DNA of 64,000 nucleotides from Terriglobia bacterium. Lineage in GTDB: Bacteria; Acidobacteriota; Terriglobia; Bryobacterales; UBA6623. Positions within the stretch are counted from its first letter, which is position 1. Each line of letters begins with the position of its first letter. The notes beneath the pieces are model-generated. The model worked only from the letters and a program-made list of their open reading frames with translations, did not search any database and was not told where the DNA came from. This document shows positions 1 to 64,000 of the stretch, one piece after another. The translations under genes were made by a program, and so were the position numbers. Location of the stretch: NCBI GenBank assembly GCA_009838515.1, contig VXRL01000092.1, positions 1-64,000 of the forward strand, given 5' to 3'.

Positions 1-67
1 CGGAGTACACCTTAAATTCACCGACCAGTGGTCTAAAGACATCGGACCACCTCACATTCTCGTATTC

Positions 68-445
68 ATGCTGATGGTCGCTGTGTCGGCCTCAGCCCAA
101 TCGCGGCGCGTGTGTACTCCACAACCTGACCGGCAGCAGTTTCGGAACAAATGCCGCAACGTGTTCAATCATCGGCTACAGAGATTTGTTCCGACTTGTA
201 CTCTAACGATCACTTGGGTACGTCAACCGGATAAGTGCAGATGGGTTAGGCCGGATAGGCCGTCTCGGAATCGGCCTGTTGGACAGCGTTCAGTTCCGAT
301 GCCGCCGATTCTAAACCCGTTTCCCGATCCAGATCTTAGAGACGAAGATGAGCTTGAAGCCGAGCAGTATGAGAAAGATGAGGACGAATGTACGGAGAAT
401 GAAGACTGGGGCGACTGCAACAGTCATTATGGTCGTGACTATTAG
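68..445 (+). CDS. small exported Cys-containing protein, possibly 5'-truncated by the window
   Basis: Hypothetical protein of 125 residues from this ATG; family not recognised. The start is followed by a very short hydrophobic stretch ending in SASAQ, which looks like the end of a signal peptide. The same frame is open upstream to position 2 and adds further hydrophobic residues (ILVF), so the true start may lie left of the window. The mature part is basic and Cys-containing (six Cys), then changes to a strongly acidic tail rich in Asp and Glu. Its 3' end overlaps the next small lipoprotein gene by 47 bases, and both are Cys-rich exported products. That it is a real gene is inferred from composition and context only. 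Confidence 0.45.
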   Translation: MLMVAVSASAQSRRVCTPQPDRQQFRNKCRNVFNHRLQRFVPTCTLTITWVRQPDKCRWVRPDRPSRNRPVGQRSVPMPPILNPFPDPDLRDEDELEAEQYEKDEDECTENEDWGDCNSHYGRDY

Positions 446-635
446 CGGCTTTGCGGGTTGCGGGGCGACGCGCTCGAAGCGTGTGCCGCTCCCATCTAGC
501 GAGACGCAGCGCTGCCAGATGGCTGCTGCGCACGTCTATCGTGCCGAGCAGCAAGGCTGCGGAAGCGATCCGGTCTGCCACAGCAGCGTTGAGTTGGAAT
601 ATGACCAAGACTTGGCGGATTGCGAGCGTCGCTAA
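399..635 (+). CDS. small Cys-rich lipoprotein
   Basis: Hypothetical lipoprotein of 78 residues. From the ATG at 399 the product starts with a basic n-region (MKTGA), a hydrophobic core and the lipobox FAGC, so Cys about 20 should be lipidated. The remaining ~58 residues hold four more Cys (CQM, GCG, VCH, DCE) in a charged background, suggesting a small disulfide-stabilised domain. The frame is open further upstream to an ATG at 348, but the later start gives a normal signal peptide. It overlaps the end of the preceding small exported protein in another frame. No family is recognised; the lipobox is the main evidence that it is a gene. Confidence 0.5.
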   Translation: MKTGATATVIMVVTISGFAGCGATRSKRVPLPSSETQRCQMAAAHVYRAEQQGCGSDPVCHSSVELEYDQDLADCERR

Positions 636-831
636 TCCTTTCCCCTGCTCGCCATGGATGGGTCCCGGCCCCGGGGCAGAGGATACTCGCTCATGGCATC
701 CGATATCGCGGAGCGAACGCGGGCCTTCGGCGGCGATGGAGCAGGGCAGGCTCGATATCGAAGAAGCCGTGAGACTTACCGGCATCACTGCCAAGGACGG
801 CTCCGGGGCCTGACAAAGATTGACTAGCGAT

Positions 832-1254
832 TTAATCGGGCGATTCCGGAAGGACGTGGAGGCGCACGCGGTCTACAACGAGTCGTGCTGCAGCACGTGC
901 TTCCTTGGCATCGTCCTCCCGGTAAAAGTCCGAGGGTGTGAGGTCTTCCGCGCCATAGAACGCGAGCTCTCGGTCGCGCCTAAGGGTCCTTGACGCCGCC
1001 GCCAGCTGGTCGACCTCACTGACCACGCTGGAAGGCATTCGACTGCGCTCTGCCTTCAGCACGTCGCCTACATCGTGCACGTGCGGTGGGTCAACGCCTG
1101 CAGCGCGGAGCAGCCCTTTCAGGGCGAGTTCTACAACTTCCTGTGATTCACTAACCACGTCGGCCCAGCTGCGGGCCTCGAACAAGACATCGACCGCATG
1201 TAGCCGAGCCGCAGCGCGCTTGACATAGTCTGCGGCGAGGGCGCTATTCCGCAT
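832..1254 (-). CDS. HEPN-domain protein (partner of MNT nucleotidyltransferase)
   Basis: All-alpha HEPN protein of 140 residues, of the type encoded beside minimal nucleotidyltransferases in type II or VII-like toxin-antitoxin loci. Residues ~5-60 hold the first helices and the linker with the PPHVHD segment; residues ~85-130 match the second half of the family (Arg-rich LRRDRELAFYG, then a DDAKEARAAARLV helix). A canonical R-X4-6-H RNase motif is not obvious near the C-terminus, so ribonuclease activity is uncertain. The ATG overlaps the end of the upstream nucleotidyltransferase gene by 11 bases, indicating translational coupling. Which partner is toxic cannot be read from sequence. Confidence 0.8.
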   Translation of the reverse strand: MRNSALAADYVKRAAARLHAVDVLFEARSWADVVSESQEVVELALKGLLRAAGVDPPHVHDVGDVLKAERSRMPSSVVSEVDQLAAASRTLRRDRELAFYGAEDLTPSDFYREDDAKEARAAARLVVDRVRLHVLPESPD

Positions 1255-1828
1255 CTTGGGCGGCCTCCTTCCAATAAGGGTGTCCGTGAACTACGTGACG
1301 TACGAAGCGTCCGGCAACAACAGCGTGCCGGACACGCGCCAATTGCGCCGACAGCTTCCAATCGCGGTCGAGCAACACGATCCCATCGAGCGCAATCTCC
1401 GCCCACAAGCCGCTGAATTCGCCGTCTTCCAGCAAGTGCACGAAGTGCGGATCCAAGCGGCGGCCGCGCCACGTCATGATTGGCGCAGCATCCCATGCGC
1501 GATACAGGGCTCGGTTCAACACGGTGCCGCTGTCAACAACGATTAGGGCATCGACATCGGAACTGGGAGTGGCTTCTCCTCGGATCCAAGAACCGTGTAG
1601 AACGATCCCAGTGAGTGCATCGCCGACCACCGCGTGGGCGCGGCCGATAAGGGACGTGAAGTCTTGGTCCCCAACGATACCGAGCCCTGAAGTCGCGAGA
1701 TGCCGAACGCAATAGGTGTTGAGCGAGAGTCCACTCGCCCGCGCGGCACCTTCCAGCGCGGCGTGCAGCGCTGACGGCATTCGCAGGACAAAGCGACCCG
1801 ACTTCGGCCGCCCGGTTTGTGATATCAT
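1244..1828 (-). CDS. RHH (HicB/Arc-like) - MNT nucleotidyltransferase fusion, antitoxin candidate
   Basis: Protein of 194 residues. Residues ~10-45 (GRFVLRMPSALHAALEGAAR, then GLSLNTYCVRHLA) look like the ribbon-helix-helix DNA-binding part of HicB/Arc antitoxins. Residues ~60-150 are a minimal nucleotidyltransferase with the signature GS-W-x9-DVD (GSWIRGE...SSDVD) and a later acidic strand (EIALDG). Known MNT partners of HEPN toxins neutralise them by AMPylation or binding; an added DNA-binding domain would allow autoregulation. The start at 1828 is chosen because a GAGG Shine-Dalgarno sits 5 bases upstream. A longer reading to 1903 would run through the promoter -10 element. It overlaps the HEPN gene. 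Confidence 0.8.
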   Translation of the reverse strand: MISQTGRPKSGRFVLRMPSALHAALEGAARASGLSLNTYCVRHLATSGLGIVGDQDFTSLIGRAHAVVGDALTGIVLHGSWIRGEATPSSDVDALIVVDSGTVLNRALYRAWDAAPIMTWRGRRLDPHFVHLLEDGEFSGLWAEIALDGIVLLDRDWKLSAQLARVRHAVVAGRFVRHVVHGHPYWKEAAQDAE

Positions 1829-1843
1829 TATGACCTCATCAAT

Positions 1844-1872
1844 AGTATACATCATTCGTATTTTGACATCAA
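1844..1872 (-). promoter_or_regulatory. sigma70-type promoter of the HEPN/MNT operon
   Basis: On the minus strand a TTGATG -35 box (1867-1872) and a TATACT -10 box (1844-1849) are separated by exactly 17 bases. Transcription would start near 1837, at or next to the GAGG ribosome-binding site, giving a very short leader. A perfect 10-bp palindrome, CTAGGCCTAG, lies just upstream of the -35 box at 1875-1884 and could be an operator for the RHH domain of the first gene. The boxes are seen directly; activity is inferred. Confidence 0.6.
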
Positions 1873-1891
1873 ATCTAGGCCTAGTGATCGG

Positions 1892-1916
1892 GCTCCCTCG
1901 CACAGGGAGCTTTGTT
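1892..1916 (+). terminator. perfect 7-bp hairpin followed by a short T-rich tract
   Basis: GCTCCCT at 1892-1898 and AGGGAGC at 1904-1910 form a perfect stem around a CGCAC loop, followed by TTTGTT. It lies in the 255-base gap between the toxin-antitoxin promoter and the end of the ABC importer operon. Both neighbours are on the minus strand and the T tract is on the plus side, so it does not clearly end a known transcript. It may be an insulator or a chance structure. No gene is supported in the rest of 1904-2158. Confidence 0.35.
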
Positions 1917-2158
1917 GGCGTGGGTCCCGAGAGCGCGGGTCGGGCTCCGCATGCTGAGGCGGGAGGTCGTGCGCTGGTTCACTCCGCCGTTGCAGTGGCG
2001 AGTCCTCGCGCATGGGCCCTTGGCCCACCCGTTTTGCGAGCGGGGCCGGTGACACGACACACGCGGGTGGCTGTGTGAGGCATGTCCAAGTTGACGAGGA
2101 CGCTGGAAGGTATCCAGCAGAATCGGTGCCGTCGTGCCCGGTCCGAGCCCGTCGCGGA

Positions 2159-3010
2159 TCAGTCCGCCTCGCCAGGCTTGGTGCTTGCTCTCCCACGCAG
2201 CCACTCCACCGTTCCGAGGAGGATCAGCGCCAACATGACCAAGAACGTAGCGACCGCTAGGATTTCGGGGCTGATCTCCTCGCGAATTCCGGTCCACATC
2301 TGCCGCGGAACGGTCCGCTGTTGCAGGCCGCCGAGGAACAGGACGGCGACCACCTCGTCGAACGACGCGGCGAATGCGAACAGAGCCCCTGAAATCACGC
2401 CGGGAGCGATCAGCGGCAACTGAATCCGGCGGAAGACGAGGAACGGCCCGCCACCCAGGCTTGCGCCCGCTTTGACGAGGTTGTGGTCAAACCCCGCGAG
2501 CGTGGCGGTCACGCTAATGACGACGAACGGCGTGCCGAAGACCGCGTGGGCAAGGATCACGCCGAGGTGCGTCTGCGCGATCCCTAGCTTCGAGTAGAAG
2601 AAGAACATGCCCGCTGCCGAAATGATGATCGGCGTGACCATCGGCGAGATCAGCAGGCTGGTGACGAATCCGCGTCCCGGCATCGCGCGATTCGCGAGGC
2701 CGAGCGCCGCGAGAACGCCCAGCACTGTGGCGATGGTGGTTGCCGTGACGCCGATGACAATGCTGTTGACCAACGCAAGCCGCCATTCGGCGTCCTCCAG
2801 AACGCCGCGATACCAGCGCAGCGAATAGGCGTCCGCGTCAAGCCGCAGCATGCCCTCGGTGAATGTGAAGTACGGCTCGGCATTGAAGCTGAGGGGAATC
2901 ACGACCAGCATGGGAGCGATCAGGAACAACAGCACGGCTCCGCAAACTGCCAAGTGAACCGCGCGTCCGGCGCGCTCGCTGAATTCGAAACTCGCCGTTG
3001 CGTGCCTCAT
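2159..3010 (-). CDS. potC: ABC transporter permease, polyamine-type (PotC-like)
   Basis: Inner-membrane permease of 283 residues, type I ABC importer fold. About six membrane helices are visible, starting with a segment around residues 18-35 (AVLLFLIAPMLVVIPLSF). The family's cytoplasmic coupling loop is present as VKAGASLGGGPFLVFRRIQL, matching the EAA-type motif that docks on the ATPase. The ATG overlaps the stop of the upstream permease gene by one base (TGATG), so it is the last gene of the four-gene operon. Longer in-frame readings to 3265 run inside the upstream gene and are rejected. Polyamine specificity is inferred from family resemblance; related transporters carry other small cations or amino acids. 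Confidence 0.85.
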   Translation of the reverse strand: MRHATASFEFSERAGRAVHLAVCGAVLLFLIAPMLVVIPLSFNAEPYFTFTEGMLRLDADAYSLRWYRGVLEDAEWRLALVNSIVIGVTATTIATVLGVLAALGLANRAMPGRGFVTSLLISPMVTPIIISAAGMFFFYSKLGIAQTHLGVILAHAVFGTPFVVISVTATLAGFDHNLVKAGASLGGGPFLVFRRIQLPLIAPGVISGALFAFAASFDEVVAVLFLGGLQQRTVPRQMWTGIREEISPEILAVATFLVMLALILLGTVEWLRGRASTKPGEAD

Positions 3011-4206
3011 CACGACAGCCTCATCCGTTCGATGCCGACAAGCCGGTTGTAGACGAGGTAGAGCGACATCACGGTGACCATCAGGATCACGCCGAGCGCC
3101 GCAGCAAGCCCCCAGTTCAGGGACTCCTGCATGTGGTACGCGATCATGTTCGAGATCAGTTGCCCGGTTCGCCCGCCCACCAAGGCTGGCGTGATGTAGT
3201 AGCCGATCGACAGGATGAAGACCAGCAGCGAGCCGGCGGCGACGCCTGGCAGCGATTGCGGCCAATAGACGCGCACGAAGCCCTGCCGGAAGGTTGCGCC
3301 GAGGCTCGACGCTGCCCGCAGATACGTGGGCGATATCGAACGCATGACCGCGTACATCGGGAGGATCATGAATGGCAGCAGGACCTGCGTCATGGCCACG
3401 AGCGTGCCGACCATGTTGTAGACGAGGGCGAGGCGGCCGTCGTTGCCGATGACGCCGGCTGCGACCAACAGGTCATTGACAACGCCTTGGTTCTGGAGAA
3501 GCACGATCCAAGACGTGGTCCGGACCAAGAGCGATGTCCAGAACGGCACCAGCACCAAGAGCAGCAGCAGGTTTGATCTGGCCGGCGAGGCGTTCGCGAT
3601 CAGATACGCGACCGGGTAGCCCAGAATTAGGCAGATTACCGTGATGGCGAGGCTGACTCCGAGCGTTCGCAGGAGCAGCGGCAGGTAGATCCGCCGTTCC
3701 GGAGACTGGGCAACGATGTTTCCCGGAGGGTCCCTGTCCAAGTCGAGCGCATTCAGGTAGTGGCGCATCGTATAGCGCTCGCCGGCGCGGCGCACGGCGC
3801 GCCACGCCGCCTCTTCGCCCCAAGCCGGATAGGCGGCGGTAAAGGCTTCGCGCCAGGAGTCCGGCTCGGCATTGCGCAGCGCCCGCGCCGTGTCCATAAT
3901 CGCGCTGCGCATTCCGCCTTCCAAGCGGTTGATGCGTGTCGCCACGCCGCCCAGCTTGCGCTCTTGGTCCAGCAAGCGGAGCTCGGTCGCCAGAATCCGG
4001 AACGTGTCCTCGCTCGGAACTGAGGATCCGTCCCACGCTCGCAGCGCTGCCAACGTCCGTGGCAGCGCGTCGGCCACGTGAGGTTCGTAGAAGCTCCGGA
4101 CCAGCATCGAGCCGAGCGGCGCGATGAAGGTCACGGCGACGAAGGCGAGCAGCGGAAGGGTGAGTGCCGCCGCCCGGAGCCGGGCGCCGCTCAGCGGGCG
4201 AGCCAT
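3010..4206 (-). CDS. potB: ABC transporter permease, polyamine-type (PotB-like) with large periplasmic insertion
   Basis: Inner-membrane permease of 398 residues. After the first membrane helix (~15-37) there is a hydrophilic, helical region of roughly 120-130 residues before the second helix (IYLPLLLRTLGVSLAITVIC). This explains why it is longer than the usual ~280-300 residues. Such long-loop PotB-like permeases are known in related importers. The remaining helices and the coupling loop (LRAASSLGATFRQGF) are normal. Start chosen at the ATG 4206, overlapping the binding-protein gene by 16 bases; an in-frame GTG at 4248 would overlap more. It pairs with the downstream PotC-like permease to form the membrane channel. 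Confidence 0.85.
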   Translation of the reverse strand: MARPLSGARLRAAALTLPLLAFVAVTFIAPLGSMLVRSFYEPHVADALPRTLAALRAWDGSSVPSEDTFRILATELRLLDQERKLGGVATRINRLEGGMRSAIMDTARALRNAEPDSWREAFTAAYPAWGEEAAWRAVRRAGERYTMRHYLNALDLDRDPPGNIVAQSPERRIYLPLLLRTLGVSLAITVICLILGYPVAYLIANASPARSNLLLLLVLVPFWTSLLVRTTSWIVLLQNQGVVNDLLVAAGVIGNDGRLALVYNMVGTLVAMTQVLLPFMILPMYAVMRSISPTYLRAASSLGATFRQGFVRVYWPQSLPGVAAGSLLVFILSIGYYITPALVGGRTGQLISNMIAYHMQESLNWGLAAALGVILMVTVMSLYLVYNRLVGIERMRLS

Positions 4207-5312
4207 GCGCTGAAGCGCTCGGTCAACTCTTCGGCATGGTTTGTCCACCAGACCGCGTCGTTGCGGAGGGCGCGAGTCAGGTTCTCGGGAGCGCTCGGCA
4301 TGTGAGGGCGCATCTCGACGCCGGTTTCGGCGTGCGTACTGATCAGGCTCATGCCGGACCGACGAGTGGGGCTATAGGCGATGTAGCGCCCGATCGCCGC
4401 AATCGATTCGACGCGGGAAGCGAACATGAGGAACTGCTTGGCCGCCTCGAGCCTGGGCGTTCCGGCAACAATGCCGGCCTGGCCGTAGTCCAGGACCTGA
4501 CCATCCCACACGATCGTAAAAGGCTGGTCCTCCAGTACCTGGGCATTGAATATGCGGCCGTTGTAGGCCGTGCTCATCACAACTTCCTGATCCGCCAGCA
4601 TCTGAGGCGGCTGCGCTCCGGCCTCCCACCAGACAACCTCGGCCTTGATCGTGTCGAGCTTGCGGAACGCGCGATCCAACCCTTCGGGCGTGCTCAGCAC
4701 GGCGTACACCTCCTCGGTGGGCACGCCATCGGCCATCAGGGCCATCTCGAGGTTTACTAACGGCACCCGACGCATCCCGCGACGGCCGGGAAACGTTGCG
4801 AGGTCGAAGAAGTCTTCGATCGTGGAGGGTCGCTCTCCAGGAAAGCTGTCGCGGTTATAGGCATAGGCGGTCGAATAGTAGACCATCCCTCCGCCGCAGT
4901 CCGAATAAGTGCCCTCAAAGTAGTCATCGCGGGCGGGCGTGCCGTCCGGGGCCGGCGGGAGTTCGTCAATGTCGATGAGTTCCAACAAGCCTTCGTCACA
5001 CCCTTTCACAGCGTCGGCGAACTCCAAGTCAACGACGTCCCAGTGGACGTTGCCAGTTTCAACCTGGGCGCGGATCTGCGCCAGCCCGCCGTTGTATCTC
5101 TCTACATGGACTGCGATGCCGGTCTCGGCGCTGAAGGGCTCGAAGAGGGCTTTTCGTGCCGCTGCCTCGTACGACCCGCCCCAAGAAACGACGGTGATCC
5201 CTTCGCTGCCGCAGCCGGTGCTCCAGGCAGCGAGCGCGGTCAGGAGCAGTGCAAGCTGGACCCTTCTTTGGTTGCGGGCGAGCACTCTCCAGTCACCTCG
5301 ATTTCCCATCAT
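4191..5312 (-). CDS. potD: ABC transporter substrate-binding lipoprotein, polyamine-type (PotD-like)
   Basis: Extracytoplasmic solute-binding protein of 373 residues with a lipoprotein signal: basic n-region, hydrophobic LALLLTALAAW and lipobox STGC (Cys34). The mature part begins with ITVVSWGGSYEAAARKA, typical of the SBP_bac_8/PotD family, and contains the hinge-type segments WDVVDLEFAD and MVYYSTAYAYN. It would deliver substrate to the two permeases encoded just downstream. The start at 5312 is set by a strong GGAGGAGGT ribosome-binding site 6 bases upstream; the frame is open further upstream to 5438 but without such a site. A gap of 122 bases separates it from the ATPase gene. Exact substrate unknown. 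Confidence 0.87.
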   Translation of the reverse strand: MMGNRGDWRVLARNQRRVQLALLLTALAAWSTGCGSEGITVVSWGGSYEAAARKALFEPFSAETGIAVHVERYNGGLAQIRAQVETGNVHWDVVDLEFADAVKGCDEGLLELIDIDELPPAPDGTPARDDYFEGTYSDCGGGMVYYSTAYAYNRDSFPGERPSTIEDFFDLATFPGRRGMRRVPLVNLEMALMADGVPTEEVYAVLSTPEGLDRAFRKLDTIKAEVVWWEAGAQPPQMLADQEVVMSTAYNGRIFNAQVLEDQPFTIVWDGQVLDYGQAGIVAGTPRLEAAKQFLMFASRVESIAAIGRYIAYSPTRRSGMSLISTHAETGVEMRPHMPSAPENLTRALRNDAVWWTNHAEELTERFSAWLAR

Positions 5313-5434
5313 GGCACGACCTCCTCCACCTGCCTCTTGATTGAGTCCGCTGGTTGCAGCTCTCTGATGAACTGATCTAGCCGAGGGTAAAACCGCCTGG
5401 GCGGGCGAATCGGTTGCCTGCGAGCCGTGGGCGC

Positions 5435-6562
<1,128 letters not shown>

Positions 6563-6871
6563 TGCGCTCAGCCGACGTTCGCGTGCCGTCGTCGATCCCG
6601 ACTGGGAGACTGAGGCCAGTTGGAATTGCAAGCGTACCACAAGGTGTCTGCAGCTCCCCGACTCAAAGCGTCCCCTAGCGGAGGTAGCGTTTGCGCCCGC
6701 AGGAGAATAGCCGCTCGCGGTACTCGGCCGGTCCTGCGCGGGCGTGCGCCGGGCTTTGATGAGGCGTTAGCTCTTGCCGTAGAGTCCTCGGCCGTTTGGG
6801 TGCGTCAGTCCTGCACCGAGATCCGCTCTGCGCCTTCTGAACCGTTCCAATCGTTCTATGCTGGTTGCGCT
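6563..6871. other. divergent intergenic region between importer operon and DUF3604 gene
   Basis: A 309-base gap between two divergent starts. It must hold promoters for both directions. No convincing -35/-10 pair with correct spacing stands out by eye; a TATGCT near the DUF3604 start lacks a good -35. An AGGAG at about 6701 and other short motifs are not followed by a supportable ORF. The long open frame that crosses it in the plus direction is the 5' extension of the DUF3604 gene and lacks coding character. Confidence 0.4.
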
Positions 6872-9664
6872 ATGTCTAGCCTCGTCCTCCGCGTTGCAGT
6901 CCTGGTATCCGTCGCCGTCGGCATCCCGAGCGCAGTCCAGGCGGAGGAGCATACCTTCCGAATCCGATTCGGCCTAACGGACACAGAGCCTACGGCTTGG
7001 GACGGGAGCGTGAGCGTTGCTGGCGGCGAGGTCATCGCGCTCCGCAGTTGGAGGCCCAGAGCCGCAGATCGGATCGGCGATTCCTCGTGGAGCCTAGCCA
7101 CCGCACCTGGCGTGCAGTTCCGGTATCGCAACTGGGAGCCAGAGCCGTCCACGCCGGTGCCCGCCTACCTGAACATTCCCGGGCTGATTCTTACCGTGCA
7201 AGCCCAGGGCGATGCGCGGGTGGACCTGGATACTGCGGGCGGAAATCTGTCGTTCCGTCTCTCGGAGATGCCCCCGGGCAGGCGCGTGGCCCGCTTGGGT
7301 GGCGCCGTCAGCGTGGAACGGGCGGCAGGCGTCGCCTCTGTCTCGGACCAGGGCTACCACAACGGCTTCGCCGACATCGTCGCTACTGCCGAGGGTGCCT
7401 ATTGGGTTGCTTGGGTCGGCTACCGGGATTGGGCCAATCACGTGTTCGTGCGCTACCACGATGGCGAGCGCGTGGGCGAAATCCGAGAGCTCACCCAGGG
7501 ACCGTCCGATGTCTACTATGTGCGGCTCGAAGAGGACGGAGGCGGGCGCCTGCTGGCCGTTTGGGCCGACCGCAAGGACGATAACTTCGACCTCTATGGG
7601 CGCGTCCTCGACGGCGGTTCATGGTCCGCTGTCACCAGGCTCACCGATGCCCCCCAACCCGACATCCACCATGCCCTGTCCGCCGATGCCAACGGACACG
7701 TGTGGCTGGTCTGGCAGGGCTTCCGCAACGGTCGCTCCGACATCTTCGCCCGTCAATGGGACGGGCAGGCGTGGTCTCCCGCCACACAGGTGTCACAATC
7801 GCCGGCCGACGACTGGCACCCGGCTGTCGCCACTGATTCAAAGGGATCGGTCTACGTCGCGTGGGAGACGTATGAAAACAATGACTTTGACATCCGCATG
7901 CGCAGCTATGCGGGCGGTTCATGGTCAGAGATCGAGCCGGTTGCGGACACCCTGCGCTACGAAGCCTACCCCAGCCTTGCATGCGATTCCGACGATCGCC
8001 TGTGGGTGGCCTGGAACGAGAGCGGATTGCAATGGGGCAAGGACACCGGGTTCCTGCTGAATCGTCCCGCCACGCAGCTGTATCAGTCCCGGACTGTCGC
8101 GGTCGCAGTCTACGATCGCGGCGTATGGCGTGAGCCTGCCCGCGGGTTCGAAGCGTCGATGCCTCCGGACTTGCGCGGGTTCAACGACTTCCCACGCCTG
8201 CGAAGTGATGAGCAGGGCCGCATCTGGGCGCTGTTCCGGCACCGCCATTTGCGCCAGCGCGAGGTTCCGCACACTGCTGCCGCGCATAGGGCTGCATGGG
8301 AGACGTATGCGACGGCCTTCGATGGCCGCGACTGGCTCAACCCGATCCCGGTTCCCGCCACGGCCGGGCGCTCCGACGCCGGCTATGGGTTCAGCGTGGC
8401 GGCAGACGGCAGCCTCTACGCCGCTTGGGCAACCGACAACCGCGTCTATGACGAGTATTTCTATGAGCGCGGCGAGGTACTGGCCGCCAAGCTGCCCGTT
8501 CTGGACGCGCCTGTCTACGCGGCTCGACTGGTCGAGCTTCAGCGAGACGAACTGCGCCGGTTCATGAAGCACCCCAACGAACAGCAAGACATAGCGCGCA
8601 TCCGCGGCTATGAGATCAAGTCGCAGGGCAAGACCTACCGCATCTATCGCGGTGACACCCATCGGCATACCGAGTATTCCGGTGACGGCAACAATGACGG
8701 TGCCCAGAACGACACCTACCGCTATGCCATGAACGTGGCTGAGCTGGACTATCTGGGCATGAGCGAGCACCACACCAGCGGTGGTCCCAACATCGAGTAC
8801 ATCAACTGGCTGCTTCAGCAGCGGGTCGATGTGTTTCACGTATCGGGGCGCTTTGTCCCGCTATTCGGCTACGAGCGCAGCCTGAGCTACCCCAACGGCC
8901 ACCGCAACGTATTTTTCGCCAAGCGCGGCAATCCGACCTTCCCGACACAGCCCAACGAAGGCGAGACATCTAGTGCCGCAGTCGGGTTGTTTGACTACCT
9001 CAAGCGCTACGACGGAATCTCGATCCCGCACACGCCGGCGACGGGAATGGGAACCGATTGGCGCGACAACGATCCCGAGGTCGAGCCGCTGGTGGAGATC
9101 TACCAAGGCGACCGCGTGTCAGCCGAGTACGAAGGCGCACCGAAGGCCGCGACCGAGGAGGATCTGACCAACCAGGCGGGAGGATTTCGCCCCAAGGGAT
9201 ACGTGTGGAACGCATGGGCCAAGGGCTACAAGATCGGCGTGCAGGCGAGTTCGGACCATCTGTCGACGCATATCTCGTACGCCTGCACTATCGCCGAAGA
9301 GTTCACGCGGGAGGGCCTGCTCGACGCGATGCGCAAGCGCCACAACTACGCCGCAACAGACAACATCGTGCTCGACTACCGCATGCGCGCCGGCGGCAGG
9401 GAATACCTGCAAGGTGACGTCGTGCCCGGTGTGGCGCCGGACTTCGAGCTGACGGTCAAGATCTTGGGCACGGCCCCGGTCAAACAGGTCGATGTGATCC
9501 GCGGGCAGGATTTCGTCTATACGTTGCAGAACCAGACCGACGATGTTTCGTTCAGCTTCGTTGACGAAGAGCCGGTTTCAGGCGAGGTGCATTACTACGT
9601 CCGCGTGCAGCAGGCCGATGGCCAGATTGCTTGGTCCAGTCCGATCTGGGTCAATTCTCGATGA
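6872..9664 (+). CDS. exported DUF3604 (PHP-like) protein with propeller-like N-terminal half
   Basis: Secreted or periplasmic protein of 930 residues. Residues 1-24 are a clear Sec signal peptide (LVLRVAVLVSVAVG, AVQAEE cleavage region), which decides the ATG at 6872 over the much longer open frame. Residues ~150-550 contain repeated blades of the type GGSWS..TRLTD / HVWLVWQG.RNGRSDIF, resembling a BNR/sialidase-like beta-propeller. Residues ~590-930 are a DUF3604 domain starting with GDTHRHTEYSGDG (594-606). This is a PHP-type metal-binding motif, followed by LGMSEHH and IPHTPA with further candidate metal-ligand His residues. DUF3604 members are predicted metal-dependent phosphoesterases or hydrolases; the substrate is unknown. 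It is monocistronic. Confidence 0.85.
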   Translation: MSSLVLRVAVLVSVAVGIPSAVQAEEHTFRIRFGLTDTEPTAWDGSVSVAGGEVIALRSWRPRAADRIGDSSWSLATAPGVQFRYRNWEPEPSTPVPAYLNIPGLILTVQAQGDARVDLDTAGGNLSFRLSEMPPGRRVARLGGAVSVERAAGVASVSDQGYHNGFADIVATAEGAYWVAWVGYRDWANHVFVRYHDGERVGEIRELTQGPSDVYYVRLEEDGGGRLLAVWADRKDDNFDLYGRVLDGGSWSAVTRLTDAPQPDIHHALSADANGHVWLVWQGFRNGRSDIFARQWDGQAWSPATQVSQSPADDWHPAVATDSKGSVYVAWETYENNDFDIRMRSYAGGSWSEIEPVADTLRYEAYPSLACDSDDRLWVAWNESGLQWGKDTGFLLNRPATQLYQSRTVAVAVYDRGVWREPARGFEASMPPDLRGFNDFPRLRSDEQGRIWALFRHRHLRQREVPHTAAAHRAAWETYATAFDGRDWLNPIPVPATAGRSDAGYGFSVAADGSLYAAWATDNRVYDEYFYERGEVLAAKLPVLDAPVYAARLVELQRDELRRFMKHPNEQQDIARIRGYEIKSQGKTYRIYRGDTHRHTEYSGDGNNDGAQNDTYRYAMNVAELDYLGMSEHHTSGGPNIEYINWLLQQRVDVFHVSGRFVPLFGYERSLSYPNGHRNVFFAKRGNPTFPTQPNEGETSSAAVGLFDYLKRYDGISIPHTPATGMGTDWRDNDPEVEPLVEIYQGDRVSAEYEGAPKAATEEDLTNQAGGFRPKGYVWNAWAKGYKIGVQASSDHLSTHISYACTIAEEFTREGLLDAMRKRHNYAATDNIVLDYRMRAGGREYLQGDVVPGVAPDFELTVKILGTAPVKQVDVIRGQDFVYTLQNQTDDVSFSFVDEEPVSGEVHYYVRVQQADGQIAWSSPIWVNSR

Positions 9665-9732
9665 GGCCCGCCACTCGGCTGGTGCCATCGGCGTCAATTC
9701 GGCGCAGGGGCACCGCTGACTCGTGGACCTTG

Positions 9733-10350
9733 CTAATGTCCGGACGTAACCGATATTGCACGGTTCACGTAATCCTGATTGACTAGTTCTGCGACGAGGA
9801 AAGCGGCAAGATCTGCGCGCGGGATCGTCTTGATGGGGCCGGCGTTTGAGGCGACGATACGACCAGTGGCAGGCTTGTTGGTCAAGACCGCCGCTCGAAC
9901 CGCCGTCCAATCCAGTGCGCTGGACGCGAAAATCTCTTCCTCGCGGGCATGTTCCGCGAGGATGGTCCTCAGCATGGCGCGACACACCAGCTTCAAGTAC
10001 CACGGCATCTGCTTCCAGCTCTCGCCCACGCCTGCGGCCGAGATGAAGACGACTCGGCGAATGCCACGGGCCTTCATCGCCGAAGCGATATTGGCGGCCC
10101 CGTCGCTAAGCGTGCTCTGATCTTTGGTGCTGACCGGGCCGAGGCAAACCAGCACGGCATCTTGTGCTTCGATGGCCTTCGCGACCGCGTCGGCATCCAG
10201 CACGTCGCCTTGGACTCTCGCCACCGGTTCATCGGCGTAGCGGCGCTCGACCGAGCGGCCGAAGACGGTTACGTCATGACCTGCTTCCAGGAGCAGCTGC
10301 CAAGCATGCTCTCCGGTCTTGCCAGTAGCTCCAAAGACGACGACTCGCAA
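9733..10350 (-). CDS. NAD(P)-binding SDR/NmrA-like oxidoreductase
   Basis: Atypical short-chain dehydrogenase of 205 residues, cytoplasmic. The N-terminal Rossmann signature is VVVFGATGKTGEHAW (G7-x-x-G-x-x-G13), followed by an acidic/Arg region for cofactor ribose (VFGRSVERR). Further family features are QGDVLDADAVAKAI and VVFISAAGVG. It is of the size of NAD(P)H-binding (PF13460) proteins, which include flavin reductase/biliverdin-reductase-like and quinone-oxidoreductase-regulatory members. No Tyr-x-x-x-Lys catalytic pair is evident, as usual for this subgroup. It is convergent with the DUF3604 gene and divergent from the receptor gene at 10575. Confidence 0.85.
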   Translation of the reverse strand: MRVVVFGATGKTGEHAWQLLLEAGHDVTVFGRSVERRYADEPVARVQGDVLDADAVAKAIEAQDAVLVCLGPVSTKDQSTLSDGAANIASAMKARGIRRVVFISAAGVGESWKQMPWYLKLVCRAMLRTILAEHAREEEIFASSALDWTAVRAAVLTNKPATGRIVASNAGPIKTIPRADLAAFLVAELVNQDYVNRAISVTSGH

Positions 10351-10574
10351 GTCTCACCCTATCTCTTCACGGACACCCGTGACAAAGAGGTCTCGCGACA
10401 CCCTTCGCGCCCGCCGTCGCATGCACTCCTGCCGCACGGCTCCGTCACTGTGGCTGAGTCATGCAATCGGGCGTAGCCACCATGTCGTTTCCGTGGTAGG
10501 ATGCCAGCGCATCGTTCATACAGGTTCCGACGCGTGAGATCTGCGCTGGAGCTGTTGACCGGAGGTAAGTCCCA

Positions 10575-13500
10575 ATGATTCAAAATGCTCGCCTAGCGAT
10601 CACGCTGTCGCTTGCTCCGCTGTTCTTAGCCACGGCATTGTGGGGTCAGGGCGTTTCCGGCAGCGCCGCGGTCGCCGGCACGGTGACTGACGCCAGTGGA
10701 GCGGTCATTCCGGGCGCTTCAGTCGTCCTGATCAACGTCGAGCGAGGCTCCGAGATGGAGGTCACGACGAACGAGTCCGGCAACTACGCCTACCCGGATA
10801 TCACTCCCGGTATTTACACCGTGCGCGTCTCGAGCGAAGGCTTTGCCACGCAAGAAGTGGCGGATCTGGCAGTGCAAGTCGGCCAGCGCGCTGCCGTCAA
10901 CGTCGAACTAGCCATCGGCCAGATGACGGACGTCGTCACGGTGGAGGCCGCGGCCGTGCTGCTAGAGACCGAATCTAACGTCATCGGCACCGTGGTCGAG
11001 CGCGAGCGAGTGGATGAGCTGCCGCTGAACGGGCGCAACTTCCTCCAGCTGGCGCTGTTAGCGGGCGGCACGGCGCCGTCCGAAGGGCGTGCTTCTTTCG
11101 CCGGTCAAATCGGGCATCCCGGCCGCTTCGTGGTCATAGGCGGCGTCAAGGCTGCCAACAACAGCTACACCATCAACGGCATCCAGGTGCGTGGAGCGCG
11201 CGGTGGCGAACTGGCCGTGAACGTGTCGGTGGCGAACGTGGACCAGTTTAAAGTCCAGTCGAGCTTCTTCATGCCCGACCAAGGCCCGAACCCGGCCATG
11301 GTTAACTTGACCACCATCGGCGGTACCAACGAGTTCCACGGCCAGGCATTCGAATTCGTGCGCAACACCGTGCTGGATGCCCGCAGCTATTTCGCGCGCG
11401 AGCCGGAGGAGCTCAAGCGCAATCAGTTCGGGTTCGCCGTCGGCGGTCCGATCAAGCGGGACAGGATGTGGTTCCGGGCAGGCTATGAGGGGATGCGCGA
11501 GCGCGTGGCCTTCACGCGAGGTGTCTTCACTCCCCCGCAGGCGATGTTCGGCGGTGACTTCTCCGCGGATCCGTTCGTCATCCACGATCCGAACACCCTT
11601 AACGAGGCCGCGGGAACTCGTGATCCGTTCCCGCAGCAGGAGGTCCCGCGCTCGCGCTTCAACTCCGTATCGGAGAATCTGTTGCAGTACTATTCGCCGG
11701 GCTCAGACTTCCACACCCGCCCGAACAATCTCTTCGTCCACCCGCGCAACACGGTCGAGGACGACCAGTTCAACGTGCGCATCGACACGCAGCTGACCGA
11801 CAAGCAGACCCTGTTTTCGCAGTTCATCAATTCCGACAGCTCCGCCGTGCGCCCAGGGGCTTTTCCGCTCAGCGGCGCGTTCTACCCGAATCAGATGTGG
11901 ATGTGGATGGCCCAGCACACTTACACGATTTCGCCCAAGCTCGTGAGCACGTTCCGGCTTGGCGTCTCGCGTAACCAGGCCCTGTTTAGCAACGAGGCGC
12001 GCGAGGTGGGCGACATTCTCACTCCGCTCGGCATCACCGGCACGTTCGACACGCGGGGCGTGTTCGCGCAGCGCATCCAGGGCTTCACCGGCTTCGGCCG
12101 TTCCAACGGGGACCTCGGCAACATCGACAACAACTATCAGTTCGATCCGGGCTTCAGCTACATCACCGGCAACCACCAGTACCGCTTCGGCGCTACCATC
12201 CGGTACCGCAGGACATGGCAGCAGAACGCGAATGCCGGCGCTCACGGCAGCTTGATTTACAACCGGGTCTATACCGCGCAGCTCACTACGAACGCCGCAG
12301 GGAACTTGGTGCCCGACGGCCGCAACTCGGGTAACGCATTTGCTGACTACCTGTTGGGCACGCCCGACCGCGGCAGCACGCGCGGGCTGCCAATGCTCCA
12401 GTATCGCCACACGCAATACAGTCCCTACATCCAGGACACATGGAAGGTGAGGCGCAATCTCACGCTGAATTGGGGCGTGACTTGGTTCAAGGACACGATT
12501 CCGAATCCACAGGGACGGGCGGCCGAGTTTCCGCACGGGTTCGATGCGGCCACTGGCCTGCTGCAGTTTGCGGTCTTGGGGCAGGTCGATCCGCGCGTGA
12601 TCCAGCCTGACAGCGACAACATTGCTCCGCGCTTCGGGCTCGCTTGGCAGGTCGACGACAAGACCGTCGTGCGCGCGGGCGGCGGAGCGTACTTCTCCGA
12701 CATGCAGCTGATCGAGCTGCAGTTCGCCGCTGTCGGGCCGCCGTTCACCAACAGCGTGGACGCCATCAACACGGGCAAGCTGATGCCGGAGTTCATTCCC
12801 GGTGTCAACATCTTCCCGGTCATTCCGCTGCCGCCGATCGATGAGAATTTTGCAAGCAACCTGCCCGCCGGAATCACGCCCTTCACTCTCCAGGAAGAGG
12901 GCAGGACGCCCTATGTGAACCAATGGAACCTCTCGATCCAACGCACGTTGAGCGACAACGACCTGTTGGAGATCACATATCAGGGCAACAGCGGCCATCG
13001 GCAGCAGAACCGCTACGACTTCAACCAGTGCAGGGTCGGCTCGGATCTGCGCTGTGATCGGGCGACCCGGCCGTATCTGCAGTACCGGGCGATCCTGCAG
13101 TCGGACTTCAACGCCAACTCGAACTACAACGCGCTGATCGCTCGCTACCACCACCGCATGTCGCACGGCATCGACCTGCGCGCCGAATACACGTTTTCCA
13201 AGGCGCTCTACGACGGCTGGGAACTCGGCGGTGCGACCAACAACCAGATCGCCACCAACCGGGCTCTGGACAAGGGGCCGACCTCGTTCAACGTCAAGCA
13301 CAGGGCCGTGCTGAGCGCCTTGTGGGAGCTGCCTTTCGGACGGGGCAGGGCGTTGGGCTCGTCGATGTCGAGGGCAGCCGACTATGTCGTGGGCGGCTGG
13401 AGGCTGACGACTATCGCAACCTTTTCCAACGGCTTGCCGATCTTTATCACGGTACCCAACCGCACGGGCAGCCCGTTCGTCGGACACCGCCCCAACCGGA

Positions 13501-13832
13501 CCTGCAGCGGCGAATTGTCGGGCGCGAACCTGCGCCAGAGCTTCCAGTTCATCGACACCAAGTGCTTCCAGGACACCGAGCGCGGCTTCTTCGGAAATTC
13601 CGCGCGAGCGCCGATCAGCGGCCCTGGCCTGAATCAGTTCGACATCGGGATTCAAAAGGACTTCCCCGTGACGGAGGGCAGATACTTCCAATTCCGCATG
13701 GAGATGTTCAATGCCTTCAACCACGCCCAGTTCCGAAATCCCAACGGCAACGTCGCCAATCGCAACTTCGGCCTAGTCAGTGGTGTCCGCCCGCCACGCC
13801 TCATTCAGATGGGCTTGAAGTTCGTCTTCTAG
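10575..13832 (+). CDS. Oar-like TonB-dependent receptor with carboxypeptidase-regulatory domain
   Basis: Outer-membrane receptor of 1085 residues. Order: signal peptide (1-25, ending WGQG); carboxypeptidase-like regulatory domain ~32-115 (GTVTDASGAVIPGASVVL and YTVRVSSEGF); linker with VTVEAAA; plug ~145-260 containing the hallmark VDELPLNGRNFLQL; then a long beta-barrel ending in FKFVF-like aromatic residues (GLKFVF). This architecture and length are characteristic of the expanded Acidobacteriota receptor family. A GGAGG site lies 8 bases before the ATG. It precedes the Gfo/Idh-PSD1-DUF1501 genes on the same strand, suggesting a nutrient-uptake role linked to them. Ligand unknown. The C-terminal phenylalanine is typical of BAM-inserted barrels. 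Confidence 0.9.
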   Translation: MIQNARLAITLSLAPLFLATALWGQGVSGSAAVAGTVTDASGAVIPGASVVLINVERGSEMEVTTNESGNYAYPDITPGIYTVRVSSEGFATQEVADLAVQVGQRAAVNVELAIGQMTDVVTVEAAAVLLETESNVIGTVVERERVDELPLNGRNFLQLALLAGGTAPSEGRASFAGQIGHPGRFVVIGGVKAANNSYTINGIQVRGARGGELAVNVSVANVDQFKVQSSFFMPDQGPNPAMVNLTTIGGTNEFHGQAFEFVRNTVLDARSYFAREPEELKRNQFGFAVGGPIKRDRMWFRAGYEGMRERVAFTRGVFTPPQAMFGGDFSADPFVIHDPNTLNEAAGTRDPFPQQEVPRSRFNSVSENLLQYYSPGSDFHTRPNNLFVHPRNTVEDDQFNVRIDTQLTDKQTLFSQFINSDSSAVRPGAFPLSGAFYPNQMWMWMAQHTYTISPKLVSTFRLGVSRNQALFSNEAREVGDILTPLGITGTFDTRGVFAQRIQGFTGFGRSNGDLGNIDNNYQFDPGFSYITGNHQYRFGATIRYRRTWQQNANAGAHGSLIYNRVYTAQLTTNAAGNLVPDGRNSGNAFADYLLGTPDRGSTRGLPMLQYRHTQYSPYIQDTWKVRRNLTLNWGVTWFKDTIPNPQGRAAEFPHGFDAATGLLQFAVLGQVDPRVIQPDSDNIAPRFGLAWQVDDKTVVRAGGGAYFSDMQLIELQFAAVGPPFTNSVDAINTGKLMPEFIPGVNIFPVIPLPPIDENFASNLPAGITPFTLQEEGRTPYVNQWNLSIQRTLSDNDLLEITYQGNSGHRQQNRYDFNQCRVGSDLRCDRATRPYLQYRAILQSDFNANSNYNALIARYHHRMSHGIDLRAEYTFSKALYDGWELGGATNNQIATNRALDKGPTSFNVKHRAVLSALWELPFGRGRALGSSMSRAADYVVGGWRLTTIATFSNGLPIFITVPNRTGSPFVGHRPNRTCSGELSGANLRQSFQFIDTKCFQDTERGFFGNSARAPISGPGLNQFDIGIQKDFPVTEGRYFQFRMEMFNAFNHAQFRNPNGNVANRNFGLVSGVRPPRLIQMGLKFVF

Positions 13833-13841
13833 CCTCGTAGC

Positions 13842-13866
13842 GGCCCGCCGTCATGCACGGCAGGCC
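13842..13866 (+). terminator. GC-rich hairpin after the receptor gene
   Basis: GGCC-C-GCCGT and ACGGC-A-GGCC flank a CATGC loop, giving nine paired bases with one mismatch, 10 bases after the receptor stop codon. There is no T tract, so it is at best a weak intrinsic terminator or an RNA-stabilising structure that would reduce read-through into the oxidoreductase gene. Confidence 0.4.
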
Positions 13867-13940
13867 GTGGCTGCGTCAGTGCCGCTAGCTTGTGCGAGGT
13901 TGCGCGCGTCGGTACGATGAGTGCGAAAGGGCCGTGGCCC

Positions 13941-14957
13941 ATGATCCGTCGCTCCTTCATTGCCGCCGGGCTGGCCGCGCCGCTGGCGGCCTCGGCCAAG
14001 CCCGTGCGCATCGGCTTCCTGGGGGCGAGCCATTCCCATGGAGCCGGCAAGATCCGCGTCTCGACAGAATCTCCAGATCTTGAGATCGCAGGCCTGTGGG
14101 ACGACGCCGCCGAGGTTCGGGCGAAGTACGAATCGCAAGGGCTGGCTATCCGCGAACCGGATCAGCTCTTGCGAGATCCGTCGATTGATGTCATCGCTGT
14201 CGAGGGCCCGGTTGCCGACCATGCCCGAGACGGCCTGCGGGTCGTGGAGGCGGGCAAGCACCTGCACCTGGAGAAGCCGCCCGCACTAGACGTCGAATCC
14301 CTGCGCAACATCCTCAGCGCGGCAAGGTCACAGGGCTTGGTGGTGCAGCAGGGGTACATGTGGCGCTATCATCCCGGCTTCGATCGCATGCTTGAAGCGG
14401 CGCGGCGCGGATGGCTCGGCGATATCCACTTGGTCCAAGCGGCGATCCACAAGACGCTCGCGCCCGCTGCGCGGGCCCCGTGGGCTCAGTTCCGCGGAGG
14501 CCAGATGTTCGAACTTGGCCCGCACGTCATCGACCCGCTTGTCCGACTTCTGGGTCGCCCCAACCGGATCACGCCCTATCTCAACAAGCATGGCGAGTTC
14601 CACGACACTCTCGCGGACAACACGCTGGCGGTGTTTGAGTATTCCGGAGCTCTCGGCATCGTTACCGGAGCCGCGCTGGCCGCAAACGGCAGCCGTTACC
14701 GCAGCTTCGAGGTGCATGGCACGAACGGCGTGGCCACGCTGCGCCCGATCGAGGCCCCGCGGCTGGTGTTCGATCTGGCGGAGGCCGCCGGCCCCTATCC
14801 GAAGGGGCCGCACCGCGTCGAGCTGCCCCCCTACCGACGCTATGTCGGGGACATGGCCGCTCTGGCCCGCGCCGTGCGGAGCGAAGAGCCGTTGCACGTG
14901 TCGTTTGACGAGGACATAGTCGTGCAGGAAGCGCTGATCAAGGCGTCCGGCATGTAA
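13941..14957 (+). CDS. Tat-exported Gfo/Idh/MocA-family oxidoreductase
   Basis: NAD(P)-dependent sugar-type oxidoreductase of 338 residues. The N-terminus has a twin-arginine start (MIRRSFIAAGLAAPLAASA), implying folded export with cofactor. The Rossmann fold begins VRIGFLGASHSHGAG (a variant of GxGxxG), and the family motif EKP is present at 111-113 (HLEKPPAL). The C-terminal domain includes the segment FELGPHVIDPL with the conserved His/Asp pair. Start chosen at 13941; an ATG at 13917 in frame would add eight residues before the RR. It lies between the Oar-like receptor and the PSD1-DUF1501 pair on the same strand, so it may act on an imported sugar or sugar acid. Substrate unknown. Confidence 0.87.
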   Translation: MIRRSFIAAGLAAPLAASAKPVRIGFLGASHSHGAGKIRVSTESPDLEIAGLWDDAAEVRAKYESQGLAIREPDQLLRDPSIDVIAVEGPVADHARDGLRVVEAGKHLHLEKPPALDVESLRNILSAARSQGLVVQQGYMWRYHPGFDRMLEAARRGWLGDIHLVQAAIHKTLAPAARAPWAQFRGGQMFELGPHVIDPLVRLLGRPNRITPYLNKHGEFHDTLADNTLAVFEYSGALGIVTGAALAANGSRYRSFEVHGTNGVATLRPIEAPRLVFDLAEAAGPYPKGPHRVELPPYRRYVGDMAALARAVRSEEPLHVSFDEDIVVQEALIKASGM

Positions 14958-14993
14958 GCTTGTGATGATTGAGGCGGTCGGGCGCAGTATCCA

Positions 14994-17579
14994 ATGAGAG
15001 CCAGCATGCAGGTCCGACAGGTAGCGCGCGCTGCCGTGCGGCGCGGAGCAGCGCTCCTGCTCGCTCTGCCCCTCGCGGCGCACGCGGCCGAGCTGCCACC
15101 TCCGGCCGCTGGCGAGGTCGATTTCAACGCAGAAATCCGCCCGCTGTTCGAGGGGCGCTGCACTGTCTGCCACGGGCCCGCCAATGCCATGAACGGCCTC
15201 CGTCTGGACCGCAAGGCGGATGCGCTGGCCGGCGGCCATTCGGGGCCGGCCATCATTCCGGGCAACTCGGCCGAGAGCCGCCTAATCCACCTCGTGGCGG
15301 GATATCGGGTGAAAGTGGTCATGCCTCCGACAGGGGAACCGCTGGGCCGGGCCGAGATCGGCAAGCTGCGCGCCTGGATCGACCAAGGAGCGCAGTGGCC
15401 GGACCCGGCTGAAGCGGCCGCCGCCGCTTCCTCGCCGGGCGAGCCGGGGCATTGGGCTTTCCAGCCGATTGTCCGGCCAGAAGTGCCGACAGGAAGCAAT
15501 CCGATCGACCATTTCGTGCGCGAACGCCTGCGGGCGGAGGGAGTCGAGCCGGCGCCGCGCGCCGACCGGGACGCGTTGTTGACCCGAGTGTCTCTGGATC
15601 TGACCGGGCTCCCTCCGACTCGCGAGGAGCAGAGCGCTTTCAGAGACGATCCGGGGGAGGGTGCCTACGAGCGGGTCGTGGAGCGTTTGCTGACCTCGGA
15701 ACACTTCGGCGAGAAACAGGCCATGCACTGGCTGGACCAGGTGCGCTACGCCGACTCGGACGGCTATGCCAAGGACTATGTGCGGCCGCATGCTTGGCGC
15801 TATCGGCGCTGGGTCGTCAACGCGCTCAACTCCGGCATGCGGTTTGACCGCTTTTCGATCGAGCAGATCGCCGGCGACCTGTTGCCCGGTGCGACCGTGG
15901 AGCAGCGCGTCGCCACCGGCTTCCACCGCAACACGCTGCGCAATCGAGAGGGCGGAGTGAACCCCGCCCAATATGCCTTCGAGGAAACGGTGGACCGGGC
16001 GAGCACATTCGGCACGGTCTGGCTCGGCATGACCGTTGGCTGCGCCCAGTGCCACGACCACAAGTACGATCCGGTCTCGCAGCGGGAGTTCTACGAGCTA
16101 TTCGCCTTTTTCGACAACCTCGAAGAGGGGCGCATTTACGCGCCGCTGCAGGGAGAGCTTGGCCCGTACTTGCGCACGGTCAACGAGTACCGGCGCAAGC
16201 ACCAAGCGATCTTGGACGAGTACAGCGTGCCTGCGCTGCAGGCCGATTGGGAAGAGCGCTGCATTCGAGCGGGCGAGTCACCGGGCGTGTACTTGGACTA
16301 CGACCTGGCTTGGCAGGAACTGGGCTTGAACACCGACGGCGGGCAAGAGATCGTGCGTATCCCGCCGGGCAAGCGGACGTGGCGCCAAGCCAACATGGTG
16401 ACGTACTACTTCCTGGGTGCCTACGGCTTGATCGTCGGATCGGCGAAGCAGAAGGAATTGGGCTTTCCCGAAGCTCTACGCAAGATCAAGGAGCTGAACC
16501 GAGCCTATCCGCAACGTAGCGAAGCGCGCATCGTATTTGAGAACCCCGAGGCGAATCCGACGTTCCTGCGCGTGCGCGGCAGTTGGGACCGACACGGCAT
16601 CGAAGTCAGGCCGGGCACGCCCGGCGCCCTGCCCGGATCCCCGGGGACTGGTGCAGGACGGCTAGAACTGGCCCGCTGGCTGTTCGCCGACGACAATCCG
16701 TTGACGGCGCGCGTCGCCGTCAACCGCATCTGGCAGGAGTACTTCGGACGGGGCTTGGTGGCGACTTCGGAGGATTTCGGAACGCAAGGCGAACCTCCGA
16801 GCCATCCGCGACTGCTGGACTGGCTCGCTTCCGAGTTCCACGATTCCGGCTGGGACGTCCGGCGCATGCATCGCCTGATTGTCACTTCGGAGACCTACAA
16901 GCAGTCCTCGCGCGGTTCGCAGCAGCTGGTCGAGCGCGACCCCAATAATGCATTACTCGGCCGGCAGGTCAGACTGCGCCTGCCCGCCGAACTGATCTGG
17001 GACCGCGCCCTGGGCGCGGCCGGACTGCTGCACCACGAGGTGGGCGGCCGGAGCTTCCGACCAGCCATGCCTCCCGGCACCACCGGCTTCAAGGCGGGCG
17101 GGACAGACTGGGAGCCCAGTTCCGGTTCGGAGCGGTACAAGCGCGGCATGTACATCCAGTTCCAGCGGACGCAGCCGTTTCCGTTCCTGATGAACTTCGA
17201 TTCGCCGGAATTCCGCGAGCCTGCCTGCCGCCGCGAGCGATCCAACACTCCCCTGCAGGCGCTAAACCTGCTCAACGACACGATGTTCGCGGAGGCTTGG
17301 CAGTCACTCGCCGTGCGGGTCTTGTCCGACGCCCCGGACCCATCCTTTGCGGGGCGGCTGCGCTACGCCTTCCGCCTCGCGCTCGGGCGCGAGCCGACCG
17401 GTGGCGAGGCCGAGCGCTTCGGCGCATACTTGGAAGAGCGCTCCGCCGCTGCGATGTCCGCGGCCGAAGGCTTCCAGCACCTGCCCGAGGTCGAGGGGCT
17501 GGATCCGTCCGCGCTGCTTGCTTGGACCGGTGTTGGCAGAGTCCTGATGAACCTTGACGAATTCGTGACGCGGCCATGA
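14994..17579 (+). CDS. PSD1 protein: PSCyt1 cytochrome c - DUF1549 - DUF1553
   Basis: Exported protein of 861 residues. After a signal peptide (LLLALPLAAHA) comes a PSCyt1 cytochrome c-like domain with CTVCH (56-60) and the distal ligand region VKVVMPPTGEPL. DUF1549 covers about 168-375, starting with the family block LLTRVSLDLTGLPPT, and carries a second CxxCH, CAQCHDHKYDP (350-354). DUF1553 covers about 545-840 with NPLTARVAVNRIWQEYFGRG and PACRRERSNTPLQALNLLN. Compared with the other two copies the region ~400-520 is divergent. Its stop overlaps the DUF1501 start (ATGA), so the two are translationally coupled. Function is unknown for the family; heme binding and a redox or sensing role in the periplasm are inferred. 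Confidence 0.9.
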   Translation: MRASMQVRQVARAAVRRGAALLLALPLAAHAAELPPPAAGEVDFNAEIRPLFEGRCTVCHGPANAMNGLRLDRKADALAGGHSGPAIIPGNSAESRLIHLVAGYRVKVVMPPTGEPLGRAEIGKLRAWIDQGAQWPDPAEAAAAASSPGEPGHWAFQPIVRPEVPTGSNPIDHFVRERLRAEGVEPAPRADRDALLTRVSLDLTGLPPTREEQSAFRDDPGEGAYERVVERLLTSEHFGEKQAMHWLDQVRYADSDGYAKDYVRPHAWRYRRWVVNALNSGMRFDRFSIEQIAGDLLPGATVEQRVATGFHRNTLRNREGGVNPAQYAFEETVDRASTFGTVWLGMTVGCAQCHDHKYDPVSQREFYELFAFFDNLEEGRIYAPLQGELGPYLRTVNEYRRKHQAILDEYSVPALQADWEERCIRAGESPGVYLDYDLAWQELGLNTDGGQEIVRIPPGKRTWRQANMVTYYFLGAYGLIVGSAKQKELGFPEALRKIKELNRAYPQRSEARIVFENPEANPTFLRVRGSWDRHGIEVRPGTPGALPGSPGTGAGRLELARWLFADDNPLTARVAVNRIWQEYFGRGLVATSEDFGTQGEPPSHPRLLDWLASEFHDSGWDVRRMHRLIVTSETYKQSSRGSQQLVERDPNNALLGRQVRLRLPAELIWDRALGAAGLLHHEVGGRSFRPAMPPGTTGFKAGGTDWEPSSGSERYKRGMYIQFQRTQPFPFLMNFDSPEFREPACRRERSNTPLQALNLLNDTMFAEAWQSLAVRVLSDAPDPSFAGRLRYAFRLALGREPTGGEAERFGAYLEERSAAAMSAAEGFQHLPEVEGLDPSALLAWTGVGRVLMNLDEFVTRP

Positions 17580-19003
17580 ACCTGCACTCGTTCAACCCGT
17601 TCCTGTCCCGCCGGGACTTCCTCGACAACACCCTGTACGGGCTGGGCTTGGGCGCGCTCTCCCACTTGCTCGGAATCGAAGGCCGTACTGCCGAGCCCGA
17701 TGCGCTGGCACCGCGCAAGCCGCACTTCGCGCCTCGTGCGAAGAACGTGATCTTCCTCTTCCAAGCCGGCGCGCCCAGCCAGATCGACCTGTTCGACCCC
17801 AAGCCCAAGCTGCACGAGTGGAACGGCCAGCCCCTGCCGGAATCTCTGGCCAAGCAGTTGCAGCTGGCGTTCATCCAGCCTACGGCCAAGGTGCTGGCGA
17901 GCCGCAGGCAGTTCCAGCCCGCAGGGCAGTCGGGCATCGAGCTCTCGGAGTGGCTGCCGCACACGGCAACAATCGCGGACGAGCTTTGCCTGGTCCGATC
18001 AGTGCGCGGGGATTCGGTCAACCACCATCCGGGGCAGTCGCTGCTGATGACGGGCAATCCCCTGCCAGGAAGGCCCACGGTGGGCTCGTGGATCACCTAC
18101 GGGTTGGGCAGCGAGTCCCGCGACCTACCCGGGTTTGTCGTGCTCAAGACGGGCAGCTCGACGCAGGGCAGCACCGGCAATTGGACCAACGGGTTCCTGC
18201 CATCGAACTACCAAGGCGTCTTGCTGCGCAGCGAGGGCGATGCGATTCTGCATCTGTCCAACCCCGCCGGCGTCACATCGGACATGCAGCGAGCGGACCT
18301 GGACCTGATCCGGGAGCTCAACCTCGAACAGCTCGCGCGCACCGGCGACCAAGAGATCGCGGCGCGCATCGCGTCCTATGAACTGGCGTTCCGCATGCAG
18401 GCGTCGGCCCCCAGCCTGATCGACGTTTCAGACGAGCCGGAGCGGACGCGCGAAATGTACGGGCTGAATTCCGACGAAACCCGGGACTACGGCATGACCT
18501 GCCTGCTGGCGCGCCGCCTGATCGAGCGCGGCGTGCGATTCGTGCTGAACCAGCACGCGCAATGGGACCACCATTCGAACTTGGACAAGGGGCTCAGCCA
18601 GAAGTGTCGAGTCACCGACAAGCCCGTGGCAGCCTTGGTGAAGGATCTCAAGCAGCGGGGCCTGCTGGACGAGACGCTAGTCATCTGGGCTGGGGAGTTC
18701 GGGCGTACCTCTTTGGCGGAATGGCGAAATCCTTCCGACCCGGCCAACATAGGCCGGGACCACCATGCCGACGGGTTCAGCGTGTGGATGGCGGGTGGCG
18801 GCATCAAGGGCGGCCAAGTCATCGGAAGCACGGACGAACTAGGCTTGACAGTGGAAGACAATCCGGTACATGTCCACGACCTGCAGGCGACCGTCCTGCA
18901 CTGTCTGGGCCTCGACCATGAGCGCTTGACGTACCGGCATGCTGGACGCGACTTCAGGCTCACTGACGTGGGCGGGACCGTGGTGGAGTCCATGCTGGCC
19001 TAG
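17576..19003 (+). CDS. DUF1501 protein, Tat-exported
   Basis: Protein of 475 residues of the DUF1501 family, related to the alkaline phosphatase/sulfatase fold. The N-terminus has a twin-arginine motif (LSRRDFLDN) before a hydrophobic stretch, indicating Tat export. Family blocks: VIFLFQAGAPSQIDLFDPKP, WITYGLGSESRDLPGFVVL, WTNGFLPSNYQGV, the acidic VIWAGEFGRTS block, and RDHHADGFSVWMAGGGIKGG near the C-terminus with likely metal-ligand Asp/His. The ATG lies within the PSD1 stop (ATGA overlap), so both products are made together. A shortened relic of a paralogous C-terminus lies 2.6 kb downstream. Enzymatic activity has not been assigned to the family to my knowledge. Confidence 0.9.
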   Translation: MNLHSFNPFLSRRDFLDNTLYGLGLGALSHLLGIEGRTAEPDALAPRKPHFAPRAKNVIFLFQAGAPSQIDLFDPKPKLHEWNGQPLPESLAKQLQLAFIQPTAKVLASRRQFQPAGQSGIELSEWLPHTATIADELCLVRSVRGDSVNHHPGQSLLMTGNPLPGRPTVGSWITYGLGSESRDLPGFVVLKTGSSTQGSTGNWTNGFLPSNYQGVLLRSEGDAILHLSNPAGVTSDMQRADLDLIRELNLEQLARTGDQEIAARIASYELAFRMQASAPSLIDVSDEPERTREMYGLNSDETRDYGMTCLLARRLIERGVRFVLNQHAQWDHHSNLDKGLSQKCRVTDKPVAALVKDLKQRGLLDETLVIWAGEFGRTSLAEWRNPSDPANIGRDHHADGFSVWMAGGGIKGGQVIGSTDELGLTVEDNPVHVHDLQATVLHCLGLDHERLTYRHAGRDFRLTDVGGTVVESMLA

Positions 19004-19087
19004 CCTGCAACAGCCTCATACCGCTGGGAGTGTGCCGGGCATCGCTCCCGACCAACGCTCTCGATCGATCGCAGCACATTGTGCAGG

Positions 19088-21580
19088 ATGCAAACTATCG
19101 ATTGGCAGGCGGTCCGTCGAGCGGCCGTAGCGATAAGCTTGGCCGCCTGCTCGGCGGTCGCGGTCAGCGCTCAGGTGAGGGTGCGCGGATCGGTCTTGGA
19201 TCGAAGCGAGAGCCCGATCCAGCAAGCCCGGCTCGTCATCGAGATGGTCGATGGTCCCAGCGAGCGTGCCGAGACTCGGTCTGACGAGCACGGGTCGTTC
19301 CGCTTCGACCTAAGCCGCGCGGGGCAGTACCGGCTCACGGTGACGCACGCCGAGTTCTTTCCAATCAAGGCCAAGCCAATCGAACTAGTCGAAGGCGACA
19401 ACATGGCCAGGATCGAGCTGATTCGCGCGAGGGCTGCCGGGACCGTCATCGATGTCCGTTCCGAACAGCGGCCGCCGAAGGATGAAATCGCGGTGTCGCG
19501 CGAGATCGTCGAAGAGGAGATCGACTCCCTGCCCATGACCCGCTCGACAAAGCAGCGCATCCAGGGCGTGGCGGCGGTGCTCCCGGGAGTGGTCAGGACG
19601 GCGTACGGAGACCTTCACTTGAACGGCAGCCCGGCGCGAGAGACGAATTGGTCGCTGGACGGCTTCAATCTTGCAGACCCCGCCTCGGGGGAGCTCGAGA
19701 TGACCCTGGGCGTTGAATCCGTGAAGTCCATGGACCTCCAGTCAGCGCAGTACTCCGCGGCGCTGGGCAAGGGTGCGGGCGGAGCCATGGTGCTCGACTC
19801 CAGCATGGGGGGCGATGAGTTCACCCAGCGGTTCACGAACTTCGTGCCAGGAGTCGAGCTAAACCGCGGACTGAGGTTCCGGGATTGGCGGCCCAGATAC
19901 ACCCTGTCTGGCCCGTTGGCCTCCGAGCGTATCCGGTTTTTCAACGCTCTCGACATGCTCTACGAGGAGAATCTGATCCCCGAACTGCCCCGGGGGCAGG
20001 ACAGCAACCGCTACTGGTCGATCAACAACAGCTTCCGGGCGCATGCCCAAGTGAGCCGCCGACAGACGCTGAGTTCCGGTCTGGTGACGGACTGCTTTGG
20101 CGCGCCGAGATCCGGGCTGTCGCCGCTCAGCCCGATCGAGACCACATTGGACCAGCGGGCTCGGAGGCATTTCTTCAACGTGAAGGATCAAGTTGCCCTG
20201 TCTGCCGTCAGCGTCCTTGACTTCGGGTACGCCGCCTACCGCTCGTCCTACCGAGGGGTGCCTCAGGGAAACGCGCCCTACAAGATCACGGCCGATGGCA
20301 GGGCCGGAAACTATCCCATCGACATGCACCTGCTCACCGGCCGGGATGAGTTCCGGGCAAACCTGCTCTCCTCCCGGAAGTGGCTTGGGACCCACGAGTT
20401 GAGGGCCGGACTGAATCTCAGCCACAGCGAGTACTCGCAGGACATTGATCGAAGCCCGATCGAGTATTACCGTGTCGACAACACGCGGTCGAGCCGGCTG
20501 GCGTTTGCGGGGAGCGGCCGGTTCTCAGAATCGAACCTTGAGAGCGGCGCCTATCTGCAGGACCGGTGGACGATCCGCTCGCGACTAGTGGCGGAGATAG
20601 GCCTTCGCATGGACCGAGACCGGATCGTCGCGGCCGGAACCGTTACGCCGCGCTTCAGCATCGCCTTGGCGCCGCCCAGGCTGGACGGCTCAAGGCTCTC
20701 GGCCGGTGTCGCCTGGATCCCCTCCACTACATATTTTCGAATCTTCACGCGGCATCGAGACCAGCACTCCCTCTACACGACTTTCGGCCCGGACGGAGAG
20801 ACACCCCTGGGGCCTCCGGATATCCGATTCTTTGAGCTGGACCGCGGTCTGCTGGCCATTCCCAGCACCCGGAACCTCAGCGCCGGCTGGCAGCAGAGCC
20901 TTCCTGGTGCGACCGACTTTGCCGTCAATTTCCTTCGGAAGAGATTGAACAACGGATACGCCCAGTTCCCGACGTCCGCCCCGGTCGCGGAGGACGACAG
21001 CCCGCGCTTCGGCGGCGAAGCCGTCCGCTTCCGGCTCCAGAACTCGAGGCAGGATTCGTACGACTCCGTGGAACTCTCGCTGACCAGGCCACTGCTTGGC
21101 GCCGAGCGATGGTTCGTCAGCTACACATACTCGAGATCGTGGTCGAACGCCGCCTTGGAGGTGGAGACAAACGACCCCATCTTGTTCTCCGACACCGAGG
21201 GCCGCCTCGCTTGGGACGTCCCGCACCGGCTGGTCTCATGGGCATCTTTTCCGATCGGCGAGAAGATGTCAGTCGCCTACCTGTGCGAATGGCGCGACGG
21301 CCTCCCATTCAGCGTGCACGACGACAACGGCAAGCAGGTGGGCCGTGTCAACAGCTGGCGGCTCCCGCGATTCTTCAGCCTCAACGTGCACGTTGAGAGA
21401 AAGCTGTCATTCTTGGGGCATCGCTGGGCACTGCGGCCCGGCGTCGACAACCTGACAAACCGACCCAACTACAGGTTTGTCAACAACAACGTGGACTCCC
21501 CCGAGTTCCTTGATCTGTCTGGGCGCTCGCCAATCAAGCTCGTCATCCGCGTGCGCTGGCTCGGCAAGTCCTCGGATTAG
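19088..21580 (+). CDS. Oar-like TonB-dependent receptor, short form
   Basis: Outer-membrane receptor-like protein of 830 residues. Signal peptide around 10-28 (AVAISLAACSAVAVSAQ), carboxypeptidase-regulatory domain ~30-110 (VRGSVLDRSESPIQQARLVI, FRFDLSRAGQYRLTV), then a plug-like region (LHLNGSPARETNWSLDGFNL) and a beta-barrel with aromatic-rich alternating strands to the end. It is ~250 residues shorter than the receptor at 10575 and has a simpler plug. The ATG at 19088 is preferred to a TTG nine bases upstream. It follows the PSD1-DUF1501 pair by 84 bases and may be cotranscribed, coupling the pair to an outer-membrane transporter. Confidence 0.85.
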   Translation: MQTIDWQAVRRAAVAISLAACSAVAVSAQVRVRGSVLDRSESPIQQARLVIEMVDGPSERAETRSDEHGSFRFDLSRAGQYRLTVTHAEFFPIKAKPIELVEGDNMARIELIRARAAGTVIDVRSEQRPPKDEIAVSREIVEEEIDSLPMTRSTKQRIQGVAAVLPGVVRTAYGDLHLNGSPARETNWSLDGFNLADPASGELEMTLGVESVKSMDLQSAQYSAALGKGAGGAMVLDSSMGGDEFTQRFTNFVPGVELNRGLRFRDWRPRYTLSGPLASERIRFFNALDMLYEENLIPELPRGQDSNRYWSINNSFRAHAQVSRRQTLSSGLVTDCFGAPRSGLSPLSPIETTLDQRARRHFFNVKDQVALSAVSVLDFGYAAYRSSYRGVPQGNAPYKITADGRAGNYPIDMHLLTGRDEFRANLLSSRKWLGTHELRAGLNLSHSEYSQDIDRSPIEYYRVDNTRSSRLAFAGSGRFSESNLESGAYLQDRWTIRSRLVAEIGLRMDRDRIVAAGTVTPRFSIALAPPRLDGSRLSAGVAWIPSTTYFRIFTRHRDQHSLYTTFGPDGETPLGPPDIRFFELDRGLLAIPSTRNLSAGWQQSLPGATDFAVNFLRKRLNNGYAQFPTSAPVAEDDSPRFGGEAVRFRLQNSRQDSYDSVELSLTRPLLGAERWFVSYTYSRSWSNAALEVETNDPILFSDTEGRLAWDVPHRLVSWASFPIGEKMSVAYLCEWRDGLPFSVHDDNGKQVGRVNSWRLPRFFSLNVHVERKLSFLGHRWALRPGVDNLTNRPNYRFVNNNVDSPEFLDLSGRSPIKLVIRVRWLGKSSD

Positions 21581-21593
21581 CGCGAGGCCGACT

Positions 21594-21740
21594 GGTGGCT
21601 GCTCCAGACGCGGCCAGATTCTTGGGCTCACGGACGAATCGAGCCTGGCTGAGGAAGACAGTCCGGCACATATCCTCGCACTACGGGCAACCGCCTTACA
21701 TTGTCTAAATATTGACCACGTTCTAACGTGCTCTCCCTAG
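21594..21740 (+). pseudogene. relic of a DUF1501 C-terminus
   Basis: In one frame this stretch reads GQILGLTDESSLAEEDSPAH followed by ILALRATALHCLNIDHVLT. It aligns with the intact DUF1501 at 17576, which has GQVIGSTDELGLTVEDNPVH and then VHDLQATVLHCLGLDHERLT. Similarity begins about 13 bases after the receptor stop codon and ends in a stop at the point where the intact protein continues YRHAGRDF. No start, signal peptide or upstream body of the protein is present. It is therefore a decayed 3' fragment, pointing to a deletion or recombination that joined the receptor to the end of a former DUF1501 gene. Confidence 0.8.
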
Positions 21741-22029
21741 CAAGAGCGCTTTGCACGCGGTTAGGCCTTGCGGAGATCGTCTTCGTTGGGCAAGTCCCTT
21801 GACGGCCGGTCGCGCTCGGCGCCCGGCCAGACCGGTCCCAGAATCCCCTCGACGCCCACTCGAGCGATAGAGCTCGCCCCTATTTCAACCAGCAGCATAC
21901 CTTGCGTGCCCCGCTCTCGGGAGATTCACCTAGGCTGGAGGAGCGCGAGTGGTGCGAGCCGCTCTTCGCTAAGATTTCTGGGCGCGCCGTGTCAGTCACC
22001 GAGATCTTGGCAGGAGGGCACATAGAACT
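21741..22029. other. intergenic region before the sulfatase cluster
   Basis: About 290 bases without a supportable gene between the DUF1501 relic and the first sulfatase. Several frames are open but none shows family similarity or a signal peptide. AGGAGG at about 22012-22017 lies 12 bases before the GTG of the sulfatase and may be a distant ribosome-binding site. No clear promoter pair is seen by eye. Confidence 0.4.
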
Positions 22030-23604
22030 GTGGGCCTGAGTGACAACCAGCGGAAACCACTTGGACCTAGTCGAGCCGTACTGCTTGCTGCGCTGGCAGG
22101 AGCGTTGTCGGTGTGCCAGCACGCGCCGGAAACCTCGCACTGGCCCAACATAATCTTCATCCTCGCCGACGACCTCGGTTTCGGGGATCTCAGTTCCTAC
22201 GGGGCGACGGCAATCCAGACTCCGAACATCGATCGTCTGGCGAGCGAGGGAGTGCTATTCACCGACGCCCATAGCCCGTCGTCGGTGTGCACTCCCACTC
22301 GATATGGCTTCCTGACAGGGCGCTATTGCTGGCGGACGTGGCTCACGCGAAGCGCGTTGAGTTCAGACGCGCCGTTGTTGATCGAGGAGAACCGTCCGAC
22401 AGTCGCTTCTGTGCTTCGATCTGCCGGCTACTACACCGCCCACATTGGAAAGTGGCACTTGGGTTTTGGCCGCGAGGAGGATTACGCCAACGACCGAGAC
22501 GGACAGGGCGAGCCGAATTCTTGGCGGAGCAGGAAGGGCGGCCCCGACTGGAACGGCGAACTAGAGCCGGGCCCGCTCGAGGTTGGCTTCGACTACTACT
22601 TCGGAATCCCCATCGTGAACTCCTACCCGCCATACGTCTTTGTGGAAAATCATCGTGTCGCCGGACTGGATCAGGACGACCCGATCGGCCGGATAGAGTC
22701 TCGCTACTTGGGGGAGATGCAAGGCGGCAAGGCCGCCCGTTGGACGGACAATGAACTTGCAACAGAGCTGAGCGCCAGAACGGTCTCCCTGTTGGAGCGA
22801 CTCGCGAGCCAAGACCAGCCATTCTTCCTGTACTACGCCCCGCACCAGCCTCATAGGCCGTTCACACCGAACGTCCGCTTCAAGGGCGCGAGCCAGTTCG
22901 GCGTATACGGTGACTTCATCGAGGAGTTGGACTGGTCGGTCGGTGAGGTGCTCGGCGCGTTAGATCGTCTGGAGTTGGCGGAAAACACACTGGTGATCTT
23001 CTCGAGCGACAACGGCGGGCTGCTGAACCCGGCCTCGAGCAATGCACAGAGGGGCGCCGGCTACGGTGACGGAAAGGCGCCTCCAGCGCCGGAGGTCGAA
23101 CACCAGGCCAACGGGCCCGTTCTCCGTGGCGGCAAGGGCGATATTTGGGAAGGTGGTCACCGCGTTCCCTTCCTTGCCCGCTGGCCCAGAAAGATCATGG
23201 CTGGGACACGGTCAGACGAGACGATCAGCTTGACCGACATGCTGGCCACGTTCGCGGCGCTGGCTGAACAGGACTTGACAGACGATGCCGGCCCTGACAG
23301 CTTCAACGTGCTGCCCGCTCTGCTCGAAGGAGAGCTCGACGACTCGCTGCGCCGCCCAAGGGTCATGCAGAGCGGCGGCATCAGCGGGATGCTCTCGATT
23401 CGCGAGGGCCCTTGGAAATTGATTGACGGCCAGGGCGGCGGCGGGTATCGCGACGGCAAAGCTGAGCCTGGCGAGCCACCGCAACTGTACGACTTGAGCC
23501 AAGACCTGAGGGAAGAGACAGACGTTTATGCCCAGCATCCGGACCTCGCTAAGCGTCTGCGGCAACTCTTGCACAAGATCAAGGCGGAGGGACGCAGTCG
23601 ATGA
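22030..23604 (+). CDS. sulfatase (lipoprotein), CTPTR type
   Basis: Type I sulfatase of 524 residues. Signal peptide with hydrophobic AVLLAALAGA and lipobox LSVC, so probably membrane-anchored in the periplasm or outer membrane. The catalytic signature C87-T-P-T-R91 is followed by GFLTGRY; Cys87 would be converted to formylglycine. Metal-binding N-terminal Asp pair is in FILADDLGFGD, and the second set is in VIFSSDNGGL; IGKWHLG is the conserved Lys/His block. The start is a GTG with a distant AGGAGG site. It overlaps the next sulfatase reading frame (ATGA at 23601-23604). Arylsulfatase A-like members act on aryl or carbohydrate sulfates; a glycan substrate is inferred from the neighbourhood. 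Confidence 0.9.
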   Translation: MGLSDNQRKPLGPSRAVLLAALAGALSVCQHAPETSHWPNIIFILADDLGFGDLSSYGATAIQTPNIDRLASEGVLFTDAHSPSSVCTPTRYGFLTGRYCWRTWLTRSALSSDAPLLIEENRPTVASVLRSAGYYTAHIGKWHLGFGREEDYANDRDGQGEPNSWRSRKGGPDWNGELEPGPLEVGFDYYFGIPIVNSYPPYVFVENHRVAGLDQDDPIGRIESRYLGEMQGGKAARWTDNELATELSARTVSLLERLASQDQPFFLYYAPHQPHRPFTPNVRFKGASQFGVYGDFIEELDWSVGEVLGALDRLELAENTLVIFSSDNGGLLNPASSNAQRGAGYGDGKAPPAPEVEHQANGPVLRGGKGDIWEGGHRVPFLARWPRKIMAGTRSDETISLTDMLATFAALAEQDLTDDAGPDSFNVLPALLEGELDDSLRRPRVMQSGGISGMLSIREGPWKLIDGQGGGGYRDGKAEPGEPPQLYDLSQDLREETDVYAQHPDLAKRLRQLLHKIKAEGRSR

Positions 23605-23645
23605 TCCATGGTGAGAGGCCGTCGCTTATCGGCCGGAGACGACCA

Positions 23646-25625
23646 ATGAACTGCGTATTGCGAACTCACCTATGGGCGATGCTATCGCTCCTGCTCATCC
23701 TGACCGGATGTGAATCGTTCCGGGCGGATCGTCCGAACATCCTATGGATCTCGCTCGAAGACATCACGCCGATGATGGGTGCATTCGGAGACGAGTACGC
23801 TCGCACGCCAGTTTTCGACAGCCTTGCCGCAGAAGGCATCCGCTACGACAAGGCCTACTCGGTATCCCCGGTGTGCTCCCCGTCACGGTCGAGCGTGATT
23901 ACGGGCATGTATCCGAATTCGCTCGGAAGCATGCATCACCGAAGCAACACAAGACGACCGGAGTTCTCAGAGATGCTCCCGAATCTCTTGCGCGAGTCAG
24001 GCTATTACACGACCAACAACCGCAAGAGAGACTACAACATGGGAGGCGATGACTGGCACGAAAGCAGCGATGGAGCCCATTGGAGGAATCGACCCAATCG
24101 CGACCAGCCGTTCTTCGCCGTGTTCAATCTTGGAGAGTGCCATTCGAGCATAACGAAGATTCCGGAAGACGAGATCGTCGAGGCGCGATTGTCTCGACTT
24201 AAGCCAGAAGATTTCCACGATCCGATGGAGGCCCCAATTCCGCCCTATCACCCCGATGTGCCGCAGTTTCGCAGGGCTTGGGCACGCTACTACGATGCGG
24301 TGACACAGGTTGACTATCGAGCCGGCGATCTGATCGACCAGCTAAAGCAGGACGGCCTTTGGGAGGACACGATTGTCTTTGTCTGGTCCGATCACGGCGT
24401 GGGCATGCCACGGGGAAAACACACGGCATGGGAACAGGGCCTTCACGTTCCCTTGATCGCGCGCTTCCCGAAGAAGTATCAGCACCTCGCGCCCGCCGCC
24501 CCAGGGTCGGTGATTGATGGGCTGGTGACGTTGATGGACCTGGGCCCTTCCGCTCTGTCGTTGGCGGGGATCGAGCCGCCCGAATACATGCATGGCAGGC
24601 CGCTGTTTTCCAAGCGCAACGGCGACGTCGAGTACAGGGACTACGCTTTCGCGATGCGTGACCGGCTTGACACCCGGTCTGAGATGGTCCGCACCGTGCG
24701 CGACCAACGATTTCGCTACCACAGAAACTTCTACCCGCAGCTTCCGTTCAAGCCCTTTGAGGACTATGAGTTTGATGCAGTGGTGGTTCGGCACTGGGTC
24801 GAGCTGGCGCGCCAGGGGAAGCTCACCGGCCCCCAGGAAATGCTCGCCATGCGGTTCAAGCCGCTCGAGGAACTCTACGACTCGGAGAACGATCCTCATA
24901 TGGTCAGAAACGTGGCCGGCGATCCCGAGTACGCCGACGTTCTCGAACGCATGCGCGGCCGGCTCAGCGATTGGATGCTGGAGACGCGGGACCTCGGCCT
25001 GCTCGATGAGACGGAAATGCTCGAGCGTGAGAAAGCAACAGCGTCCCCGTGGGATCTCGGACAGTCGCTCGAGAACTACGAGCGGATCCTCGAGACTGCC
25101 GACCTGCAGGTTCAGGGGCCGACGGCGATTTCCGAATTGATCGCCCGAACCGAAGATCCCGACTCGGCGGTCCGTTTCTGGGCGGCGCTGGGCCTGGCGG
25201 TCGCAGGACGAATCGGCGGACCGGAAAGCGCTTCAAGCGTGGCGCCGGCCTTGGAGGCGGCCTTACAGGATGAGTCAGTCAGCGTACGCCTCACTGCGGC
25301 CGAAGGCCTCTTCGACCTCGGGCGCTACGAGAAAGGCCTGCCAATCCTCATCGAGGCCATGAATCATCCCAGCGTCGATGCTCAGATTCGGGCCGGCTGC
25401 ATTCTCGATTCACAGCCGCCCGACGCAAACGAAGAGCTCCAGCCCGCTATCGAACCACTCCAACGGACCGTGGACAGATTCGAACAACGGCCGCGTTTCG
25501 GGTCAACCAACAACCCGTTCAAGCGAGCCCTCAAGGCCATCAGTGGTGAAGAGACGTATTACCGCTGGGGTCCAAGCGCGTCGGGAGCACCTCCGGACAA
25601 ACAGGCGGCTGGTAGCGGCGCCTAG
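23646..25625 (+). CDS. sulfatase with C-terminal HEAT-like repeats (lipoprotein)
   Basis: Protein of 659 residues. Signal peptide with MLSLLLILTGC lipobox (LTGC), then a sulfatase domain to about residue 440: metal-binding ILWISLEDITP, catalytic C77-S-P-S-R81 with SSVITG, and FVWSDHGVGMPRGKHTAWEQ. In place of a second canonical subdomain ending, residues ~475-590 are alpha-helical repeats (SAVRFWAALGLAVAG, SVSVRLTAAEGLFDLG), resembling HEAT/armadillo repeats that mediate binding. The ATG at 23646 has GGAG eight bases upstream; an in-frame ATG at 23601, overlapping the previous stop, also has a good GGAGGG site and is a real alternative. This HEAT-tailed sulfatase form recurs in planctomycetes and acidobacteria. 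Confidence 0.88.
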   Translation: MNCVLRTHLWAMLSLLLILTGCESFRADRPNILWISLEDITPMMGAFGDEYARTPVFDSLAAEGIRYDKAYSVSPVCSPSRSSVITGMYPNSLGSMHHRSNTRRPEFSEMLPNLLRESGYYTTNNRKRDYNMGGDDWHESSDGAHWRNRPNRDQPFFAVFNLGECHSSITKIPEDEIVEARLSRLKPEDFHDPMEAPIPPYHPDVPQFRRAWARYYDAVTQVDYRAGDLIDQLKQDGLWEDTIVFVWSDHGVGMPRGKHTAWEQGLHVPLIARFPKKYQHLAPAAPGSVIDGLVTLMDLGPSALSLAGIEPPEYMHGRPLFSKRNGDVEYRDYAFAMRDRLDTRSEMVRTVRDQRFRYHRNFYPQLPFKPFEDYEFDAVVVRHWVELARQGKLTGPQEMLAMRFKPLEELYDSENDPHMVRNVAGDPEYADVLERMRGRLSDWMLETRDLGLLDETEMLEREKATASPWDLGQSLENYERILETADLQVQGPTAISELIARTEDPDSAVRFWAALGLAVAGRIGGPESASSVAPALEAALQDESVSVRLTAAEGLFDLGRYEKGLPILIEAMNHPSVDAQIRAGCILDSQPPDANEELQPAIEPLQRTVDRFEQRPRFGSTNNPFKRALKAISGEETYYRWGPSASGAPPDKQAAGSGA

Positions 25626-25645
25626 ACCGGGTTCAGGAGCAGCGG

Positions 25646-27235
25646 ATGCGCACGGAATTCGCAAGGCTCAAGCGAAGGGCGGTCGTCGGACCGGCACTCG
25701 GAGGCGCGCTGCTGGCATGGGCGTGTGCGGGCGGGGCGGCCCCCGACAAGCCCAACATCATCGTCTTCCTAGTCGACGACATGGGGCTGATGGACACTTC
25801 GGTTCCCATGCTGACCGATGACGACGGCAGACCGCAGCGCCATCCGCTCAACGACTGGTATCGCACGCCGAATATGGAACGCCTTGCCGCGACAGGCATG
25901 CGGTTTAGCAACTTCTACTCCCACAGCGTCTGCTCCCCGACACGCATCTCGATCATGACCGGGCAGAACGCGGCCCGGCACCGAACTACCGACTACATCA
26001 ATCCCTGGCAGGACAATCGCACGCTAGACAACCAGGCGTTCCCGCTGGCGGTGTCGCAGCGGGGCCCGCCGGAGTGGAACTGGGCCGGCCTGAAGAAGCG
26101 CGATCTGACTATGGCAACGCTCTTGAGACAGGTCGGATACAGGACCATCCACGTCGGTAAAGCGCATTTCGCACCCTTTGACCACGAAGGCGCTGACCCG
26201 CTGAATCTCGGGTTCGATGTGAATGTCGCGGGCTCCGCCATCGGAGCGCCGGGTTCTTATCGTGGCCAGGCCGATTACGGGAAAGAGTCCAAGAGGCTAT
26301 TGGCGCGCCCGGTTCCCGGCCTCGACAAGTATCACGGCACGGACACCTTCTTGACCGAAGCCCTGACTCTGGAAGCTGTGAGCGAAGTTGACAGAGCACT
26401 GGATGAGCAGAAACCGTTTTTCCTATATATGTCCCACTACGCAGTGCACTCGCCCTTCCACTCCGATGCTCGCTTCGCAGCGCGTTACCGAGACCGAGGC
26501 ATGAGTAATCCAGCCCAGAACTACGCGACTCTGATCGAAGGCATCGACAAGTCGCTGGGAGACCTGATTGATCACCTTGAAGCAAAGGGCATCGCGGAGG
26601 ACACCCTGATCATTTTCCTTGGAGACAACGGAGGAGATGCCCCGCTGGCGGGCACGGATGACATCTCGTCCAGCGCGCCCTTGCGAGGCCGGAAGGGCAG
26701 CAAGTGGGAAGGTGGCGTGCGGGTTCCTTTCATTGCCGCCTGGGGCAAGCCCGCTGCGAACAATCGGTGGCAGAAGAATCTACCAATTCCCGCCGGTGCC
26801 ATTCGCCACGAGGTCGGAGTCTGTTACGACCTGTTTCCTACCATTCTGGATTTGGTCGCCGCGCCGGTCCCCGCGGACCACCCCGTCGATGGCCAGAATC
26901 TGAAGGCATTGCTGATTGGGCAGTCGGATCCGAAACATCGAAACTCATTCCTGAACCACTATCCCCACCCGCGACGCGGAGAGAGTCATTTCTTTACCAC
27001 CTGGCGCGACGGCGACTGGAAGGTGCGCTACGAGTATCTCGCTGAAGGTGACAAGCGTTACGCCCTCTACAACTTGGCGGAGGATCCGAGCGAGTCACGG
27101 AACCTCGCGTCGGAAAATCCCGAACGGCTAGCGAGTATGACGCAGGACATGGTCCACGAACTGGAATCCATGGAGGCGGTGTATCCGCTGCAGGCCGGGC
27201 ACTCATTGGAACCAGTCATCCCGAATTCGCGTTGA
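25646..27235 (+). CDS. sulfatase, CSPTR type (exported)
   Basis: Sulfatase of 529 residues. The N-terminus (LKRRAVVGPALGGALLAWAC) is a signal peptide, perhaps with a weak lipobox at AWAC. Metal-binding block IIVFLVDDMGLMD, catalytic C96-S-P-T-R100 with SIMTGQN, IHVGKAHF in place of the usual GKWH, and LIIFLGDNGGD. It follows the HEAT-tailed sulfatase by 20 bases, making a three-gene sulfatase operon. Different spacing and sub-motifs in the three suggest different sulfate positions or sugars are attacked in sequence. No formylglycine-generating enzyme is encoded in the window, so maturation must rely on a gene elsewhere. Confidence 0.9.
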   Translation: MRTEFARLKRRAVVGPALGGALLAWACAGGAAPDKPNIIVFLVDDMGLMDTSVPMLTDDDGRPQRHPLNDWYRTPNMERLAATGMRFSNFYSHSVCSPTRISIMTGQNAARHRTTDYINPWQDNRTLDNQAFPLAVSQRGPPEWNWAGLKKRDLTMATLLRQVGYRTIHVGKAHFAPFDHEGADPLNLGFDVNVAGSAIGAPGSYRGQADYGKESKRLLARPVPGLDKYHGTDTFLTEALTLEAVSEVDRALDEQKPFFLYMSHYAVHSPFHSDARFAARYRDRGMSNPAQNYATLIEGIDKSLGDLIDHLEAKGIAEDTLIIFLGDNGGDAPLAGTDDISSSAPLRGRKGSKWEGGVRVPFIAAWGKPAANNRWQKNLPIPAGAIRHEVGVCYDLFPTILDLVAAPVPADHPVDGQNLKALLIGQSDPKHRNSFLNHYPHPRRGESHFFTTWRDGDWKVRYEYLAEGDKRYALYNLAEDPSESRNLASENPERLASMTQDMVHELESMEAVYPLQAGHSLEPVIPNSR

Positions 27236-27324
27236 ACCGCAGAGACCTGCGGCGGAGCAGATGCTATGCAGCATTGGCTCCGGCAACCGACCAAGAGGTC
27301 GGCGCGCCGGGAAAACAACCGAAC

Positions 27325-27747
27325 CTATGGCAGCACTTGCAGGCCTTCCAACTCGGCCGCTAGCGCCAGCTTCCTGTCAAAGCAGACGAACTCCAAGGGC
27401 CCTGCCACATGATCCTGAACCAGCAACACCGCGCCAAGCTGACCTGCATCGGCGGCGCGAATCCGATGTCGCGCCAGTAGATTGATGGCCCGTGAACGCA
27501 CGGCGACCGCGTCGGCTACCTCGTCCCAGCTCTCGGCAAGAGAATCTAGCCGGGCAAGGACTTGGCGACGCTGAAAGCGAGACAGGCTGCCTTCTCTCGT
27601 TCTACGTTCAATCGCAGCTGCAAGTTCGGTTCGTGTCCACAGCCATGTAACGATCTGCCCGTCCTGCCCTAGCCACTCAAGCGAGGTGCTGCCGCCCTTC
27701 TCTAACACGAGCAGCGTAACGAGTGCGGATGCGTCCCAAGGCCTCAG
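27325..27747 (-). CDS. vapC: PIN-domain toxin (VapC-like), apparent CTG start
   Basis: PIN ribonuclease-type toxin of 140 residues if initiated at CTG 27747. The first ATG/GTG/TTG in frame is a GTG at 27708, but that would remove the conserved start of the fold, xRPWDASALVTLLV, with the first catalytic Asp (D5). The paralogous toxin at 29375 begins ATG AGG ... TGG GAC; here the same codons are CTG AGG ... TGG GAC and overlap the antitoxin stop as CTGA. Other PIN acids are present: E in WTRTELAAAIE, D in RAADAGQLG and D in CFDRKL. It is encoded after its Phd-type antitoxin. It may use a near-cognate start or be inactivated. Confidence 0.75.
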   Translation of the reverse strand: MRPWDASALVTLLVLEKGGSTSLEWLGQDGQIVTWLWTRTELAAAIERRTREGSLSRFQRRQVLARLDSLAESWDEVADAVAVRSRAINLLARHRIRAADAGQLGAVLLVQDHVAGPLEFVCFDRKLALAAELEGLQVLP

Positions 27748-28025
27748 AGGCGGTCGTCCCGATCTTCGTGCAGCGCATCCAGAATACTCACGGGAAGATC
27801 CAGAGGAGGCTCTTTGAGGATCGCGGTTGGATCGCCTTTGCCACGCCTGATCAGTCCTCGATTGACAAGCCTCTCAAGTGTCTTGGGATCATCTCCAGCA
27901 GTGGCGGGGACAAGTCTTGCGACTGGCATCCCGCGATCGACGATTTGGACCTCACCGCCACGACGAACTTCATCGATGTAGCGCGACAGATTCGCCTTCA
28001 GCTGGGAGATCGATGTGGTTGTCAT
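27744..28025 (-). CDS. Phd/YefM-family antitoxin
   Basis: Antitoxin of 93 residues. The N-terminal 45 residues (SISQLKANLSRYIDEVRRGG, then EVQIVDRGMPVARLVP) match the Phd/YefM DNA-binding fold; the C-terminal half, rich in Leu/Pro, should bind the toxin. Start chosen at ATG 28025 (MTTTSISQ); an ATG nine bases upstream in frame is possible, and the open frame extends to 28076. The stop overlaps the PIN toxin start as CTGA. The module is divergent from the LOG-family gene. Phd antitoxins usually repress their own promoter; no clear promoter was identified by eye. Confidence 0.85.
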   Translation of the reverse strand: MTTTSISQLKANLSRYIDEVRRGGEVQIVDRGMPVARLVPATAGDDPKTLERLVNRGLIRRGKGDPTAILKEPPLDLPVSILDALHEDRDDRL

Positions 28026-28259
28026 TGAGTCCATTCTGATTCGTCGACCTAGACAAGTCTCGAAATGGCGCGACATCTCTGTAGGGCTGACACCGGGCCT
28101 GTGGTCGAACCTCGAAAATCTGTGTATACAAATGGATCAAGGCTGCCCGCGTCCGACCCCTTGCCTGCCACGGAAGAGCGCCGCGCCAGACCCAGGGGCC
28201 AGGCTAATGCTTGAGCCCGCAACGCCAGCCAAGTCGAGCGTGGCCTGTACGATGGGAGC

Positions 28260-28826
28260 GTGGTGTTGCCCGCGCGAATCTGCGTTTTCTGCGGCTCCAG
28301 CAGCGGCCTTAGTCGGACTTATGCAGACGCCGCCACGGCCCTCGGCAGATGCTTGGCCGAGCACGGGGTCGATCTTGTCTATGGAGGAGCTTCGGTCGGT
28401 CTGATGGGCGTATTGGCTGACACTGTCCTAGCATCGGGAGGCGAGGTCGTGGGGGTTATCCCTAAGGCTCTTGCCGAGAAGGAGGTGGCGCACAAACATT
28501 TGACGGAGTTGCGCGTCGTAGGTTCGATGCATGAACGCAAGGCGCTCATGGCGGAGCTCTCGGACGCTTTCATCGCCCTGCCGGGAGGATTCGGCACGGT
28601 AGAAGAACTCTGCGAGATCATTACCTGGGGACAGCTTGGATTCCACGGGAAGCCGATCGGACTGCTAAATGTTGACGGCTATTTCGACTCGTTGCTGGCG
28701 TTCTTCGACCGGGCTGTGCACGATCGGTTCGTGCGTTCGACGCATCGCGGGCTCGTAATTGACGGCACAAGTCCGGAAGAGATCTTAGAGGCATTCAGCG
28801 ACTGTCGCCCTCCGTCTTCGAGCTAG
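28260..28826 (+). CDS. LOG-family protein (TIGR00730 type)
   Basis: Rossmann-fold LOG protein of 188 residues, cytoplasmic. The N-terminus [10 protein letters not shown] and the family signature PGGFGTVEE (preceded by DAFIALPGG) are both present, as is the Arg/Lys in MHERKALM. Family members are nucleoside 5'-monophosphate phosphoribohydrolases: plant LOG releases cytokinin bases, while bacterial homologues cleave AMP or cytokinin ribotides. The start is a GTG immediately after GGGAG. It is sandwiched between two Phd/PIN toxin-antitoxin modules on the opposite strand with no evident functional link to them. Confidence 0.88.
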
Positions 28827-28955
28827 TGGACGGACCGGTCGAGTTGGTGACGATGGCTATCGAGGTTCCGGCATCAGCGACCTGCAATCCGTCCAACACC
28901 TCATATGCCGCCCTGTTTGAGAGATCCAAGTGCCTCGACTAGGGACCGCAGCCGG

Positions 28956-29375
28956 TCACAGGACTGCAAATCCCTCCCGCCTTGCGGCTTCCGAGAGCCG
29001 ACTGTCACTGCAGACTATATCGAGCGTCGCCGGGTCTTCTCTGGATGCGGTCAGAGCGGCGGCCAACTGCACTGCATCGGCGCCGCGCAGCCGATGTACC
29101 CGCAGCAGACGCATCGCGCGATTCCGCACGCGCTGCATCGGCCGGATTTCAAGCCAGGTGGCCGCTAGCAGTCTCAACTGGTCCAGCGACTGATCTAGTT
29201 GACGGGCGTCGAGCGCTCCTTCCCGGTGCAGACGATTCAAGGCGGAAGCGCATTCGATCTGACTTCCCCACCAAGTGACGACAGAGGGGTCCTGTTGGAG
29301 GAGTTCAAATCTCCTTGCGCTTTCCGGTTCCGCTACTAGGAGCGCCACCAGAGCCGAGGAGTCCCAGTACCTCAT
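28956..29375 (-). CDS. vapC: PIN-domain toxin (VapC-like)
   Basis: PIN toxin of 139 residues. The fold starts with MRYWDSSALVALLV, placing the first catalytic acid at D5. Further acids are E in SQIECASALNR, D in RGADAVQLAAAL and D in VCSDSRLSEAA. Such enzymes cleave tRNA or rRNA when freed from antitoxin. The ATG overlaps the antitoxin stop by four bases (ATGA). It is clearly paralogous to the PIN gene at 27325, with the same overlap and opening codons. About 130 non-coding bases separate its end from the LOG gene. Confidence 0.9.
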   Translation of the reverse strand: MRYWDSSALVALLVAEPESARRFELLQQDPSVVTWWGSQIECASALNRLHREGALDARQLDQSLDQLRLLAATWLEIRPMQRVRNRAMRLLRVHRLRGADAVQLAAALTASREDPATLDIVCSDSRLSEAARREGFAVL

Positions 29376-29668
29376 CGGCTCTCGTCCCGTTCCTCCGCTA
29401 TCAGGCCGCTTGCACTCAAACCTTCTGGCAGGCGTGGCAAGGGCCTATCCATGAACGCTGCGACATCCAGTGAACCCTGAGGCGGATCAGCGATATCCCC
29501 TTGTACCAACTTGGCTGCGGCTTCGTCGGTCAACGCGTCCGCGTCACAAGGCCTGATTTGGGCAACAGGCTTGCCATGATGCGTGACCAGCACTGTTTCG
29601 CCACGACGAACCTCGTTTAGAAGGGCGCTGAGAGAATTCTTGGCTTCGCTAACACTGGCGCGTCTCAT
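29372..29668 (-). CDS. Phd/YefM-family antitoxin
   Basis: Antitoxin of 98 residues. N-terminal region SVSEAKNSLSALLNEVRRGE and VLVTHHGKPVAQIRP match the Phd/YefM fold. The C-terminal region is Pro/Leu-rich and acidic, as in toxin-binding tails. It precedes its PIN toxin with an ATGA overlap. Just upstream are a TAGAAT hexamer (minus strand, 29675-29680), the palindrome ATAGCTAT (29669-29676) and a near-palindrome ATAGCCGGTTAT (29692-29703), which may form promoter and operator. If TAGAAT is the -10 box the transcript would begin at or next to the ATG (leaderless). Confidence 0.87.
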   Translation of the reverse strand: MRRASVSEAKNSLSALLNEVRRGETVLVTHHGKPVAQIRPCDADALTDEAAAKLVQGDIADPPQGSLDVAAFMDRPLPRLPEGLSASGLIAEERDESR

Positions 29669-29703
29669 ATAGCTATTCTAGCCAGATTGGTATAGCCGGT
29701 TAT
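29669..29703 (-). promoter_or_regulatory. candidate promoter/operator of the second Phd/PIN module
   Basis: Minus-strand TAGAAT at 29675-29680 is a fair -10 box; the -35 position 17 bases upstream (ATAACC) is poor. A perfect 8-bp palindrome ATAGCTAT overlaps the start region, and a 12-bp near-palindrome ATAGCCGGTTAT sits at 29692-29703. Paired short palindromes at this place fit autorepression by a Phd antitoxin. Nothing else is seen in the remaining bases up to the fucosidase stop at 29889. Confidence 0.35.
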
Positions 29704-29888
29704 GGATCTAACCGGAGGATCAACTCTTTTTGGAGAAGTCGGCACCGCTTGGGCGGCCGGATCTTCCGTTTGCAATGTGCCGAATTCACCTGCACTGCTG
29801 GGCTTCCAGGTACCAGCCAGTGACTCAAGCGCGGCGCCTCCGGAGTTTCGACGCGGATCAAGCACCCAGTTGCGGGCGTTCGGGCAGA

Positions 29889-32183
29889 CTAGATTGTCCC
29901 GGCCGGAGAAAGGTCGTCCAAGGAGTAGGTCTGTCCAGCGGAGGTTGCAATCGTACGAAGCTCTTTCGCACCTGCAACACGCACCAGACACTGCTTGCCG
30001 AACCTCGACAATATCTCCGCCTTCTGCAGCCTGCCGTCAACCCACGACATCGAGACCTCGAATCCGCCACGAGCCTTCAGCCCGGTCACTGAGCCGCGGC
30101 TCCATTCAGCCGGCAGCGCCGGCAGCAGGTGGAGTTCCCCGCCGTGCGACTGCAAGAGCATTTCTGCAATGGCTGCAGTGCCACCGAAATTGCCGTCGAT
30201 CTGAAACGGAGGATGGGTGTCGAAGAGGTTCTCGAGCGTTGACTTGGCGAGCAGGGCATGCAGGTTCTCGTAGGCATTCTCTGCGTCTTCGAGGCGCGCC
30301 CAGAGGTTAATGAGCCAAGCGCGGCTCCACCCTGTGTGACCGCCGCCGTTGGAGAGGCGGTGCTCGATTGACTTGCGGACCGCCTCGGCGAGAGCCGGCG
30401 TGCCGCGAAGCGTGAACTGCTCTCCGGGATGGAGCCCGAACGCATGAGAGATGTGGCGGTGCCCCGGCTCCGCCTCCGCGAATTCCTCGCGCCATTCCAT
30501 TAAGCGACCGTCGCTTCCGATTTGCGGGCCGGCTAGGTTGGCCAGTGCTTCGCGGGCCTCGGCGGTGAAATTGTCGGAGATCCCGAGCTCGTTCGCGGCG
30601 CCAAGGACGTTGGTGAGAAGGTCCCAGACGATTTGCTGGTCCATCGCGGGGCCCATCGTGATTCGAGCCCGTTCCATGTCCTTGGTGAGAAAGATGTTCT
30701 CCGGGGATGTCGACGGCCCGCTCACGAGCTCTCCCGTGCGAGGGTCTTCGACAAGCCAGTCCAAGAAGAACTCCGCGGCTTCTTTCAGCACAGGATAGGC
30801 CCGCTCGCGCAGGAAGGCCTTGTCTTGGTTGAACTGATAAGCCTCCCAGAGATGCCGTGAAGTCCAAGCTGCGCCAGCTGGCCACATGCCGTACTGAGCG
30901 CGTCCGATCGGGCTCGTCCACCACCAAGCATCGGTCGTATGGTGAGCGACGAAGCCGCGCGCGTTGTAGTGATCTCGCGCGGTCTTGCGGCCTCGCACGC
31001 GAAGGTTGTCGAGCAGGTCCCACAGAGGCTCTTGCATCTCGGACAGATTCGTCACGTCTGCCGGCCAGTAGTTCATCTGGATGTTGATATTGATGTGGTA
31101 GTCGGAGTTCCAAGGGGGCGCGATCTTGTCGTTCCAAATGCCCTGTAGGTTCGCGGGCATCGTGCCCGGCCGCGACGATCCCATCAGCAGGTAGCGACCG
31201 AATTGGAAGTAGGTTGCCAGAAGGTCCGGATCGGACCCGCCCGCCCGGACGGCCTGCAGGCGCTGATCGATAGGGCTCTGGCGCTTCTCCTTCCCGCCCA
31301 GTTCGAGCGCGACGCGATCGAAGATCGCCCGGTGATCCGTTACGTGCGAATCGCGAAGTACGGCGAACCCGGCATCCTCCGCTGCCTTGAGTCGTCTCGT
31401 CGTCTCGTCGCTCGGCTCGTGCCCTCGGTAGTCTGTTGCGGCGGCAAGAATCAGAGTGACCGCATCGGCAGCACTGATTCGCAAGGACTTGCCGTCGGCT
31501 CGGACAGAACCGCCTTCGGCGTCGGCCCTCAGCCGCGCTTCGAAACGCACCCGGAGCTGCTGTCCTTCGTGGCTGGCGCGGCCCAGCATGAGAAGCTCGC
31601 TGTCTGCGGCCGTTGTCGTGGCATCGGCGGGCCGGTCTAGGCGCACCCTGATTGAGATCGCTCCAGGCTGGTCCGCCTCGATGCGAACGACTAGGACATC
31701 GTGCGGCGCGCTCGAGAACACCTCTCGGCTGTAACTGACACCGTCTTCTGTCCACTCGGTCCGAGCAATGCCGGTTTCCAGATCGAGTTCGCGCCGATAG
31801 CTGTCCGGGCTCGCCGAATGGGCCGAATCGATCCACAGATCTCCGAGGGTCTGGTAGCCCTTCGGGAAGATCCTCTCTCCCATGATCGTTTCCTCGATCA
31901 TGCGCTCGGCCTCGACATACTTGCCGTCGAAGAGCATCTTGCGGATCTCAGGGAGATGGCGAAACGCTCCCGCTATATCGCGTTCCTGCGGTGCGCCGGC
32001 CCAGAGGGTGTCTTCGTTGAGTTGGATTCGCTCGTTCCCTGTGGCGCCGAAGACCATGCCTCCGAGTCGCCCGTTGCCGACGGGAAGAGCTTCGACCCAC
32101 TCTGCTGCCGGGCCGGAATACCACAGCAGCGGCTCGGACGAGAGTGGGAGAGCAACGAGGAACGCAAGAGCCGAGAATCTCAT
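29889..32183 (-). CDS. GH95-family alpha-L-fucosidase (exported)
   Basis: Glycoside hydrolase of 764 residues. Signal peptide MRFSALAFLVALPLSSEP sets the start at 32183; the open frame runs upstream to 32465 without coding character. The N-terminal domain starts LWYSGPAAEWVEALPVGNGR, typical for GH95, with LNEDTLWAGAPQ. The (alpha/alpha)6 catalytic part has NLQGIWN, HININIQMNYWPA (the Asn pair implicated in activating water in family members), GPSTSPEN with the presumed acid Glu495, and FQIDGNFGG. GH95 enzymes invert alpha-1,2-linked L-fucose or L-galactose. Placed near sulfatases it suggests attack on sulfated fucose-containing glycans. It is divergent from the dehydrogenase gene. Confidence 0.9.
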   Translation of the reverse strand: MRFSALAFLVALPLSSEPLLWYSGPAAEWVEALPVGNGRLGGMVFGATGNERIQLNEDTLWAGAPQERDIAGAFRHLPEIRKMLFDGKYVEAERMIEETIMGERIFPKGYQTLGDLWIDSAHSASPDSYRRELDLETGIARTEWTEDGVSYSREVFSSAPHDVLVVRIEADQPGAISIRVRLDRPADATTTAADSELLMLGRASHEGQQLRVRFEARLRADAEGGSVRADGKSLRISAADAVTLILAAATDYRGHEPSDETTRRLKAAEDAGFAVLRDSHVTDHRAIFDRVALELGGKEKRQSPIDQRLQAVRAGGSDPDLLATYFQFGRYLLMGSSRPGTMPANLQGIWNDKIAPPWNSDYHININIQMNYWPADVTNLSEMQEPLWDLLDNLRVRGRKTARDHYNARGFVAHHTTDAWWWTSPIGRAQYGMWPAGAAWTSRHLWEAYQFNQDKAFLRERAYPVLKEAAEFFLDWLVEDPRTGELVSGPSTSPENIFLTKDMERARITMGPAMDQQIVWDLLTNVLGAANELGISDNFTAEAREALANLAGPQIGSDGRLMEWREEFAEAEPGHRHISHAFGLHPGEQFTLRGTPALAEAVRKSIEHRLSNGGGHTGWSRAWLINLWARLEDAENAYENLHALLAKSTLENLFDTHPPFQIDGNFGGTAAIAEMLLQSHGGELHLLPALPAEWSRGSVTGLKARGGFEVSMSWVDGRLQKAEILSRFGKQCLVRVAGAKELRTIATSAGQTYSLDDLSPAGTI

Positions 32184-32352
32184 AAGAGACTTGGAGAATA
32201 CCAAGCTTGAACGTTCTTCCGAGGAGCGCGCAGAAACCCCGAGCGACATTGCGGAATCATTTCCGCGCAAGTTGTGCGGGCGGTCGCGCTCGAATGATCC
32301 AGGGGCGATCACAAAGCGTCTCGGCGGAACTCGCACCGTTAGCGGCTCTGTG

Positions 32353-32381
32353 CTGTGATGGTGCGTCCAATTCAGTACAAT
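32353..32381 (+). promoter_or_regulatory. candidate promoter of the exported dehydrogenase gene
   Basis: A TACAAT -10 box at 32376-32381 is preceded at 17 bases by CTGTGA, a weak -35. Transcription would begin near 32388, giving a leader of about 16 bases that contains the AGGAG ribosome-binding site at 32391-32395 before the ATG at 32404. Spacing is right; the -35 match is poor. Confidence 0.4.
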
Positions 32382-32403
32382 CGCGAGCACAGGAGACTCC
32401 ATC

Positions 32404-33411
32404 ATGATTCGATTCGTTGCCCTCGCGCTGCTCTCCGTCGCACTCTGCGGAGCCCAGCAACTCAAGATTCTCGTCGCCGGTCAAAATCCGGAAACGATCG
32501 CGGACTGGCAGACGGCCTCCGACAAGGTGAAGCTGGTGCGTGTGACCTCAGAGACCGCGATGGGCGAGATTGCCGACGCGGATGCCTACATCGGCAACAT
32601 CTCGCCCGAGCTCGTGAAAGCGGGCAAGAAGCTGCGATGGGTGCAAACGCTCAGCGCCGGCGTGGAGCAGGTGCTGCACAAGACCGGCTCGGATGCATTG
32701 GCCAAGAGCGACATCGTATTGACGAACAACCAGATCGTACAAGGGCCCGAGATCGCCGATCACGCCATGGCGATGCTGCTGGCCCACACGCGCTTCCTCC
32801 CGACCTATATGCAACGTCAGGCCGACGAGAACTGGCAGGGCAGGCCCTATACCCTCGTCGAGCTGAACGGCAAGAATGCCTTAGTCATAGGCATGGGCGG
32901 CATTGGGCTCCAGATCGCCATCAGGGCCTGGGCGCACGGGATGAACGTCGTTGGCGTCGATCCGGAGGACATCGCCTATCTGCCGTATGTCGACAAGATC
33001 GTCAAGCCGGACATGCTCGACAGCGTGATCGGCGACGCCGACGTGGTCTTCATGGCAGCGCCCCATACCCCTGCCAGCCACAAGATGATCGGCTCAAGCC
33101 AGTTCGATGCCATGAAGCAGGGAGCTTACTTCATCGCAGTGAGTCGTGGCGGCACCTATGACCTCAGCTCGTTGGTCAAGGCGCTGGACTCCAAGAAACT
33201 CGCAGGCGCGGGGGTTGATGTCACGGATCCCGAACCGCTGCCGAAGGGCCACGCCCTGTGGAAGATGGACAACGTCATCATCACGCCGCACATCGCGGGC
33301 CGTTCCGACATGGACCGCGGGCGCATGCTGGGCATTGTCAAGTCCAACATCAAGCGCTTCGCCGAAGGGCAGCGGCTCCACAACGTCGTAGACAAGCAAA
33401 AGGGCTATTAG
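32404..33411 (+). CDS. D-2-hydroxyacid dehydrogenase with Sec signal peptide
   Basis: NAD(P)-dependent dehydrogenase of 335 residues. Rossmann motif G163-M-G-G-I-G168; catalytic triad R248 (AVSRGGTYD), E277 (DPEPLPKG) and H296 (ITPHIAG). All residues needed for 2-hydroxyacid oxidation or 2-ketoacid reduction are present. Unusually the N-terminus is a clear signal peptide (IRFVALALLSVALCGAQ), so the enzyme should be exported, although NAD(P) is normally cytoplasmic. AGGAG precedes the ATG by eight bases. It heads a pair with the downstream sulfatase (21-base gap) and is divergent from the GH95 gene. It could serve oxidation of released sugar acids. Confidence 0.87.
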   Translation: MIRFVALALLSVALCGAQQLKILVAGQNPETIADWQTASDKVKLVRVTSETAMGEIADADAYIGNISPELVKAGKKLRWVQTLSAGVEQVLHKTGSDALAKSDIVLTNNQIVQGPEIADHAMAMLLAHTRFLPTYMQRQADENWQGRPYTLVELNGKNALVIGMGGIGLQIAIRAWAHGMNVVGVDPEDIAYLPYVDKIVKPDMLDSVIGDADVVFMAAPHTPASHKMIGSSQFDAMKQGAYFIAVSRGGTYDLSSLVKALDSKKLAGAGVDVTDPEPLPKGHALWKMDNVIITPHIAGRSDMDRGRMLGIVKSNIKRFAEGQRLHNVVDKQKGY

Positions 33412-33432
33412 CTGGCGGAGCATGGCACCGGC

Positions 33433-34827
33433 ATGAACTGGATCAATCCAATGTCCCTGCGCACTCGATCGGAAGTCCTGGCGGCATGCGTTGCAGCCGC
33501 ATGGCTGAGTTGTGGCACGGTTCCTTCGCAACCGATACCGCCCAATGTGCTTCTGATTATTTCGGATGACCACGGATGGACTGACTACGGATTCATGGGC
33601 CACGACACGGTCCAAACGCCCACCCTTGATCGGCTCGCGTCGCAGTCGATGGTCTACACGCGGGGGTATCTCCCGTCTCCGCTGTGTCGGCCGAGCTTAG
33701 CGACGATCGCGACGGGGCTGTATCCGCACCAGCACGGCATCACCGGCAACGATCCGCCCGGGAAATGGCCGGAAGGCGCTCGGAACCCCGAAACCCGAGC
33801 CGCCATGGAGCAAGTGTTCGCCCAAAACGCGAACGTGATGGAACTTCTGGCGCGATCCGGGTATGTCAGCCATCAATCTGGCAAGTGGTGGGAAGGCAAT
33901 CCGCTTGATCACGGCTTCACTGCCGCGATGACCCACGGGGACGTGACTCGCAGAGGCCGGCATGGCGACGAGGGCCTTGTGATCGGCCGCGAGGGATTGG
34001 ACCCGATCTTCGATTTCGTCAACCGACGGAACCAACTTGCTGAGGGCCAAGATTCCACTCCTCCGCCATTCTTCCTGTGGTACGCGCCGTTCCTGCCGCA
34101 CACGCCACACAACCCGCCGGAACGGTTGCTGGCCAAGTACCGGTCGCCCGACCGGGCCGAATCGGTAGCGAAGTACTACGCCATGGTGGAGTGGCTCGAC
34201 GAGACCGTTGGCGAGCTGTGTGACTACCTCGACGAGAACGGACTGTCCGAGGACACGTTGGTTGTTTACTTGGCAGATAACGGCTGGATATCGGCCGAAG
34301 ACACTACCGAGCAGCCGAAGATGCGGGCCAAGATGTCGCCTTACGACATGGGTGTCAGGACCCCCGTCATGATTCGCTGGCCGGGCAAGGTCGCTCCCGG
34401 TCGCGACGACACTACCTTGGTCAGCAGCGTTGACGTCGTGCCCACCGTGTTGGGAGCAGCCGGCGTAGCAATTCCCGACAATCTTCCGGGAGTGAACCTC
34501 TTGGATGACGGGGAGCGAGCTGGGCGCGACCATATCTTCGGGGCTACGTTTGCCCACACGGCGGTGGACATTGCCAGCCCGGTCGCGAACCTGAAGTACC
34601 GCAGCGTCGTGCGTGAGGATGGCTGGAAGCTCATCCTTCCGTACGTGCCCAATCAGGACGTGACGTTAATGATCCGCGGGACGGTAGCCGATTGGATGCG
34701 ATTCGATCCCGAACTGTATGACTTGTCCGAGGACCCGTTCGAGACAGCGGACTTGGCGGGGGAGCGGCCGGAGTTGGTAGAAGCCTTGCACACGAGCCTA
34801 CAAGATTGGTGGGAAGTGCCCGAGTAG
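33433..34827 (+). CDS. sulfatase-like lipoprotein with CRPSL active-site variant
   Basis: Sulfatase-fold protein of 464 residues. Signal peptide with lipobox WLSC. Metal-binding block VLLIISDDHGWTDYG; the catalytic element is C85-R-P-S-L89 within LCRPSLATIATGLYPHQHG. The formylglycine Cys and Pro are kept but the usual Arg of CxPxR is Leu. SGKWWEGN replaces GKWH. The later metal site is VVYLADNGW. The CxPSxAT form occurs in a known subset of sulfatases, so activity is plausible but should be tested. It follows the exported dehydrogenase by 21 bases and is probably cotranscribed. Confidence 0.85.
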   Translation: MNWINPMSLRTRSEVLAACVAAAWLSCGTVPSQPIPPNVLLIISDDHGWTDYGFMGHDTVQTPTLDRLASQSMVYTRGYLPSPLCRPSLATIATGLYPHQHGITGNDPPGKWPEGARNPETRAAMEQVFAQNANVMELLARSGYVSHQSGKWWEGNPLDHGFTAAMTHGDVTRRGRHGDEGLVIGREGLDPIFDFVNRRNQLAEGQDSTPPPFFLWYAPFLPHTPHNPPERLLAKYRSPDRAESVAKYYAMVEWLDETVGELCDYLDENGLSEDTLVVYLADNGWISAEDTTEQPKMRAKMSPYDMGVRTPVMIRWPGKVAPGRDDTTLVSSVDVVPTVLGAAGVAIPDNLPGVNLLDDGERAGRDHIFGATFAHTAVDIASPVANLKYRSVVREDGWKLILPYVPNQDVTLMIRGTVADWMRFDPELYDLSEDPFETADLAGERPELVEALHTSLQDWWEVPE

Positions 34828-35282
34828 CCGAGGCAGGTGGGCGATTCCGGTCTACCGGTGTGCGTTCGCCAAGGGCCGGCTTCGCGCCAGTATGGGCCAC
34901 AGGCTAAGGGTGAGGCCAGCGACCTCTTGACTAGGGCGCTCTAGTTGTTGGTGCCTGTCCTGCCTGCCGAAGCGATTTCCTGCAAGCAATGCCGGTTCCC
35001 GGTGTTTGCAATCCGCAGGAGGCGGAACGGATCCGTCGGTCTTCGGAAAGTCCTTCGCATGCTAAGCGGCGCGTTGCCATGAGCCGACAACGCAACACCA
35101 GCCGAACTGCGCCGGATGTTTCCTTCAGCGCCCTACGCTGCGGCAACGCCCAACGTTGCGCAACAAAACGCCTCTTCCGCAACTTATCGCTGAGCAAGGG
35201 AATCGATGTTGCGCAATCCGGTGAAGGGCAGAGCTACGCTGTCCGAGTGCGCCGGCCTTGCCGGCCACGTCGCGCTGCGCCG
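34828..35282. other. intergenic region with two TTGCGCAA palindromes
   Basis: 455 bases between convergent genes. No supportable ORF. It contains the 10-bp palindrome GTTGCGCAAC at 35155-35164 and an 8-bp copy TTGCGCAA at 35209-35216, 53 bases apart, and a short CCGGT-ct-ACCGG inverted repeat near 34849. None is followed by a T tract. It should hold termination signals for both flanking genes, but no standard terminator was found by eye. Confidence 0.4.
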
Positions 35283-36983
35283 TCAGCGTGATGCCTTGCT
35301 GCCGGCTGCGGGTTGCCGGATAACGACCAGGCCACTTGTTTGGCCGGAGACTGCCTGAGTGGACCCGTTGGGCCACCATACCTGCACGCGCTCGGCCCGA
35401 CCGCTATCGCCGAGACCGAAGTGGAGGTCGTCTGCATTCGACGAAAGATAGCTCCCGGCGCTGGCTCGAAATCCATGTTGCTCCCGCCCGTCCTCTGTGC
35501 GGACGCGAACTGAAGCCCCGATTGCATCGCGATTTAAGCCTGCTCCTTCGAGCCGGACCGTGATGCTGTGACCTGCGTCTGATTGATTGCGCAGGATCAA
35601 TGCCTCGCCATCGTTGACATTGACTACCGCATCTACCCTGCCGTCTCCGTCCAGATCGCCGAAGGCTACCCCTCTTGCAGCTAGGCGTCGCTCGAAGGCT
35701 GGGCCAGCCTTCGAGGAAACGTCGAAGAATCTACCGAACAGATTGCGTGCTAGCAGTATCGGTTCCTCGTGCGCGAGGGCCTCGTCTGAGTGCTCGATGT
35801 CATCCATCACATGGCCCTGCCCGACGAGCAGGTCTCGCCAGCCGTCGTTGTCGAAGTCGACGAGTCCCATACCCCAGCCGGACCGCAGCTCCGAGAGCGC
35901 CGCAACCCCGCTTAGCTCGGATGCTGGCTCAAAGCGGTCGCCCAGATGCCGGTAGAGCCAATATCCCTGTCGGCCGAGGGCATTCACCAGCAGATCGGGT
36001 CGCAGGTCACCATCGAAGTCTTGCCAGACCACGCCCATGCCGGCATAGTCGCGCCCCTCTGCGTCGTATGCAGCGCCGAGCCGGATCGCCACCTCCTCGA
36101 ATCTCGCCCCGCGCTTGTTTAGAAAGAGCTGCTGTGGGTAAGAATCGTTCGCAACGAAGACATCGACCCAGCCATCGCCGTCGAAGTCGTTCAGGGCCAC
36201 GCCAAGGCCCTTCCCGGGATGGTCTGCAATGCCCATCCGGACCGAGGCATCTTCAAAGCGCCCGTCGCCAAGGTTGCGGTATACCCTATGCGTGACCGGG
36301 CCGAATTCCCGTGGATGGCAGTACGAGAGTCGATCCGGCCGACCTTCCCCACAGGGTTTGCTGGCCCCGAAGCTCCATTCTAGGTATTGCGCCACGAAAA
36401 GGTCCAAGTGCCCGTCGTTGTCAAAATCGGCAAAGGCCGCACCTGCAGACCAGCCTCCGCCTCTGATGCCTGCGGCTGTAGACACCTCTGTAAACTTGCC
36501 GCTGCCATCGTTCCGGTAGAGAAGGTCCGGACCGAAGTTCGTTACGAACAGATCCGAGTCGCCGTCACCGTCGTAGTCGGCCACGGCGGCGCCCATGCCG
36601 TAGCCGCGGCCAGCTACACCTGCTGATCCGGTCACATCTTCGAACCGCCAATCTCCCAGATTCTTGTAGAGGCGATTCCAGAATCGCTCGGCAGCCTTCT
36701 CGGGGCCTTTGACCTCACTCACGTTCGACAGGTCGGCACCGTTGACGAAGTACAGGTCCCATAGCCCATCACCGTCGTAGTCGATCAGAGCGACTCCGGC
36801 ACCCATCGTCTCGACGAGGAACTTCGGTGGCTGCTTTGATGCGGCGTGGTGAAAAGCGACGCCGGACTCGCTAGAAACGTCCAGAAACCTCAGATCTGCG
36901 CCCAGAACGCATGGCAGGAGGCCGATCAGCGGCAGTCGCGGGAGCAACGCCGCGAACCAGTTGCTGAAGTCGGCAGAGTTCAC
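35283..36983 (-). CDS. CRTAC1-type FG-GAP/VCBS repeat protein with ASPIC/UnbV domain
   Basis: Exported protein of 566 residues. N-terminal hydrophobic LPLIGLLPCVLGA is a signal peptide; the start is GTG. Residues ~30-440 contain repeated FG-GAP/VCBS units with calcium-binding loops of the form DYDGDGLWDLYFVN, DYDGDGDSDLFVTN, DFDNDGHLDLFVAQ, DFDGDGWVDVFVAN and DLDGDGRVDAVVN, forming a beta-propeller. Residues ~465-550 are an ASPIC/UnbV domain (SITVRLEGAGLNRDAIGASV, VWWPNGSTQ). The family is common in Acidobacteriota and Planctomycetota and is thought to bind carbohydrate or protein surfaces; no enzymatic motif is evident. It is divergent from modA across ~294 bases. Confidence 0.9.
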   Translation of the reverse strand: MNSADFSNWFAALLPRLPLIGLLPCVLGADLRFLDVSSESGVAFHHAASKQPPKFLVETMGAGVALIDYDGDGLWDLYFVNGADLSNVSEVKGPEKAAERFWNRLYKNLGDWRFEDVTGSAGVAGRGYGMGAAVADYDGDGDSDLFVTNFGPDLLYRNDGSGKFTEVSTAAGIRGGGWSAGAAFADFDNDGHLDLFVAQYLEWSFGASKPCGEGRPDRLSYCHPREFGPVTHRVYRNLGDGRFEDASVRMGIADHPGKGLGVALNDFDGDGWVDVFVANDSYPQQLFLNKRGARFEEVAIRLGAAYDAEGRDYAGMGVVWQDFDGDLRPDLLVNALGRQGYWLYRHLGDRFEPASELSGVAALSELRSGWGMGLVDFDNDGWRDLLVGQGHVMDDIEHSDEALAHEEPILLARNLFGRFFDVSSKAGPAFERRLAARGVAFGDLDGDGRVDAVVNVNDGEALILRNQSDAGHSITVRLEGAGLNRDAIGASVRVRTEDGREQHGFRASAGSYLSSNADDLHFGLGDSGRAERVQVWWPNGSTQAVSGQTSGLVVIRQPAAGSKASR

Positions 36984-37277
36984 GGTGTCTGGACGTGATG
37001 GAGCTCGGACAAGGGTCTACGCAAGACCTGTCGCCGCGCCCGCAACATGGCGACGCTCAAGGCTGGTCAAGCTCGGGCTGCGAGATCGAGGCAAGCCGGC
37101 CCCAACGCTCAATGCTCGCCAATCCGACCTGAAAGCGCAAGCATGCAGGTGCCCAGCTCAGACTGTGTAGATGCTTGCGTGGCGCTGGCAGCGCGTTGCC
37201 CAAGGTCGACGCTGGCATAGCCGCAGATCGATGATGGCTTAGACTGGATTCTTCGCGTTCGCGGAGCGTACTCGCCG

Positions 37278-38045
37278 ATGGATTGGGCATTGCGATGCGT
37301 GCGCGGCGGCTGCTTGGCGGCATTCGGGGCCGCGATGCTGTGTGTAGCGCCGTCCGTCCACGCAGCCGAGACCTTGGTGGCAGTTGCAGCCAACTTCCGC
37401 GATGCCTGCACCGAGATCGGCCGAGCATTCGGTGAGACGACCGGTCACCGAGCGGTGTTCAGCTTCGGACCCACAGGGCAGCTCTACGCGCAGATCGCGC
37501 AGGGGGCACCATACGACGTCTTTCTCGCGGCCGACCGAGCTAGAGTCGAACGCGCCCTAGCGGAGGGTCTCGCCGTCGAGGGCAGTAGGCAGACCTACGC
37601 CTCAGGCCGGCTGGTGCTCTTCAGCATGGACGCTTCCTTGGTAACCGGCCCTGAAACGCTCACAGGCGCGGGATTCCAGAGATTGGCAGTTGCAGAGCCG
37701 GAGATCGCGCCGTACGGCTCCGCTGCGATCCAAGTGCTGCACGCCCTAGCCGTGCACGACCGGATCAAGGATAGGCTCGTGCATGGACAGAGCGTGACGC
37801 AGGCCTACCAGTTCGTCCACAGCTTCAATGCCGATCTCGGCTTGGTGGCTCTGTCTCAGGTCGTCTCGCACCAGAAGGGTTCGCGCTGGATCGTGCCGGA
37901 AGACCTGCACGAGCCAATCCTGCAGGATGCGATCTTGTTGCGCCGCGGCGCTGCCAATGCTGCGGCAAAGGCGTTCCTGGAATTCCTGCGCAGTCCCCAA
38001 GCGGATGCAGTGCGGACGCGCTTCGGCTACGGCCTGGCACGGTGA
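37278..38045 (+). CDS. modA: molybdate ABC transporter substrate-binding protein
   Basis: Periplasmic molybdate/tungstate-binding protein of 255 residues. Signal peptide [20 protein letters not shown], then [20 protein letters not shown]. The ligand-contact motifs [26 protein letters not shown] and the PYGSAA segment match ModA. It is the first gene of modABC; the stop overlaps the modB start (GTGA). Molybdenum would supply Mo-cofactor enzymes encoded elsewhere. In the 294 bases upstream no ModE palindrome or molybdenum-cofactor riboswitch was recognised. Confidence 0.93.
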
Positions 38046-38734
38046 GTGGCTTGACGGATCCGAGTAGTCTCTGGCCACCGATCTGGCTGACTCTCAAGCT
38101 GGCCACTTGCTCCACAATCCTGCTGTTGCTGATCGGCACGCCGATCGCTTGGTGGCTGGCGCGCACACGCGCTCGCTGGAGGGAAGCGATCGCTGCTTTC
38201 GTCGCGCTACCGCTAGTCCTGCCTCCCACAGTCTTGGGCTTTTACTTGCTGATCGCGCTGGGCCCGGTCGGACCAGGGGGCTGGTTGGCCGGGCTAGCCG
38301 GTGCGCGCACCCTCGCGTTCTCCTTCCTCGGGATCGTAATCGGCTCGGTGGTCTACTCGCTGCCGTTCGTTGTGCAGCCCATTCGCAACAGCTTCGAATC
38401 ATCTGGAGACAGGCCGCTTGAAGTGGCGGCGACGCTCGGCGCAACGCCTTGGGATGCGTTCTGGTCCGTGGCCGTTCCGCTCGCGCGGCCGGGCTTCATT
38501 ACCGGTGCTGTACTTGGCTTCGCGCACACGGTAGGGGAGTTCGGCGTGGTCTTGATGATTGGCGGCAACATTCCGGGAGAGACGAAGGTGCTCTCGATCG
38601 CAGTCTACGAGTTGGTTGAGACGCTGCGGTGGACCGAAGCGCACCTGCTGGCCGGCGGCATGCTCGTGTTCTCGTTCGCGGTGATCCTGTCGATGATGGT
38701 CCTGCAAAAGAGGATGGGAAGCGGGGGCGCATAG
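38042..38734 (+). CDS. modB: molybdate ABC transporter permease
   Basis: Inner-membrane permease of 230 residues with about five membrane helices, starting [20 protein letters not shown]. The family motif [15 protein letters not shown] is present, as is the ATPase-docking loop [20 protein letters not shown] and the [15 protein letters not shown] segment typical of ModB. The GTG start overlaps the modA stop, and its own stop TAG shares one base with the modC GTG. All three genes are therefore translationally linked. Confidence 0.93.
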
Positions 38735-39858
38735 TGCTGGACTCGGATTCCATCGAAGCGGCCTTCCGAGGGCAACTCGGCACCTTCCGCTTGGATGTCG
38801 AGTTCGTGGCGCCGCTGAGAGGCATCACCGCATTGTTCGGACCCTCGGGCTGCGGCAAGACTACCATCCTGCGCTGCCTAGCTGGCCTGCGGAGAATGCC
38901 GGGACGGCTCAGCGTGTCTGGGAAGACTTGGCAAGATGATTCTTCCGACGTATTTCTCCACCCCCACCAGCGTTCCGTGGGGTACGTATTCCAGGAGCCC
39001 AGCCTCTTTCCGCACCTCTCCGTGCGCGACAACCTGATGTATGGCTGGCTGCGGTCTTCTCGGGCAGGGTCGCATCCGGCTCTGGACTTCAGTGAGGTCG
39101 TGGAACTGATGGGTCTCGCATCCTTGCTAGACCGATCGCCGTCCGCTCTGTCGGGCGGGGAACGGCAGCGGGTTGCCATTGCCCGGGCCTTGCTCGCTCA
39201 GCCGCGGCTGCTGCTGATGGACGAGCCGCTGGCGGGCCTCGATCAAGTCGCCAAGGAGGAGATCCTGCTCTACATCGAGACGCTGCACGAGAAGCTGTCG
39301 GTGCCGGTTCTCTATGTGAGCCACGATCTGCGCGAGGTCGCCCGGCTCGCTGACTCAATGATCGTGCTGTCGGCCGGGCGCAAAGTCTGCGACGGTCCGG
39401 TCCAGGAGATTCTAGAGCGCTTGGACCTGGATCCCGGTGACGGGGAGTTTGAAGCTGGCGTGATTCTGGAGGCTCGCGTGTCTGCTCACGACCCCGAGTT
39501 CCGCATGACTAGACTGGACCATCACGGCCAGCGAATCGTGATTCCCGGTATCGATCTGGCAGTCGGAGAGTACATCCGCTTACGCATCCGCGCCCGCGAT
39601 GTGGCACTGGCTGTGGCCAAGCCTTCCGCCATCAGTGTGCGCAACATCCTTGAAGGCACGGTATTGGATGCGGCGCAGGACCCGGACACGGCGTTCGCCG
39701 AGGTCTTGGTGGATGTCGGCGGCGGGCGTTTGCGCGCGAGAATTACCCGCGAGGCCCTTCAGGACTTGGGATTGGTGGCGGGCAGTCCCGTCTATGCGTT
39801 GATCAAGAGCATTTCGTTCGATCGCCCTGTGATCGGGCGAGTCGCCCGCGATACCTGA
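38734..39858 (+). CDS. modC: molybdate ABC transporter ATP-binding protein
   Basis: ATPase of 374 residues. Walker A GPSGCGKT (36-43), Q-loop VFQEPSLFPH, signature LSGGE, Walker B LLLMDEP, H-loop SHDLREV. The C-terminal part has a Mop/TOBE molybdate-sensing domain (SVRNILEGTVLDAA ... VYALIKSISFD), as in full-length ModC, allowing inhibition by internal molybdate. GTG start at 38734 overlaps the modB stop by one base; longer readings to 38629 lie within modB. It ends 17 bases before the convergent DUF3500 gene. Confidence 0.93.
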   Translation: MLDSDSIEAAFRGQLGTFRLDVEFVAPLRGITALFGPSGCGKTTILRCLAGLRRMPGRLSVSGKTWQDDSSDVFLHPHQRSVGYVFQEPSLFPHLSVRDNLMYGWLRSSRAGSHPALDFSEVVELMGLASLLDRSPSALSGGERQRVAIARALLAQPRLLLMDEPLAGLDQVAKEEILLYIETLHEKLSVPVLYVSHDLREVARLADSMIVLSAGRKVCDGPVQEILERLDLDPGDGEFEAGVILEARVSAHDPEFRMTRLDHHGQRIVIPGIDLAVGEYIRLRIRARDVALAVAKPSAISVRNILEGTVLDAAQDPDTAFAEVLVDVGGGRLRARITREALQDLGLVAGSPVYALIKSISFDRPVIGRVARDT

Positions 39859-39875
39859 ACCGGCGCGATGCGCGC

Positions 39876-41117
39876 TCAGTCTGCGCTGACTCGACTGAGC
39901 GCGGCCCGTGTCGCGTCAAGCTCTGCCTTGTGGCTCTGCTCGTAGTGCTGGCGCAGCAGGTCCTTGCCGTAGTCATTCCCGTTGGGCGTGCGCGTCACCG
40001 AGTGGATGTGCTGCCGGGTAGGCCGGCGCGGCAGGTGGCGCAGGAAGATTGGGCGCTGGTGGTCGAATTCGATCAGGATGACGGGGCTGTGGACACGGTA
40101 GTAGAAGGTGCTCTCCGGGCCGAATTCGCCGATCCAGGCGAAATAGGTCTGGCCTAGGTGCTGCTCCACCTCGGCCATCTTCACCTTGGCGTGACCATCG
40201 GACATGTTGCCGACATATTCCTCCACCAGAGCGAGAAGCAGTTCGCGCTGCTCCGAGCTGAGCTCGCTGGCCCGCAGCCCGGCATAATCCAGAACGACGT
40301 TGTCGCTGAACGCCTCGGCCGCTGCGTTGTTGCCGGTCTTGGTGGTGGCAAGCACTGCCTCGGCCCGTTGTTCGTCAGTTAGCGACTGCACGAGCTCGAG
40401 ACCCCGCCGCTGCTCGTCCTGCATCACCGCCACGCCCTTGTACTTGCCGGAGTCGGCGATCACCGGCTCGGAACCCATGAAGGTTGGCGTCATCACGACT
40501 TGGTCGCCCAACACGAAGTAGTTGACGATCAGGTGGTGGCCGTCAAGCTGCCAGCCCCACGGTTTGTCCTCGGACGGCTCGCCCATGAACGTGAAGTAGT
40601 AGAACCACTCGTCCAGTTCTTCGAAGTTGGAGGTGATCTCGCCCAGCGTGTAGTTCAAGCGCATGATGTCGCGGCTTCGTTGGAAGCCCTTCGCGCTTAG
40701 CCCGGCTCTCATCAGGGCGTAGGCAGCTTCGCGTTGCCCCTCGTCCAATTCCGTGAACGATACCCCCTGCCGGGGCAAGGAGTGCTGGTTCGCCCAGCGG
40801 CGCCACTCCGGGTCATCGACCGGGAATTGCGCCTGGCCGCGCTGCTCGTCAGTCAGGGCCGCCAAGAACGCTCGGGCGGCATCAAGCACAGGCTTGGTGG
40901 AGATTCCACTCGAGCGCACAGAAAAGAGTCCCGTTTGCACGCTTCCATTCGTGGTTGCACCGACGAACGGATGGGCGAGCGCCGCTTGCTCCGCCTGGGC
41001 GAAACGGTTGCCAGCGTAGCGCCGCTGTGGCAGGGCGGTGGTGACCACTAGCCCGGTTGCCACTAGTGCTACGAAGGCGGTCGCGAGGTGGAATCGACGT
41101 GAGCGAAGGAATGCCAT
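39876..41117 (-). CDS. DUF3500 protein (exported)
   Basis: Protein of 413 residues of the DUF3500 family. N-terminal AFVALVATGLVVTTALPQRR is a signal peptide or anchor. Family blocks: FLAALTDEQRGQAQFPVDDPEW, split by WRRWANQH, then YFTFMGEPSEDKPWGWQLDGH, HLIVNYFVLGDQVVMTPTFMG and SPVILIEFDHQRPIFL. The last includes His/Asp residues likely to bind metal. Near the C-terminus HIHSVTRTPNGNDYG is conserved. The biochemical function of the family is not established to my knowledge. It is convergent with modC and divergent from the TPR gene over ~240 bases. Confidence 0.88.
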   Translation of the reverse strand: MAFLRSRRFHLATAFVALVATGLVVTTALPQRRYAGNRFAQAEQAALAHPFVGATTNGSVQTGLFSVRSSGISTKPVLDAARAFLAALTDEQRGQAQFPVDDPEWRRWANQHSLPRQGVSFTELDEGQREAAYALMRAGLSAKGFQRSRDIMRLNYTLGEITSNFEELDEWFYYFTFMGEPSEDKPWGWQLDGHHLIVNYFVLGDQVVMTPTFMGSEPVIADSGKYKGVAVMQDEQRRGLELVQSLTDEQRAEAVLATTKTGNNAAAEAFSDNVVLDYAGLRASELSSEQRELLLALVEEYVGNMSDGHAKVKMAEVEQHLGQTYFAWIGEFGPESTFYYRVHSPVILIEFDHQRPIFLRHLPRRPTRQHIHSVTRTPNGNDYGKDLLRQHYEQSHKAELDATRAALSRVSAD

Positions 41118-41358
41118 GATGCCCTACAACGATACAAGACCGTCCGCTGCATCGGTGCGGCGCGCCGGATACTGCCGGTTAGGTTCCGTCCGGGCCAATA
41201 GCGTCGGCTGCACGCGATTCGCGACTGCCCCGGCATCCTCGTGCTAGATCGCGCAGGGCCGACAGGCACGTGCGCATACCGCTTTTGACCCGTGCGGTAA
41301 GGATGGTTTGCCGATTTCACGCTCCAACCCTAGGCTCACATTGCTAGGCTAAGGGATC

Positions 41359-42843
41359 GTGAGAGTCCTGATTGCCACACTGTTCGCCTTTGCCATGCCT
41401 CTGGCTGCTGACCAGCGGCTCGGCGTGATCGAGTTTCCCAACAGCGGAAGTGCAGAGGCGCAGGATCACTTCTTGACCGGTGTCCTGCTCATGCACAACT
41501 TTGAGTATGACGACGCGGCCGCCGCCTTCCAGCGGGCACACGAGACGGACCCGAGTTTCGGGATGGCCTACTGGGGCGAGGCTTTGTCGCACTACCGCCC
41601 GGTTTGGGGCCGCGAGGACTTGGCCAAGGGACGCGATGCGCTGGCCGGTGTTGCAAAGGCGAAGCGGCTGACGGAGCGAGAGCGCGGATACATCGACGCG
41701 GCCCGAATTGTGTTCGGAAAAGGCGAAAAGGAAGATCGCTGGCAGCAGTACTCCGATGCCATGGAGCAGCTGTATCGAGCACATCCAGATGACCGCGAGG
41801 CAGCTAGCTTCTATGCTGTGTCCCTGTTCGGAACGACAGGCAGGCAGCGGGACACCCGTACCTACATGCGGATCGCGTCGATTGCTGAGGACGTCTATCT
41901 CGCGAATCCGGACCACCCGGGCGCCCTGCACTACCTGATCCACTCCTTCGATGATCCAGTCCACGCCCCTCTGGGGCTGCGCTATGCCCGCCGCTACTCC
42001 AAGGTCGCCTCGTCGGCGCCGCACGCCCAACACATGCCGACCCACATCTTCTTGGCGCTCGGGATGTGGGAGGAGTGCGTTTCGTCGAACATTGACTCTT
42101 GGGAGTCGTCCGAGGCTCGGGTCAAGCGCTTGGGTCTTGACAGCGATGATAGGGGCTACCACGCGCTGTGGTGGATGCAATACGGCTACCTGCAGATGGG
42201 CCGCTTCGACGAAGCGCGCCAGCGGCTGGCCGTCATCGAGCACGACGCCAAGGTTTCGGGCACCCGACTGGCCCGCGGCCATCACGCCTACATGCGTTCG
42301 CAGTTCTTGATCGATACCGAGCAGTGGGACTTGGACTTGATGCCGGTCGATGCGGACGGCATCGATGCTAGGGGATGGGGCTCTAACGCCTTGGCGGAGG
42401 GGATGCGCGCTGTCAACACTGGTGACACAGCGGCCGCCGAGCGCTGGCTCGCCAGGCTACGCGACTATTCATCCGAGCACGCCGATCGCTCGCGCTCGCT
42501 GCCGATCGTGGTGCTGGAGCTCGAAGGTCTGCTATTGCTCAAGAAGAAGCCGAAGGCCGCCTTGGAAAAGCTCCGAGAGGCGGCTGCGATGGAAGAGAAG
42601 ACCGCATTTGGCTACGGCCCGCCGTTTCCCGCCAAGCCCGCCTTCGAGTTGCTCGGCGACGCGTTGCTCGGCTTGGACCGGCCCGGGGAAGCGGCCCAAG
42701 CGTATCGGTCCTCACTGGATCGCGCCCCGCGGCGGGCACTGTCCCTGAAGGGGTTGCGCAAAGCTGCTTTGGCAACTGGAGATAGCGCGACCGTCGCACG
42801 AATGGACGCCGAACTCAGGGGATACGGGGAAGGGAAGTCGTGA
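41359..42843 (+). CDS. exported tetratricopeptide-repeat protein
   Basis: Protein of 494 residues. Short signal peptide (VLIATLFAFAMPLAAD); start is GTG, 5'-flanked by two copies of CTAGGCT. TPR-type helices occur at ~35-70 (FLTGVLLMHNFEYDDAAAAF), ~270-300 and ~420-460 (FELLGDALLGLDRPGEAAQA). The family-typical FGMAYWGEALSH and HPGALHYLIHSFDDPVHAPL segments identify it as the soluble TPR group common in acidobacteria and proteobacteria. It presumably scaffolds protein interactions in the periplasm. No catalytic motif is known. It is followed after ~115 bases by the HicA gene on the opposite strand. Confidence 0.85.
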   Translation: MRVLIATLFAFAMPLAADQRLGVIEFPNSGSAEAQDHFLTGVLLMHNFEYDDAAAAFQRAHETDPSFGMAYWGEALSHYRPVWGREDLAKGRDALAGVAKAKRLTERERGYIDAARIVFGKGEKEDRWQQYSDAMEQLYRAHPDDREAASFYAVSLFGTTGRQRDTRTYMRIASIAEDVYLANPDHPGALHYLIHSFDDPVHAPLGLRYARRYSKVASSAPHAQHMPTHIFLALGMWEECVSSNIDSWESSEARVKRLGLDSDDRGYHALWWMQYGYLQMGRFDEARQRLAVIEHDAKVSGTRLARGHHAYMRSQFLIDTEQWDLDLMPVDADGIDARGWGSNALAEGMRAVNTGDTAAAERWLARLRDYSSEHADRSRSLPIVVLELEGLLLLKKKPKAALEKLREAAAMEEKTAFGYGPPFPAKPAFELLGDALLGLDRPGEAAQAYRSSLDRAPRRALSLKGLRKAALATGDSATVARMDAELRGYGEGKS

Positions 42844-42959
42844 CCGGGAAACTCGGTGACACGGCCGAGCCCGGAGGCGACTGTTCCGGCGATCGGCCGT
42901 GCGGGGCCCATCACCGACACACCGCGGACGGTGGAGCGGCTCACGGTAACTGATGACCG

Positions 42960-43187
42960 TTACCTCTGGCCCGCGAGTCTGAGAAACTCGTCTCGTGTCA
43001 AGCCGGCGTCGCGGATCAGCGCTCTCAAGAGACCGCGACCCAGCTCGCGGTGTTTCGGTACCGAGAGTCGCCGACCAGTTGGCCCGATCAGAATCATGTG
43101 ACTGCCCTCCGTCCGGTCGAGGGAGAATCCGATCCGCGCGACTATCTTCGTGAAGTCGTCTCCCGAGAGAACAGGGAGCCGTGCCAC
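42960..43187 (-). CDS. hicA: HicA-family mRNA interferase toxin
   Basis: Toxin of 75 residues with the double-stranded RNA-binding-like HicA fold. Key features: LSGDDFTKIVARIGF, then GSHMIL with the catalytic His, and a C-terminal SVPKHRELGRGLLRALIRDAGL with the conserved basic helix. It would cleave mRNA when free. The start is GTG, three bases after the HicB stop, so the order is antitoxin first, the reverse of classical hicAB. Low start-codon strength may keep toxin below antitoxin. Confidence 0.9.
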   Translation of the reverse strand: MARLPVLSGDDFTKIVARIGFSLDRTEGSHMILIGPTGRRLSVPKHRELGRGLLRALIRDAGLTRDEFLRLAGQR

Positions 43188-43190
43188 GGT

Positions 43191-43745
43191 CTATGCCCGC
43201 ACCTCGACGACCTGATACTCGGACGATGGGGGCAATGCGGCGCCGTGCTCTCGCAGACTCGCCACATAGCCTTTGATCGCTTCCCGGATGTTATCGAGCG
43301 CTTCTTTCCTCGTCCGTCCCTGACTGTGGCACCCGGGCAACGCCGGGCAACTCGCCACCTCCCAACCGTCTTCATCCGTCTGGAACACCACCAGCAGTCT
43401 GCGGACTTCGCCGTTGTCTTGGTTCGTGGCTCCGGGGTCGACAACCGAGGTGGGATCGGCATTCGCTCGATTCGAGGTTCCGGTGTCCCTAGGGGCAAGC
43501 GTTTGATCCTCGGAGATGTCGAAGCCGAGTCGCGTGAGGATCCGATGCGCGTCTTGTGCCGTGAAGCCGATTGATGGCAAGCCAGTGACTAGCCGAACGA
43601 CTTGTTTGATCGGGAAGCGCCGTCCGTGGACTTCGAGGAAGTACTTGTTCCGGCCATCGATCGCGGTGGGCGACACGCCCCGCGTAGCCCTGAGGATGTC
43701 GGCCGGCGTAATCGAGAGCGCCGCGCCACGGAGCACGAAGTTCAT
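43191..43745 (-). CDS. hicB: HicB-type antitoxin with an N-terminal accessory domain
   Basis: Protein of 184 residues. Residues ~105-175 are the partial-RNase-H HicB domain (LLVVFQTDEDGWEVASCPAL, GCHSQGRTRKEALDNIREAI). Residues 1-80 are extra: ITPADILRATRGV, then KYFLEVHGRRFPIKQVVRLV and FTAQDAHRILTRLGFDI. The pattern 'dGk.yP.K.v..la.g..f...ar..L..lGF' resembles the head domain seen at the N-terminus of ScoMcrA-like restriction proteins, an assignment from memory. The start at 43745 is set by GGAGG eight bases upstream; the open frame to 43895 lacks such a site. It precedes hicA and should neutralise it and possibly bind DNA. Confidence 0.85.
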   Translation of the reverse strand: MNFVLRGAALSITPADILRATRGVSPTAIDGRNKYFLEVHGRRFPIKQVVRLVTGLPSIGFTAQDAHRILTRLGFDISEDQTLAPRDTGTSNRANADPTSVVDPGATNQDNGEVRRLLVVFQTDEDGWEVASCPALPGCHSQGRTRKEALDNIREAIKGYVASLREHGAALPPSSEYQVVEVRA

Positions 43746-43942
43746 TTGGGCATCCTCCTTCTTTCCGTTACTTTCAACTATTGTGCCATGCGGCAACAGC
43801 CAACCTCGTCCTGTCCAGTTCGCTCCGTCGCCGCAGTAAGGACGGCAGCGACGGGGTACCATGCTTGAGCGATTCCGGCGCTTGGCGGGCTGCACGAACG
43901 GGGGCGCAAGCCTCCACGGCAGCGCTCTCTGAGGAAGCTAGC

Positions 43943-44467
43943 GTGAGGGAGTATTTCGAGTTCGTCAGCAGGACTTGGGTTCTCAGTGCCACGCTGGCAA
44001 CGGTACTGATTCTCGTTCTCTCGGTGTTCCCGGCTCTGCCCATCGGGGGTGAGATGCTCGACGTGAAAGCGGGATACACCTACCCGGAGGTTATCGCCGC
44101 GATGGAAAGCTACGGCGAGCAGGGGAGGCGGGTGTATGCATGGTCTAGCGGGATTCTGGACACATTGCTGCCGCTCGTCTATGTCAGCCTGCTGGCAGGA
44201 TTCCTCTACCGGTTCCGACCAACGGAACGGCTTTGGAAGCTAGCGTACTTGCCTCTGGCAGCGGGCGCGCTGGATCTTGGCGAGAATGGCCTGATTATCT
44301 TCATGCTGACTCGGTATCCGGACGTGTCTTCCCACGAGGCGGCAGCGGCGTCGTTCGTCACCGCGTCGAAAGGGTATGCGATATCCGGCTGCTTGGTGCT
44401 GGCGGCCGCGTCGGCATCCACTACGGCGGTTCGCGCTCTCCGGCAGAGAATTGGCCGGGCCTCGTAG
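43943..44467 (+). CDS. small integral membrane protein, hypothetical
   Basis: Protein of 174 residues with four predicted membrane helices: ~12-32 (TWVLSATLATVLILVLSVF), ~75-100 (ILDTLLPLVYVSLLAGFLY), ~108-130 (LAYLPLAAGALDLGENGLII) and ~145-165 (ISGCLVLAAASASTTAVRAL). No known family is recognised. GTG start at 43943 is supported by GAGGA seven bases upstream; the open frame begins at 43781 but its first part is not membrane-like. It is divergent from the HicBA operon across ~197 bases and convergent with the PQQ dehydrogenase gene. Confidence 0.75.
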   Translation: MREYFEFVSRTWVLSATLATVLILVLSVFPALPIGGEMLDVKAGYTYPEVIAAMESYGEQGRRVYAWSSGILDTLLPLVYVSLLAGFLYRFRPTERLWKLAYLPLAAGALDLGENGLIIFMLTRYPDVSSHEAAAASFVTASKGYAISGCLVLAAASASTTAVRALRQRIGRAS

Positions 44468-44624
44468 GCGTCTGCCGAGCGGGGCGTCCCCGGAGTCAAG
44501 AGGGCCATCCACTCGGTCTTGCGACCACTTCGCATCGGCAGTTCGTTCACCACCTCGATCGCAAGCGCCGCACGCGGCACTGTAGCGACCAGCTCTCCCG
44601 AGGGTCCTGGAGCTCCGGTGTCAG

Positions 44625-46646
44625 TCAAGGCAGCGCGAACGCCCAAAACCCCATTCCGGAAGCGATGGCGACAAACTGCCTGCCTCCGACCATGAACGTC
44701 ATCGGCGATGCCTTCCAGTCCTGATTGGCTTGGAAGTGCCACAGGGGCTCTCCGGTCTCGGCGTCAAGGGCGGCGAATGCGCCACTGTCCTCCCCGAAGA
44801 ACACCAACCCGCCGGTGGTGGAAAGGACGCCCGAATAGGTCGTTGAGGCCCCGGTCTGGGGGTAGTTCCAGACGGTCTCGCCAGTCTGAATGTCCAGCGC
44901 CCGAATATGGCGCCGGTTGGGAGACCCATCCGCGAGGCGGAACGTCCCACCCAGCCACGACTGCCCGCGCTGCCACGGCGTGTCGCCCTTGATATAGAGC
45001 ATGCAGGACTCGTGGACCATCATGTAGAACAGCTTGGTCACCGGACTGTAGGCCGACGCCCACCAGTTGGTAGCGCCGCGGATCGCCGGGCAGACCGCGC
45101 TGCCCTCCACCGTGGGGTCACTTCCCGGACGGACGATAGGGCGACCGTTTTCGTCCAAGCCCTCCGCCCAGGTCTGCTCGATAAATGGCTCGCCCAGCAA
45201 GAACTCTCCTGTGACTCGATCCAGAACGTATAGGAATCCGTTGCGGTTGGCCTGTACAAGCAGCTTGCGCGGCTCGCTTCGGAATTCCTCGTCAACCAGC
45301 AGCAATGGCTCTTGAGCGTCCCAATCGTGGGTGTCATGGGGAGTGAACTGGAAGTACCACAGCAGCTCCCCGGTCTCCGGTGTCAGGGCAAGCACAGAGT
45401 TTGTGTACAAGTTGTCGCCGGGCCTGCGGTCGCCGTTGAGATCCGGGCAGGGGTTGCCTGTCGGCCAATAGAGGATATTGAGCTCGGGATCGTAGCTGCC
45501 GGTCAGCCAAGTGGCCCCGCAGCCCTTCTCGAGCACCTCGGGATCGCCCCATGTCTCGGATCCCGGCTCGCCGGGCGCGGGGATGGTCCAGAAGCGCCAG
45601 GCCCGTTCTCCGGTGGCGGCATAGTAGGCGTCCAGAAAGCCCCGCAGGCCGGTGTCGCCCCCGGAGATCCCGAAGAACACCAACTCTCCGACTGCCAACG
45701 GTGCCGCGATCGCCCCATAGTGGTCATGGGAATCGGCCATCTCAACGTCCCAGACAAGCTCTCCTGTCCAGCGGTTTAGAGCGATGGCGTGGGCGTGGTC
45801 GGTCACGGTGAAGAGGAGGTCGCCGCGGATCGCCACCCCGCGGTTTAGGCCGATGGCAGCGTCTCCCACCAATCCGGGGTTGCGGGGCTGCTTGTACTCC
45901 CAGATCTGTCGGCCCGTCGCCGCGTCCAGAGCAAAAACTTGGTTCACGCCGGTGATATACATGACGCCATCGATCACGATCGGCGTGCCCTCGATCATGC
46001 GCTGACCGGGCACGGGGAAGAACCATTCGGCCGCCAGGCGGCTGACATTGCCACGATTGATCTGATCCAGCTGGCTATGGCGATTGGCCGCATTGTTGCC
46101 GTGATACGTCGGCCAATCGACGTTCGGCTCAACAGCTGCCGGCACGTATTTCTCACCGCTGCGTCGCAGGAGGTGAATCCGCCCATCGGAGGTGCGGATC
46201 TGAGCGTCGAATCCGCTTTGGTTGAGCAGCTCGCCGCGCAGCATTGTTCCATCGGCGAGTTCAAACTGCTCTTCTTGGCTGTCGCTCGGCGCGTCTTCGG
46301 CCGGTAGCAGCGTGGCGAGAAATCCGACCAGCTGGTCAATCTGCTCGTCTGGGAACGCGAACGCTGGCATGCCCTTGTCGGGAACTCCGACGCGCAGGAA
46401 CTGCGCTACTTCACTTGGTTCGCGGGCCCTGACGAACTCGAGGATGCTGGGCCCGCGATTGGTGCCCTTGCCGTCGCCCGCGTGGCACAGTACGCAGTTG
46501 TTGATGAAGACATCCGATCCAGTGCTGGTTGGCTGCTGACCGGCGGAACTGTGCCTAAGCGCGAGCAGGCAGAGGGCGATGAAGGCCACTCGCCGCAAGT
46601 CGCCGCAGATGGAGAACCGTTGGCTCGCAGTGACAGAGAGAGGCAT
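44625..46646 (-). CDS. cytochrome c - PQQ-dependent dehydrogenase (quinohemoprotein-like)
   Basis: Exported oxidoreductase of 673 residues. Signal/anchor VAFIALCLLAL, then a cytochrome c domain with CVLCH (51-55) and the distal Met region PDKGMPAF. From ~175 on it is an eight-bladed PQQ propeller: WPTYHGNNAANRHSQLDQIN, W-motifs such as LDAATGRQIWEY and LTPETGELLWYFQ, and the presumed active-site block FTPHDTHDWDAQEP with paired Asp. Related methanol/ethanol-type enzymes oxidise alcohols and pass electrons to cytochrome c; here the cytochrome is fused at the N-terminus rather than the C-terminus. AGGAGG lies 11 bases before the ATG. Substrate unknown. Confidence 0.88.
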   Translation of the reverse strand: MPLSVTASQRFSICGDLRRVAFIALCLLALRHSSAGQQPTSTGSDVFINNCVLCHAGDGKGTNRGPSILEFVRAREPSEVAQFLRVGVPDKGMPAFAFPDEQIDQLVGFLATLLPAEDAPSDSQEEQFELADGTMLRGELLNQSGFDAQIRTSDGRIHLLRRSGEKYVPAAVEPNVDWPTYHGNNAANRHSQLDQINRGNVSRLAAEWFFPVPGQRMIEGTPIVIDGVMYITGVNQVFALDAATGRQIWEYKQPRNPGLVGDAAIGLNRGVAIRGDLLFTVTDHAHAIALNRWTGELVWDVEMADSHDHYGAIAAPLAVGELVFFGISGGDTGLRGFLDAYYAATGERAWRFWTIPAPGEPGSETWGDPEVLEKGCGATWLTGSYDPELNILYWPTGNPCPDLNGDRRPGDNLYTNSVLALTPETGELLWYFQFTPHDTHDWDAQEPLLLVDEEFRSEPRKLLVQANRNGFLYVLDRVTGEFLLGEPFIEQTWAEGLDENGRPIVRPGSDPTVEGSAVCPAIRGATNWWASAYSPVTKLFYMMVHESCMLYIKGDTPWQRGQSWLGGTFRLADGSPNRRHIRALDIQTGETVWNYPQTGASTTYSGVLSTTGGLVFFGEDSGAFAALDAETGEPLWHFQANQDWKASPMTFMVGGRQFVAIASGMGFWAFALP

Positions 46647-46847
46647 GCGGGAGCGGTCCTCCTAGCATACGAACCGATTTCGGCCTTGCCTCGAGCCAGC
46701 CGCGCAGGGCGTCGTAGCACCGTGGCACTCGGCCCATGTCAAAGCCATCCGAAGACTCGGTCTATGCTCAGTCACGCACTGCACGTGCGGCACAAACACT
46801 ACACTGGGCGGAGACAGTGCCGGCGCCAGTCGCTGGCGTCGGGACGA

Positions 46848-48398
46848 ATGTCTCACGACACTGGGGATTCTGAAGTGGACGCCCGTTCACGCAGCTGTCG
46901 AATCGCGCTCGTCGCCGCGGGCATATTGGGCGCGGCGGGCGCTCTGTCCTGCAGTCCCGCCAGCCGCGACCGAGCCGAATCGGACATCTCGCCAAGCCGG
47001 CACCTTTTGCTCGATTCCCGCATTGTCGAGTCTGTGTCAAACGCCCGGCTGGGCATCGGCTCGGTCAGCAAGCACGCGCAGAATCCGCTGCTGCGCGAGG
47101 ACAAGCCGTGGGAGCCCCGATTCGACAACGTCTATGCCAATGTGATCTACGACGAGCAGGAAGAGGTCTACAAGTGTTGGTACAGCCCGTTCATCGTCGA
47201 CGAGCGGACGACATCCACCCCGATCGACGAGCGCACGCCAGAGCGTCACCGCTACATGTCGGTCACGCCGCGGTCCCGGGAAATGGGCGTCTGCTATGCG
47301 GTCTCCAAGGACGGCATTGAGTGGAGCAAGCCCGAACTGGGCTTGGTGGAATTCGATGGAAGCACCGCGAACAACATTGTCATGCGCGGCGAAGACATGC
47401 GCGGCATGTTCTATGGCCCGCACGGGGCCGGTGTTATCAAGGACATGCGGGAACCGGACCCAGCGCGCAGGTACAAGATGTTCTTTCGCGCGCAGGAGAT
47501 GGCCGTGGCGTTCTCGGCCGATGGCGTCCATTGGAGTGCGCCAGTCCTAGCTCCCCAGATCGAGGCACCCGGAGATACCCACAACATTGCGTTTTGGGAT
47601 CCGCGATTGAGCAAGTACGTCGGATTCACACGCTTGAAGTACGGTCGCCCCTCCGTGCGCCAGGTGGCCAGAACGGAATCAGCCGACTTCCTGAACTGGA
47701 CGAAGGCCGAGGTTGTCTTGGAGGGTGTGGACAGGCGACTGCAAACCCACGATATGGTCGTCTTCCCTGCGGCCGGTGTGTACATCGGCTTGCTCGGCAT
47801 GATGGAGTTCCCGGATGCTGACGACAATGCCAGCACCAAGCAGCACATCGAGTTGGCGTGGAGCCCGGACAGCAGGCAGTGGCATCGCATCGAGCCCGGA
47901 AGGGCATTCATCGATCACTCTGGCGCCATGGAGATCAAGTACGGCCGGACGCCATACGACTGGGGCAACCTCTTCGCTTCCGCACCGATCTTCCATTCGG
48001 ACGAGACACGGATCTACTACGGTTCGAGCGATTGGTATTTCTTCGATTGGAGGAAAGGCTACCTCGCCCTGGCCACAATGCGCCCCGATGGCTGGGCGGG
48101 ATATGAACCGATCGAGCGAACCGAGCAGGCGTCCGTCACAACGGTTCCGCTGCCCTGGGGCGGCAGAATGCTCAGGCTCACGGCGGATATCGGCCCGAAT
48201 GGATCTGTCATGGTGACAGCCCTTCACGCTTCGAGCTCTGCCGAGGCGGAAAGTGCGCCCATCCTCGAAACAGTCACCGATGGCGAGGTGCGGGGGTTAG
48301 GAGACTTGGCCGAGGAGATCGAGTCCGGCGAGTCGGTGAGGCTCCGGTTCGACCTGAGAGACGCTAAGCTCTACTCGTTTCGCTTCGCAGATGAGTGA
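46848..48398 (+). CDS. lipoprotein with five-bladed propeller (GH43/GH32-like)
   Basis: Protein of 516 residues with signal IALVAAGILGAAGALSC, lipobox ALSC (Cys35). The body has repeated motifs found in GH32/43/68-type propellers: YKCWYSPF, GVCYAVSKDGIEWSKPELGL, MAVAFSADGVHWSAPV, LAWSPDSRQWHRIEPG, and IYYGSSDWYFFDW. Related proteins in planctomycetes and acidobacteria are annotated as putative glycosidases. Catalytic acids cannot be assigned with confidence. Start at ATG 46848; upstream frame to 46482 overlaps the dehydrogenase gene on the other strand and is not coding. It ends ~135 bases before the next PSD1 gene and may act with it. Confidence 0.8.
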   Translation: MSHDTGDSEVDARSRSCRIALVAAGILGAAGALSCSPASRDRAESDISPSRHLLLDSRIVESVSNARLGIGSVSKHAQNPLLREDKPWEPRFDNVYANVIYDEQEEVYKCWYSPFIVDERTTSTPIDERTPERHRYMSVTPRSREMGVCYAVSKDGIEWSKPELGLVEFDGSTANNIVMRGEDMRGMFYGPHGAGVIKDMREPDPARRYKMFFRAQEMAVAFSADGVHWSAPVLAPQIEAPGDTHNIAFWDPRLSKYVGFTRLKYGRPSVRQVARTESADFLNWTKAEVVLEGVDRRLQTHDMVVFPAAGVYIGLLGMMEFPDADDNASTKQHIELAWSPDSRQWHRIEPGRAFIDHSGAMEIKYGRTPYDWGNLFASAPIFHSDETRIYYGSSDWYFFDWRKGYLALATMRPDGWAGYEPIERTEQASVTTVPLPWGGRMLRLTADIGPNGSVMVTALHASSSAEAESAPILETVTDGEVRGLGDLAEEIESGESVRLRFDLRDAKLYSFRFADE

Positions 48399-48534
48399 TT
48401 CGAACGATGCTCCTGCGGGCATCGCCTCGGGACTCGCGCCTGCGCGCGTCTTGAAAGTCGCCAGCGCACAGGCTAAGATGGAGTCGCACGAGTCGTCTCC
48501 GGTTACGGGCATCCGGGACGAGTGATGTTGGGCT

Positions 48535-51201
48535 ATGCGAACGCGCGTGAGCCGCTCGATCCTGCGACAGGTCTTCTCCGCTCCTGTGCGGAACGTGGCC
48601 ATTGGACTGGCTCTGATTGCGCCGGCTTCGGCCGCTCCGTCCGCAGAAGAGCTGTTTGTCGAGACCATCCAGCCCACCCTGAAGCAGCAGTGCCTTGGCT
48701 GCCACGGCGAGGCGAACACATTCGCCAAGCTGGACTTGCGGACGCGCGAAACGGCCATCAAGGGCGGACAGCGCGGTCCCGCCATCATCAGTGGCGATCC
48801 CGCTTCGAGCCTGCTCATCTCGGCCATCGACCATGCTGGCGAGCCACAAATGCCTCCCGGCGGGGCTGAGAACAGGCTCTCCGCCGACGTGCGACTTGCA
48901 TTTCGCGAATGGATCCGTTCCGGCGCACCGTACGTGCAGGCCGAGAGGGCCCTGGACTGGGACTTCGACGAGGCAGACCTTTGGGCTTTCCGACCTGTCG
49001 AGAAAGTCAAGCTGCCGACAGCTGGCGTGGATCCGGCGCTGGTACAGACAAGCGTCGATAGCTTCATCTTGGCGAAACTCGCGGAAGCGAGCGTCGCACC
49101 TGCCCCTGCGGCCGACAAGGTCACGCTGATCCGGCGCGTGACATACGATCTGACCGGATTGCCTCCGACTCCACGAGAGGTTGAGGAATTCGTCAGTGAC
49201 GATTCGCCCAACGCCTACAAGGCGCTGGTAGAGCGCCTGCTTGATTCCCCCCGCTATGGCGAGCGCTGGGGGCGGCACTGGCTGGACGTGACCCGCTACG
49301 CCGACACGTCGGGCTACTCCAATGACTTTGAGCGACCTAACGCCTGGCGCTACCGCGACTACGTCATCCGCAGCTTCAATCACGACAAGCCCTATGACCA
49401 GTTCGTGCTTGAGCAGGTGGCCGGCGACGAGCTATTTCCCGATAACCCTGACGCGATCATCGCCACGGGGTTCCTGCGAAGTGGTCCCTGGGAGCACACT
49501 GGCATGGCCGTGGCGGCAGTCTCGCGGCAGCTCTTCCTTGACGACGTCACACACCATGTCGGCCAGTCCTTCCTAGGTTTGACGCTGGGTTGCGCTCGCT
49601 GTCACGACCACAAGTTCGATCCGATTCCAACGCGGGACTACTACCGCATCCAAGCCGTTTTCACCGGCACGGCATTCGCCCGCCGACCGCTGGACTTCTT
49701 GCCCCATGAGTCCACGGCCGGCTTTGAGGTTGGCCGTAGCGCGTTCGAGGCTCGCATCGCAACCCTCGAGCGCCGCCTGCACAACCTGCACGAGTCTGCC
49801 CGCGTGCGCTTGGCCGAGGCCAAGGGCCAAGAGGAAGCCGCCAACGCTGCGAGCTCGGTCCTTCAACGGTACATGGACAAGGAAGAGGCCGAGTTGCTCA
49901 AGCTGCTCCGCAAGCGGGTCACGATGCACAAACTGTCGGTCTTGAGGTTCGAGCCTCTGGCCATGACGGTCAGCAACGGCTTAGTACGGGAGTGGGACGC
50001 CGTCGCCTCGCGCAACAGCTACATGCAGCCCGCCGAATACCGGGAAGCCAAGACGCACGTGCTGGTTGGTGGCGACATCCAGTCGCCCGCGCAGGAGGTC
50101 ACACCCGGCGTGCTGGAAGCGGTAGAGCGCTACGCGGGCTTTCCATCGCCCAAGATCCCGGACGGGTTGGAAGGCCGGCGCTCAGAGCTGGCGAAGTGGA
50201 TCGTGAACCCGCGCAATCCCCTCACTGCCCGGATCATGGTCAACCGTATCTGGCAGTACCACTTCGGCCGGGGCTTGGCAGCCAATCCGAACAACTTCGG
50301 CAAGATGGGCAAGAAGCCGTCCCACCCCGAGCTACTGGACTGGCTGGCTGGATTCTTCGTCGATCAGGCTTGGAGCGTCAAGGCGGTCCATCGCGTGATC
50401 TTGCTCTCGGCCGCCTACCAGCGTTCCAGCACTCATCCGAATCAGGCCGAGGTGGACGCCAAGGATCCCGAGAACCTTTACCTGTCGCACTTCTCTCCTA
50501 GGCGGCTCGAAGCTGAGGAGCTGCGGGACAGCATCATCTCGGTCGCGGGCGAATTGAGCGATATGACCGGCGGTCCCGGCACCTACCCCCAGATCAATGC
50601 CGACGTGGCTCTGCAGCCGCGCCACGCGATGGGCTCGCTGCGGCCGATCTACGAGCCTGAGCCGACACGGCGGCGCCGCAACCGCAGGTCCGTCTACAGC
50701 TTCCAGCAGCGCAGCTTGATCGATCCGATGGTCGAAGTGTTCAACGGCGCCAACCCAGACCTCACATGCGAGCGCCGCGAGTCCTCGACTGTTCCCACGC
50801 AGGCCTTCGCGCTGCTGAATTCCGAACAATCTAGGGACATGGCGCTGATCATGGGGGAGCGCTTGGCCGAGATTCCGCCAGTTGACCGCATCGACGCCGC
50901 ATTCCGGCTGGCTTTTGGGCGTCGGGCGGACGACAATGAACTAGCTTGGACGCAACAGTTCCTTGAGGAGATGACGGACTACCACGGTCGAAACCCGGCC
51001 CAGCCGCGCCGGCCCCCGGACGACGTGGTGCACCAGATCACGAGCGAGCTGACGGGCGAGAAGTTCGAGTTCGTGCAGCCCGCCTACAGCGGTCCATACG
51101 AGCACAATCCGCATCCCAGCGATTCCTCGCCAGAGGCGCGCGCTCTGGCGGATCTGGCGCTCGCGCTGTTCAATTCCAACGAGTTCGTCTACGTGTATTG
51201 A
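48535..51201 (+). CDS. PSD1 protein: PSCyt1 cytochrome c - DUF1549 - DUF1553
   Basis: Exported protein of 888 residues, second copy of the family. Signal peptide VAIGLALIAPASAAP; PSCyt1 with CLGCH (53-57) and PQMPPGG; DUF1549 with LIRRVTYDLTGLPPTPREVE, YGERWGRHWLDVTRYADTSG and CARCHDHKFDP (353-357); then a charged, probably coiled-coil linker ~405-470 (ARIATLERRLHNLHESARVR, LQRYMDKEEAELLKLL). DUF1553 from ~550 has NPLTARIMVNRIWQYHFGRG and CERRESSTVPTQAFALLN. The linker coiled coil is absent from the first copy. Its stop is two bases before the ATG of the DUF1501 gene, so the pair is coupled. Confidence 0.9.
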   Translation: MRTRVSRSILRQVFSAPVRNVAIGLALIAPASAAPSAEELFVETIQPTLKQQCLGCHGEANTFAKLDLRTRETAIKGGQRGPAIISGDPASSLLISAIDHAGEPQMPPGGAENRLSADVRLAFREWIRSGAPYVQAERALDWDFDEADLWAFRPVEKVKLPTAGVDPALVQTSVDSFILAKLAEASVAPAPAADKVTLIRRVTYDLTGLPPTPREVEEFVSDDSPNAYKALVERLLDSPRYGERWGRHWLDVTRYADTSGYSNDFERPNAWRYRDYVIRSFNHDKPYDQFVLEQVAGDELFPDNPDAIIATGFLRSGPWEHTGMAVAAVSRQLFLDDVTHHVGQSFLGLTLGCARCHDHKFDPIPTRDYYRIQAVFTGTAFARRPLDFLPHESTAGFEVGRSAFEARIATLERRLHNLHESARVRLAEAKGQEEAANAASSVLQRYMDKEEAELLKLLRKRVTMHKLSVLRFEPLAMTVSNGLVREWDAVASRNSYMQPAEYREAKTHVLVGGDIQSPAQEVTPGVLEAVERYAGFPSPKIPDGLEGRRSELAKWIVNPRNPLTARIMVNRIWQYHFGRGLAANPNNFGKMGKKPSHPELLDWLAGFFVDQAWSVKAVHRVILLSAAYQRSSTHPNQAEVDAKDPENLYLSHFSPRRLEAEELRDSIISVAGELSDMTGGPGTYPQINADVALQPRHAMGSLRPIYEPEPTRRRRNRRSVYSFQQRSLIDPMVEVFNGANPDLTCERRESSTVPTQAFALLNSEQSRDMALIMGERLAEIPPVDRIDAAFRLAFGRRADDNELAWTQQFLEEMTDYHGRNPAQPRRPPDDVVHQITSELTGEKFEFVQPAYSGPYEHNPHPSDSSPEARALADLALALFNSNEFVYVY

Positions 51202-51203
51202 AG

Positions 51204-52625
51204 ATGAAACGCCGAATCCTCACCGCCAGCCCCTCCCGGCGCGAGTTCCTGTACCACTCCGGCATGGGGCTCGGTGCCATCGCGCTCTCGGGATTGTTGC
51301 ACCAAGAACGCGCCAGGGCCGGCGAGTTGGCGCCCCGGCGCGGTCACCATGCGGCCAAGGCCAAGAGCTGCATCTTCTTGCTGATGGAGGGCGGGCCGAG
51401 CCACATCGACACATTCGATCCGAAGTCCAAGCTGGTCGACCTCCACATGACGGAGTTCGTCAAGGAGCGCAACAGGTTCGAGGCGAGCATGAACACGGGC
51501 AAGCGCTACTTCGTGCGCAGCCCGTTCGAATTCCGCCGCGCGGGTCAGCTGGGAATCGAGATCAACGCCAAGCTGAGCAACTTTGCGGACTGCGTTGACG
51601 ACGTCTGCTTCTACCGAGGCTTGCAAGCCACTTCGGTGAACCACCCGACAGCCCTGTACCACCTCAACACCGGCAACCGATTCGGCGGGGATCCCGCGAT
51701 CGGTTCGTGGGTCACCTACGGACTGGGGACGGAAAACCAGAACCTGCCGGGCTTCGTCGTGCTGCCGGATCTGGCCTATCCGCAGGGCGGCACCGGGAAC
51801 TGGTCCAACGGATTCCTGCCCGCGCATTACCAAGGCGCGCCGCTGCGCTCGCAGGGCGCCCCCGTGCTGGACATGAGGCCGCCGGAGTACGTCACGCAGA
51901 AACAGCAGGAAACGACGCTTGACTATCTTGGCCGGCTGAACAAGAGGCACATGCAGCGCCACCCCAGTCACGCAGAACTCGCTGCTCGTATCGAGAGCTA
52001 CGAGCTAGCGTTCCGGATGCAGGCCGAGATGCCGGAGGCGATCAATCTGGATGCCGAGCCGCAGGAGACGAAAGCCTTGTACGGCGTCGGTTCGGACGAT
52101 TCAGAGGTGGACTCGATCGGCAGGCGCTGCCTGCTGGCGCGCCGCCTTGTGGAGCGCGGCGTGCGCTTCGTGCAGGTGATCGTGTCCGGCTGGGATTCCC
52201 ACGACTACATCGAAAAGGCGCACGGAACGCGCCTCGATTCGATCGACCGTCCGATCGCCGGGCTGCTCAAGGATCTCAAGCGCACGGGCCTGCTCGACGA
52301 GACCTTGGTCGTGTGGGCCGGAGAATTCGGGCGCTCTCCGGACAACGGCATCCGCGGCGGAGGGACCGCTTGGGGACGCGACCACAACGCGCCCGCGATG
52401 GCGTTCTGGGTGGCGGGCGGGGACGCTCCGCGCGGCCAGATCGTCGGTGCCACCGACGAGACCGGGCGGACAGCGGTCGAGGTCGTGCATCCGATCCAGA
52501 ACATGCACGTGACGCTCTTGCACCTGCTGGGACTGGACGACGCCGAGCTCACCTATTTCGCGCAGGGCAGGGACAAGCAGCTCAGCCAGACCGGCGGCGA
52601 GCTGATCAGGGAACTGGTGGCGTAG
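51204..52625 (+). CDS. DUF1501 protein, Tat-exported
   Basis: Protein of 473 residues. Twin-arginine motif SRREFLYHS before a hydrophobic stretch (GLGAIALSGLL). Family blocks CIFLLMEGGPSHIDTFDPKS, WVTYGLGTENQNLPGFVVL, GFLPAHYQGAPL, the VVWAGEFGRSPDNGIRGGG acidic block and RDHNAPAMAFWVAGGDAPRG. Start chosen at ATG 51204, two bases after the PSD1 stop; a TTG six bases upstream is in frame. It follows PSD1 and precedes, by ~170 bases, an Oar-like receptor, the same order as in the 15-21 kb cluster. Confidence 0.9.
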   Translation: MKRRILTASPSRREFLYHSGMGLGAIALSGLLHQERARAGELAPRRGHHAAKAKSCIFLLMEGGPSHIDTFDPKSKLVDLHMTEFVKERNRFEASMNTGKRYFVRSPFEFRRAGQLGIEINAKLSNFADCVDDVCFYRGLQATSVNHPTALYHLNTGNRFGGDPAIGSWVTYGLGTENQNLPGFVVLPDLAYPQGGTGNWSNGFLPAHYQGAPLRSQGAPVLDMRPPEYVTQKQQETTLDYLGRLNKRHMQRHPSHAELAARIESYELAFRMQAEMPEAINLDAEPQETKALYGVGSDDSEVDSIGRRCLLARRLVERGVRFVQVIVSGWDSHDYIEKAHGTRLDSIDRPIAGLLKDLKRTGLLDETLVVWAGEFGRSPDNGIRGGGTAWGRDHNAPAMAFWVAGGDAPRGQIVGATDETGRTAVEVVHPIQNMHVTLLHLLGLDDAELTYFAQGRDKQLSQTGGELIRELVA

Positions 52626-52796
52626 CCGCGCGAATCGCCGCGCCACTGATCGCGTAGCTGCCCGGCCCTGTACCCGCGTGCAGAATTGATTGCGTCTGAC
52701 GGTTTAGTGGATCCAATTTCCTGCTCCGGACGTCCGGACGCCGCTGGCTTTTCTGGAGGCCCTGTTGGATAGCCACCCCGACACCAAACACTGGAA

Positions 52797-55370
52797 ATGA
52801 TCCACGTTCTTGCTAGGCTGATTGTGCGCATGAATCCGCTGCCTCTACGGCTCGGACTTCGCTCCGATCTTCCGGCTTTAGCCGTAGTTGCGCTTGCGGG
52901 GCTGGCGTCTTCGCAGGACCCGCTACAGGCGCAAGGTGCCGCTCAGCCGATCATCGGCCAGGCGTACATCGTCGGATCCGAAGGCGAGCATTTCGGCGTT
53001 CCGGGCGCGGTGATCGAACTGCATTCTGTCTCCGTGGAAGAGCTTGCGCCCGGTGACGTGGCCGGACCGGCCACCGCCGAGACGGACGAGTTGGGCCTGT
53101 ACCGCTTCGATGCCGTGGCTGAGGGCTGCTACTTCCTCAGCGCGACTTCTGCCGGGCTGAGCGGCCAGAGCGACATCGTATGCGTGCCCACCGAGGATGA
53201 AGCGCTTCGGACCGACATCGCCATGGAGGTCGATACCGTGGTCGAGTCGGTGAATGTCACAGCGTCGGTGATCGAGATCGACCCGACCGAGACGACCTCG
53301 TCCGGTTCGGTGGGCATCTCGACGCTGGACAACGCGCCGAAAGCGAACCGCAGCGTAGAGGACGTGATGCCGCTGATCCCGGGCGTGCTGCGGGGCCGCG
53401 CCGGCGAGATCAACATGAACGGGGTGCGGGCGACCCAGAGCGGATCGCAGCTCAACAACATCGACGTGACCGATCCCGTGTCCCGCATCTCCGAAATGAC
53501 GCTGCCGCTGAGCGTCGTCTCGAGCGTCGAGGTGCTCTCCAGTCCGTACGATGCGCAATACGGTGGGTTTGCCGGCGCCCTGTCCACGGTCGAGACCACA
53601 CCGGCGGACGCATCGGAGTTTCACTTCGAGCTCCAGAACTTCACCCCTCGCATTCGGCGCCGTGCGGGGCGTGTCTCGGGCATCGAATCGAGCACGCCGC
53701 GGCTGACGCTCAACATTCCCCTGATCTCCAACCGCGTGGCTTGGCTGCATGCCACCGAGTACCAGTACGTGCGGGCCGACCAAGAGGACGCCAACCTGCC
53801 GCTCTACGAGCGCGACGTCGAGCGGGAAATGCTGACGATCTTCAACCAGTTCGACGTGTCCGTGTCTGAGAAGAACCGTGCCTCGCTGACCGCCTTGGTA
53901 TATCCCGAGAAGTTCAGTTACTTCGGGCTCAACGCATTCACGCCGCAGCTGTCTACGGCAGACCTGCGCAAGCGCGCGTTCCTGTACACGGTCAAGGACT
54001 CGCACGAGTTTGGCACGGGAGGCATCCTGCTTTCCCACTTTTCGATCCAGGACATCGAGAACGATGTCAAGCCGCTCGGCTACGAACCCAGCATCATCGG
54101 CATCGACCGAGTATCGGGCTCGTTCTTCAACCGGCAGGCGCGGGCGACGACGCGTCGCAAGCTCTCCGAGCTGTACCACTTCCGCCCTCTGGGGGACCAC
54201 CAGCTCAAGGCCGGCGCTGACCTGGGCTGGGAGTCGTACTCGGGCCAGCAAATCTTCAATCCCGTCACCTGGCTGGGGGCGGCGGGCCAGCCGGTGCTGA
54301 ATCTGGCCTACACCGATCCTGCAATGGTGCAGGGGAGAAAGGTCGACTTCGCGACCTTCGTGCAAAACAAGTGGAGGGTCAGCGACTCGCTGACGCTCGA
54401 CATGGGCGGCAGGCTGGAGCGGGACTCCCTGTCCTCGCAGTGGAATCCCTCGTATCGGCTCGGCTTCGCCTATGCGCTCGGTTCCGCCGCGCGCACCGTC
54501 CTGCGGGGCGGCTCCGGGCTATTCGTGGACCGCATCAGCCTGTTGGTGCCGACCTTCGAGCAGTTGCCCCTGCGCATCGAGACGAGGTTCGATCCCTATG
54601 GCGACGTGCTGTATCGGCGCAACCTGCTGTCGCGGCTGGACGGACCGTTGCGCAATGCGAAGAGCCTCGGCTGGAACCTCCAGCTGGACCACGAGCTGAT
54701 CGACAACCTGTTCGTGCGCACCGGCTACCAATTCCGGCGGACCACGAGCAACTTCCTGGTGAACCCGGTCTACGGGGGCGGCCTCGAAGAGGACGATCCC
54801 GTTCTGACCATGAGCAACGACGGCGCCGACCTGTACCGCGAGTTCCAGCTCTCCGTGCGCTACCGGCTCAGCGGGACCGGGCATATCACCGTCTCGTACG
54901 TCAACTCGAGTTCGTACGGCGACCTGAACGACTTGGGATCGATCTACGGGCCGACGCCATCGAGCCTGATCTTGCCGAACGAACGCGCGCCGTTGCGCTT
55001 TGACGTGCCCCACCGAATGCTGACTTGGACCGAGTTCAACCTGCCTTGGGGGTTCAAGACGATACCTGTGTGGGACATACGCAGCGGTTTTCCGTATTCC
55101 AGGACGAACGAGTACCGGGATTTCGTCGGGGCGCGCAACCGCGCCGGGCGCTTTCCCCTGTTCAACGCCCTTGACTTGCAGGTCACCAAGATGATCGACA
55201 TCGAATTCAAAGGCAAGAACCGCCGGATCCGCGCCGGATTCCGGCTCTTCAACCTGCTCAACAACTTCAACCCGCAAGATGTGCAGGAGAACATGGCGAG
55301 CGCATACCACGGGGTGTTCTACCGCGGTGTGAAGCGCAAGATCCGCGCCGTGTTCGAGATCGAATACTGA
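52797..55370 (+). CDS. Oar-like TonB-dependent receptor, short form
   Basis: Outer-membrane receptor-like protein of 857 residues. Signal region ~22-45 (LPALAVVALAGLASSQDPLQ), carboxypeptidase-regulatory domain ~50-135 (IIGQAYIVGSEGEHFGVPGA, YRFDAVAEGCYFLSAT), plug with EDVMPLIPGVLRGRAGEINM and LNNIDVTDP, then beta-barrel strands to the C-terminus (FEIEY). It resembles the short receptor at 19088 in length and position after a PSD1-DUF1501 pair rather than the 1085-residue receptor. An ATG at 52830 (MNPLPL) is an alternative start. It sits between the second and third DUF1501 genes. Confidence 0.85.
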   Translation: MIHVLARLIVRMNPLPLRLGLRSDLPALAVVALAGLASSQDPLQAQGAAQPIIGQAYIVGSEGEHFGVPGAVIELHSVSVEELAPGDVAGPATAETDELGLYRFDAVAEGCYFLSATSAGLSGQSDIVCVPTEDEALRTDIAMEVDTVVESVNVTASVIEIDPTETTSSGSVGISTLDNAPKANRSVEDVMPLIPGVLRGRAGEINMNGVRATQSGSQLNNIDVTDPVSRISEMTLPLSVVSSVEVLSSPYDAQYGGFAGALSTVETTPADASEFHFELQNFTPRIRRRAGRVSGIESSTPRLTLNIPLISNRVAWLHATEYQYVRADQEDANLPLYERDVEREMLTIFNQFDVSVSEKNRASLTALVYPEKFSYFGLNAFTPQLSTADLRKRAFLYTVKDSHEFGTGGILLSHFSIQDIENDVKPLGYEPSIIGIDRVSGSFFNRQARATTRRKLSELYHFRPLGDHQLKAGADLGWESYSGQQIFNPVTWLGAAGQPVLNLAYTDPAMVQGRKVDFATFVQNKWRVSDSLTLDMGGRLERDSLSSQWNPSYRLGFAYALGSAARTVLRGGSGLFVDRISLLVPTFEQLPLRIETRFDPYGDVLYRRNLLSRLDGPLRNAKSLGWNLQLDHELIDNLFVRTGYQFRRTTSNFLVNPVYGGGLEEDDPVLTMSNDGADLYREFQLSVRYRLSGTGHITVSYVNSSSYGDLNDLGSIYGPTPSSLILPNERAPLRFDVPHRMLTWTEFNLPWGFKTIPVWDIRSGFPYSRTNEYRDFVGARNRAGRFPLFNALDLQVTKMIDIEFKGKNRRIRAGFRLFNLLNNFNPQDVQENMASAYHGVFYRGVKRKIRAVFEIEY

Positions 55371-55474
55371 CATACGGCGCTTGCCTCAGACCGCCTGCGC
55401 ACCGCGCCAGCGGTGCCAGAGAAGCGCTTTGAAGCGGGTTCGCCGGCGCACTGGTTGGGTATACTCAGGACGAA

Positions 55475-56851
55475 ATGTCGCTAGCGGATGGCCGCCACTC
55501 GACGCGGCGACAGTTTGTCAGTTCCCTCTGCGGCGGTTTCGGGGCCGTCGGGCTGTCGGCGATGCTGCAAGAGCAGCTTGGCGGCGCGGTTTCCGGCCCG
55601 GTAGGGCCGCACTTCGCCCCGCGCGCCAAGCACGTCATATTCCTCTTCATGACGGGCGGGCCGTCGCACATGGATCTATTCGATCCCAAGCCCGCCTTGC
55701 GGACCCATGCCGGCGAGCGGCCCGAGACCGTTGACCTGCGCACCGAACGTATGACCGGCGGCCTGCTGCCGTCCCCGTTCGAGTTCCGTCGCCGCGGCCA
55801 GAGCGGGATTGAAGTCAGCGAGCTGCTGCCCGATCTCGGCGCGGTCGTGGACGATTTGTGCGTCATCCGGTCGATGTACACGTTCAATCCGACCCACACG
55901 CCGGCGCGTAACCTAATTCATTCAGGCAACATCGCTTCGACCAGGCCCTCGCTCGGCGCTTGGATTTCCTACGGTCTCGGGACCGAGAACCGCAATCTGC
56001 CGGGCTTCGTGGTGCTGAGCCCGGGCGCGCGGGGCGGCGACTTGTGGCGCGCGGGATTCCTGCCCGCCGAGCATCAGGGCACGCACTTCAACCATGCCGA
56101 GACCGATCCGGACCGGATGATCCGCTACCTGCGCAACGACACGCTGGGAGCCGAGGCACAGCGCCGCCAGCTTGATCTGATGCAGGCGTTGAACCGGGAT
56201 CATCAGGGCCGGGTGGGTGGCGATGCCTATCTCGACGCGCGCATTCGGGCGATGGAGACCGCCTACCGGATGCAGTTTGAAGCCCTCGATGTCTTCGATG
56301 TGCGCAAGGAGCCCGCGTCGGTTCGCGAGGAGTACGGCGAGACGCCGTTCGCCAACGGCTGCCTGCTGTCCCGCAGGCTGGTCGAAAAGGGCGTCCGCTA
56401 CGTGCATGTCTACTACGGACCGGGGCAGCCCTGGGACGACCACATCGACATCAACAAGAATCTCCGCGAGCGCTGCCCGGACATGGACCGAGCGTCGGCG
56501 ACCTTGATTCGCGATCTGAAACGCCGCGGCCTGCTGGACGAGACACTGGTGATCTGGGGCGGCGAGTTCGGCCGCACGCCGGTTTCGGAGGCGGGAGACG
56601 GCCGCGACCACAATCCCTACGGCTTCACCATGTGGATGGCCGGCGGAGGAGTCAAGGGCGGCATAGCGTACGGCGCGACGGACGAATTCGGCTTCCAGGC
56701 CGTTGAGAACCGGGTGAGCATCCATGACCTGCACGCCACCATCCTGAACCAGCTCGGGTTCGATCACGAGCGGCTCACCTATCGCTATGCGGGGCGAGAC
56801 TTCAGCCTGACCGACGTGCATGGCGCGGTGCTGCGGGAATTGCTGGCATGA
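55475..56851 (+). CDS. DUF1501 protein, Tat-exported
   Basis: Protein of 458 residues. Twin-arginine motif STRRQFVSSLCGGFGAVGL. Family blocks HVIFLFMTGGPSHMDLFDPK, WISYGLGTENRNLPGFVVL, the acidic VIWGGEFGRTPVSEAGDGRD block and YGFTMWMAGGGVKGG; the C-terminal IHDLHATILNQLGFDHERLT is the region also found as a relic at 21594. Gene order is reversed relative to the other two clusters: DUF1501 precedes PSD1, with an ATGA overlap at 56848. It is 104 bases after the receptor. Confidence 0.92.
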   Translation: MSLADGRHSTRRQFVSSLCGGFGAVGLSAMLQEQLGGAVSGPVGPHFAPRAKHVIFLFMTGGPSHMDLFDPKPALRTHAGERPETVDLRTERMTGGLLPSPFEFRRRGQSGIEVSELLPDLGAVVDDLCVIRSMYTFNPTHTPARNLIHSGNIASTRPSLGAWISYGLGTENRNLPGFVVLSPGARGGDLWRAGFLPAEHQGTHFNHAETDPDRMIRYLRNDTLGAEAQRRQLDLMQALNRDHQGRVGGDAYLDARIRAMETAYRMQFEALDVFDVRKEPASVREEYGETPFANGCLLSRRLVEKGVRYVHVYYGPGQPWDDHIDINKNLRERCPDMDRASATLIRDLKRRGLLDETLVIWGGEFGRTPVSEAGDGRDHNPYGFTMWMAGGGVKGGIAYGATDEFGFQAVENRVSIHDLHATILNQLGFDHERLTYRYAGRDFSLTDVHGAVLRELLA

Positions 56852-59193
56852 GACTGCCCGCGCTGCTGCTCGGGGGCGCCGTGGCGGCGCTAGCGCAGAG
56901 CCCGGAGATCGAGTTCTTCGAGCGCCGCATCCGGCCGGTGCTGGTCGAACAGTGCGAGGTCTGCCATTCGTCAAGCTTGGCCGAGCCCATGGGCGGGCTG
57001 GTAGTAGACAGCCGCGACGGCCTGCTTTCGGGAGGGTCGACGGGTCCGGCACTGTTGCCGGGCAACGCCGAAGCCAGCCTGTTGCTGAAGGCTCTGCGCT
57101 ACCTCGACCCGGTGCTGAAGATGCCTCCTACCGGGAAGCTGCCAGACCGTGTGATCGAGGACTTTCAGGCTTGGATCGCTAGCGGGGCTGCCGATCCGCG
57201 GAGCGAACCGCGCGAGTCCGTCAGCGAGGATGCCGGCGCATCCGGCCCCGGAACTCCGATCGAAGAGGGCCGCAGCTGGTGGGCCTTTCAGCCGCTGCGC
57301 GAACGGCTGGCCCCCGAAGTCTCAGACCCTGATTGGACCCTACGCAAGGTCGACGCATTCGTGCTCGCCAAGCTGGACGGGCACGGGATGCGGCCGTCGC
57401 CCGCGGCGGACCCGAGGACGTTGATCCGCAGGGCCTACCTTGACCTGACGGGCTTGCCGCCGAGCTTCGAGGAAACCGAGGCGTTTGCGGCCGACCCGTC
57501 CATGGACGCCTACAGCGACCTGATCGACAGCTTGCTGCGCTCGCCCCGCTACGGGGAACGCTGGGGGCGGTACTGGCTGGACGTGGCGAGGTGGGCAGAG
57601 GACCACCCGACCAGCGAGGCGACGAATCGGCCGTTCCAGCACGCGTGGCGATACCGCGACTGGGTGATCGAGGCCATCAACAAGGACATTCCCTACGACC
57701 GATTCATCCGCATGCAGTTTGCCGCTGACCTGCTGCCCGGATTCGAGCCAGCGGACATGCGCGCTCTGGGCTACCTGGGGAACGCGCCCGTGTATCACAA
57801 GGATCGGCGCTTGTCACGTGATGTGATCGAGACGATCGCCAGCGACGATTGGGACGAGCGCGTCGATGCCGTATCACGGGGCCTGCTCGGTCTGACGGTC
57901 GCCTGTGCCCGCTGCCATGACCACAAGTTCGACCCCATCACGGCCAAGGACTACTACGCGTTGGCCGGGGTGTTTGCCAGCACTTGGCAGGTCAACCGGC
58001 CCATGGTTGCCCTGGACCCCGAACAGGCCAACTGGCTGACTTGGAAGCACGAGGAGCTCTATCGCACCAAGGGAGTGTTCGGCAACTTGAAGGACCTAGA
58101 CACGGTTGCAGAGGAGTTGCATGCCGAGATCTTGGCCATGAAGCCCGCATACGAACGGCTGGAACTGGAACTGTCGGCGTATGAAGTGCCCATGACGCCC
58201 GCCGTCGTTGATTGCGGCGTGTGGGTAGACGGCTCAACGCCCACCGTGACTCGGATGGACCTGCGCCCCGGCCAGCCGCGCGACCTGCCGGTCTTCGTCC
58301 GCGGCAACGTCGCCAATCCGGGCGAGATCGTGCCGCGGCGGTTTCTGAGCGTGTTCGAGCCGGGCGGGCCGACTGCCTTCAAGCAAGGCTCGGGACGCTT
58401 GGAGCTTGCCGAAAAGATCGTCGGAGAGGCTGGTCCGCTGGCCGCGCGGGTCTGGGTCAACCGCGTCTGGGGCTGGCACTTCGGCAGGCACCTGGTGCGG
58501 ACTCCGTCGGACTTTGGCACGCAGGGGCAGGAGCCGACGCATCCCGCCTTGCTTGAGGATCTGTCCGCGCGTTTCGTGGTCAACGGCAAATCCTTGAAGT
58601 GGTTGCACCGGGAGATCATGCTCTCCGCGACATACCGCCAGAGCAGTCGCGACGATCCAGAGGCCGGCGCGGCGGATCCTACCAACCGACTGCTTTGGAG
58701 GATGAATCCGCGCCGGCTTGACGTAGAGGCGTGGCGCGACTCCATCCTGTCGGCGTCGGGCGAGTTGAGCCTCGCCGGGGGAGGCCCTTCGAGCGAGGTC
58801 GACTCTCCCGACGTCACGCGGAGGTCGGTCTATTCGCGCATAAGCCGGGGCAGACTGCACCCAGTGCTGCAGCTCTATGACTTCCCGGTCGCGACGCAGC
58901 ACAGCCCTTTCCGGCAGGTAACCACCACCCCTTTGCAGCAACTGTTCGTACTCAATAGCGGCTGGATGCAGGCGCGCGGGCGCAGTCTGGCCGAGGCCGT
59001 GGGATCGGTGAGCGATCGTGCCGGGCGCATCAGGGCCATGTACCGCCGCGCCTACGGACGAGATCCGAGCGCGAGGGAAGTAGAGCTTGGCCTTGGATAT
59101 CTAGATGAACGGCGCGCCGTCATGGGGCGCGAGCCCTGGGACGAGTACGCCCACACCCTGCTTGCTGCGAACGAGATTAGCTTCCTGAACTGA
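56848..59193 (+). CDS. PSD1 protein: PSCyt1 cytochrome c - DUF1549 - DUF1553
   Basis: Exported protein of 781 residues, the shortest of the three copies. Signal peptide LPALLLGGAVAALAQ; PSCyt1 with CEVCH (36-40) and LKMPPTGKLPD; DUF1549 with LIRRAYLDLTGLPPSFEETE, YGERWGRYWLDVARWAEDHP and CARCHDHKFDP (353-357); helical linker ~390-440; DUF1553 with GPLAARVWVNRVWGWHFGRH, then a C-terminal part where the usual CxRR(E/D)SSTVPTQ block is replaced by QVTTTPLQQLFVLN. Start overlaps the DUF1501 stop (ATGA). It is convergent with the cytochrome c-helix-hairpin-helix gene, overlapping it by 17 bases. Confidence 0.9.
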   Translation: MRLPALLLGGAVAALAQSPEIEFFERRIRPVLVEQCEVCHSSSLAEPMGGLVVDSRDGLLSGGSTGPALLPGNAEASLLLKALRYLDPVLKMPPTGKLPDRVIEDFQAWIASGAADPRSEPRESVSEDAGASGPGTPIEEGRSWWAFQPLRERLAPEVSDPDWTLRKVDAFVLAKLDGHGMRPSPAADPRTLIRRAYLDLTGLPPSFEETEAFAADPSMDAYSDLIDSLLRSPRYGERWGRYWLDVARWAEDHPTSEATNRPFQHAWRYRDWVIEAINKDIPYDRFIRMQFAADLLPGFEPADMRALGYLGNAPVYHKDRRLSRDVIETIASDDWDERVDAVSRGLLGLTVACARCHDHKFDPITAKDYYALAGVFASTWQVNRPMVALDPEQANWLTWKHEELYRTKGVFGNLKDLDTVAEELHAEILAMKPAYERLELELSAYEVPMTPAVVDCGVWVDGSTPTVTRMDLRPGQPRDLPVFVRGNVANPGEIVPRRFLSVFEPGGPTAFKQGSGRLELAEKIVGEAGPLAARVWVNRVWGWHFGRHLVRTPSDFGTQGQEPTHPALLEDLSARFVVNGKSLKWLHREIMLSATYRQSSRDDPEAGAADPTNRLLWRMNPRRLDVEAWRDSILSASGELSLAGGGPSSEVDSPDVTRRSVYSRISRGRLHPVLQLYDFPVATQHSPFRQVTTTPLQQLFVLNSGWMQARGRSLAEAVGSVSDRAGRIRAMYRRAYGRDPSAREVELGLGYLDERRAVMGREPWDEYAHTLLAANEISFLN

Positions 59194-59665
59194 TCCGGAA
59201 TACCAGCCGATCCTGCTTGGATTCGATCTTGGCGGTGTCGATGCCCGGCACCGCCAGCAGGTCCTTCAGAGAGTTGAACGGGCCGTGCTCGTCGCGGTGG
59301 CGCAGGATTGCTGCGGCTTCGGAGCGTCTCAGGGAGAGACGGCTCTCCAACTGGATCGCGCGAGCCTCGTTGACATCCAGCGGCGGCAGCTCGCCAGCCG
59401 GATAGTGCTTGGCCAAGTACTCCACCAAGACGCCCAGCTCTTCGTCGGAAGCCTTGACGCCAAAGCCGACCATTTTCATCAGCGTGGCGCTCCAGCCGTT
59501 ACGGTCCTGGCGCAAGGAAACAGATTGCGAGATATCGTGGCAGCCCTGGCACAAGCGCTCCGTTTCGGCTTGGCCCGGGCCCGCGGGAAGCTCGGCTTGC
59601 GTCGGCAAGGCAACTATCAGTGCCAGGAAGGCTTGACCCGAAAGAGCGGCGAGAGTTGTTCTCAT
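59177..59665 (-). CDS. cytochrome c fused to a helix-hairpin-helix domain (exported)
   Basis: Protein of 162 residues. Signal peptide (QAFLALIVALPTQAE), small cytochrome c-like domain with CQGCH (39-43) and a later Met (MKMVGFGV) that may be the axial ligand, then residues ~95-160 forming a ComEA-type helix-hairpin-helix (PPLDVNEARAIQLESRL; FNSLKDLLAVPGIDTAKIES). The 'xxLNxA..xxL..l.gi....A..I' pattern fits DNA- or protein-binding (HhH)2. The ATG directly follows the stop of the upstream propeller gene, so the two form an operon. A periplasmic redox carrier with an interaction module is inferred. Confidence 0.85.
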   Translation of the reverse strand: MRTTLAALSGQAFLALIVALPTQAELPAGPGQAETERLCQGCHDISQSVSLRQDRNGWSATLMKMVGFGVKASDEELGVLVEYLAKHYPAGELPPLDVNEARAIQLESRLSLRRSEAAAILRHRDEHGPFNSLKDLLAVPGIDTAKIESKQDRLVFRISSGS

Positions 59666-61174
59666 CTAGTGCTCCATCGGGATGCCGAATCCGTAGACCG
59701 CGTTGTCCATCGCGGTCAGATACACGTGGCTGGGTCCGGAGGACAACGTATGCCCCCGGGCCGGCGCCTCGATCGAATCCGCACTGTCCCACAGGGCCGC
59801 TCCGGTCGTGCCCTCCAATGCGTACAGCGTCGCTCGGCCTGCGGACTCGCCTCCGTCCAGGGCGAACACCACTCCGTTGACCACGATCGGCGGCAGCGGC
59901 GCGATCATCGCGGAGGACTCCCAACCCTTTTCTAACGACATCTCGCCAGCCCTGCCGGCCAGCTTCCAAGCAGCGATCGACCTGCCGGTCGACACCACGA
60001 TCCAACTCGTTCCGGATTCGTCTTTCCAAACTGCGAGCGCGGTATCGTCGTCCACGCTTCCAGATCTGGCCGAGGCAGCGGCGACTGGCGCCGCGAGGCT
60101 ATCGGCGGCGTAGACCTGCAGGCTGCCGTCGCTGGCGAGCACGGCCAAGTGGTCGGCTCCATCGAAGTCGAAAACCACCGGCGAGGAACGGAATCCTGTG
60201 GAGCGGCTCTTCTGCGCCAGGTTTAGAGAGCGTGATTCGAGCGCGACCAGCGCTCCCTCCTTGGTCGCGGCGTAAAGCATACCGTCCGGTGCGAAGGCTG
60301 CCCCGGCTGCCCCTGCGATCGAACCGCCATCGGATTCCCAAGCCCGTACCATGCCGCTCTCAAGATCCAGTGACCACACGCCGTCCGGCGTGCCGCCGCA
60401 GCGGTTGACGGTTGTGACGAACGCGGTGTTTTCGATCACGACCAGCCCGCGGGCGTGAGAATTGGCCGGCAGGAACGGCATGGGGGGGCGGTGGTCGCGA
60501 CCGTTCGAAACGTAGAGACCGTGCAGCATTCCGTCGTTGGACAGGACGTGGAGCAGATTCACGCCCCGCAGCGACGACCGCGCCGGCGGCCGTGTCCGCG
60601 CGGCTGGCCGGGTCTGCTGCGGCCTGGCCGTCGACGCGGGCCGGGCCTCTGCTAGGGTGACCGCGCCAGCGCCTGGCTGGCCGACGCCGCTCAGCGCCGG
60701 CGAGCGGCGGCCGCGGGCGACGAATCCCAGCATCGAAGGCATCTTGACCGATGTGTTCCTGCTGACGTTCGCCGTCATTCCGCCCGGACACTCGGCCGAG
60801 CTGTGGCTGGGGCCCTCAGCGAAGTGCCGGTCCCATTCCATCCGAGCCAGATCCGTGTCCATGGTGTAGACCCCGCCAGAACTTCCACTGACGAATGCAA
60901 GAGAGCGGAAACCGCGATGGCTGATGAGAAAATCCAGCAATACCGGTGCTGTCAGCGCTGCGTCGCTGCGGGCCTCGTTCGACGTTTGCATGCGCCATAG
61001 GAACTGGAACTCCGGGCCAGCCACGGTCTCCGGAGAGACCTTGCGGTCGCTGCGCACCCATGACGAGCGCTGGGCGTCCATTCCTACCGTCGTCCAGTCG
61101 TCCGAGAACGCTGGCAGCGCGGCCAGCAGAGCGGCGGCGATGGAAATCGCGAGGGGTGCATTTCGTGAGCGCAT
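59666..61174 (-). CDS. exported PQQ-like beta-propeller protein
   Basis: Protein of 502 residues. Signal peptide NAPLAISIAAALLAALPAFS fixes the start at 61174. The repeats (VYTMDTDLARMEWDRHFAEG, LYALEGTTGAALWDS) match PQQ-binding-like propellers (quinoprotein amine-dehydrogenase or YVTN type) rather than alcohol dehydrogenases. It contains C129 in CPGGMTA and C259 in CGGTPDG, both also present in the divergently encoded paralogue at 61258. Between them is a low-complexity Ala/Pro/Arg-rich stretch (~150-200) that the paralogue lacks. No heme or catalytic Asp motif is evident. It is followed immediately by the cytochrome c-helix-hairpin-helix gene. Confidence 0.82.
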   Translation of the reverse strand: MRSRNAPLAISIAAALLAALPAFSDDWTTVGMDAQRSSWVRSDRKVSPETVAGPEFQFLWRMQTSNEARSDAALTAPVLLDFLISHRGFRSLAFVSGSSGGVYTMDTDLARMEWDRHFAEGPSHSSAECPGGMTANVSRNTSVKMPSMLGFVARGRRSPALSGVGQPGAGAVTLAEARPASTARPQQTRPAARTRPPARSSLRGVNLLHVLSNDGMLHGLYVSNGRDHRPPMPFLPANSHARGLVVIENTAFVTTVNRCGGTPDGVWSLDLESGMVRAWESDGGSIAGAAGAAFAPDGMLYAATKEGALVALESRSLNLAQKSRSTGFRSSPVVFDFDGADHLAVLASDGSLQVYAADSLAAPVAAASARSGSVDDDTALAVWKDESGTSWIVVSTGRSIAAWKLAGRAGEMSLEKGWESSAMIAPLPPIVVNGVVFALDGGESAGRATLYALEGTTGAALWDSADSIEAPARGHTLSSGPSHVYLTAMDNAVYGFGIPMEH

Positions 61175-61257
61175 GGAGTGATCTGCCGGGGCGTGACGGC
61201 TCGAAACAGCCGTCCGAACAATCATACCGTTCGGCAAACTAGAATAGTGCAACGACC

Positions 61258-62817
61258 ATGTCTGCTATGAGACCCGCCCTGCTGTTGATCCCCCTCACGC
61301 TGCTGGCAGCCGCCGCCTTCGGTGCGGACTGGCTGACGGACGGGGGCAATCCGCAGCGCACCGCCTGGCAACAGGACGAGACCATATTCACGACCGACAA
61401 CGTCGCCCAGACGAAGCTGCTGTGGAAGATCAAGCTCGACAACGAGCCACGCCAGATGCACGCGCTGCTACCGGCGTTGATCGCCGAGAACGTGCGCACG
61501 GCGAGCGGCCCCAAGGAGATTGTCTTGGTCGCAGGCGTGTCCGACAACCTCTTCGCCATCGATGCTTCGAACGGGCAGCTGATCTGGTCCAAGCAGTTCG
61601 ACCTTGACTGGGCGCCGAGTCCGGGCATGCGGCCGGCATACCTGCTGTGCCCGGGCGGCATGACGGCAACGCCCGTGATCGGGCCCGGGACCGAAGACGG
61701 CGAATATATCGTCTATGCCGCTTCCTGGGACGGCCGGCTCCGCCGGCTGGACCTGGCCGACGGCGAGGACTTGGCACCTCCGGCCAAGTTCATGCCTCCT
61801 AATGGCAAGCCCTATGCCCTGAACCTGGTGGACGACGTCATCTACACCCATTCGGCCCAGCACTGTGGCGGCAATCCAAATATGGGCTATGTCTACGACC
61901 TGGGCACGGACAGGGTGGGCAGCTGGGGGCCTGCCGGCGGTGGCATGTGGGGCCGCACCGGACCGGCCATCAGTTCCAAGAAGGTGATGTACACAGGCAC
62001 GGGCGACGGTGTCTGGGATCCTGAAAACGGTGTCTTCGGCAACGGCATCATTGGAATGCAGCTGGACCCCGGGACCGGCAGGCTGGAACTCTACGACTAC
62101 TACGGGCCGACCAACGCAGAGTGGCTGTTCAAGCGCGACTTGGACATGCAAGTGACTCCGGCGATCTTCTTCTATAAGGGCAGGGAGCTGATGGTGGACG
62201 CCGGCAAGGAGTGCGTGATCTACCTGATGGATCTCGAATCGATCGGCGGCGACGACCACCGCACTCCGCTATACCGATCGCCGCTGGTCTGCAACGAAGA
62301 GGTCAACTTCGCTTCTGCGGGTGTGTGGGGCGCGATGGCCAGCTGGGAGGATACCGATGGCACTGTATGGGTGCTGGCACCTATCTGGGGGCCTAAGCAC
62401 TCCAAGTTCCATGCCGCCATCGAGCATGGCGAGGTCACCGAGGGCGCGATCGTCGCCTTCAAGGTGGCGGAGCGCGAGGACGGCAGCTTGTGGCTGGCGC
62501 CGGAATGGATCTCGCGGGACATGAACAGGGCGGAGCCTCCTTTGGTCGCCAACGGCATCGTCTTCGCATACGGCAACGGCGAGGACACGCACCAAGCGAT
62601 GCCAGACGTGGGCCTCACCAACACGGCCGAGGAGCGGATCGCGGGCTCGACCAACGCGGTGCTGTATGCGTTGGACGCGCGAACGGGCAGGGAATTGTGG
62701 AATAGCGGCGACCAGATCGCCAGTTGGAACCACTGGGGAGGGATTTCCATCGCCAACGGACGGGTCTACATCGGCACATTCGATGGCTATTTCTACGCAT
62801 TCGGAATCGAGCGATAG
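61258..62817 (+). CDS. exported PQQ-like beta-propeller protein
   Basis: Protein of 519 residues. Signal peptide [18 protein letters not shown], then [18 protein letters not shown], the usual opening of PQQ-type propellers. W-motif repeats include [36 protein letters not shown] and [19 protein letters not shown]131 (CPGGMTA) and C203 (CGGNP) match the two Cys of the neighbour at 59666. It is divergent from that paralogue with 83 bases between starts, probably sharing a control region. It is convergent with the ATPase gene, separated by five bases. PQQ binding is not proven; electron-transfer or scaffold roles are possible. Confidence 0.85.
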
Positions 62818-62822
62818 CCCGC

Positions 62823-64000
62823 TCAAAGCTCGGCCAAGAACTGCGCTTGATACAGCGGCCACATCTCGACCTGTGCGCTCTGCTGGAGCCGCGGTCCTCC
62901 GTAGAGCTTTAACGCACGTTCGGGCTTGTAGCGCTGAAGATACGATCGTAGACTGCGAGCGCGCGTTCGAGATCCGCTCTTGACCTCGACCGGGACGATC
63001 TCTCCCTCGTGGCCACGGAGGATGAATTCCAGCTCGGACTGGCCTTGCTCCCATCCGAATGTCGGGTAGAGGCCGCGGGCGGTCATTTCGGCCTGAACAA
63101 AGTTTTCGGCGACAAAGCCCTTGTAGTCGACGTTCTGGGCGCGTTGATCGGCGTATCTCAGGCCTAGCATGTGCCCGAGTAGTCCGACATCGAACAAGTA
63201 GAGCTTGAACATGTTCTGCCGGGCCTGCGCCAGCAGCGGAACGCGTGGTTTGCCATTGATGGGGTAGCACTTGAGAACGAGGTTCGCCGCTTCGAGCCAG
63301 TCAATGGGGCCGCGCAGGTCTCGATAGCGCCGTTTACGGTCGACCACGCCCGAGAACTGGAATCGACGCACGGAACTGTCTTGGTTGCTTCCCAACTGGC
63401 GGGGTACGCTGGCAAACACTGCTCCGATGTGCTGCGCGTGCAGCCGGCCAGCATACTTGCCGAAGTCGCGTTCGAAGCCAGCGACGAGGAGTTGGTGTAT
63501 GTGCTCGACTTGCTCGACCCGTGCATGCGGGCTCCCGCGCCCGTCGAACCAAGTCTGGACGGCCTCGGGCATGCCTCCCACAAAGTAGTAGTCCAGAAGG
63601 AGAGACCACAGCTTGCGGTGGGCAAGCTGACCGCTGCGCCGTTCGCGTAGCGCTTCGAGCAGGCGAGGCTCGTTGGCTGCGATGACGAATTCTTCGAAGC
63701 ACAGGGGCGAGAGTTCGGCTTGGTCAACTTTTCCAACAGGAAAGGAATCTAGCAGTCCGATGTTCGAGCCGCTTGCGCATACAAAGGCGTTCGGGAGCAC
63801 TTCGGCGAAATATTTCAGCGAATCGACTGCTGACTGGCACTCGCCGATCTCGTCGAAGAAGATGAGGTCGTGTTGGAGGTCGACAGCGGCGTTGAGCCGA
63901 AGTTCGACATTTGCGATCACACGCCGGGGATCTAGGCCGTCCTCGAATAGCTCGGCCAATCCTGGCTCTTTGCGAAAGTCGAGAGTATGTACCCTCCTGA
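62823..64000 (-). CDS. AAA_14/DUF4143 ATPase, 5'-truncated at the window edge
   Basis: Partial protein of about 390 residues. The Walker B LIFFDEIGE and sensor ASGSNIG are present, followed by the DUF4143 C-terminal domain with PVEVKSGSRTRARSLRSYLQ, typical for a nuclease-like fold. The frame is open to the right edge and reads RVHTLDFRKEPGLAELF, which in family members lies between Walker A and Walker B. The Walker A and true start are therefore beyond 64000; the TTG at 63959 is not the start. Such ATPases are widespread in bacteria and archaea; their function is poorly known, with suggested DNA-related or toxin-antitoxin links. Confidence 0.88.
   Translation of the reverse strand, partial: RRVHTLDFRKEPGLAELFEDGLDPRRVIANVELRLNAAVDLQHDLIFFDEIGECQSAVDSLKYFAEVLPNAFVCASGSNIGLLDSFPVGKVDQAELSPLCFEEFVIAANEPRLLEALRERRSGQLAHRKLWSLLLDYYFVGGMPEAVQTWFDGRGSPHARVEQVEHIHQLLVAGFERDFGKYAGRLHAQHIGAVFASVPRQLGSNQDSSVRRFQFSGVVDRKRRYRDLRGPIDWLEAANLVLKCYPINGKPRVPLLAQARQNMFKLYLFDVGLLGHMLGLRYADQRAQNVDYKGFVAENFVQAEMTARGLYPTFGWEQGQSELEFILRGHEGEIVPVEVKSGSRTRARSLRSYLQRYKPERALKLYGGPRLQQSAQVEMWPLYQAQFLAEL

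What the first reader, a model, noticed from the sequence alone, without database searches (positions are those of the whole stretch)
27708..27747. PIN toxin with CTG at the start position
The paralogous module starts toxin translation with ATGAGG...TGGGAC overlapping the antitoxin stop. At the equivalent place this copy has CTGAGG...TGGGAC, with the same overlap. No ATG/GTG/TTG upstream keeps the first catalytic Asp. Either a near-cognate start is used, lowering toxin dose, or the toxin has lost its start and the antitoxin persists alone.
Basis: seen in the sequence. Interest (0 to 1): 0.55.

Follow-up and report, generated by a model that had tools for sequence, protein, structure and literature searches.

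The report
Bacterial toxin gene starting with CTG
A bacterial toxin gene that should begin with ATG or GTG begins with the very weak start codon CTG; the same oddity recurs, intact, in distant relatives, which suggests that these toxins can be deliberately under-produced, although this particular copy could also be fading away.

Summary
On the minus strand a Phd/YefM antitoxin ends in TGA and the VapC-type (PIN) toxin frame begins with CTG inside CTGA at 27747. No conventional start lies between the upstream in-frame stop and the first catalytic Asp. It is not a read error: a second assembly (G010) shares it. Orthologues have ATG (G005) or GTG (G004, G017), so CTG is derived; the frame is otherwise intact.

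In other Acidobacteriota, intact VapC toxins have only a near-cognate start at the antitoxin stop: CTG in one genus across 58% protein identity, and in one Terriglobia genus CTG (two genomes) or AUC/AUU (a sister set). Within these sets dN/dS, where computable, is 0.07-0.27. Of 33 toxins in one Terriglobia survey none starts with ATG. Near-cognate starts thus appear to be used, and weak starts favoured, in coupled VapC toxins.

For the window copy, sequence cannot separate a low-dose CTG start from early decay: its substitutions fit neutrality (P = 0.27), its Shine-Dalgarno match is the weakest of the CTG set, and several orthologous modules are broken. I favour weak CTG initiation (0.57) over start loss (0.35).

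The parts
27744..28025 (-). Phd/YefM-family antitoxin, 93 codons from ATG (MTTTSISQLK...) to TGA; longer in-frame ATG starts lie at 28034 and 28076
   Evidence: PF02604 E 5.9e-11, above cut-off; TIGR01552 phd_fam E 1.3e-9; reading frame
27744..27747 (-). CTGA: CTG at the toxin start position overlapping the antitoxin TGA by the usual 4 nt
27325..27747 (-). VapC-type PIN toxin, 140 codons from CTG plus stop; acidic residues D5, E41, D100, D124 present
   Evidence: PF01850 E 4.5e-4, 21.2 bits, below the 23.6 cut-off; the four acids are invariant in A1
27757..27760 (-). GGGA, a weak Shine-Dalgarno-like match upstream of the CTG
   Evidence: best anti-SD duplex -4.0 kcal/mol, against -10.3 at the GTG orthologue L034
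27706..27708 (-). next conventional start (GTG); initiation here would remove the first catalytic Asp
28956..29375 (-). paralogous PIN toxin with ATG start
   Evidence: 44% identity to the CTG toxin
29372..29668 (-). antitoxin of the paralogous module, Phd/YefM family
   Evidence: PF02604 E 4.1e-9

Best explanation
This is a Phd-VapC type toxin-antitoxin operon whose toxin start codon changed from GTG or ATG to CTG in the window's lineage. Ribosomes that finish the antitoxin at TGA (or fresh ribosomes at the weak Shine-Dalgarno site) re-initiate at the overlapping CUG at low frequency, giving fMet-initiated full-length toxin at a small fraction of the antitoxin dose. Shown: the sequence, the intact frame with the catalytic acids, the derived state of CTG, and the recurrence of near-cognate-only starts in intact, purifying-selected relatives. 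Inferred: that CUG is actually read here, that coupling drives it, and that the low dose is the benefit.
For: The ORF is intact, with all acids, in G000 and G010. Outside the window, toxins with CTG as the only possible start persist: L076, L079 and L080 (L076 is 58% identical to the other two; dN/dS 0.11 at dS 0.16 for L079/L080, 0.25-0.27 at dS about 1.5 against L076) and L146/L148 (dN/dS 0.10, dS 0.83). A sister set of six toxins with AUC/AUU (one also with CTG) and no ATG/GTG/TTG has dN/dS 0.07-0.20 in the 9 of 15 pairs where dS was computable. On a tree of 122 toxins CTG-only needs 5 changes, 4 of them forced by well-supported branches. CTG-only occurs in 11 of 71 toxins with the TGA overlap and 0 of 45 without it (Fisher p 0.006, rows not independent). 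Toxin starts in one Terriglobia survey are GTG 19, TTG 6, CTG 2, AUC/AUU 6, ATG 0 of 33. CTG initiation of a low-level toxin has a precedent in an Rhs toxin (PMC7043789, passages).
Against: In the window lineage itself the toxin substitutions (9 nonsynonymous, 6 synonymous, codon 1 left out) do not differ from neutral expectation (10.0 nonsynonymous; P = 0.27), and dN/dS against G005 is 0.35 versus 0.13 against G004. The Shine-Dalgarno match is the weakest of the 11 CTG-only rows, equal with G010. A mostly conserved Tyr at position 3 became Pro. Orthologous modules are often broken: antitoxin nonsense in G005, toxin frameshift in G017, truncation and loss of the first Asp in G001/G003. Among 43 PIN genes read in this genome and relatives, none is CTG-only.
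Confidence: 0.57

Rival explanations
1. Start loss and early decay: the toxin is effectively silent in G000/G010 and the antitoxin persists alone or with residual repressor function; the intact frame simply reflects recency.
For: Neutral-looking substitution pattern; weak Shine-Dalgarno match; orthologues broken in several different ways; switches to CUG are very rare among annotated genes, 1 of 5,080 ancestral GUG and 2 of 61,358 ancestral AUG (PMC5622118, passages).
Against: No stop or indel in 140 codons, although 15 random substitutions would give no stop 56% of the time, so this is weak; no invariant family column is changed, but that list includes the window toxin itself, so this is partly circular. 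CTG-only toxins elsewhere are plainly maintained. The antitoxin branch also shows 8 nonsynonymous to 4 synonymous changes, so any relaxation is not confined to the toxin.
Confidence: 0.35
2. A truncated toxin is made from the downstream GTG (27708), without the first Asp, as a non-catalytic partner of the antitoxin.
For: It is the next conventional start in frame.
Against: It would remove the first strand and the catalytic Asp; in L076, L079 and L080 the N-terminal residues before any internal GTG remain conserved, so relatives do not behave that way.
Confidence: 0.06
3. Sequencing or assembly error of an ATG or GTG.
For: A single base decides it, and the antitoxin Leu codon is silent to it.
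Against: Two assemblies share it, with other differences between them; the G010 record carries a coverage of 76 in its title (that L052 is the same contig as G010:C56 is inferred from its length and coordinates).
Confidence: 0.02

Closest known systems
VapBC / Phd-VapC type II toxin-antitoxin modules (PIN-domain toxin, PF01850; Phd/YefM antitoxin, PF02604)
   Same: Operon order, 4-nt stop-start overlap, PIN domain with four acids, Phd antitoxin
   Different: CTG in place of ATG/GTG/TTG; PIN score just below the Pfam cut-off
Translational coupling at NTGA stop-start overlaps (PMC6728339: start of abstract and one passage; PMC12548453: passages)
   Same: NTGA -4 spacing, the commonest overlap; upstream translation promotes downstream translation
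   Different: The passages I saw do not discuss a CUG in this role
Internally expressed Rhs orphan toxin translated from CTG (PMC7043789, passages)
   Same: A toxin paired with an immunity protein, started at CTG, reported at low level
   Different: Different toxin family and no antitoxin-stop overlap; the CTG is inside a larger gene
Kis-Kid (parD), with toxin translation coupled to the antitoxin (PMC3920265, passages)
   Same: Coupling limits toxin made without antitoxin
   Different: Non-canonical start not mentioned in the passages seen

Membership tests
VapC / PIN-domain toxin | PIN domain by profile | tested here: inconclusive
   PF01850 E 4.5e-4, 21.2 bits, cut-off 23.6; relatives L080 (32.6), P0002 (26.8), L146 (28.9) and L151 (29.7) are over it, P0003 (19.4) is not; A1 finds PDB 2fe1 at E 6.3e-4
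VapC / PIN-domain toxin | Conserved acidic residues (roles recalled) | tested here: met
   D5, E41, D100, D124 invariant in A1
VapC / PIN-domain toxin | Predicted PIN fold | tested here: inconclusive
   AlphaFold2 with 4 sequences, mean pLDDT 56.7, residues 1-38 under 50
VapC / PIN-domain toxin | Ribonuclease activity neutralised by the antitoxin | not testable with these tools
   needs expression and assay
Type II toxin-antitoxin operon | Antitoxin gene directly upstream, overlapping the toxin | tested here: met
   Phd antitoxin, CTGA overlap
Type II toxin-antitoxin operon | Conventional toxin start codon (expected of an expressed module as usually annotated; not a defining feature of the protein family) | tested here: not met
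   No ATG/GTG/TTG before the Asp
Near-cognate-start VapC group (proposed here) | CTG or AUC/AUU the only possible start, frame under purifying selection | tested here: inconclusive
   Start feature met for the window copy; selection not demonstrable for it, shown for relatives

The most novel reading that the evidence does not exclude
In Acidobacteriota, VapC toxins that overlap or abut the antitoxin stop are systematically started on weak codons, and in several independent lineages the start is fixed as a near-cognate codon (CUG, AUC or AUU) under purifying selection. Start-codon choice would then be an evolved dial for the toxin:antitoxin ratio, and such toxins are invisible to gene finders that allow only ATG/GTG/TTG. 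A bolder extension, untested here, is that initiation fidelity (for example IF3 level) could gate toxin synthesis.
Probability: 0.55. Interest if true: 0.75.

Novelty: new variant of a known kind. Interest (0 to 1): 0.55.

Why it matters
Type II toxins must be made in smaller amount than their antitoxins. If CUG or AUC/AUU is a conserved toxin start, start-codon strength joins autoregulation and coupling as an evolved control of the ratio. Annotation pipelines limited to ATG/GTG/TTG would truncate or drop these toxins and report 'solitary' antitoxins. The recurrent cases give natural replicates for measuring near-cognate initiation at stop-start overlaps.

Tried and rejected
Sequencing error: rejected because G010 shares the CTG. 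Upstream alternative start in frame: none, including ATT/ATC/ATA. Mobile copies: P0001 in plasmids finds only 13 Thermus plasmid VapCs at 35% identity; P0002 finds none at E 1e-8. Viral contigs: the CTG pattern gave 2 hits, neither a VapC; of 14 ATG/GTG/TTG-pattern hits only L212 matched the profile, weakly and over a short stretch. Structure prediction was uninformative, so no fold search was run. Stronger Shine-Dalgarno compensation at CTG: not significant (Mann-Whitney p 0.14). Stop readthrough as the common explanation of the AUC/AUU clade: the TAG is in frame only in L287, L288 and L294, not in L289, L292 or L293, so a near-cognate start is the shared feature. PADLOC: no match.

Limits. 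The survey profile A1 contains 4 CTG-start toxins among its 10 rows, and the 128 unique rows pool hits of several searches, so 11 of 71 is not an unbiased frequency. The pattern pair without that bias gave 2 CTG against 5 ATG/GTG VapC-like matches in 199 genomes (a third CTG hit, G151, is not a VapC, and the 5 were judged from their matched letters and not read). Two of the 11 CTG-only rows, L184 and L147, have a stop inside and are probably pseudogenes. L075 has a GTG 31 codons before the Asp. In L151 (= L292) an ATT follows the CTG. dN/dS values come from my own Nei-Gojobori script, and dS above about 1.5 is near saturation. Of the 39 matches only the 30 with loci were read. Only 36 of 83 antitoxin starts could be read (ATG 22, GTG 12, TTG 1, none 1). 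Only 43 of 73 PIN loci could be read by motif; one of these (L279) had no conventional start. Of the NuoK control, 26 of 30 were read in frame and 25 had ATG or GTG; L245 had none within 12 codons upstream.

Full report
What is there. On the minus strand a Phd/YefM antitoxin (PF02604, E 5.9e-11; TIGR01552) ends with TGA at 27744. The next frame codes for a 140-residue VapC-type PIN protein (PF01850 E 4.5e-4, slightly under the curated cut-off). At the expected start, inside the usual 4-nt overlap, stands CTG. Between the upstream in-frame stop and the first Asp there is no ATG, GTG, TTG, ATT, ATC or ATA and no other CTG. The paralogous module 1.6 kb away has ATG at the same place. The four acidic residues invariant in the family alignment are present.

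Not an error, and derived. G010, a separate assembly, has the same CTG; the toxin differs by one synonymous base and the antitoxin by one replacement. G010 and the window are 99.5% identical over 43 kb, so G010 argues against a read error but not for long conservation. The orthologues have ATG (G005, 88% identity) and GTG (G004, 80%; G017, 62%), so CTG arose in the G000/G010 lineage from GTG or ATG.

Is this copy decaying? With G004 as outgroup, the G000 branch has 9 nonsynonymous and 6 synonymous toxin changes (codon 1 left out), against a neutral expectation of 10.0 nonsynonymous (P = 0.27); the G005 branch has 7 and 7. dN/dS between G000 and G005 is 0.35 for the toxin and 0.36 for the antitoxin, against 0.13 and 0.15 to G004. 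This cannot tell weak constraint from none. Orthologous modules are broken in different ways: an antitoxin nonsense codon in G005, a 14-bp tandem duplication that shifts the G017 toxin frame, and truncation with loss of the first Asp in G001 and G003. Apart from the CTG pair, G004 is the one orthologue read as intact in both genes.

Relatives show that near-cognate starts are used. A pattern search of 199 Acidobacteriota genomes for CTGA before the toxin N-terminus gave two VapCs (G127, G244) and one unrelated hit, while the same pattern with A, G or T gave five matches. In the genus of G244 three toxins, L076, L079 and L080, begin CTG AAG TAC TGG GAT with no ATG/GTG/TTG upstream in the open frame. 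L079 and L080 have dN/dS 0.11 at dS 0.16, and both are 58% identical to L076. A profile search of 396 genomes found 92 with a match. Together with the earlier loci this gave 128 unique toxin starts, classed: with the TGA overlap GTG 27, ATG 24, TTG 9, CTG-only 11; overlap CTG with an ATG closer to the Asp 12 (these count as ordinary); no overlap 41; none 4. CTG-only is 11 of 71 with the overlap and 0 of 45 without it. On a tree of 122 of them CTG-only needs 5 changes, 4 forced by well-supported branches.

A Terriglobia case. In one genus (7 of 62 genomes with a match) none of the seven toxins has ATG/GTG/TTG before the Asp. L285/L286 (the same genes as L146/L148 and L295/L296) have CTG in the overlap. 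The others have ATC or ATT one codon later, directly after or overlapping the antitoxin stop; one of them (L290 = L151 = L292) has both CTG and ATT. A family-wide search (39 of 299 genomes; 30 of the 39 matches fetched, read with L287-L289, 33 in all) gave GTG 19, TTG 6, CTG 2, ATC/ATT 6 and no ATG. The CTG stands at the position of GTG or TTG in the sister toxins. dN/dS is 0.10 for the CTG pair (dS 0.83-0.85) and 0.07-0.20 in the 9 of 15 pairs of the AUC/AUU set where dS was computable, although dS there is 1.6 or more.

Controls. Antitoxin starts in the same operons: ATG 22, GTG 12, TTG 1, none 1 of 36 read, 47 not read. PIN genes of this genome and its order: 0 CTG-only of 43 read; 30 of 73 loci not read, one read locus with no conventional start. 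NuoK: 25 of 26 read in frame have ATG or GTG; 4 of 30 were read in a wrong frame. In the literature, ancestral AUG starts became CUG in 2 of 61,358 cases and GUG in 1 of 5,080 (PMC5622118, passages). Those are annotated genes, where CUG is probably under-called, so the comparison is rough.

Mechanism. The best reading is re-initiation, or weak independent initiation, at the CUG that overlaps the antitoxin stop, with fMet as first residue (established knowledge of bacterial initiation). The -4 overlap is the commonest arrangement of closely spaced genes, which can be translationally coupled (PMC12548453, passages). A 2025 paper, citing the 64-codon measurements that I could not open, lists CUG, AUA, AUU and AUC among the seven strongest start codons in E. 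coli (PMC12350097, passages). A CTG-started toxin made at low level has been reported for an Rhs element (PMC7043789, passages). The window's Shine-Dalgarno match (-4.0 kcal/mol) is the weakest of the CTG set, so output here would be very low.

Known or new. The module is an ordinary Phd-VapC operon. Four searches of the open-access library for toxin-antitoxin or VapC papers with CUG, CTG or other non-canonical starts showed only the Rhs paper as a CTG-started toxin; the listings showed none either. This covers only openly licensed papers, and only 20 of 50 rows were shown. The conserved near-cognate start in VapC toxins is therefore, as far as I could check, a new variant of a known kind.

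Verdict. Observation confirmed; interpretation partly supported. CUG use in this copy is likelier than not but unproven; near-cognate starts in related, intact toxins are well supported by sequence conservation, not by experiment.

Noticed in passing
L033 / L053 (G005): The orthologous antitoxin carries a nonsense codon at position 16 (TAC to TAA) while the toxin keeps ATG and an intact frame.
   Followed up: partly
L047 / L035 (G017): The orthologous toxin is frameshifted by a 14-bp tandem duplication; the distal part is still well preserved.
   Followed up: partly
L297-L321 (Terriglobia family f4): A VapC-like group with Glu in place of the first catalytic Asp (19 of 27 toxins read), all with GTG or TTG starts and none with ATG.
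   Followed up: no
L287, L288, L294: Antitoxin and toxin lie in the same frame, separated only by a TAG stop followed directly by ATC or ATT; stop readthrough to a fusion is conceivable but not shared by the sister genes.
   Followed up: partly
whole genome G000: 48 PIN-domain matches in one genome, with 37-48 in several congeners: a VapC-rich genus.
   Followed up: no
window 5473-48399 versus 48469-62684: Identity to G010 is 99.5% over the first stretch and 96.2% beyond it, a sharp step that suggests a recombined block.
   Followed up: no
window 2147-5326: This stretch matches a place about 1.5 kb earlier on the G010 contig at 89%, which suggests a neighbouring duplicated gene or an indel between the two genomes.
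   Followed up: no
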